Below, one piece after another: positions 1 through 22,917 of a DNA stretch of 22,917 nucleotides. The stretch is from positions 1-22,917 of the IMG/VR virus record IMGVR_UViG_3300017719_000224; one strand, written 5' to 3'. Source of the stretch: a virus. The notes below the pieces were generated by a model, which saw only the letters and a program-made list of their open reading frames with translations, was not told the DNA's origin and did not search any database. Numbering within the stretch: position 1 is the stretch's first letter; each line of letters starts with the position of its first letter. A program made the translations under genes and the position numbers.

Positions 1-240
1 AGTGCCACCTTGTTGATAGTTAAAATTACTACCATATTTCATTGTGCGCTGGGCATATTCTTTTGCGGCAGGAGCCATATCATAATCATGACTCATAATA
101 TATAAACTAAGCATGTTCATAAATGCAAGATCAGCCATATCTCTACTACTGCTGCCTTCTACACGTTGTTTGGTTCTAAACAAACGACTTTCATTAAGAT
201 CTTTGATAAATCCATACTGTGACTTTTTATCTTCACTCAT
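1..240 (-). CDS. Conserved hypothetical phage protein, 3' part cut by window edge
   Basis: Eighty codons are visible before the gene runs off the left edge. The start at 240 is chosen because AAGGAGG lies 7 nt upstream, an almost ideal Shine-Dalgarno; an in-frame ATG at 291 adds 17 residues but has no such site. The protein begins MSEDKKSQYGFIKDLNESRL and has a helical middle (DMADLAFMNMLSLYIMSHDY) followed by an alanine/tyrosine-rich stretch. From memory, similar proteins with an ESRLFR segment and a (S)LYI helix occur in marine T4-like phages without known function. A GGTAAATA octamer at 297-304 resembles T4-type late promoters, so late expression is possible. No function is assigned. Confidence 0.8.
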   Translation of the reverse strand, partial: MSEDKKSQYGFIKDLNESRLFRTKQRVEGSSSRDMADLAFMNMLSLYIMSHDYDMAPAAKEYAQRTMKYGSNFNYQQGGT

Positions 241-304
241 AGTGTGGCCTCCTTCGATCTCTGCCCATTGTTTTGCTGTATACTTTTCCATACTAGTATT
301 TACC

Positions 305-1378
305 TTAATTTGGAGTCCAGCGATGACGTGGTACTAGTTTGATTTTATCCCTAGTAGCAACATATCCTTCGCCGCCTTTTTGACCTTTTGTAGTTGCTGT
401 AACATCACTGCCCGCATTATCCAATTGGTCAATTATATTGTTTTTAATTGTTTGAATCTTTACTACAAGCTCTAGTATAGCATCTAACCCTTTATCGTCA
501 CCTGCCATAAGTTTTGCTTGCTGTCCTTGGCTGACTTTGCTGGTTTTTAGCCAATCATAAAATCCTGTCCTGAGTTGGTCTAACTTACCTTGCTTGGTCA
601 TTTGGTTAACATAGTTATAGAGTATTGCATCTTTTCTACTCAGTCCCTGTTCCGGCGCTAACCAATTGTTTATTATTTGTGCGTTCGCATTTGCCGTACT
701 AACTATATCCTGAACGTCACTTGTATCAACTTTGGGTTGATGTGTTACATAGGTTTGCCCTAGTACCACTACATCCTTGCTGTTAACACTGTTGGTATCT
801 TTAATTGGTGTACCTTGTTTATCACCAAATGCGTCATGGTATGTGTGTGCAACAATACCCACGCTACTGTTTGCTATGCGTTGTCCTAGTTTACTATTTG
901 GATCAACTGTGTATGTAACATTGTTAGGTGTAAACTGTATACCTTGTTCTGTTTTTGCAAAAGGCTTACGTGGTGTATACAGCAAATCTCCGTACACATA
1001 TCCACGCATATCAGCAGGAGTGTTTCTTTCCAACGTATCAAACACACCTGCCATGTCACTAGCAAAGTCTTTGCGCCAATCTTCTCCTTGTCCAGAGTTC
1101 ATAATAAAATCTGCTAGAGCACCACTGCTGGTTGATTTATTTTTTCCCCAACCATTTTTACCTGTCATTACAAATTGACCGTCTGGTTCACGTCCCCAAA
1201 ACAATGTTGGATTACCGTCCCATTTAATGCTGACATCTTTAGAATCTTGACCTAGGCGTGTGAGTATCTCTGCGGCTTTGAGTGCGCCTTTGCTACCTTC
1301 AAATGTAACTAGATCTTCTAAGTGATTATACTCTCTACCTTTTTGTGTAGCTTCTGTTAAAAACTGATTGGCTCTCAT
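305..1378 (-). CDS. Ligase-like (covalent nucleotidyltransferase-like) phage protein
   Basis: 357 aa. Four pieces resemble the DNA/RNA ligase and capping superfamily, in the right order: IKWDGNPTLFWGR at 51-63 (KxDG, candidate AMP-lysine K52), GYVYGDLLY near 125-135 (motif III-like), EGYV at about 337-340 (motif IV, as in T4 Rnl1-type ligases), and KIKLVPR near 344-350 (motif V-like). The motif I to IV distance of about 285 residues is longer than in known phage RNA ligases, and motif V sits at the extreme C-terminus, so a divergent member or an inactive relative is possible. It is translationally coupled (TAATG) to the upstream Pol-beta-type nucleotidyltransferase, which suggests one pathway acting on nucleic-acid ends. 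Related cyanophage proteins are, as far as I recall, annotated only as unknown. The gene call is sure; the function is an inference from motifs. Confidence 0.85.
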   Translation of the reverse strand: MRANQFLTEATQKGREYNHLEDLVTFEGSKGALKAAEILTRLGQDSKDVSIKWDGNPTLFWGREPDGQFVMTGKNGWGKNKSTSSGALADFIMNSGQGEDWRKDFASDMAGVFDTLERNTPADMRGYVYGDLLYTPRKPFAKTEQGIQFTPNNVTYTVDPNSKLGQRIANSSVGIVAHTYHDAFGDKQGTPIKDTNSVNSKDVVVLGQTYVTHQPKVDTSDVQDIVSTANANAQIINNWLAPEQGLSRKDAILYNYVNQMTKQGKLDQLRTGFYDWLKTSKVSQGQQAKLMAGDDKGLDAILELVVKIQTIKNNIIDQLDNAGSDVTATTKGQKGGEGYVATRDKIKLVPRHRWTPN

Positions 1379-2169
1379 TAGTCAAGTTCTTTCCAATTTG
1401 GATCATTGCGAAGATCAGCAAGTAGTGCATCGCCTGCTTCTTTACCCAATGCGGCTAGTATCTGCTCCACACTGCCAATGTCTTTTCCTGTGGCATTTGG
1501 GCCTAGTAGTGTACGTGCTACTTCGTCAATGTTGTTGGTTATTAGGTCTGCTTTTTTACCGTTAGCATCTCTGTTGAATAATCCTTGGTAAGGTGACCAT
1601 AACATATTTTTGCTCTTAGCAATATTTGCTAGTGCAATCTGTTTGTTTACGCCTTTCCACTTTGAACCTTGTGGAATACTGTGTGTGTGAAACTTTGCAG
1701 CATTATCAGCGTTTGGTACAACCATAATATCTACTTGGTGTGTGTTGTCACCTACAGGTATTTCGATATGTACACTGGTGCCACTTTGCCCAGTATTAAG
1801 TCCTGCTAAATCAAATACTTGACGTAGCTTTTGTCTAATAACTTTGTCTGGTTGATCTTCCATATTGAAGTGTTGTTTAAGTTGATCTACATCAACAATC
1901 ATATCCAAGTCTCCACTTACTTTACCTGGAGTTGGAGTTGCGCCGCTTCCAATTGGAATAGCAGTACTGCCAGTTTTTTGTAATACACTGTTTACAGTTT
2001 TCATAATTTGAGGAATTATTTTGTGATCAAAGCTCACACTATCAGGAAATATATTGCCGCCTTCTTTAATAGGAGCATTATCAAATAAACTTCTTTGTCT
2101 TATTCTTTTAAGTCGGCTTCCACGTTTTTTACGTTTCTTAGTTCCGCCTAGTATGTCTGCTATCTTCAT
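1378..2169 (-). CDS. Pol-beta-superfamily nucleotidyltransferase
   Basis: 263 aa. The signature of the Pol-beta/MNT nucleotidyltransferase fold is visible: a helix-turn G74-S75, then GDLD with metal-binding aspartates D87 and D89, then a strand with the third acid, HQVDIMVV (D147). The N-terminus (residues 8-27) is strongly basic (KKRKKRGSRLKRIRQR), suggesting nucleic-acid contact. Such enzymes transfer a nucleotide from NTP to RNA, protein or small molecules; the substrate cannot be read from the sequence. The gene overlaps its upstream neighbour by 32 nt, and its stop shares the TAATG junction with the ligase-like gene, so both are made from one message. tRNA or RNA end repair is an attractive idea given the seven phage tRNAs, but is inference only. 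Confidence 0.9.
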   Translation of the reverse strand: MKIADILGGTKKRKKRGSRLKRIRQRSLFDNAPIKEGGNIFPDSVSFDHKIIPQIMKTVNSVLQKTGSTAIPIGSGATPTPGKVSGDLDMIVDVDQLKQHFNMEDQPDKVIRQKLRQVFDLAGLNTGQSGTSVHIEIPVGDNTHQVDIMVVPNADNAAKFHTHSIPQGSKWKGVNKQIALANIAKSKNMLWSPYQGLFNRDANGKKADLITNNIDEVARTLLGPNATGKDIGSVEQILAALGKEAGDALLADLRNDPNWKELD

Positions 2170-2404
2170 TTACTTTACCAATTCCTCTTTGAAACTTACG
2201 TGGATCTTTGGTTCTTATGCTGTTAATCAAACGCTTGTTTAAATCTGCGGCTGTTTCAACATCAAAACTTTCATTGATCAAATTGATCAAGTTTATCGCT
2301 GTAACAATCACTTGTTGTGCATTTGACTCAACAATATGCTTTTTGTCACGTTTTGGTGACATAGCATTAATTTCTTCCAATAATGATCTTGTTTTACGCT
2401 TCAT
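2138..2404 (-). CDS. Conserved hypothetical small basic protein
   Basis: 88 aa from the preferred ATG at 2404 (MKRKTRSLLEE); an in-frame upstream ATG at 2449 would add 15 residues that look unlike the rest. Basic N-terminus, a hydrophobic helix (QQVIVTAINLINLI), then a C-terminal basic segment (RLINSIRTKDPRKFQRG). From memory, similar MKRKTRS... proteins are conserved in marine T4-like phages beside the same nucleotidyltransferase gene, so it may belong to that module. A CTAAATA element at 2413-2419 resembles the cyanophage/T4 late -10 motif but lies only 9 nt from the ATG. No strong Shine-Dalgarno is seen. No function is assigned. Confidence 0.75.
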   Translation of the reverse strand: MKRKTRSLLEEINAMSPKRDKKHIVESNAQQVIVTAINLINLINESFDVETAADLNKRLINSIRTKDPRKFQRGIGKVNEDSRHTRRN

Positions 2405-2642
2405 CTTAGTAGTATTTAGTAAATATTGTTGCTGGAGCATTGGTGACAAGCACTTATGGCAGTTGCAGAGAAATTGATTCTCAACATAGGACCAACCATT
2501 AAAAATAAGAGCAAATCATCAATGGCAATGCAAACACAAAACACAGGCTCAACTAGGCTCATATTAATGACTCAACTTATACACCGTGTTTGCTGTTCGG
2601 AATCATATAATAGATATAGATAAGGTCGACTGCACCTTTGCT
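2405..2642. other. Noncoding stretch between two minus-strand genes
   Basis: About 240 bases with no convincing gene. A plus-strand frame of 55 codons from ATG 2455 lacks a ribosome site and resembles nothing I recognise, and a 48-codon minus frame beginning MSLVEP is equally weak. A short direct repeat (GGCTCA twice, about 2551-2566) is visible. A TATAAT lies on the plus strand near 2607-2612 with no good -35. This is one of the longest gaps in an otherwise packed region, so it may hold regulatory sequence for the downstream module. Confidence 0.4.
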
Positions 2643-3065
2643 TCAGCGCACATCATACTCAAAGTTTTGACAGGTACTGTGTTTGGCTACAAGCCTAGCA
2701 CCATTCTTTATATGAAAATTCCTTGCCATATCTGTTAGCGGACTTAGTGTAACAAATCTTTTAACCCAAGGCCGTTGATTTTTGATTCGCTCTGCTACTC
2801 CATTTACTATTTCCCTTCCTGCTCCTCGCTGATAACTCCATACAGTATAAAATACTGCACAATTCAATCCTACCCACTTCATATCTGTTTCGCTAGTAGG
2901 CACTTCGTCCATGTATGCTACACATATACATGCAGCAATCTCTCCGTCACGTTCCAACACATACACTTCTCTGCCGCTACGTGTGCGCCATTCTTTGCCA
3001 ATGTGTGGTCTAACTGGATCGTTCTTAATGTGTTCTAATTCTTGTTCAGTTGCTAATCTGATCAC
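2643..3065 (-). CDS. GNAT-family N-acetyltransferase
   Basis: 140 aa, the usual size of a single-domain GNAT enzyme, which moves an acetyl group from acetyl-CoA to an amine. The central strand EVYVLERDGEIAACICVAYM is followed by VFYTVWSYQRGAGREIVNGV, where QRGAGR fits the acetyl-CoA pyrophosphate-binding loop (Q/R-x-x-G-x-G/A), and then by a helix. The C-terminal part (FVTLSPLTDMARNFHIKNGARLV) has the typical "A..FH.KNGA" helix-strand that closes the fold. The substrate is unknown. The start overlaps the stop of gp41 as ATGA, so it is co-translated with the replicative helicase gene. Phage GNATs may modify host proteins or small molecules, but nothing here decides it. Confidence 0.85.
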   Translation of the reverse strand: MIRLATEQELEHIKNDPVRPHIGKEWRTRSGREVYVLERDGEIAACICVAYMDEVPTSETDMKWVGLNCAVFYTVWSYQRGAGREIVNGVAERIKNQRPWVKRFVTLSPLTDMARNFHIKNGARLVAKHSTCQNFEYDVR

Positions 3066-4456
3066 TCGCTTTTCCTCAATAAACTTTTTAATCTGTCTGT
3101 AGCATCAACTTGTGGATTAGCGTCCATGTTATTCTCTGTAACACTTTCACCTGCTGGTGCTACACTGCTTTTTGTTTTTAGTTTTTGATAGATGCTGGTT
3201 ACTGCACCTTCATCTTCTTGATCGTCTGGATCTAAGTCTTCAATTTTCAAACTGTCCATATTGAACTTGAGATCCAGTTTACTTCCAACACCACTACTAC
3301 TACGTGTTTTCATAAACTGTATTTGCACCCTACCTCTTTCTCGCATAGCTCTACTGCTAAAGATACCAATCAAGTTATCTGCTGTATTGATCTTACTAAT
3401 ACCGCCTGCAATATGGCTATGGTCAAACTCTATTTCGTCAACTGCACTTCTGTTTAACTGCGATGCTGTTACAAACAGTATGCCTAGTTCAGTTGCTAAG
3501 TTGCGTAGTTCTTCACTAACAAATTTATCTTTAATAAATTGATCACTTGGATTTACTTTAACTGTGATTGGCATCATCAAGTCCAAGTAATCTACCAACA
3601 GTGCATCCACATGCAAGTTGTGTTGTATTTGATATTCTCGCAAATATGCTTTGATATCATTGATAGTGCTACCATTTTTCATTTGTATTACTTGTAGTCT
3701 ACCAGCTTTTTTACTAGCCATCTTAACACGTAGTTCAACATCACTGCTATTTTTCATAACGTCTTTGGTGCTCATGCCTGTAAGCATAGCATCCAGTCTC
3801 ATAGCACAAAGTTCTTCACTAAGTTCTAAACTGATGTACACAACGTTCTTGCCTTGCAAACTCCAGTTTAGTGCCAAGTTCTGCATAAACAAACTCTTAC
3901 CACTACCACTACCACCTGCAAAGATGTTTAGTTCTCCTGGATTAAATCCACCATACAGTACTCTATCAAATGTTTCCCAACCAGTTGTGTTCTGTCCTCT
4001 GTTGTCTTTGATGCTTTGTATACGTCCAGCAGGATCATCCCAATAGTTTGTACCAAAGTCTTTAGCAAGTCCAATCTCAGTTGCGGCTTTGATAATGCCT
4101 TCAACTGTACCATACTCTTTGTTTTCAAGTTTATCAGCACTTGCTAAGATTGCCGCTTCAAGTGCTTTGTGTCTGCAGAACTGTTCAAAGTTATCCATAA
4201 ACCAGTTTTTGTGTTCTGTTGTTAGTTTGTCTTTTACATCAGCTATTTCAATGCCAGCAACACCTTTGACTTGCTCCAACATGGGAACATCATGATATTC
4301 ATCTGCATGTTTTTTTACAAAGTCCACAGTGTCTCTGAACTGTCTGTCAAAGTAACTGCTTTCTAAGATAGCATTACACCGCACAAAAAGATCCTTGTCT
4401 GCCAACAAGAACTCTAAATATAGTTGTTGTAATTCTGCGCTGTAATCTTCACTCAT
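3062..4456 (-). CDS. 41: Replicative DNA helicase, T4 gp41 (DnaB-like)
   Basis: 464 aa, close to T4 gp41 (475). It is the hexameric 5'-3' helicase that unwinds DNA at the fork with the gp61 primase. An N-terminal helical domain (about 1-130) is followed by a RecA-fold ATPase: Walker A GGSGSGKS at 181-188 in a typical DnaB setting (TGWETFDRVLYGGFNPGELNIFAGG), catalytic-Glu region VVYISLELSEELCAMRLDAM, Walker B DALLVDYLDLM near 284-294, and the DnaB-type ...TASQLNRSA... sensor. The C-terminal tail past about 400 is acidic and divergent, as in T4 gp41. It overlaps the previous gene by 8 nt, with GGGGA upstream of its ATG. It shares the operon with gp61, so the primosome genes lie together. Confidence 0.96.
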   Translation of the reverse strand: MSEDYSAELQQLYLEFLLADKDLFVRCNAILESSYFDRQFRDTVDFVKKHADEYHDVPMLEQVKGVAGIEIADVKDKLTTEHKNWFMDNFEQFCRHKALEAAILASADKLENKEYGTVEGIIKAATEIGLAKDFGTNYWDDPAGRIQSIKDNRGQNTTGWETFDRVLYGGFNPGELNIFAGGSGSGKSLFMQNLALNWSLQGKNVVYISLELSEELCAMRLDAMLTGMSTKDVMKNSSDVELRVKMASKKAGRLQVIQMKNGSTINDIKAYLREYQIQHNLHVDALLVDYLDLMMPITVKVNPSDQFIKDKFVSEELRNLATELGILFVTASQLNRSAVDEIEFDHSHIAGGISKINTADNLIGIFSSRAMRERGRVQIQFMKTRSSSGVGSKLDLKFNMDSLKIEDLDPDDQEDEGAVTSIYQKLKTKSSVAPAGESVTENNMDANPQVDATDRLKSLLRKSE

Positions 4457-4781
4457 TAATTTCCCCTTGCAACTTCTTTGTAATATACTCTTCTCTGGTA
4501 TATATCATAATCCAGCTGTTGGATTTTTTTGGTACAGCGCCTTGGCTATCCATTTTTATAGCGTATTCCCAATAGTTTGTCAACCAAATTCGTTGATTGG
4601 TTATGTCACTGCGTTTGGGCCACCAAGCAAATCTCTGTGTCCATTCTGCTTCCAAGTTTGCATAAACTCCAATTGGTTTCATGTTTGCTGCCCGTCTGTA
4701 AAATTCATCATCTCTAATGTTGTAATCATCTACAACGGGATTTCGCAAGTATTTTGATCTTTGTGCTCGATGTCTCAACAC
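4449..4781 (-). CDS. Conserved hypothetical protein between primase and helicase
   Basis: 110 aa with many aromatic residues (WTQRFAWWPKR, IWLTNYWEYAI, SWIMIY). It starts MLRHRAQRSKYL inside the last 56 nt of gp61. The basic N-terminus followed by VVDDYN matches my memory of a small protein found at this spot in marine T4-like phages, which supports the early start over the internal ATG at 4682. No catalytic motif, signal or membrane segment is visible. Its place between gp61 and gp41, with overlaps on both sides, suggests co-expression with the primosome, but its role is unknown. Confidence 0.8.
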   Translation of the reverse strand: MLRHRAQRSKYLRNPVVDDYNIRDDEFYRRAANMKPIGVYANLEAEWTQRFAWWPKRSDITNQRIWLTNYWEYAIKMDSQGAVPKKSNSWIMIYTREEYITKKLQGEINE

Positions 4782-5745
4782 TTTCTAATATACTCCTCAC
4801 TGTAAATAATCTACCATAGCGTTCTACTGCATCGCTGGCATCTTTTATATCGTCATCCCATTCAGGAAATGCAACTGCCCAGCCACGCTTTACCGCAACA
4901 TTCACTGTGTCCATTCCTGCTTTATCAAAGTCTGGCAATAGTACTATTTGTTTATCTAGTTCTTCAATTATACTGCATTGAACATTACTAGGTGTGTTGC
5001 CTGCTAGTGCAACGCCGCCTACTTGTAGTGCATCTAACTGTCCCTCTGTTACTATAATTATGTCATGTTTCTTTTGTGCATCTAAATTGAACACAAAGTT
5101 TTTAGGACTTTTCAAATAGTATTTGGGCATGCCTTCTGGTCTACTGTCTGGACACCAACGTGCAGTGTATCCAACTATGTTGCCTTGATGTCTAAACGGC
5201 AGTATAACCCTACTAGCAAAGTGCATGTGTGGGCTCCAATACCAGTCAGTATAAAAGTCTAATCCACGCTTCATAAGATATGTACATGCTAGTGCTAGCT
5301 TATCCAACTGCTTGGAGTCTAGTGTGTCCAATGGATAATTGCCAATTTGATGTGAATCTGGTGGCAGTTCATCTGGATGCCATTCCACTGTGACTTTTTG
5401 TACACGCTCTTTGGGTATAAACTGTCCTGCAATATCATCTGCTTCTTCTTGTTTAAGCAGTTCAAAGTTAACACGCTGTATGTCAGCTTCATCTACACCA
5501 AACGTTTTTAACAATTGTGTAAGTCTACCATTGATACGTTTACCTACACTCCAGCCAGTTTTAAATCCACAGTTAAAACAGTTGTATTGAAACTTATCAT
5601 CATGGAACATAATGCCGCCACGACCACGCTTGTCAGCACTGTGACCGCGAGTGTGACACATTGTACAGTTTCCACTGATCCACCCACTAGGTGTTTGCTT
5701 CCAGCCATAAGGCATGTGCTGACGGATAAAGTCCAATACTATCAT
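4726..5745 (-). CDS. 61: DNA primase, T4 gp61 (DnaG-type)
   Basis: 339 aa, matching T4 gp61 (342). It makes RNA primers for lagging-strand synthesis together with the gp41 helicase. An N-terminal zinc-binding domain has C27-x2-C30, H35 nearby, and C56-x2-C59 (CFNCGF). The TOPRIM catalytic core follows: VTEGQLDAL with E234, and LLPDFDKAG with D272 and D274, which bind Mg2+. An RNA-polymerase-like segment (YWSPHMHFASRVILPF...GYTARW) lies between, as in DnaG-type primases. It lies just downstream of a probable structural gene (9 nt gap) and overlaps the next gene. I see nothing missing from the expected motif set. Confidence 0.95.
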   Translation of the reverse strand: MIVLDFIRQHMPYGWKQTPSGWISGNCTMCHTRGHSADKRGRGGIMFHDDKFQYNCFNCGFKTGWSVGKRINGRLTQLLKTFGVDEADIQRVNFELLKQEEADDIAGQFIPKERVQKVTVEWHPDELPPDSHQIGNYPLDTLDSKQLDKLALACTYLMKRGLDFYTDWYWSPHMHFASRVILPFRHQGNIVGYTARWCPDSRPEGMPKYYLKSPKNFVFNLDAQKKHDIIIVTEGQLDALQVGGVALAGNTPSNVQCSIIEELDKQIVLLPDFDKAGMDTVNVAVKRGWAVAFPEWDDDIKDASDAVERYGRLFTVRSILESVETSSTKIKILAKSRCR

Positions 5746-5754
5746 GTTTTAATA

Positions 5755-6531
5755 TTAACTTCTATAAACGACTTTGTCAAGTGTTCCTGTGTTGCCAGAA
5801 TCTGGTGTGTGAACCAATCTTACAAACTGATAGTTTCCATAAAAGTTATGATAAACCAATCCAGTTTTTGCACTCACTGTATAGCTTTGACTTGGCACAT
5901 CAAAGTAATCAACTTCAGTTGGCTGTATGCTTAGTGTGGCTTGAAACTTGTACACACCTGTATAGTTTGTCATGTGTACCACCGCAGTTTGCAGTCCTTG
6001 CTTGTTTGAGTTTTGAGCAGGACCAGCCATTCTACTGCCAACCCTATCATCACCGTCTATATTAAATGTTGCAACTGTGCTACTGTCTGTTATATTGAGT
6101 AGACTTTGGTCTCTAACATCTACCACAAACGTAAGACGCATGTTGCGATCACTGGTACCGCCATAATTTCCAGCCTGGTCAGTGACGTTATAAGTAACTA
6201 TGAGATCGTGTAGTTTAGCATCCAATAGGAATGTTTCTTCGTGATCCAAATGGAGAACCAACTTACCTGCATCATAGTCGATGGGATTCATATTCTTTTG
6301 AAGAACTTGAGCACCATTTGCTCTATCAACAATAGTTGCAACATATGTTTTATTGTGTATGGCTTGTCTTTTATTGTCCGTGTCTTTTACAAAAAAGTCA
6401 ATGTCAATGTTAAGACCTCTATAAACAACCAAAGGCTTGTGATTGTCTGGGCCATAATATGTAGTGCCTCTGCGTTCTGGGATAAGAATCTCAGATCTTT
6501 GGTTATATTGATATATTGTTGCTTGATACAT
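5755..6531 (-). CDS. Probable virion structural protein (beta-rich)
   Basis: 258 aa from the ATG at 6531, which has GGAG 9 nt upstream; a GTG at 6546 would add only MENIH. The sequence is rich in alternating hydrophobic/polar strands (TYVATIVDRANGAQVLQ, LVLHLDHEETFLLD, LTFVVDVRD) with Tyr/Asn/Thr/Gly-rich turns and no enzyme motif, typical of phage tail, neck or fibre-associated proteins. AATAAATA at 6550-6557, 18 nt before the start, matches 7 of 8 positions of the T4 late promoter TATAAATA, and this supports a late, structural role. It separates the primosome genes from the plus-strand gene. Which virion part it forms is not decidable here. Confidence 0.75.
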   Translation of the reverse strand: MYQATIYQYNQRSEILIPERRGTTYYGPDNHKPLVVYRGLNIDIDFFVKDTDNKRQAIHNKTYVATIVDRANGAQVLQKNMNPIDYDAGKLVLHLDHEETFLLDAKLHDLIVTYNVTDQAGNYGGTSDRNMRLTFVVDVRDQSLLNITDSSTVATFNIDGDDRVGSRMAGPAQNSNKQGLQTAVVHMTNYTGVYKFQATLSIQPTEVDYFDVPSQSYTVSAKTGLVYHNFYGNYQFVRLVHTPDSGNTGTLDKVVYRS

Positions 6532-6549
6532 GTGTATATTCTCCACTAC

Positions 6550-6557
6550 TATTTATT
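6550..6557 (-). promoter_or_regulatory. T4-type late promoter candidate
   Basis: AATAAATA on the minus strand, one mismatch from the T4 late consensus TATAAATA recognised by gp55-RNA polymerase. It is placed to give a very short leader before the GGAG and the ATG at 6531 of a probable structural gene. Confidence 0.5.
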
Positions 6558-6573
6558 TGAATAAGTAATTACA

Positions 6574-6954
6574 ATGAACAACGTACCAAAGAAATATCAA
6601 GATTTGTTAGATAAATTTCCTTTTTTGACACTGGTCAAATACGGAGGTAACGAGTATGTGGGTATAATTCAAAACATGGATAACAATTTAGTTAGCATGT
6701 ACAATTATGAAAACATCAAAGAACTCGTAGACAGACAAGATTTTTTAGAACTTGGTGAAGAATGGTGGTGGGGAACTAATCGAATGATTCCCATCAACAT
6801 TATATTCAAACAAGCATTTGAAAAATATCGTGTGTGTCTAATTACCTTTAGTATTAAAGACTTTGAAATACTACACGGGCCTTGTATTAGTTTAAGCAAC
6901 ATAATGCAAAAACGTGTTAAACGAAGAAATATTCAACTTGTGCGCAAGATGTGA
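6574..6954 (+). CDS. Conserved hypothetical protein, only plus-strand gene in the window
   Basis: 126 aa. It begins MNNVPKKYQDLLDKFPFLT and ends in a basic segment (KRVKRRNIQLVRKM). The middle has VGIIQNMDNNLVSMYNYEN and a tryptophan run (EEWWWGTNRMIPINIIFK). It reads as a real small globular protein, with no membrane segment or known motif. TTGATA (6523-6528), an 18-nt spacer and TACTAT (6547-6552) could be its promoter; no good Shine-Dalgarno is seen. It diverges from the structural gene and converges on the oxygenase gene with a 22-nt 3' overlap, so the two messages are antisense at their ends. It appears more AT-rich than its neighbours. Similar proteins seem to exist in marine T4-like phages (memory), function unknown. 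Confidence 0.75.
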   Translation: MNNVPKKYQDLLDKFPFLTLVKYGGNEYVGIIQNMDNNLVSMYNYENIKELVDRQDFLELGEEWWWGTNRMIPINIIFKQAFEKYRVCLITFSIKDFEILHGPCISLSNIMQKRVKRRNIQLVRKM

Positions 6955-7694
6955 TTCTTTTGAGGATCAATTGTACGCAATCTTCTAGCAGTAGTTTTTT
7001 CAGCCGCATGCAATAGCAAACCTCTTCTAATGCTATCACTGTGATTAGGCATACTACTGTGCATGACTCGAGGATGCCAGCACACAAAACTTCCAGCCGG
7101 TGCTAGGTGTTGTTTGTAATTGTCCATAAAAAATAAATCAAAATGACTTTTATCTGCATACATGTTTTGATAATAGTCGTAGATGTACTTGTGTGTACCT
7201 GGCACATATCCAGTAGCACCATTGTCCGGAGTAAAGTCGCACAACATTACCATAAATTGCAAACCTAGTAAACCTTCTGTGTACTTAAACTCTTTGAATC
7301 TATAAGGTGTATCAATGTGTGGTCTAATAAAATTCATACCCGGGTATAGTGAAATAAAATCACACATATACCATTCCCAATTGTTTTCTCCAAATGCAGC
7401 ATCTGCACATTTACCTAGTTCAGGTTTAATAACGTTATCAATAAAATGATTGCCTTTGGGTTCATCTGTCCAAAAGTATGCCCAATCAATTTCTTTGTGT
7501 GGATCTTTACCTTCAGCTACTTGTTCCTGTATTTGGTTCCAACCATACCATTTTAAATCTCTGGTATGTCCTCTCTCAGGCGCAAATGTACTTGCATATT
7601 CATTGAGCTCTTGTATACAATCTTTATCAAACGTATCGCTGTGAACTGTAAATCCTATATCATTAATTTCTTTTACAAATCTATTTTCATCCAT
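6933..7694 (-). CDS. 2-oxoglutarate/Fe(II) oxygenase, phytanoyl-CoA dioxygenase-like
   Basis: 253 aa, the usual size of PhyH-family enzymes, which hydroxylate a substrate using Fe(II), O2 and 2-oxoglutarate. The iron triad is visible: H126-x-D128 in RPHIDTPYRF and the distal H212 in RVMHSSMPNHSDSIRRG. R223/R224 in the same segment would hold the 2-oxoglutarate carboxylate, and VPGTHKY matches the family's "PGSH" strand. Such genes recur in marine T4-like phages, with proposed substrates ranging from proteins to small metabolites; none can be named here. It follows the DnaE-like gene by 1 nt and converges with the plus-strand gene. Confidence 0.9.
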   Translation of the reverse strand: MDENRFVKEINDIGFTVHSDTFDKDCIQELNEYASTFAPERGHTRDLKWYGWNQIQEQVAEGKDPHKEIDWAYFWTDEPKGNHFIDNVIKPELGKCADAAFGENNWEWYMCDFISLYPGMNFIRPHIDTPYRFKEFKYTEGLLGLQFMVMLCDFTPDNGATGYVPGTHKYIYDYYQNMYADKSHFDLFFMDNYKQHLAPAGSFVCWHPRVMHSSMPNHSDSIRRGLLLHAAEKTTARRLRTIDPQKNHILRTS

Positions 7695-7695
7695 G

Positions 7696-8265
7696 TTAAT
7701 ATCCTAATTGTTCACATATGAGATTCATATGTACGATAACAACCATAGCATAACTTAGTGCGTGTGCTTTCTTAAAATAGTAAGCCTTGTTATCGTTTAC
7801 GGGTTTTACCCATACTTGATCCATTATTGTCTGCCAGCCTTTGTCTTGTAAATGTCGTTTGGCTGGTCTGATAATTGCCAGTGTAGCCGCCAATTGCTGT
7901 ACCGAAGTAGGCTTCAATTGTTTTAATAGACTGTCGTGCCCGCTTAGATGAAATAGCTGATCTACGAAGTCTTTGTGTTCCAGAAGTTCCCATACTGGTT
8001 CCTTTTCCATTAATTGCTTTAGATGATCGTCATCGTTTACGTCTTTGTATATGCTTAGATTAAGTAGATCCAATTTAAAGAATCCCATATCGTCAGCTTG
8101 TGTGTGTTCAACTGTACACACATTTGTAAATGGATTGCTGGGTACTCTATGAAAATAAACACCAGTATTGTGTTTTCTCTTCTTGAGCCTGGCTGGTACA
8201 TTTTTAAATAATTCTAGTGCTTGACTTCTATCTGCAAAGTCAATATCGATATCAGGTAATCCCAT
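7696..8265 (-). CDS. Miniature DnaE/PolC (C-family polymerase) palm-like protein
   Basis: 189 aa. Several segments align by eye with bacterial Pol III alpha: LPDIDIDFADR at 3-13 (alpha PDFDVDF, catalytic D401 and D403), HNTGVYFHRVPSNPFTNV...DDMGFFKLDLLNL at 32-70 (alpha H-GGVVIAP..PVTQF...GLVKFDFLGL, third catalytic Asp; D66 here), LFHLSGHDSLLKQLKPTS near 105-122 (alpha FQLESRGMKDLIKRLQP) with AATLAIIRP after it, and FKKAHALSYAMVVIVHMNL near the end (alpha FNKSHSAAYALVSYQT). PHP, most of the fingers, the beta-binding and OB domains are absent, so independent polymerase activity is doubtful. GGGAG precedes the ATG inside the upstream gene, with 14-nt overlap. I recall conserved cyanophage relatives of unknown function. 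Confidence 0.85.
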   Translation of the reverse strand: MGLPDIDIDFADRSQALELFKNVPARLKKRKHNTGVYFHRVPSNPFTNVCTVEHTQADDMGFFKLDLLNLSIYKDVNDDDHLKQLMEKEPVWELLEHKDFVDQLFHLSGHDSLLKQLKPTSVQQLAATLAIIRPAKRHLQDKGWQTIMDQVWVKPVNDNKAYYFKKAHALSYAMVVIVHMNLICEQLGY

Positions 8266-8959
8266 CTATCATCTCCCGTACAAAGTTTGCATCATGTGGA
8301 TTAAGTTTTGTTTTCTTTCCCCAATGATCTGCATCAATGCTGTTTGCTATTCTCGCAAAACATTCATCTGGCATATTGCTTAATGCTGTTTGCGCTCGTT
8401 TGCTGTTCAACATAATCCATGGCGAAATCTTACCCATTTCACACCATTCAGCTATCAAGTATCCACTAGCATTTTCCCAGAATGTTGCAAAGTAATCTGT
8501 TTCAGCGGCATGCTCTACAAAACGTTCTAGCGCACGTTCTACACTTTCACGTTTACAATGATCCTGTACAAACAACAAATACATTTTATCAGTGGGCCAA
8601 TCTTTGAGTTTGGCTTTGTTTTTAATTAACCAGCGAGTAAATGCTTCTTGATCTATACAGCGTATGTTTAAACAGTATGCACCAAACTTTACAAATGCTG
8701 TATAATACTGACTGTCAACAAAGTCCTTGTATTCCTTAGGCTTGCTTTGCATTTCAATTCTATAAAACAAATCATAACTAGCAAAGCCTACCAAGACATC
8801 TTGATTAAGTTTACTTTGCCAACGTCTTTTCTTTTCACAACTGTGAGCTAGTAATGTGCCTTCACGTTGAAAGCTCTTCTTGCAATAATCACATGTGAAT
8901 TTACCTTTTGTCAATCCTATACTTCCTACTGCATTTACTAGTTCTTCTGCTGTGGTCAT
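8252..8959 (-). CDS. Zinc-finger phage protein, N-terminal CCHC-type finger
   Basis: 235 aa. The N-terminal FTCDYCKKSF...LLAHSC has C23-x2-C26 and H39-x-C41, a compact C2H2/C2HC finger followed by a basic run (EKKRRWQSK) that could contact nucleic acid. The rest is alpha-helical with many aromatic residues (YYTAFVKFGAYC, ISPWIMLNSKRAQTALS) and a C-terminal DADHWGKK...FVREMI segment. From memory a protein of this architecture precedes the DnaE-like gene in marine T4-like phages, so the two may act together. ATGA overlap with the upstream gene and 14-nt overlap with the downstream gene imply coupled translation. Function unknown; nucleic-acid binding is inferred. Confidence 0.85.
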   Translation of the reverse strand: MTTAEELVNAVGSIGLTKGKFTCDYCKKSFQREGTLLAHSCEKKRRWQSKLNQDVLVGFASYDLFYRIEMQSKPKEYKDFVDSQYYTAFVKFGAYCLNIRCIDQEAFTRWLIKNKAKLKDWPTDKMYLLFVQDHCKRESVERALERFVEHAAETDYFATFWENASGYLIAEWCEMGKISPWIMLNSKRAQTALSNMPDECFARIANSIDADHWGKKTKLNPHDANFVREMIDGIT

Positions 8960-9426
8960 TTTTTAAACAGATCTTTTATTTGCTTTTTATCCATGCCCAG
9001 TTCTTCTGCTACTGCTTTAAAGTCGTTGATGTCATTTGTACTTACCAGAAGTTCTAGCTCATCGTCATTGTATGTTGGATAAAGTTCTTGCAACCATTTG
9101 AGAAGTTTGCCTGCTTTGCCTTTGCGCTGTTTACTGGGAGGTATCCAAGGATGAAATTGATTCATACCTAAGCCTACACACTGCAACAGTTTGAATTGTA
9201 GTTCAGGTTCTTTGCGCAATATATTATAATGCTTGTTCACTAGTTCATTTGTAAGTGCCAAATAATGATATTCAATATCTGGATTTTTAGTTTGCACTGC
9301 ACTGGTATAGCGCATTAGCACAAAGATACCAAGTTTCTTTTTTTCTTCTTCTGTTAAACTATCCCACCACGCTCTGTCACGCTGATCAATAGCTCGCATT
9401 TCTTCTTTGATACTAAGTTTGCTCAT
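8956..9426 (-). CDS. Conserved hypothetical protein of the uvsW operon
   Basis: 156 aa, soluble and helical. It begins MSKLSIKEEMRAIDQRDRAWWDSL; the middle is PELQFKLLQCVGLGMNQFHPWIPPSKQRKGKAGKLL; the C-terminus is a small helical domain (NDDELELLVSTNDINDFKAVAEELGMDKKQIKDLFKK). I considered T4 gp62 (clamp-loader small subunit) because of the general layout, but the match is too weak to name it. It abuts the upstream gene (TAAATG) and overlaps the zinc-finger gene by ATGA. Membership of the uvsW message suggests a DNA-metabolism role, which is inference. Confidence 0.8.
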   Translation of the reverse strand: MSKLSIKEEMRAIDQRDRAWWDSLTEEEKKKLGIFVLMRYTSAVQTKNPDIEYHYLALTNELVNKHYNILRKEPELQFKLLQCVGLGMNQFHPWIPPSKQRKGKAGKLLKWLQELYPTYNDDELELLVSTNDINDFKAVAEELGMDKKQIKDLFKK

Positions 9427-9636
9427 TTACCATAATCCAAGTGTTCTTCCGTTACCAACTATTATAAAGCCACATGTACAAATATGCAAGACAATCCAGA
9501 AGGTTCTGAACCATAATGCTTTGTGAACATCATGTTGTGTAATTGGCAAAAACTCTGGCTTGTCCTCATCATTTACGCCAACTGGCATGCCAACTGTTCT
9601 ACTCCATAGTTTTAACCAACGACGTTGTCCACTCAT
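9427..9636 (-). CDS. Small single-pass membrane protein
   Basis: 69 aa from the ATG at 9636, which overlaps the stop of the preceding small gene as ATGA; this coupling decides the start over ATGs further upstream. A basic amphipathic N-terminus (MSGQRRWLKLWSRTVG) is followed by a polar linker and a membrane helix (ALWFRTFWIVLHICTCGFIIVG) close to the C-terminus. It sits beside another small membrane peptide, so the two might form a pair in the host membrane. No known family is assigned. Confidence 0.8.
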   Translation of the reverse strand: MSGQRRWLKLWSRTVGMPVGVNDEDKPEFLPITQHDVHKALWFRTFWIVLHICTCGFIIVGNGRTLGLW

Positions 9637-9797
9637 CCAAATACTGTCCATAAAATTAAAAGTATAATAGCCCAACCAAAAATACCTAATCCATTGTTAC
9701 CTACGTGTCCTTTTGCTTTTGCGCAATCATAACAGTACCTGTATTTGGCAGGAACACGTTTATTACAAAAGAAAGCATCGCAAGTTTTTTTACTCAT
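9633..9797 (-). CDS. 54-aa zinc-ribbon plus membrane-helix peptide
   Basis: A small gene found by reading the gap. It runs from ATG 9797 to TGA 9633. The N-terminal half has C6-x4-C11 and C22-x2-C25 (RYCYDC), a likely one-zinc ribbon; the C-terminal half is a hydrophobic helix (GIFGWAIILLILWTVFG). Both junctions support it: the upstream stop overlaps its ATG (TAATG) and its stop overlaps the next start (ATGA). Without this gene there would be a 160-nt hole in an otherwise gap-free operon. Function unknown. Confidence 0.85.
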   Translation of the reverse strand: MSKKTCDAFFCNKRVPAKYRYCYDCAKAKGHVGNNGLGIFGWAIILLILWTVFG

Positions 9798-10300
9798 TAC
9801 CACAAATCCTCTGTGCTTAGTACATCTGGTATTTTATTTGTATCTTTTACAAAGTACGCACAAGGACTGTTGTCGCTTTCTCCTAAAGGAACAGCAAGTA
9901 TATGTCCAAACTTTAGTTTAGGAAAATACCATTTAACTTCTTGATAGATGTTTATAATTTCTATTTCATCAAAGCTGGGTAAAAATCCTGTAAGTGGATT
10001 AAAAACAAAGGCTTTAAATCCTCTGTCATTGAGGCTGGTTACTGGCAATACTTCCGGATCGCCTACCATTGGATCACACACTACAAGACTCCAATCTAAT
10101 GGAACCTTTACATGCCGTTTACCTATTTGCAGTACAGCCGCAGGTGCATTAAAACTTTCTAAAAATACCAATGGAACAAATACATAATCTGCTTCCTTTG
10201 GATTACTGTAGTCTAATACACAATAGCGTATGTCTTCAATCTCTTCTGGAATAAAATCTAAATCATATACTTGATTCTCTACTGTTAATATTCTAGTCAT
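9797..10300 (-). CDS. Conserved hypothetical protein directly after uvsW
   Basis: 167 aa, beta-rich, acidic overall. It begins MTRILTVENQVYDLDFIPEE and contains DYVFVPLVFLESFNAPAAVLQIG, KVPLDWSLVVCDP and KWYFPKLKFGHILAVPLG, ending in YFVKDTNKIPDV. No catalytic motif or membrane segment is evident. Its ATG overlaps the uvsW stop (ATGA), and its stop overlaps the next small gene (TAATG). I have an impression that close relatives follow uvsW in marine T4-like phages, but no function is known to me. Confidence 0.82.
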   Translation of the reverse strand: MTRILTVENQVYDLDFIPEEIEDIRYCVLDYSNPKEADYVFVPLVFLESFNAPAAVLQIGKRHVKVPLDWSLVVCDPMVGDPEVLPVTSLNDRGFKAFVFNPLTGFLPSFDEIEIINIYQEVKWYFPKLKFGHILAVPLGESDNSPCAYFVKDTNKIPDVLSTEDLW

Positions 10301-11751
10301 TTATAATCCACTTTCTCTATATGAAAGGGGTACTTGGCTTCTCGATAAAATTTCTTTCGCTCAGTCAAATGCCTCTTGCTAAATTTTGCACTGCTTGTTA
10401 TATCCCATATCTGTACATGATCTTTGTCTTGTGCTTTACGTATACCTCTACCAATACTTTGTATTACCCTAACGAAACTTTTGCCAGGCTCCACGAGAAC
10501 CAAGTTAAAAATACGAGGAATGTTAATACCCACGGCAGCCACACCATAGGTTGCAACGATAATTTTGTTGTCAACTTCACTAATTTCATCATATTGATCT
10601 TTCCTATTTTTGCTTTTCATTGAACCACTGACAAACACTGTATCATCGCCAAGTCGTTCTACTAGTCCTTCTCCTGCACTAATACGATCTACCAGCACCA
10701 ATGTATTACCACTTTGCGCCATTGTTTGTATTAGTCCACTCATGTAATCTAGTCTGTTCTTATCTGTTGTAAGATAAGTTAATTCACTTTGGTAGTTGCC
10801 ATAACTCACTGTGTCTTGTAGCTGTAGTACGTTTACTTCGCATTGTGCTAGCACACCCATGTCTTGTAGTTCGTGTGCGCTCAAACTATTGGTTACTTCT
10901 CCCAAGCTCACTTCCAAGCTCAAGCGTTCATGTTCTGCTTTAGGTATCGTGCCTGTAAGCCCCCAGCGAATTGGAATATTGCTGAACGCTCCAGTAAGCA
11001 GTTTTTTCAGGACGTCTGCTTTGGCTTGATGAACTTCGTCCACCATAACACACACGACACCTTCTGCAAAATGGTGCAACCCTTCGTCCGCTAGTCCGTC
11101 ACGGAATCTTTTTTCGAGAACGTTCAAACTCTGCCAAGTACATATGGTATGAGTTCTCCCTAATTCTTTTCTATCACCGAAGTAAACACCTACATCTAGT
11201 CCCAAATTAATATAGTCAGCTTCTGTTTGAGTGACCAAATCTTTGTTTGGAACAATAACAATACTGCGACCATAGGCTTCACACATATAGCTTAGTGCCG
11301 CAGTAATCAATGTTTTACCAGCACCTGTTGCAATTTCTTGCAAACACTGCGGTGTCTTTAAAAACTTATTGATAACTTCAACTTGATAATCTCTGAGTAC
11401 AACTGGCTCACCTGCAGCCGGATGCTTGTCGGGCCATTGTCTATCACTGAACAGTTGTTCTGTTACAGTGTCCCATTTGAGATCATGTGGTTGTCTGTGA
11501 TCCTCTATCTCAATACCGTAGCCTTCTTCGTCCAGTATGGGAAGTATAGTGGGCAAGCAGTTTACAAAGGTGCTACCACCCATAGTAAAGTAACCCACAC
11601 AGCCATCCCAACGTCCAAGTTTATATGCTGGTACGTGATATGCATGCGGCAAAAAGAACTTTAGTTTCTTTTCTAGCTTGCGTCGAGTGGTTAATCCAAG
11701 TCCTTCGAACTTGCAATTAACCTCATCTTTGAGGATAAGTTTTGTTTTCAT
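10297..11751 (-). CDS. uvsW: UvsW RNA/DNA and DNA/DNA helicase
   Basis: 484 aa (T4 UvsW about 500). This SF2 helicase unwinds branched DNA and R-loops, rewinds forks, and helps the switch from origin- to recombination-dependent replication. An N-terminal UvsW-specific domain (AYKLGRWDG near 43-50, as in T4) is followed by Walker A ATGAGKT at 141-147, motif Ia VIVPNKDLVTQ, DEVH at 238-241, motif III GLTGT at 264-268, and C-terminal motifs (VDRISAGEGLV, VATYGVAAVGINIP, QSIGRGIRKA). The start agrees with the T4 N-terminus. A sigma70-like promoter lies so close that the mRNA would begin at the A of the ATG; no Shine-Dalgarno is present. Confidence 0.95.
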   Translation of the reverse strand: MKTKLILKDEVNCKFEGLGLTTRRKLEKKLKFFLPHAYHVPAYKLGRWDGCVGYFTMGGSTFVNCLPTILPILDEEGYGIEIEDHRQPHDLKWDTVTEQLFSDRQWPDKHPAAGEPVVLRDYQVEVINKFLKTPQCLQEIATGAGKTLITAALSYMCEAYGRSIVIVPNKDLVTQTEADYINLGLDVGVYFGDRKELGRTHTICTWQSLNVLEKRFRDGLADEGLHHFAEGVVCVMVDEVHQAKADVLKKLLTGAFSNIPIRWGLTGTIPKAEHERLSLEVSLGEVTNSLSAHELQDMGVLAQCEVNVLQLQDTVSYGNYQSELTYLTTDKNRLDYMSGLIQTMAQSGNTLVLVDRISAGEGLVERLGDDTVFVSGSMKSKNRKDQYDEISEVDNKIIVATYGVAAVGINIPRIFNLVLVEPGKSFVRVIQSIGRGIRKAQDKDHVQIWDITSSAKFSKRHLTERKKFYREAKYPFHIEKVDYK

Positions 11752-11757
11752 GTTTTA

Positions 11758-11786
11758 ATAATACGCTCTAATTTAGAGTTTGTCAA
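11758..11786 (-). promoter_or_regulatory. Sigma70-type promoter of uvsW with palindromic spacer
   Basis: TTGACA (11781-11786), an exact 17-nt spacer and TATTAT (11758-11763). The spacer contains the dyad CTCTAAATTAGAG (11766-11778). The -10 is followed by TAAAAC and then ATG, so a start site 7 nt downstream of the -10 would be the first base of the start codon. Confidence 0.8.
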
Positions 11787-11965
11787 CGGCTAGCTTTTGC
11801 TTGCAAGTCATTACAACGATTTTCCATAACTTGCATTTGCATTTTTAATTTACTAACTTCTTCTTTTAATTGTTTGATAATTTCATCACGAGCTCTAAGT
11901 TCCTCTAGCCCTCGGTAACCATATTCGGTATAAGTATCTTTGACCATTTTGTTCCACCAACCCAT
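11783..11965 (-). CDS. Small coiled-coil protein
   Basis: 60 aa. After a short N-terminus (MGWWNKMVKDTYTEYG) almost the whole protein is a heptad-like amphipathic helix (LEELRARDEIIKQLKEEVSKLKMQMQVMENRCNDLQ), a probable dimeric or trimeric coiled coil. AGGA lies 7 nt upstream of the ATG. It is the first gene after the three-hairpin segment, and its stop lies just upstream of the -35 of the uvsW promoter. Function unknown; an adaptor or a regulator would be plausible. Confidence 0.75.
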   Translation of the reverse strand: MGWWNKMVKDTYTEYGYRGLEELRARDEIIKQLKEEVSKLKMQMQVMENRCNDLQAKASR

Positions 11966-11984
11966 TCGATTTTCCTGTACTACT

Positions 11985-12122
11985 ACTTATAAAATAAGGG
12001 GACTAGTAAGACTTCTTACTAGCCCCCCGGGACCTAACTGGTGTGAGTGAGAGTGACGCAGACAGAGGAGTACACCAGTTAGTATTGGTAGCCATTGCTA
12101 TTGCAACTGTCTGGCTACCAAA
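11985..12122 (-). ncRNA. Three-hairpin noncoding segment ending in a terminator-like stem
   Basis: Three inverted repeats lie in tandem after the AAA+ gene. (1) TTGGTAGCCA/TGGCTACCAA (12085-12094 and 12112-12121, 10 bp) encloses a second TTGC/GCAA stem. (2) CTAACTGGTGT/ACACCAGTTAG (12034-12044 and 12072-12082, 11 bp) has a 27-nt loop. (3) CTAGTAAG/CTTACTAG (12003-12010 and 12015-12022) is extended by four G:C pairs past one mismatch; on the minus strand TTATTTTAT follows it. Hairpin 3 looks like an intrinsic terminator. Hairpins 1 and 2 are more structure than a terminator needs, so a small RNA or a 3'-UTR processing element is suggested. No coding frame fits. Confidence 0.55.
11998..12027 (-). 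terminator. Probable intrinsic terminator after the AAA+ ATPase gene
   Basis: An 8-bp stem with loop AAGT on the minus strand is extended by GGGG/CCCC beyond a single mismatch, and a U-rich run (UUAUUUUAU) follows. The loop region overlaps AAGANNTCTT, the palindrome also found in promoter spacers elsewhere in this window. Confidence 0.6.
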
Positions 12123-12127
12123 TTCTT

Positions 12128-13147
12128 TTATATCCTTTTCATACAAGTGGACTCTGCATAACTCTTCCACTTGTTGGCATTCATTTTACGAAGATCAGCA
12201 ATCTTCAACACCATACGCAAGCTCATTTCACGCAAGCGATTCTTATTGGTGTAGATATATTCCATAAGATCTTTTTGTTCATGTTCACTAAACTTGTAAC
12301 TGTTTAACATACCATCAGCAACGATTTGTTTACAACGCAAGAACTTGTCACGCATTGTGTCTAGTGTCAAGTCCAAGTAGTGACAACGACTCATAATAGC
12401 ATCTAGGTGATCTTTTAGTTTACCACGTGTTCGTTCAAACTTTACATTGGTAATAAAAATGATCGAACCTTTAAACTCAAAGCTGTCTGGCACACCATTG
12501 TTAGCAAGCGCACGACTTTCACTGCGCCAGCTTAGTGTTCGCTTTGGGCTACTATCCAATGCCGCTTTGAGCAAGTTCAAGCTGAGTTCATCATACAGCA
12601 CACTATCACAGTCATCTAATACTAGTACACTACCGTCTCCACTGTAATCATACAGCAATTGATAAAGACCAATTGGAGTAGCGGCACCTTTTTCAACACC
12701 AAACTTACGGTTGCTGTTTTGAGACATTTTTAACATAATGCCTGCATCCTTGAGCACCTTCTCAACTCCAAAACTTTTACCAACACCCGGAGGTCCAGTA
12801 ACTACCATGCCACGCACAACCCCATCACATGACGCATATGTCATGTCTTCTAGGATTTGAAATCGCTCCCGTAACCGTTCAATGACTTGATCATCTGTTT
12901 CAGCTTGGGCGGCTTGGGCTGACACAACATTCTCTCCGTCTTCGAGGTAGTCGAATTCACTTTGATCGACTACTTTGATCCGAATGGATCGGTCCGGGAA
13001 ACCAGGCACTGCACTACCATCAACTGTAATGAAGCTACCTGTTTTGCCTTGTTTAAATTCTTTAACTAATGGAAACACTACGTCCTTCACATTAATGTTA
13101 CGGTATGTACCGTTTGCGATACGCACTTGCTTTTCTGTTGTCTGCAT
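12128..13147 (-). CDS. AAA+ ATPase
   Basis: 339 aa. N-terminal about 100 residues of unknown fold (RNINVKDVVFPLVKEF...), then an AAA+ module: Walker A GPPGVGKS at 118-125, Walker B LVLDDCDS at 175-182, sensor-1-like FITN in GSIIFITNVKF, and a C-terminal helical lid (DLMEYIYTNKNRLREMSLRMVLKIADLR) with a possible sensor-2 arginine. This architecture fits a remodelling ATPase; the substrate is unknown. Similar AAA proteins are, from memory, common in marine T4-like phages. It has its own promoter (TTGACA at 13204-13209), a leader of about 28 nt and AAGGAG before the ATG. It is followed by three hairpins, so it may be a single-gene unit. Confidence 0.9.
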   Translation of the reverse strand: MQTTEKQVRIANGTYRNINVKDVVFPLVKEFKQGKTGSFITVDGSAVPGFPDRSIRIKVVDQSEFDYLEDGENVVSAQAAQAETDDQVIERLRERFQILEDMTYASCDGVVRGMVVTGPPGVGKSFGVEKVLKDAGIMLKMSQNSNRKFGVEKGAATPIGLYQLLYDYSGDGSVLVLDDCDSVLYDELSLNLLKAALDSSPKRTLSWRSESRALANNGVPDSFEFKGSIIFITNVKFERTRGKLKDHLDAIMSRCHYLDLTLDTMRDKFLRCKQIVADGMLNSYKFSEHEQKDLMEYIYTNKNRLREMSLRMVLKIADLRKMNANKWKSYAESTCMKRI

Positions 13148-13181
13148 TGGTTCTCACTCCTTTTTAACAACTTATATAAAC

Positions 13182-13209
13182 ATATTAACATCTATGTATC
13201 TAATGTCAA
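13182..13209 (-). promoter_or_regulatory. Sigma70-type promoter of the AAA+ gene
   Basis: TTGACA (13204-13209), a 16-nt spacer and TAATAT (13182-13187); reading AATATG with 17 nt is an alternative. The -35 contains the TGA stop of the preceding 234-aa gene. The spacer AGATA...GATGTTA resembles that of the promoter at 13942-13969. Confidence 0.65.
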
Positions 13210-13910
13210 CCTTTTATTTCATTTATTTTTACATAATTAAACACAGTTTCTTTGCAGTTACTGAATTTACTAACGTCATGTGTTTTTACTTTACCAGTAA
13301 GTATAACATCTTTGCCTTCTAAAATACCAGCAATATCAGGTTCACGATTAAAGAAGAATTTACAGATGTTGCCTTTGGTATCCAAACAGGTCACCAAATG
13401 AATCGAATATTTTGCAATAAACTTTACATCTTTGATGTTTACTTGAAACATAAGACGTTCGCCAGCAGTACCAATAAATTCACTAGTTTTACGATATTGA
13501 TCAAAGAAATCATCCAATCCTTGACGCTTGCTCAACACACGAAAACTATTTGGCAAACTTGCTAGAATTGCAACGCCAAATCCATCAACTGCTTCATCAC
13601 TGAGGCAACGCAATACATTACCTTCAAAGTCATTTATATTGCCCATCATCTTTTTGGCAATCAGTTCATGTTTAAATTCGTCTACAATCTTATCTGCTTG
13701 TTCAACACAGTCTTCTGTAATTGTGAATTCTTCAGCGCCTTCTATACTCTGCATAAAGTTGAGAATACAAGTCTTGTTATCGTAAACACGCTTTTCATTT
13801 TCTCTGTCGTAATATCCAAACCCACTTTTGATAAAGCCTTGTTTGGCATCAACTGCAATAGCAAGTTCAAGTACTTGACGAGTATTATACTGTTGTTTTT
13901 GACGAGCCAT
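13206..13910 (-). CDS. Conserved hypothetical protein, possible OB-like C-terminal domain
   Basis: 234 aa. A basic N-terminus (MARQKQQYNTRQVLELA) leads into a mixed helical part. The C-terminal third alternates strands: FIAKYSIHLVTCLDTKGNICKFFFNRE and GKDVILTGKVKTHDVSKFSN...VFNYVKINEI. The "LxGKVKxH...F..C..T.LNYVK" pattern is reminiscent of OB-fold modules found in phage replication-associated proteins, but this is only a by-eye impression. GAGGAT precedes the ATG, and a promoter lies at 13942-13969. Its stop codon lies in the -35 box of the next promoter. Function unknown. Confidence 0.82.
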   Translation of the reverse strand: MARQKQQYNTRQVLELAIAVDAKQGFIKSGFGYYDRENEKRVYDNKTCILNFMQSIEGAEEFTITEDCVEQADKIVDEFKHELIAKKMMGNINDFEGNVLRCLSDEAVDGFGVAILASLPNSFRVLSKRQGLDDFFDQYRKTSEFIGTAGERLMFQVNIKDVKFIAKYSIHLVTCLDTKGNICKFFFNREPDIAGILEGKDVILTGKVKTHDVSKFSNCKETVFNYVKINEIKG

Positions 13911-13941
13911 CTTCTTATCCTCTGTTCTGTTTTACTAGTTT

Positions 13942-13969
13942 ATAATAACATCAAGATATCTTATGTCAA
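13942..13969 (-). promoter_or_regulatory. Sigma70-type promoter with AAGATATCTT spacer palindrome
   Basis: TTGACA (13964-13969), a 16-nt spacer and TATTAT (13942-13947); ATTATA with 17 nt is also readable. The perfect palindrome AAGATATCTT (13953-13962) starts 1 nt after the -35. The -35 embeds the TGA stop of the small membrane-protein gene. It drives the 234-aa gene starting at 13910. Confidence 0.7.
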
Positions 13970-14148
13970 CCTAATATAAACAATAATAATAAAAAACCTG
14001 CAATAAATGTGAAAATAATTCTGCATATAAAACCCAGTATATTGCCTAGCAATCTAAAAATACTAAATTTTTTACGGGGAGGATTAGTGTAATAGATATC
14101 ATTTATCAGATCATCTTCAGCCTGTTGTATTGTGATATCGTCTTTCAT
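13966..14148 (-). CDS. Small membrane protein after tRNA-Ser
   Basis: 60 aa from ATG 14148, preceded by GAGGA at good spacing; the longer frame from 14193 would run into the tRNA-Ser gene and is rejected. The acidic N-terminus (MKDDITIQQAEDDLINDIYY) is followed by a basic PPRKK and a long hydrophobic helix (LLGNILGFICRIIFTFIAGFLLLLFILG) to the C-terminus, giving an N-in tail-anchored topology. It lies 18 nt downstream of tRNA-Ser and is probably on the same transcript. Function unknown. Confidence 0.8.
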   Translation of the reverse strand: MKDDITIQQAEDDLINDIYYTNPPRKKFSIFRLLGNILGFICRIIFTFIAGFLLLLFILG

Positions 14149-14165
14149 AGTGTCCTCAATATAAG

Positions 14166-14254
14166 TGGCGGAGGATGTGGGAGTCGAACCCACTCAACGC
14201 TGTTAGCGTTGTACGGATTAGCAATCCGCTGCATTACCGTCCTGCCCATCCTCC
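14166..14254 (-). tRNA. tRNA-Ser (GCT)
   Basis: Acceptor GGAGGAT/ATCCTCC, anticodon loop TTGCTAA (GCT), a long variable arm (ACGCTAACAGCGT) as expected for serine, and a T arm with GGTTCGACTCC. Discriminator G and an encoded CCA (14166-14168). It reads AGC/AGU codons. Confidence 0.95.
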
Positions 14255-14270
14255 TTACTTATAATGTACA

Positions 14271-14504
14271 CTATTTACTGAATAAGTCAAGTTGTTTTGT
14301 GTAATTTTTAACAGTTTCTACAGTCATTACTCGTGTGATCCAATTCTCTGCGGCATCAGTGACATAGTGACGACTTTTATTAGGATATTCAATTCGACCT
14401 ACAATTTGGTTGTCTTCAAAAAAACTACACATCAAGTATTCGTCATCCACAAAACTAATGATTGCTTCTCGATTGTCTTTTTGAAATTTATTGTAATAGT
14501 CCAT
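14271..14504 (-). CDS. Hypothetical 77-aa protein inside the tRNA island
   Basis: 77 aa, beginning MDYYNKFQKDNREAIISFVDD. It has charged and aromatic residues (DEYLMCSFFEDNQIVGRIEYPNKSRHYVTDAAENW), no membrane helix and no known motif. AAGGA lies 7 nt before the ATG. It is placed between tRNA-Gln upstream and tRNA-Ser downstream, so its mRNA is probably released by tRNA processing on both sides. Function unknown. Confidence 0.75.
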   Translation of the reverse strand: MDYYNKFQKDNREAIISFVDDEYLMCSFFEDNQIVGRIEYPNKSRHYVTDAAENWITRVMTVETVKNYTKQLDLFSK

Positions 14505-14528
14505 TAATGTTTCCTTTTGTATCTTACT

Positions 14529-14603
14529 TGGCTGGAACGATAGGACTCGAACCTATACTCTGCGCTACCAAAAAGCGATGCATTACCATTATGCTACGTT
14601 CCA
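14529..14603 (-). tRNA. tRNA-Gln (TTG)
   Basis: Acceptor TGGAACG/CGTTCCA with the U1-A72 pair usual for glutamine, anticodon loop TTTTGGT (TTG), T loop GGTTCGAGTCC, discriminator G, encoded CCA at 14529-14531. It sits 3 nt from tRNA-Leu. The anticodon stem has one outer mismatch (T27-C43). Confidence 0.93.
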
Positions 14604-14606
14604 TTA

Positions 14607-14690
14607 TGGTGCCCTGGGAGAGACTCGAACTCTCACGCCGTAAAGCACAGGTACCTAAAACCTGCGTGTCTACCATTTCACCACCAGGGC
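14607..14690 (-). tRNA. tRNA-Leu (TAG)
   Basis: Acceptor GCCCTGG/CCAGGGC, anticodon loop TTTTAGG (TAG), a long variable arm (class II) as expected for leucine, T arm GAGTTCGAGTC, discriminator A and an encoded CCA at 14607-14609. It decodes CUN codons. Confidence 0.95.
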
Positions 14691-14694
14691 TAAG

Positions 14695-14770
14695 TGGTGC
14701 TCCCACACGGACTCGAACCGCGGACCTATTGATTACAAATCAATTGCTCTACCAGCTGAGCTATAGGAGC
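14695..14770 (-). tRNA. tRNA-Thr (TGT)
   Basis: Acceptor GCTCCTA/TGGGAGC, D arm AGCTCAGCTGGTAGAGC, anticodon loop TTTGTAA (TGT), T arm GCGGTTCGAGTCCGT, discriminator A and an encoded CCA at 14695-14697. It is four bases upstream of tRNA-Leu(TAG), giving a three-tRNA run with Gln. Confidence 0.95.
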
Positions 14771-14777
14771 GTTTTTA

Positions 14778-14984
14778 TTATGAGAAATGTTTGTTTAACA
14801 TTTCAATGCGATCTTCTGATGCAGCCATTTTATCCAGTTCTTCTTGGATTGCTTCTACAATATCACTGTGTTCGCCAATACCAACACTTTGATTCATATA
14901 AACTAAAATATTTGTTTTAGCACGTTCTAGCTCGCCTTCAGCATGCATACGTGCGGCTTTAACTAATTGAGCACTCATACTCAT
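14778..14984 (-). CDS. Conserved small helical phage protein
   Basis: 68 aa, mostly helix: MSMSAQLVKAARMHAEGELERAK, then NILVYMNQSVGIGEH, then a second helix (SDIVEAIQEELDKMAASEDRIEMLNKHF). Proteins with the same layout and a "NxVGIGEH" turn are, from memory, widespread in marine T4-like phages, with no known function. The ATG overlaps the stop of the 44-aa gene upstream (ATGA), with GGAATG before it. It is a short helical-hairpin protein, so a binding or adaptor role is possible. tRNA-Thr follows 7 nt downstream. Confidence 0.85.
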   Translation of the reverse strand: MSMSAQLVKAARMHAEGELERAKTNILVYMNQSVGIGEHSDIVEAIQEELDKMAASEDRIEMLNKHFS

Positions 14985-15115
14985 TTTACATTCCTTTCAT
15001 TATATTTTATCATAATTGTCCATTCTGGGTGTTTGTTAACAAGTTCATTTGCTTCTAACAAACTATCATAGGTATCTATGATACTTCCAGTTTTAAGATT
15101 CATTACATAATACAT
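14981..15115 (-). CDS. 44-aa peptide gene
   Basis: A small gene found by reading the gap: ATG 15115 to TGA 14981, peptide MYYVMNLKTGSIIDTYDSLL followed by EANELVNKHPEWTIMIKYNERNVK. Its start overlaps the upstream stop (TAATG) and its stop overlaps the downstream start (ATGA), strong signs of a real gene in a coupled series. A strand (YYVMNLKTGSIID), a helix and a second strand (WTIMIKY) suggest a tiny beta-alpha-beta fold. No relative is recognised. Confidence 0.8.
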   Translation of the reverse strand: MYYVMNLKTGSIIDTYDSLLEANELVNKHPEWTIMIKYNERNVK

Positions 15116-15555
15116 TATTCGTGTTCGCCGCCGTAACCACGTGAATTGATTCCGTTGTCTCTACGGAACGCATTTGGATTACGTTTGGCTGTTTCAAATG
15201 TTGCTACTGTTACTGCAATAGCTCCTAGCAATAGTGTGTGTAGCATCATACTAAACACTCCTGCCCACATGCTACCTACAATGATAGCAAATACAATACA
15301 CCACATCCATGCCAATACTTGCATGATCATATGTCGTGTGCTGAAGTCCGGAATGTTGCTTAGTGGATTTCGTTTATGGTCCATTACTACATTCCAGCAA
15401 TTAAATACCCATTCTCTCATATCTTTTCCTTTTTCAAATGTTACCTTTAAGGGATAATGTGCGTCAACAGTATCTCGATAATCAATTGCATCGTATAGAT
15501 CATAGAACTTACGAACTATTTTCTTATCTTTGAAATATGCTGTTACTTTGTACAT
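15115..15555 (-). CDS. Two-helix membrane protein ending in GGEHE
   Basis: 146 aa. A soluble N-terminal half (MYKVTAYFKDKKIVRKFYDL...VTFEKGKDMREWVFN) is followed by two membrane helices, about 82-100 (QVLAWMWCIVFAIIVGSMWAG) and 104-121 (MMLHTLLLGAIAVTVATFE), and a C-terminal polar tail RRDNGINSRGYGGEHE. I have the impression that this tail is conserved in marine T4-like phages. A CATAAATA octamer (15581-15588) 25 nt upstream matches T4-type late promoters and overlaps the end of the preceding tRNA. The stop overlaps the 44-aa gene. Function unknown. Confidence 0.82.
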   Translation of the reverse strand: MYKVTAYFKDKKIVRKFYDLYDAIDYRDTVDAHYPLKVTFEKGKDMREWVFNCWNVVMDHKRNPLSNIPDFSTRHMIMQVLAWMWCIVFAIIVGSMWAGVFSMMLHTLLLGAIAVTVATFETAKRNPNAFRRDNGINSRGYGGEHE

Positions 15556-15586
15556 TTTACTTATTCGTTTATTGTTTCATTATTTA

Positions 15587-15662
15587 TGGTGCGCCCGGTA
15601 GGATTCGAACCTACAGTCGACCCGTTATGAGCGGGGGGCTTTAACCGTTAAGCTACAGGCGC
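15587..15662 (-). tRNA. tRNA with CAT anticodon (Met, or Ile2)
   Basis: Acceptor GCGCCTG/CGGGCGC, D arm AGCTTAACGGTTAAAGC, anticodon loop CTCATAA (CAT), T arm GTAGGTTCGAATCCTAC, discriminator A, encoded CCA at 15587-15589. The first acceptor pair is a normal G-C and there is no clear three-G:C initiator signature, so it is not initiator-like. Elongator Met and lysidine-modified Ile (AUA) cannot be told apart by eye. Confidence 0.93.
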
Positions 15663-15667
15663 TGTTT

Positions 15668-15751
15668 TGGTACTCGCACCCGGACTCGAACCGGGACGCC
15701 ATATGGCCACAGATTTTAAGTCTGTTATGTCTACCATTCCATCATGCGAGC
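15668..15751 (-). tRNA. tRNA-Leu (TAA)
   Basis: Acceptor GCTCGCA/TGCGAGT (a G-U first pair), anticodon loop CTTAAAA (TAA), long variable arm (GGCCATATGGC), T arm CCGGTTCGAGTCCGG, discriminator A, encoded CCA at 15668-15670. It decodes UUA/UUG. Five bases separate it from the CAT tRNA. Confidence 0.94.
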
Positions 15752-15756
15752 GTTAT

Positions 15757-15833
15757 TGGCCTGCCCTAGAGGATTCGAACCTCTGACCTAGTGCTTAGAA
15801 GGCACTTGCTCTATCCAGCTGAGCTAAGGGCAG
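15757..15833 (-). tRNA. tRNA-Arg (TCT)
   Basis: Acceptor CTGCCCT/AGGGCAG, D arm AGCTCAGCTGGATAGAGC, anticodon loop CTTCTAA (TCT), T arm AGAGGTTCGAATCCTCT, discriminator G, encoded CCA at 15757-15759. It decodes AGA/AGG, which are favoured in AT-rich genomes. Confidence 0.95.
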
Positions 15834-15846
15834 TTTAAATCCTTTC

Positions 15847-16215
15847 TTACGCTACTAGTTCGTAAGGCTTGTTCCATTGACCAACATTGATGTCAGTGTA
15901 GTGACTGCGACTGAAGTAATCAGACATTGCGTCATCGTCGTTAAAATACTTAGGACCTTTCATAGCCGCTAACAGCTCATTTAGAAAGTCACGCTTGACG
16001 CCATCATAGTGGCTATCAATCCAGTATTCGTTAACTTGACAGTATCCATCACCGTGTGTAAAACTATCGCTAAAATCAAGAGCGCCTGCTTTAATATTCA
16101 CAGCAAGTGTTGAATGATTACGAACAGCAATACTAGCTTTCATTTTGTATTTTTTTAATACATCTTTAATTGCTGGTGCTAGTTCTTTTTTCATCTTTTG
16201 GGATACATATGCCAT
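15847..16215 (-). CDS. Conserved hypothetical protein (LPD29-like)
   Basis: 122 aa. MAYVSQKMKKELAPAIKDVLKKY, ASIAVRNHSTLAVNIKAGALDF, QVNEYWIDSHY and YFNDDDAMSDYFSRSHYTDINVGQWNKPY form a pattern I associate with the large polyvalent protein-associated domain LPD29, found free-standing in many phages; the family name is from memory. Likely alpha/beta fold, function unknown. It has its own strong promoter (16253-16281) with a spacer palindrome. In the leader the AGGA Shine-Dalgarno is the loop of a CGAAG/CTTCG hairpin (16219-16232), so both transcription and translation may be controlled. tRNA-Arg lies 13 nt downstream. Confidence 0.85.
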   Translation of the reverse strand: MAYVSQKMKKELAPAIKDVLKKYKMKASIAVRNHSTLAVNIKAGALDFSDSFTHGDGYCQVNEYWIDSHYDGVKRDFLNELLAAMKGPKYFNDDDAMSDYFSRSHYTDINVGQWNKPYELVA

Positions 16216-16218
16216 TTT

Positions 16219-16232
16219 CGAAGTCCTCTTCG
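16219..16232 (-). promoter_or_regulatory. Ribosome-binding site presented in a hairpin loop
   Basis: The minus strand reads CGAAG-AGGA-CTTCG directly before AAAATG. A 5-bp stem holds the AGGA of the Shine-Dalgarno in a four-base loop, 3 nt plus the start codon downstream. Such structures can slow or tune initiation; the effect here is inferred. Confidence 0.45.
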
Positions 16233-16252
16233 TTTGTTTAACTTACAATAAT

Positions 16253-16281
16253 AATATAGCAGTAAGACGTCTTGTTGTCAA
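16253..16281 (-). promoter_or_regulatory. Sigma70-type promoter with AAGACGTCTT spacer palindrome
   Basis: TTGACA (16276-16281), an exact 17-nt spacer and TATATT (16253-16258). The palindrome AAGACGTCTT (16264-16273) lies in the middle of the spacer, where a bound protein would block or re-shape polymerase binding. It drives the 122-aa gene. Confidence 0.82.
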
Positions 16282-16283
16282 GA

Positions 16284-16301
16284 AAAAAAGACGTCTTTTT
16301 T
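16284..16301. repeat. 18-bp A/T-flanked palindrome, possible second operator or terminator
   Basis: A perfect palindrome of six A, GACGTC and six T. It contains a second AAGACGTCTT whose centre is 24 bp from the one in the promoter spacer. It lies between the stop of the 84-aa gene and the -35 of the next promoter. The T-run could also make it a weak bidirectional terminator. Confidence 0.6.
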
Positions 16302-16310
16302 AATCTTTTT

Positions 16311-16565
16311 TTACCATTCTTTGAATGTACCTGCATCTTCGTTATCACGATAGCCAGCAGTATAAGCAGTGATTTGCTCGGGTGTCATATCTTTCATTTC
16401 GATACGAGTACCTTTTTGTGTACCTTCGGGCCAATAGTGAGGATCAAAGCTTCGTCCATAATAACTATCAGCACCGCCCCTATCATAGGGTCCACCATGT
16501 ACTTCATCATATAGTGGCAATTTAGTTGAAAGTTTTGCTTCAACATCTACAGGTAAAGACGACAT
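16311..16565 (-). CDS. Conserved hypothetical 84-aa protein
   Basis: 84 aa with a striking centre: GGPYDRGGADSYYGRSFDPHYWP, then a Thr/Glu-rich segment and YTAGYRDNEDAGTFKEW at the end. From memory, small phage proteins with "DRGSADSYYGR..PHYWP" are widespread, also beyond T4-likes, and unassigned. It is the last gene of a three-gene unit; its ATG overlaps the upstream stop (TAATG). An 18-bp palindrome follows its stop. Probably an early host-interaction protein, by position only. Confidence 0.8.
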   Translation of the reverse strand: MSSLPVDVEAKLSTKLPLYDEVHGGPYDRGGADSYYGRSFDPHYWPEGTQKGTRIEMKDMTPEQITAYTAGYRDNEDAGTFKEW

Positions 16566-16876
16566 TACGCAGCCTCCTTTTCTCTACAAATATTTTCGAT
16601 ATGCCGTTCAATAGCACTATCGCTCCAATTAGCAAAGTCTAAGGAACGTGCATAACCTTTACTGACATAATCAGCAGTAATATAGTACGCATCTTCTTCT
16701 AGTTGAATACGGTTATATTCTTTAAGAGTACCCGAAGGAACACGATCACTCCAATACTCAGTTTCAGTTGCCGCAGGCATCATGCCCATCCAACAACCAG
16801 GTTGCTTTGAAAACTCTTCAGCTTCCTTGCGTTGAGCGTTGATATAGTCAACTAGTGCAGTTTCCATATTATACAT
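16565..16876 (-). CDS. Conserved hypothetical 103-aa protein
   Basis: 103 aa, starting MYNMETALVDYINAQ. The start is fixed by the TAATG overlap with the upstream gene. The middle is rich in Tyr, Trp and acidic residues (ATETEYWSDRVPSGTLKEYNRIQLEEDAYYITADYV), and the C-terminus is helical (SAIERHIENICREKEAA). No catalytic or membrane motif is seen. It is the second gene of a coupled three-gene unit read from the promoter at 17159-17187. Function unknown. Confidence 0.8.
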   Translation of the reverse strand: MYNMETALVDYINAQRKEAEEFSKQPGCWMGMMPAATETEYWSDRVPSGTLKEYNRIQLEEDAYYITADYVSKGYARSLDFANWSDSAIERHIENICREKEAA

Positions 16877-17124
16877 TATGCTACCTCTCCAAACAGTTTT
16901 CCCATATTTTCGAACACTACATTATAAGCATTCACTTCAGCTTCATACCACTCATAAAAGTCTTCATCATCTTCAAAGCGTTCACTACCACTGGCATGTT
17001 CATCCCATACACGTTGCATAGCATTCATACCTTCAAGTGCATCACCACGACCAAAGTTTGTGATTGTGTTCCAAGCACTAGTAAAATCTACTGTGTTTTG
17101 ATAAAAACTAGGGATTCTAAACAT
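16876..17124 (-). CDS. Conserved hypothetical 82-aa acidic protein
   Basis: 82 aa, acidic. It begins MFRIPSFYQNTVDFTSAWNT and contains MNAMQRVWDEHASGSERFEDDEDFYEWYEAEVNAYN. The likely fold is a few helices without membrane segments. It is the first gene of the three-gene unit, with its own promoter about 35 nt upstream and AAGGA before the ATG. Such short acidic proteins near strong early promoters are typical of phage takeover genes, but no target is known here. Confidence 0.78.
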   Translation of the reverse strand: MFRIPSFYQNTVDFTSAWNTITNFGRGDALEGMNAMQRVWDEHASGSERFEDDEDFYEWYEAEVNAYNVVFENMGKLFGEVA

Positions 17125-17158
17125 CGTGTATTCCTTCTTTGTTTCTAACTATACATAT

Positions 17159-17187
17159 AATATAGCACCAAGAAGTCTTACTGTCAA
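17159..17187 (-). promoter_or_regulatory. Sigma70-type promoter with AAGACTTCTT spacer element
   Basis: TTGACA (17182-17187), an exact 17-nt spacer and TATATT (17159-17164). The spacer holds AAGACTTCTT on the minus strand (17170-17179). The spacer end TGC and -10 TATATTAT are identical to those of the promoter at 16253-16281, suggesting one promoter family. It drives the 82/103/84-aa gene unit. Confidence 0.82.
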
Positions 17188-17195
17188 GTCTTTTT

Positions 17196-17837
17196 TTAAA
17201 TTATTTGTGTTTTTTCGTGTCCTACACGTATTTGTGGATCTACATATATGTCTATGTCCAGTTGTTTTGCATCCAAACACCAAGCAACATCTTCACTACA
17301 CATTTCATATCCCTGTGGCACTTGTAACTTTTTAGGTGCAAACCACGGATATTCCATACGTTCAAATACACCTTGCTTAACCAACACCCAACCAAATCCA
17401 ATATAATCTGCTTTAAAAGCAAACTTACGTTCTAACATTTCTTCTTCTTTTATGAATTGATAATGTCCGTGTTTGTTAAAATACTCGTCATCTAAGTTTT
17501 CTACAACTGGTGTAAATCCTTGAGGTTGACTATACCATCCACTAGCAACATCACAATCCATGCTTAGTAGTTTAGTAAAATGTTCTACTGTGAATACTTG
17601 ATCGCTGTCGATCCACATCATATAATCATATTCTATACCATTGAATGGCTTTTGATACATACCTTTAGATACATCTGCACCTGCTACTTTACAACGAGCA
17701 AAATTTACCATACTACTGTGTTGTTGACTTAGTATGGGTTGGTGTCCATTTTGTAAGCACCAAGTCCATACACCTGTAAATGATTGTAAAAATATACCAC
17801 TATAGCTATTACCCGGTAAACAAAATACTATTCTCAT
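17196..17837 (-). CDS. GT-A-fold glycosyltransferase-like protein
   Basis: 213 aa. N-terminal strand-loop MRIVFCLPGNSYSG, then DYMMWIDSDQVF with D77-x-D79, the DxD motif that holds Mn2+ and the nucleotide-sugar, then a variable acceptor region and MCSEDVAWCLDAK, the family's C-terminal acidic (ED) catalytic element, and VDPQIRVGHEK. This fits a GT2-like enzyme moving a sugar to an unknown acceptor, possibly phage DNA, tail protein or host glycan. It overlaps uvsY by ATGA and closes the gp32-uvsX-uvsY operon; similar genes in this place exist in marine T4-like phages, from memory. Confidence 0.85.
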   Translation of the reverse strand: MRIVFCLPGNSYSGIFLQSFTGVWTWCLQNGHQPILSQQHSSMVNFARCKVAGADVSKGMYQKPFNGIEYDYMMWIDSDQVFTVEHFTKLLSMDCDVASGWYSQPQGFTPVVENLDDEYFNKHGHYQFIKEEEMLERKFAFKADYIGFGWVLVKQGVFERMEYPWFAPKKLQVPQGYEMCSEDVAWCLDAKQLDIDIYVDPQIRVGHEKTQII

Positions 17838-18289
17838 AAACTCACGTCCTCTAATCCTGCAGCTCTTAGTTTTACAATGTTATTAATCTGAAACTGTTTG
17901 GCATCAATAGCTTTAATTAATCCCATAAACTTATTACGAATCAATGCTACTTCATTAATAATATGCTGTTGGTCAATAACTTCACTTTCGCTGTCAGCAT
18001 ACTTTTCAGCATCTCGACTACTAAGTGCTTTGTTATATCCTTCTAGATATTTTCTATAATGTTTGTTGCGTATTTTGCGCATCTCAATATTAAGATGTTC
18101 AAGTATAGCTTCTAGTTCCTGTAATTGATTAAAACGATACTCAACTATTCCAGGCATGTCACGTGAGTGTTTTTCTACATTACCTTTGAGTCCACAATCT
18201 AATCTTGCTTCATCTAGTTGCTGTTCGAAGTAATCAATCGCAGGAACAATATTAGCTATATTTTTCTTTACTTTACTATACCAGCTCAT
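17834..18289 (-). CDS. uvsY: Recombination mediator UvsY
   Basis: 151 aa (T4 UvsY 137). UvsY loads UvsX on gp32-coated single-stranded DNA. The central helical region (PGIVEYRFNQLQELEAILEHLNIEMRKIRNKHYRKYL, then SSRDAEKYADSE) and the C-terminal helix QFQINNIVKLRAAGLEDVSL match what I remember of the marine T4-like UvsY; the end parallels T4 FAIKHIQDMRA. Mostly coiled/helical, consistent with the known oligomeric protein. It directly follows the 85-aa gene (TAAATG), two genes after uvsX, so the recombination genes are co-transcribed. Confidence rests on pattern, not alignment. Confidence 0.88.
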   Translation of the reverse strand: MSWYSKVKKNIANIVPAIDYFEQQLDEARLDCGLKGNVEKHSRDMPGIVEYRFNQLQELEAILEHLNIEMRKIRNKHYRKYLEGYNKALSSRDAEKYADSESEVIDQQHIINEVALIRNKFMGLIKAIDAKQFQINNIVKLRAAGLEDVSL

Positions 18290-18547
18290 TTACCAATCAT
18301 CGTATTCATCCGAGTCCTCATCAATATCATCATATGCATCTTCATAATAACAATCTCTGAGCACTCTGTCAAGTGTTGAGTCGTAACCAAACCATTCATC
18401 GCATACTTCATTTAGATCGCAGATATTTTCGTTGATCACAGTTAAGAACTTTTCACATGCAATTTCTTTGTCTTTGGCACTAATATAAGGTTTCATAGAC
18501 AGCCACATATCAACGTATGCGGCTATCTCACTGTCATTCATTTTCAT
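18290..18547 (-). CDS. Acidic 85-aa protein between uvsX and uvsY
   Basis: 85 aa. It begins MKMNDSEIAAYVDMWLSMKP. AAGGAAG precedes the first ATG inside the uvsX end (14-nt overlap). The C-terminus is extremely acidic (YYEDAYDDIDEDSDEYDDW), like the acidic tails by which phage ssDNA-handling proteins contact partners. The body is helical with several Cys. Similar proteins occupy this slot in marine T4-like phages, from memory. A role in modulating UvsX/UvsY is suggested by place only. Confidence 0.8.
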   Translation of the reverse strand: MKMNDSEIAAYVDMWLSMKPYISAKDKEIACEKFLTVINENICDLNEVCDEWFGYDSTLDRVLRDCYYEDAYDDIDEDSDEYDDW

Positions 18548-19658
18548 TGGTTAATTCTTCCTTGGGTAAGACGTCTTGTTCATCGTCGATATTTACCTCC
18601 GGAAGGTCTTCTACAGCGTCTACGACATCATCGTCCCATTCGCTCATAATAAGATCCAAAGCATTATCTTTGTTAGCATTCCAAGGTTTGCGGAACATTT
18701 TAATTACTTCACCTGTTTTAGGGCTAGTATATTCTAAACTGTTGCCACTCTTCTTTAGAATCTCTTTTGCTTCAAAGAATTCAACAAGTCCACTATATGG
18801 ACTCATTCCTGTCTCATATGGAATTTCTACTTGTACACTTTCAAAGGGTTTAGCATAACGTGTTTTCATTACCTTACACGCCGCTCGAATACCATGTACT
18901 TGTGATGTTTTGTTACCATCTGCGTCTACTTTTAGTTTGAGTTTACGCATAGCAATAACAATACTACTTGCATAGATAAAGCCTTGACCACCTGAGATTT
19001 TATCATCCGGGTCAAACATATCTTGTGATGCATATGTATGGTTAGTTGCTAGTAGTCCTACGTTAAATTCACCAAACATGTTAACTGTGTTACGAACTAA
19101 TGAAGTTAGTGCTTTGGGCTTACGACCCATATCACCTTTCATATCACCTTTTTGAAACTGATCAACATCAGTTGGTGTTAGTAGCATACCCAACGAATCA
19201 ACTACAAACAATACCTTAGGACGATCTTCATGATCTTTGTCTGTGTATTCTGATTTGTAGTCTTTCATAAAGTCACTGATAGTTCTAGCAACATCATCGA
19301 TCATACTCATATTAAGTTTGAGTAGTTTATCTTCTGCTGTATCAACGTCTAGTGCATGCAACCATTTTTCATCTAGTGCATTTTCACTGTCAATTAGTAC
19401 TACAAAGATACCTTGCTCTTGTGCTGACTTGATTACATTACCTGCCGCAATATAACTTTTGCCTGCACCCGATTCACCTGCGAGTACTGTTACTTTACCT
19501 AGTGGAATACCTTTTTCAAATTCTCCACTGATTAGTTTGTTTAGTGTGTAATTACCTGTACTGATCCATGTGTCCGGATCATTAAACCCAACACTTAGTC
19601 CGGGCACCGCTTTGGTAATACTTTTGCGGAATTTACTTACGTCAAAAGGCTTTGCCAT
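18534..19658 (-). CDS. uvsX: RecA-like recombinase UvsX
   Basis: 374 aa from ATG 19658 (MAKPFDVSKFRK), which has GGAG 6 nt upstream; an in-frame TTG four codons earlier is rejected. UvsX forms the filament on ssDNA that carries out strand exchange. Walker A GESGAGKS at 61-68, a VVLIDSEN strand with the conserved acidic residue, Walker B KVLFVVDSLG, the RecA-like LLATNHTY and DKISGGQGFIYASSIVIAMRK segments, and a highly acidic C-terminal tail (WDDDVVDAVEDLPEVNIDDEQD). The tail DNA carries AAGACGTCTT (18568-18577), also found in a promoter. Confidence 0.96.
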   Translation of the reverse strand: MAKPFDVSKFRKSITKAVPGLSVGFNDPDTWISTGNYTLNKLISGEFEKGIPLGKVTVLAGESGAGKSYIAAGNVIKSAQEQGIFVVLIDSENALDEKWLHALDVDTAEDKLLKLNMSMIDDVARTISDFMKDYKSEYTDKDHEDRPKVLFVVDSLGMLLTPTDVDQFQKGDMKGDMGRKPKALTSLVRNTVNMFGEFNVGLLATNHTYASQDMFDPDDKISGGQGFIYASSIVIAMRKLKLKVDADGNKTSQVHGIRAACKVMKTRYAKPFESVQVEIPYETGMSPYSGLVEFFEAKEILKKSGNSLEYTSPKTGEVIKMFRKPWNANKDNALDLIMSEWDDDVVDAVEDLPEVNIDDEQDVLPKEELTNENE

Positions 19659-19679
19659 TAATTTCTCCAAGAATATAAT

Positions 19680-19701
19680 GTAGGCGACTATTGCCGCCTA
19701 C
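19680..19701 (-). terminator. Hairpin between gp32 and uvsX (attenuator or processing site)
   Basis: GTAGGCG/CGCCTAC (19680-19686 and 19695-19701) forms a 7-bp GC-rich stem with an 8-nt loop, followed on the minus strand by ATTATATTCTTGG before the uvsX ribosome site. It is a weak terminator at best; partial termination would explain more gp32 than UvsX being made. Confidence 0.5.
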
Positions 19702-19718
19702 TGTGTTAGATGTTTTGA

Positions 19719-20750
19719 TTATGCTCCGCGATTACGAATTGCTGCCAAAATGTCTTGCGCACTTGGCTTTTCACCACCATCATCTCCTGCTGGTGCTGTT
19801 GCCGCTACTGCCGCCGCTACTGCTTCCTGTTGTACAGGAGGAGTAACTGGAGTAGGTGCCGCTTCTGCTACTGGTGCAGGTGCGGGAGTAGGTTGCGGAA
19901 CACTTTGTGCCGCAGGTTTGGCCGCTGAATTGTTTGGCGCACTGTTAGCAGTGTCAATTTGTACACCAGCTGGACGATAAAAGTTACCGAACAATTCTGG
20001 ATCATACAGTTGACCATCAACGCTTGCTTCAAACATTTGACCAATTGCAGTCAATTCAGCTTCAGTTGGCTGTTTAGGAAGAAAATCATTTAGATTAAAC
20101 AACCCATGTGTGTCAATTGCTGCACGTTCGTTGCTGTCTAAACTACGCTCTCTACGGCTCCAGCTAGACGTTGAATAGTCTGCATACTGACCTTTAGTTG
20201 TCTTTGTTAGACGGAAATCAGTACCTTGTTCAATATCTGTTGGAAGTTCAGTGAAATCACTGTCCATCAATGCACCTTTAATGATGTTAAAGATACTTGG
20301 ATTGATAATAAACCTACGAATTGGATTGTCAGGAGTAGTATCTTCTTGTAAACTGTTTTCAGCTACAAAGCCTTGGAATACGTAACTACGCTTTTTCCAA
20401 TACTTACGACCCATGTCTTCTAAGTTAGGATCTTTAAACCAGTTGCGTACTTCTGCGAGTACTGGGCAACTTCCTACCGGACCCCACATTTCGTTACACG
20501 GAACGTTCACTGTAACTGCACGACTGTTTGGGTCGCCTTTTACACCTGAAAATCCTAAACGAATCATTTGACGCTCACGCCAAAAGTAAGTATTACTCGA
20601 ATCACCGTCTGGTAAGAAACGAATTACACTTGTTGAATTTTCTGGGATATTCCAAAATGGGAAGATAGCGTTATCGCCACCTGAGCTAGATCCGCCTCCG
20701 CGGTTTTCTTGTTGTTGTAATTTTGCACGAATTTCTGCCAATGTTGCCAT
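19719..20750 (-). CDS. 32: Single-stranded DNA-binding protein gp32
   Basis: 343 aa (T4 gp32 301). It coats ssDNA and organises replication, repair and recombination proteins. N-terminal basic/polar region, then the OB-fold core with FPFWNIPENSTSVIRFLPDGD, WGPVGSCPV, MGRKYWKKRSYVFQGFV and DFRLTKTTKGQYADY. Of the T4 zinc ligands (H, C, C, C) only C85-x9-C95 is present; the third Cys position is Leu98, so zinc binding is probably lost or different. The C-terminal third is a long Ala/Pro/Val/Gln-rich linker ending in acidic GDDGGEKPSAQDILAAIRNRG, the partner-binding tail. Promoter and leader are described separately. Confidence 0.95.
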   Translation of the reverse strand: MATLAEIRAKLQQQENRGGGSSSGGDNAIFPFWNIPENSTSVIRFLPDGDSSNTYFWRERQMIRLGFSGVKGDPNSRAVTVNVPCNEMWGPVGSCPVLAEVRNWFKDPNLEDMGRKYWKKRSYVFQGFVAENSLQEDTTPDNPIRRFIINPSIFNIIKGALMDSDFTELPTDIEQGTDFRLTKTTKGQYADYSTSSWSRRERSLDSNERAAIDTHGLFNLNDFLPKQPTEAELTAIGQMFEASVDGQLYDPELFGNFYRPAGVQIDTANSAPNNSAAKPAAQSVPQPTPAPAPVAEAAPTPVTPPVQQEAVAAAVAATAPAGDDGGEKPSAQDILAAIRNRGA

Positions 20751-20768
20751 AGTATTTCTCCTATATTT

Positions 20769-20795
20769 TGCCTATGTTTATGCCTAAGTATGCCT
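20769..20795 (-). repeat. Tandem AGGCA-type repeats in the gp32 leader
   Basis: Three imperfect units with AGGCA cores at 20769-20773, 20781-20785 and 20791-20795 (12 and 10 bp apart) lie between the promoter and the AGGAG of gp32. T4 gp32 represses its own translation by binding leader repeats; this could be the counterpart, as inference. Confidence 0.5.
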
Positions 20796-20818
20796 TTGTG
20801 ACCACTTATGTAATCACT

Positions 20819-20847
20819 ATTATATGTGTATTTTGTGAGGTTGTCAA
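20819..20847 (-). promoter_or_regulatory. Perfect-consensus sigma70 promoter for gp32
   Basis: TTGACA (20842-20847), an exact 17-nt spacer and TATAAT (20819-20824), all 12 consensus bases present. Expected start near 20812, leaving a leader of about 62 nt before gp32. The -35 contains the TGA stop of the preceding 452-aa gene. Confidence 0.88.
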
Positions 20848-22202
20848 CTAAAAAGTTTATCGAAATCGTATTTTGTAAATGCGCCTTCAAATGTTTGTTC
20901 ATAGTTCTCACTGGGTACACGGGTTGTTTCACTTGCTGATGTTTTCAACTTAGGCATCAATGTTTTAATAGCACTTATTGCTTGTTTTAACATAGCACCA
21001 TCTTTAATATTGTCAACCTCATCATTGAATCTTGCAAGTAATACACTTAATTGATCCTGATCTTTGCCGCCATCAATGACGCCACTTAGATATTGTGCAA
21101 TTGCACCAAGTTGTTGTTGGATTGGATCTCCAACAAGTCTCTTGCTTACCATTGGATTTTCAGGATCATTCTTGATATCAACACCTTTACGTAGTCTAAC
21201 AGTATCCATTCCTAGGATAGAATTAGCTAGGCTATTCAGTGTCTCTTTTGCAAATGCATCACGTTCTTTGATAGATTTCATCTCTTTAACTAATGCATTC
21301 ACATACGGTAGCGCATCATCTAGACTTTCGTCAAATGTGCGTACTGTAAACTGGTTACGAAGTTTTGTACGATCTGTTTCATTGATCTTAACTTCTTTTG
21401 CTTCAAACTTGTCTTTGGTTTCGTTGTAACACTTACACCCTTTAAGTTTGTTAATTCCTTCTCTGATACTAGCAATACGCTGAGAGACTGCTTCTACAAT
21501 ATCTGCTGTATCTTCGTTTACCAAACCATTGCGCTTACTGTAGTTGGCAAACTCTTTAAGTTTTTTAAGTTCTACAGTTTGTTCTTGAATATGTTGTCCA
21601 AATGGATCATGTGGGTTGCCGCCTTCTTTAACATGACGTAGCATTGCTCTGCCGCCTGCTAAATTGTTTGTTGGCATTTTGAAACGTTCACCTTCTGCAT
21701 TCTCAATATAAATTGCACTGATGTTTCTGCTTCTACTTCCACGTGATTCTTCGTTCACTGGTTTTGTGTGTTTAATAATAAGTTTAGCACTTTCTAGCTT
21801 TTGATAACTGCTCTTGCTAGTTCCGTATGCTGCACTAATACCTTCTTCAATTTTCATGTCTCTCACCTTTTGCGCTTGGTAATCTTGGTCTTTTGGTTCA
21901 ATGTGTTTTGTAAAACTTTTTAATGTATATTCTATTACACTTTGATTTGCTAGATTTTTTAATTGTTCTAGTGTACTTCTGAATTGATCGATGTCAGTGT
22001 TTTGATTAACACTTACACGTATTTCTCTTGTACTATCAGTTTCGTCAAGATTGATCATAGTGCCTAGATCTTGAATATAAAATCTTCTTGCACTGTTAGG
22101 ATCAACAGTATGCTCGCCCTCATCTGTAAACAACTTCAAATTATGTCCGTTGCCTTTGAGAATCTTAAACATTTTTTCAGATACTTTATCGCTGCTAATC
22201 AT
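20844..22202 (-). CDS. Large conserved hypothetical, probably virion-associated
   Basis: 452 aa. It begins MISSDKVSEKMFKILKGNGH. Coiled and mixed segments with NEESRGSRSRNISAIYIENAEGERFKMPTNNLAGGRAMLRHVKEGG near 155-200 that I recall from large unknown proteins in marine T4-like phages. Later parts are helical (QRIASIREGINKLKGCKC; QLGAIAQYLSGVID). There is no catalytic motif or membrane helix. CATAAATA 17 nt upstream overlaps the gp17 end and points to late transcription; AAAGGA precedes the ATG. It lies directly after terminase, so a head- or tail-related role is likely but unproven. Confidence 0.8.
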   Translation of the reverse strand: MISSDKVSEKMFKILKGNGHNLKLFTDEGEHTVDPNSARRFYIQDLGTMINLDETDSTREIRVSVNQNTDIDQFRSTLEQLKNLANQSVIEYTLKSFTKHIEPKDQDYQAQKVRDMKIEEGISAAYGTSKSSYQKLESAKLIIKHTKPVNEESRGSRSRNISAIYIENAEGERFKMPTNNLAGGRAMLRHVKEGGNPHDPFGQHIQEQTVELKKLKEFANYSKRNGLVNEDTADIVEAVSQRIASIREGINKLKGCKCYNETKDKFEAKEVKINETDRTKLRNQFTVRTFDESLDDALPYVNALVKEMKSIKERDAFAKETLNSLANSILGMDTVRLRKGVDIKNDPENPMVSKRLVGDPIQQQLGAIAQYLSGVIDGGKDQDQLSVLLARFNDEVDNIKDGAMLKQAISAIKTLMPKLKTSASETTRVPSENYEQTFEGAFTKYDFDKLFS

Positions 22203-22218
22203 ATCAATTCCTTTATTA

Positions 22219-22226
22219 TATTTATG
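22219..22226 (-). promoter_or_regulatory. T4-type late promoter candidate
   Basis: CATAAATA, one base from the T4 late consensus TATAAATA, overlaps the last codons of gp17 and lies just upstream of AAAGGA and the ATG at 22202. It would give a very short leader. Confidence 0.55.
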
Positions 22227-22917
22227 TTAGAAACACAAAAGGCATAGGATCCACAGCCTCGTCGTCACTAAAACTATCTTTTAATTCATCATATGCGCTT
22301 TCATCATACTGCGCTACTTGTTGAGCAATACGTACTACCAGCACACATGCCATTACTAGATCATCTGTTTCGCCGTCTTTGGCACTAAAACTACTGCCTC
22401 TGGCAATAAATGTTTTGATTTCTTTTAATAGCGCACTACTTGCAATTTCCATTTTGTCTGTTTCAACCCAAGTCTTAAGTTTACTACATGCGGCTAACTT
22501 GCTTTTGTTTGTGGTAGTAAAACCTTTTCTAAAGCCTCTGTTTGCACTGCGAGGTTGACTAATCAATGTACCCGGAATATTATCTTCGCCTAGTTCTGCA
22601 ATTACTACCAATGCCGCTTCGCCTAGTGTGTTGTTTTCAACACTCCAATATATTTCACTCTCAGGTGCTGCTTCTTGTATTTCTAATAACATTTGTCTTA
22701 GTATACGTATCTGATCAGTGATGGGTGTCTTGTTGTGCATCCATTCTGCTACTTGACGCATGCCTGGTAGTTCATATATTTGTATAGCAGAATTGTCACC
22801 GCCAGTGCCAAGACTTGGATCTAGTCCAGCAATGTATGTTCTGCCTTTAACAATATTTTTATACCAACGTACTTGTCCTGTACGTCTGTGTATGTCTTTG
22901 CTTTCCATCATTGCTAG
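22222..22917 (-). CDS. 17: Terminase large subunit gp17, C-terminal nuclease part (5' cut by edge)
   Basis: About 232 codons are visible and the frame stays open to the right edge, so the N-terminal packaging ATPase is outside the window; an internal ATG at 22911 is not the start. This is the RNase H-fold nuclease of T4 gp17, which cuts concatemeric DNA during packaging. The three metal-binding acids fit the family: Asp in AGLDPSLGTGGDNSA (T4 D401), Glu in SVENNTLGEAAL (T4 E458) and Asp in ETDDLVMAC (T4 D542). The end DPMPFVFLT overlaps the late promoter of the next gene. Confidence 0.95.
   Translation of the reverse strand, partial: LAMMESKDIHRRTGQVRWYKNIVKGRTYIAGLDPSLGTGGDNSAIQIYELPGMRQVAEWMHNKTPITDQIRILRQMLLEIQEAAPESEIYWSVENNTLGEAALVVIAELGEDNIPGTLISQPRSANRGFRKGFTTTNKSKLAACSKLKTWVETDKMEIASSALLKEIKTFIARGSSFSAKDGETDDLVMACVLVVRIAQQVAQYDESAYDELKDSFSDDEAVDPMPFVFLT

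Follow-up and report, generated by a model that had tools for sequence, protein, structure and literature searches.

A conserved palindrome in sigma70-type promoter spacers points to a putative regulator in uncultured marine T4-like phages

Results

Promoters and palindromes in the window

In the 22.9 kb stretch of viral DNA analysed here (the window), the minus strand carries nearly all genes and, with them, three promoters that hold the palindrome AAGANNTCTT (the dyad) in the 16-17 bp spacer between TTGACA and a TATATT-type -10 (Table 1). Seven exact copies of the dyad were found in the window compared to 0.42 expected, as dinucleotide shuffles of the window gave a mean of 0.42 and a maximum of 2. 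Three of the seven lie in the promoter spacers and two in coding sequence (8793 and 18568). An earlier note on this DNA had counted at least six palindromes where less than about one is expected by chance, with three in promoter spacers, another at 16288-16297 and one in a terminator-like hairpin; all of these are present, and it is along the minus strand that the promoters read.

The dyad promoters have the good -35, TGn and -10 by which T4-type early promoters are recognised by host sigma70, and each is predicted to drive an ORF. The tRNA genes following the phrog_10415 ORF are probably also driven by the 16281 promoter.

Table 1. Promoters, palindromes and associated ORFs in the window
Feature	Position	Strand	Remarks
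Promoter TTGACA-GTAAGACTTCTTGGTGC-TATATT	17187-17159	-	sigma70-type, 17-bp spacer, extended -10 TG
Spacer dyad AAGACTTCTT	17170-17179	-	within 17187-17159 promoter
82-aa ORF	17124-16876	-	function unknown; predicted under 17187 promoter
Second AAGACGTCTT	16288-16297	-	directly upstream of -35 of 16281 promoter
Promoter TTGACA-ACAAGACGTCTTACTGC-TATATT	16281-16253	-	sigma70-type, 17-bp spacer, TG
Spacer dyad AAGACGTCTT	16264-16273	-	within 16281-16253 promoter
122-aa ORF, phrog_10415	16215-15847	-	function unknown; predicted under 16281 promoter
Promoter TTGACA-TAAGATATCTTGATGT-TATTAT	13969-13942	-	sigma70-type, 16-bp spacer, TG
Spacer dyad AAGATATCTT	13953-13962	-	within 13969-13942 promoter
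234-aa ORF, phrog_2319-like	13910-13206	-	predicted under 13969 promoter
Terminator-like hairpin	12028-11997	-	dyad AAGAAGTCTT (12008-12017) at apex, then TTATTTTATAAGTA
uvsW promoter, spacer CTCTAAATTAGAG	11786-11758	-	counter-example
AAGACGTCTT near uvsX 3' end	18568-18577	-	about 20 bp before ORF 18547-18290
AAGATGTCTT	8793-8802	-	within phrog_11058 ORF (8252-8959)

Conservation of the dyad arms

The arms of the dyad are conserved across orthologous promoters, and also in the hairpin, whereas its two core bases are free. Of 37 distinct aligned homologues of the 17187 promoter, at least 25 have intact arms, with many and varied core dinucleotides; intact arms were likewise found in at least 28 of 42 aligned homologues of the 16281 promoter and in 13 of 16 of the 13969 promoter. 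The 16281 promoter itself is kept upstream of the phrog_10415 orthologue in tens of IMG/VR loci, and the dyad in one clade. In 20 loci of the 234-aa ORF, its gene is the first one behind a dyad promoter. Outside the spacers, all 17 distinct homologues of the hairpin have the arms AAGA/TCTT around seven different cores. Among 12 aligned homologues, 5 retain the copy upstream of the 16281 promoter, whose centre lies 24 bp from that of the spacer copy; L147 (spacer copy ATGACGTCTT) is one of the 5. In coding sequence, the 18568 copy has kept its arms in 11 of 20 homologues, with a varying core that includes non-synonymous changes; the 8793 copy is identical in 8 of 8, core included, so that coding constraint is not separable from dyad conservation there.

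The extended consensus is A-S-Y-AAGA-NN-TCTT-R-S-T. The dyad stands in several registers downstream of the -35, at a distance of 2, 3, 5 or 8 bp, and so does not belong to the promoter consensus. Symmetric, conserved half-sites around a free spacing core, in multiple copies and enriched at promoters against controls, are the signature of an operator for a dimeric regulator. Counting against the operator reading, the flanking bases of the half-sites do not covary and one half-site has been lost in some relatives.

The uvsW promoter has a spacer palindrome of its own, as previously noted, but this is not conserved in relatives and was dropped as a second operator type. The neighbouring uvsW, AAA, gp32 and primase promoters keep their -35 and -10 in relatives and do not keep their spacers. 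Of the earlier reading of the palindromes as regulator sites, what stands is a real, multi-copy and conserved promoter element with a dimer-site signature in a broad phage group; copy number above chance and conservation at aligned promoters, on which that reading had been staked, were both found.

T4-type phages have cassettes of an early promoter and a stem-loop that move as a unit, and a spacer shared by common descent of copied cassettes would require no regulator. With the leader included, the 16281 and 17187 promoters show 71% similarity over 55 bp (repeat family D2), and leaders such as GTAAGTTAAACAAA..GGAG recur. The D2 repeats are compatible with a mobile cassette of this kind. However, copying should preserve the core and the non-palindromic part, whereas the core is the freest part of the element; the dyad also occurs in several registers, in hairpins and in coding sequence, and the dyad-less promoters of the same genomes have no common spacers. 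We therefore regard cassette copying as quite unlikely to account for the dyad.

Occurrence among related phages

TTGACAN{1,8}AAGANNTCTT occurs 49 times in ten large IMG/VR relatives (1.08 Mb) compared to 2 for the reversed control. Many relatives were retrieved by the motif itself and their counts are thus ascertained, for which the controls in this section make up only partly. Among the matches listed in an IMG/VR scan (at least 120), 31 of 80 loci had two or more dyad promoters and none of 80 did for a control dyad of the same composition; likewise among the matches listed, a Shine-Dalgarno sequence and ATG followed 110 of 123 dyad promoters and 25 of 72 control ones. A first scan, with no -10 in the pattern, did not discriminate. 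When loci were chosen by an unrelated protein family, 18 unique AAGA promoters were found compared to 0 for five control dyads.

Unbiased enumeration covered 1,792 dyads per genome, and AAGA..TCTT ranked first in nine genomes. In G003 the first rank was held by a related dyad, GTAAGGNNCCTTAC, with both halves changed compared to AAGANNTCTT, and in the cultured phage Melnitz by TGTTNNNNNAACA. GGTCCAACC-like spacers (G004/G015) and CACGAATCGTG-like spacers (G018), which had been picked by eye, failed the enumeration. In T4, HTVC008M and Syn9 no spacer dyad is repeated, any of the 1,792 occurring at most twice, and dyad promoters were looked for and not found in Sinorhizobium phage phiM12.

One dyad type spans many diverged phages, which could share hosts, and no recognised phage repressor was found in the records searched; both would fit a host-encoded regulator whose control the phage exploits. 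Searching GTDB for promoter and dyad in exactly this arrangement yielded 75 stretches, most of them in Clostridia MAGs and none with a record title that evidently points to a marine pelagic host, which makes a host regulator less likely. MetJ could be considered, as AGACGTCT appears to resemble its met box. MetJ, however, requires tandem 8-bp met boxes, whereas each promoter here has a single box and the adjoining octamers TGACAACA and TACTGCTA are not met boxes. Overall, reading of the sites by a host protein seems unlikely.

Search for the regulator

No RHH_1, HTH_3 or integrase was found in the 10 large records; the genome of the window is available only as a fragment. The small ORFs of the window gave no Pfam DNA-binding domain and were set aside as candidates. 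The 234-aa ORF was rejected as the regulator, since its structure model suggests helices at the N-terminus and, at the C-terminus, a beta domain with OB-like topology.

A Pfam scan of small ORFs in G027 and G003 gave a single HTH, the winged-helix HTH_39 in G027. The HTH_39 gene sits in the dyad operon of G006, G007, G022, G025, G027 and others, whereas G001, G002, G003 and the window lack it; its product is a candidate regulator and a good lead. A second candidate and lead is the product of c206, a 93-aa orphan family that occurs in loci with dyads, its first members having come from contigs selected for the motif. The c206 promoter usually retains only the right half-site TCTTAC, a half-operator. 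The family was not found in phage isolates, and its model (pLDDT 75) had no PDB match.

Discussion

It seems probable that the AAGANNTCTT palindromes are operators of a putative dimeric regulator, likely a repressor that the phage encodes and that acts on some of the early promoters. One subunit of the putative dimer would read each half-site, the two core bases merely spacing them. Since the dyad takes up the interval between a perfect -35 and the -10, protein bound there would block host RNA polymerase, which makes repression the likeliest role, as shut-off or set-point control of some strong sigma70-type early promoters. Terminator-like hairpins would hold further sites, as would a few genes. 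The regulator would most likely be encoded by the phage and conserved in this marine T4-like group, with related groups using different operator sequences. We infer the dimer, repression and phage origin, as well as the early timing of the genes, the last from the sigma70-type promoters.

Classic repressor operators of phages and bacteria lie within the promoter, between -35 and -10. As in these, the palindrome overlaps the footprint that RNA polymerase has on strong sigma70 promoters; in contrast to them, the dyads are found genome-wide in T4-like phages, in whose records no recognised repressor or integrase was found. A spacer dyad could also serve an activator or a co-factor that redirects polymerase, in a role like that of MotA at T4 middle promoters, and sigma appropriation is used for middle genes in T4-like phages (PMC2988021). 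However, the promoters already have a perfect -35, TG, a near-perfect -10 and 17-bp spacers, so that activation is hardly needed, and while the MotA box at -30 of T4 middle promoters replaces the -35 (PMC2988021), TTGACA is intact at all three window promoters. An activating role is thus very improbable.

The dyad promoters resemble T4-type early promoters in offering host polymerase a strong -35/TGn/-10 and in preceding small genes of unknown function (PMC2988021, PMC1524935), but differ in the repeated spacer dyad that T4, HTVC008M and Syn9 lack. Many dispersed operator-like sites per genome, here with some outside promoters, are also a feature of the Cluster A mycobacteriophage stoperators, which are described as asymmetric and bound by the immunity repressor of temperate phages (PMC9283540, PMC6550527). 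Compared to stoperators as described there, the dyad arms are symmetric, and no integrase (PF00589) was found in the 10 records, which may be incomplete. The Methylophilales phage Melnitz, which is cultured on OM43 strain H5P1, belongs to the same phage group (phrog_10415 orthologue 59% identical), and 10 of its 25 promoters have a common spacer dyad, but a different one, TGTTNNNNNAACA. For Melnitz, 31 early promoters are reported in a paper in which the word palindrome does not occur (PMC9004378). The literature searched on these phages had no match for the promoter dyad and no description of operator dyads at T4-like early promoters.

A broader idea, possible though doubtful, is that each lineage in this lytic T4-like group has its own palindromic operators, together with a matching repressor that changes fast. 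Such a repressor would shut off early promoters and might keep out superinfecting relatives, with hairpin sites adding elongation roadblocks. If true, the known examples would be AAGANNTCTT, GTAAGGNNCCTTAC and the TGTTNNNNNAACA of Melnitz, the last a lineage-specific version in a cultured phage.

AsiA does not account for the shut-off of T4 early promoters (PMC2988021), and a promoter-embedded operator shared by a large group of marine T4-like phages makes an operator-based answer directly testable. A protein binding the dyad would probably represent a new family of phage regulators. Judged by its pattern in the genomes, the dyad points to an undescribed regulator of early genes across a large, uncultured group of marine T4-like phages.

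Palindrome in promoter spacers of the window

The window, which makes up an entire IMG/VR record (22,917 bases), is a fragment of a T4-like phage with an incomplete genome, in which T4-like genes (UvsX, UvsY, a UvsW-like helicase and a gp32-like protein) are found and almost all genes lie on the minus strand. The exact palindrome AAGANNTCTT occurs in it seven times against 0.42 expected by shuffling (shuffle maximum 2), which bears out the earlier note both in its above-chance count and in the three promoter spacers where it had placed the dyad.

Copies of the dyad in the window
Feature	Position	Strand	Remark
Dyad in spacer of TTGACA promoter	17187	minus	
Dyad in spacer of TTGACA promoter	16281	minus	
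Dyad in spacer of TTGACA promoter	13969	minus	
Extra dyad			just upstream of 16281 promoter; centres of this and the spacer copy 24 bp apart
Dyad forming apex of hairpin	12028-11997		
Remaining two dyads			within coding sequence

On the minus strand, the hairpin at 11997-12028 is followed by TTATTTTATAAGTA; immediately behind the hairpin comes TATAAGTA, which closely resembles the T4 late promoter TATAAATA and is conserved in homologues. In the primase (5742-5780) and uvsW (11748-11786) promoters the -10 lies a few bases ahead of the ATG (TATTATTAAAACATG), suggesting near-leaderless transcripts.

Conservation and enrichment among relatives

The dyad is a conserved, multi-copy palindromic element centred in strong promoters. 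Its two arms, AAGA and TCTT, survive unchanged in at least 25 of 37 distinct aligned homologues at 17170, at least 28 of 42 at 16264 and 13 of 16 at 13953, and conservation at aligned promoters, a check proposed earlier, was thus observed at all three. As an internal control, the promoters of uvsW, the AAA gene, gp32 and primase keep their -35 and -10 while the spacers drift freely, which rules out the different spacer dyad of uvsW once suggested as an operator. Other IMG/VR loci with an orthologue of the 15847-16215 ORF also have the TTGACA promoter upstream of it, and one clade of them keeps the dyad with varying cores (CG, GT, CA, TA, TG). In 11 of 20 homologues the copy at the end of uvsX has its arms preserved, the core alternating among V, I and F codons.

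The hairpin copy at 12008 was not selected by the dyad searches, because their patterns demanded TTGACA, and its arms are intact in 17/17 distinct homologues with seven different cores. The fourth A and the opposing T are invariant and the two bases between them variable; as that A and T would sit in the loop of an RNA hairpin, this favours recognition of the site as DNA.

Across the 1.08 Mb of ten large relatives, TTGACAN{1,8}AAGANNTCTT was found 49 times against 2 for the reversed pattern. IMG/VR scans with the -10 included gave at least 120 matches for the real dyad and 112 for a same-letter control; among the 80 loci listed for each, 31 against 0 had two or more dyad promoters, and a ribosome-binding site and ATG followed the site in 110/123 against 25/72. 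We also enumerated all 4+4 dyads with gaps of 0-6 in spacers of predicted promoters (promoters called by consensus, ORFs of relatives by a simple script). Spacer enrichment over shuffled sequence, a check likewise proposed earlier, was evident. AAGA..TCTT was the top dyad in nine relatives (G027, with 13/39, G023, G025, G021, G022, G024, G002, G001 and G006), although these were partly picked for the motif; shuffled spacers equalled the observed maximum in 0/300 trials, except in G006 (0.02).

Among 194 non-redundant dyad promoters, the dyad nearly always starts 3, 2, 5 or 8 bp past the -35, the core is mostly CA, CG, TA, CT or TG, the flanks are symmetric (left A, G/C, T/C; right A/G, C/G, T) and no covariation of flanking pairs was found. 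This shape is what a dimer reading its half-sites independently would give. It is not what one promoter cassette copied around the genome would give, since copying would conserve the core too, and the observed core is variable.

Other spacer motifs

Two genomes not picked for the motif had other dyads: GTAAGGNNCCTTAC was the top spacer dyad in relative G003, and TGTT.....AACA occupied 10 of 25 promoters in the cultured phage Melnitz. In T4, HTVC008M and Syn9 no spacer dyad of the 4+4 enumeration exceeded shuffles, and TTGACA with the dyad was not found in these three or in phiM12. Non-AAGA spacer motifs, not significant as 4+4 dyads, are shared by promoters in relatives G004 (TGTCCAACCTGC; L195-L199), G018 (CACGAATCGTG-like; L207-L209) and G015 (L210-L212). 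An independent, longer dyad, AAGAAGANNTCTTCTT, fills TTGACA..TATAAT spacers in many, mainly gut, Clostridia MAGs (GTDB L613-L687), often preceding lipoprotein or zinc-ribbon genes, and looks like a separate undescribed regulon.

Candidate regulators and proposed function

RHH_1, HTH_3 and integrase profiles had no match in ten large records. Pfam scans covered the majority of the small ORFs of G027 (205 kb), and among the first 25 families listed per scan the one HTH family was HTH_39, a winged helix. In G006, G007, G022, G025 and G027 its gene is flanked by those of the 234-aa ORF and the AAA protein, in an operon beginning with a dyad promoter, but it was not found in several dyad-bearing genomes; its product is a lead, not a proven regulator. 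A second, equally unproven lead is c206, a 93-aa orphan family (G001, G002, G006, G023-G027) with no match to its model among solved structures. The right half, TCTTAC, survives in the c206 promoter, the left half being gone from most of 80 loci, and loci chosen by c206 contained 18 unique dyad promoters against 0 for five control dyads. In Melnitz, gene 224 (L224:38447-38710) lies two genes ahead of the sliding clamp gene, and its winged-helix product is related to the HTH_39 candidate.

Unlike the dyad promoters, T4 early promoters have no spacer dyad, and their shut-off is not caused by AsiA (PMC2988021). MotA boxes take the place of the -35 and differ from the dyad. Mycobacteriophage stoperators (PMC9283540, PMC6550527) are comparable in being scattered along the genome, but they lack symmetry and come from temperate phages. 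The Melnitz paper reports 31 early promoters and does not mention palindromes (PMC9004378). Text searches of open-licence literature gave nothing relevant on the motif, which may have been described elsewhere.

The genes under dyad promoters encode mostly small proteins of unknown function, together with the operon of the 234-aa ORF family and the AAA ATPase. A putative dimeric protein would bind the dyad and, placed in the spacer, would exclude RNA polymerase. Being of sigma70 type, the dyad promoters are probably early, and as they would need no activator, repression is the most likely outcome of such binding.

Follow-up and report, generated by a model that had tools for sequence, protein, structure and literature searches.

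In the icaR mRNA of Staphylococcus aureus, a UCCCCUG motif in the 3'UTR base-pairs with that mRNA's own Shine-Dalgarno region (PMC3868564). In Vibrio cholerae, the 3'UTRs that give rise to OppZ and CarZ are released as small RNAs (sRNAs) that repress their own transcripts, and blocking the release of OppZ abolished control, which excluded simple long-distance pairing in that system (PMC7398697). According to a review, the phage sRNAs PreS, VpdS, OOP, sar and sas have other mRNAs, of the host or of a phage, as their targets, and a term search of that review for autoregulation or "own mRNA" found no mention (PMC12197685). The literature searched yielded no phage gene that is controlled by pairing of its own 3' end with its ribosome-binding site.

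We analyzed a virus contig of 22,917 bases (its whole length is called the window), in which the 3'UTR of an ATPase gene can be compared with these systems. As in icaR, a motif in the 3'UTR complements the mRNA's own Shine-Dalgarno region, and a block of initiation is predicted. The locus differs from icaR in that it belongs to a phage, that the anti-Shine-Dalgarno sequence forms a long invariant loop on a covarying stem beside the terminator, and that the start codon would also be covered. As with OppZ and CarZ, the transcript finishes with an RNA that ends in a terminator and complements a translation start of that transcript; OppZ, in contrast, depends on Hfq and on release by RNase E, and its target is an operon's second cistron, whereas the ATPase unit appears monocistronic. 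With PreS, VpdS, OOP, sar and sas, as the review describes them, it would share the control of an mRNA by a phage RNA through base pairing (PMC12197685).

Position and strand of the three hairpins

All family-matched, gene-sized ORFs of the window are on the minus strand, and there is no plus-strand gene at the element. The element occupies the gap at 11966-12127, between a gene for a PHROG_1250 AAA+ ATPase of 339 aa (12128-13147, minus strand) and a 60-aa ORF (11783-11965), beyond which lies a helicase gene. On the minus strand, the ATPase stop codon is followed by hairpin C (12085-12121), hairpin B (12034-12082) and hairpin A (11988-12028), which is an intrinsic terminator, and this order makes the element the 3'UTR of the ATPase mRNA. 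Three consecutive hairpins had been proposed at this place from the sequence, and they are present at 11997-12121, where the sequence folds far better than its shuffled versions (z of -4.0 for the plus strand and -4.6 for the minus strand). The coordinates had been given correctly, but the strand and the order of the hairpins had been misread: the original prediction took the last hairpin on the plus strand as the terminator, but the tail of 12085-12121 is weak on that strand, and the actual terminator is the hairpin it had counted first, read on the minus strand. In the covariation alignment described below, the minus strand contains 14 G-U pair cells and one A-C, which identifies it as the RNA strand; together with the direction of the genes and the strand of the terminator, this ruled out a plus-strand RNA.

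Hairpin A has a 14-pair stem, a 4-nt loop and a U-rich TATTTTATAA tail, reading GGGGGGCUAGUAAGAAGUCUUACUAGUCCCC and then UUAUUUUAU (12028-11988), and was the top terminator match in the part of the window that was scanned (5000-22917). A TATAAGTA box on the same strand 3' of the terminator (11984-11991), kept in most clades, looks like a T4-type late promoter and is a putative one; the leaders of the long contigs are also enriched in ATAAATA. Close relatives carry different small genes after the terminator (11783-11965 in the window, and the corresponding position of L010, L015, L017 and L039), so that the site looks like a variable insertion site, and in distant clades the helicase gene follows the terminator directly. 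The window also contains seven tRNA genes on the minus strand (Ser, Gln, Leu, Thr, Met, Leu and Arg, at 14166-14770 and 15587-15833).

The ATPase gene is preceded by a match to a sigma-70-type promoter (13182-13209, minus strand; TTGACA, 16 nt, TAATAT), a pattern that rests on consensus matching and is followed by a short leader. Near the 3' end of the gene, a consensus scan of 13 loci found no consistent -10 or late-promoter match, and third codon positions there showed no unusual conservation. An sRNA with its own promoter inside or after the ATPase gene was rejected because no promoter was consistent across the 13 loci. With a promoter match and a short leader in front of the gene, a strong terminator behind it and no consistent promoter match towards its end, the simplest reading is that the element forms the 3'UTR of a single mRNA.

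Covariation of hairpin B around a nearly invariant loop

Hairpin B has an 11-bp stem (12082-12072 paired with 12044-12034) and a loop of about 27 nt, ACUCCUCUGUCUGCGUCACUCUCACUC on the RNA strand (12045-12071, minus), which is nearly invariant, open, and largely unpaired in predicted folds. That the loop of the second hairpin would be unpaired and available had been correctly foreseen, and it is the key feature of the locus.

A search of IMG/VR with the ATPase protein yielded 80 loci, of which 79 had enough downstream sequence. This set was chosen by the protein and not by the loop, and hairpin B followed by the terminator was kept in all 79 relatives with readable flanks. A scan for the two conserved blocks of the loop returned 111 contigs, about 107 of them at the ATPase 3'UTR locus. 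The blocks CTCCTCTG and CACTCTCAC are common to the 66 distinct elements, a set in which the pattern scan fixes them by construction; the sequence between them is variable, mostly TCTGCGT.

The stem of hairpin B is entirely different in sequence between clades and yet retains its pairing. In the 14 distinct stems 98.7% of the stem cells were paired, versus 23-56% when the partner strand was slid, and both sides had changed in 9 of the 11 pairs. The covariation score was 0.850, as against 0.366 for shuffled alignments, and none of 500 shuffles reached it; RNAalifold, unaided, predicted the same 11 pairs. The original prediction had staked itself on compensatory changes in the stems, and it survived this check, since such changes were found. 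Its suggestion of a structured 3'UTR or 3'-derived small RNA was right as to the kind of element, an ATPase 3'UTR with a covarying main stem and an open loop; it had the strand and the terminator hairpin wrong and named no target. In one contig (L045:2300-2400) stem halves from two clades are joined at the invariant loop, probably as an assembly chimera or at a point of recombination.

At the locus no Rfam 15 covariance model scored near its gathering threshold, and the window as a whole yielded only tRNAs. The element was not seen 3' of the homologous gene in five isolate phage records, nor did DNA similarity reveal it in isolates. It is a real and conserved phage 3'UTR element that is absent from Rfam 15. 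The stem of hairpin A also differs between clades, and hairpin C is confined to the close clade. Hairpin A is by itself a standard terminator, and hairpins B and C might merely stabilize the 3' end of the mRNA in an ordinary terminator region; this fails to account for a near-invariant open loop of 27 nt on a rewritten stem in every relative, and we regard it, already disfavored, as extremely unlikely.

Complementarity of the loop to the ATPase translation start

The window and ten long contigs of relatives were scanned for duplexes with the loop without a preselected target, and the scan pointed to the translation start of the ATPase gene itself. The predicted duplex of the window is colinear and has two blocks, in which AAGGAGUGAGAACCAAUGCAGACA faces UGUCUGCGU and CUCACUC of the loop. 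The 3' half of the loop complements the leader block GGAGUGAGA in the Shine-Dalgarno region (13152-13160, minus strand), where CUCACUC faces the Shine-Dalgarno block GGAGUGAG, and the start codon region AUGCAGACA (13139-13147, minus strand) is complementary to UGUCUGCGU. The GGAGUGAGA-AUG arrangement is retained in nearly all relatives, and the exceptions carry GGAGUGAC, GGGUGACA or GUGAGAG, which are also complementary; the leader of L139, with weak complementarity, is the sole exception without a good alternative block.

When the gene starts of each long contig were ranked by duplex energy with the loop, the start of the ATPase gene itself ranked 1/35, 1/46, 1/49, 1/96, 1/105, 3/120 and 4/104, and in the remaining contigs 2/86, 7/175, 9/86 and 14/142, that is, first or in about the top tenth overall, with the reservation that these ranks and counts are not independent because the clades and loci share ancestry. 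Some contigs contain other leaders with stronger predicted loop duplexes than the own start. Three or more clades shared 96 ortholog groups, and among those found in all six clades compared the ATPase start was the best, with a geometric mean percentile of 0.038, the next group having 0.124. A loop complement of 8 nt or longer occurs in 2.8% of other leaders, versus most ATPase leaders. A general leader consensus was rejected as the source of the complementarity, since GAGTGAG is rare in other leaders (4 of 1021).

When the whole mRNA of the window (1,192 nt) was folded, leader and loop came to lie against each other. Across loci, the minimum-free-energy fold of the complete ATPase mRNA contained the leader-loop pairing at 17 of 24, as against 20 of 288 folds with shuffled loops; in 7 of the 24 mRNAs, including those of L060, L084, L131, L081, L077 and L150, this fold lacked it. 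Independently, hairpin C has a match of 7-8 nt to this leader block in 12 of the 22 distinct relatives from the close clade, the window not being among them. These observations bear on another explanation, in which the loop is the site of a host or phage RNA-binding protein that affects stability or localization of the mRNA, and its match to the leader arose by coincidence. A long loop that stays invariant while its stem changes freely does look like a sequence-specific protein site. Such a site does not predict that the leader pairs with the loop more often than with shuffled versions, nor the same complement in hairpin C, and we hold it to be very unlikely.

We consider it fairly probable, given these predicted duplexes, that translation of the ATPase is repressed autogenously by pairing of the 3'UTR with the 5'UTR, either in cis or by a released sRNA. 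The element would then be a conserved 3'UTR that regulates an early phage mRNA with a single cistron. Hairpin B displays its loop in the open and hairpin A ends transcription; the 3' half of the loop would bind the Shine-Dalgarno block and its middle the start codon region. Repression is to be expected where both are covered, and such a duplex over the ribosome-binding site and start codon would lower ATPase translation in proportion to the ATPase's own mRNA. Acting in cis, the pairing would bring together the two ends of a single mRNA; in trans, the tail would be freed as a small RNA before it pairs. When loops were swapped between clades, own loops paired with their leaders no better than foreign ones did; the data thus support a conserved complementarity and lend no support to co-evolution between loop and leader.

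Possible partners of the loop outside the ATPase mRNA

Towards its 5' side the loop has an invariant CUCCUC that takes no part in the predicted duplex of the window, so that self-pairing leaves part of the loop conservation unexplained. This excess of conservation is what would be expected if the processed tail or the 3'UTR acted in trans and its anti-Shine-Dalgarno loop repressed several phage or host mRNAs, that of the ATPase among them, and a hairpin followed by a terminator is a layout that fits a 3'UTR-derived sRNA. Other leaders also match strongly; in two clades, for example, a minus-strand gene starting MQQNEYDVVLLKCVDGDTVDVDIDL (MQQNEYDVVLLKCVDGDTVDVDIDL / MMQNNEYDVVVIKVVDGDTVDVDID; contigs G007:C1 and G011:C1) has the leader GUGAGAGGA with strong predicted loop pairing and is a candidate second target. 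Against several targets, no ortholog group besides the ATPase was a consistent target over all clades. A scan of GTDB for the two-block motif on either strand gave 18 matches, the phage locus itself aside, versus about 24 expected by our estimate, and this near-chance number argues against an exact host target; rRNA or an exact host sequence as target was rejected on the same scan. A full target elsewhere in the same phages was found in none of 28 contigs at the tested spacing, and ten long contigs contained partial matches only. Taken together, we judge a loop with several targets to be unlikely. One GTDB genome, a Gammaproteobacteria MAG (MED685), contains the phage locus itself (L275), which is possibly a hint of the host or else a mis-binned phage contig.

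A long complement of the loop lies in a second family of phages. The contigs L098 (361-385), L143 (3794-3818) and L156 (3860-3884) carry on the plus strand GUGUGAGUGAGAGUGACC(G/A)CAGACAGAGGAG, which complements the loop over 31 nt apart from one additional base, directly before a small Lys-rich ORF upstream of the terminase. These contigs are podovirus-like, with a terminase about 46-47% identical to those of Pelagibacter phages, and the carrier of the loop would be a marine phage with the putative T4-late-promoter-like box. The loop might therefore silence a competing phage through the leader complement, or the competitor might carry a decoy that titrates the loop RNA. Predicted duplexes of -60.6 and -61.0 kcal/mol, versus -26.5 for the own ATPase start, are in line with such a contest, as are the boundary of the shared block, which coincides with the exact end of the complement, and the metagenome 3300023178, which yielded one complement-bearing and one loop-bearing contig. 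The complement is nevertheless restricted to three contigs of one family, and close relatives lack the full block (L345, L346 and L354 keep only GTGTGAGTGAGAGTGACC). Its first 15 nt can also be read as codons for VSESD, in a frame that continues into the Lys-rich ORF in L098 and L143. Because a target could mutate away, a contest by itself cannot hold the loop constant, and we give this explanation a slim chance.

Returning to autogenous repression, a stem that is free in sequence and a loop that is fixed make the pairing directly testable with compensatory mutants. If the proposal is true, uncultured phages of a widespread marine and estuarine group all carry a structured RNA absent from Rfam 15, which would provide a phage case of self-control in which a gene's 3' end pairs with the ribosome-binding site of that gene. 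The complement of 31 nt found in a second family, which is podovirus-like, would make RNA-level interference between phages a concrete question.
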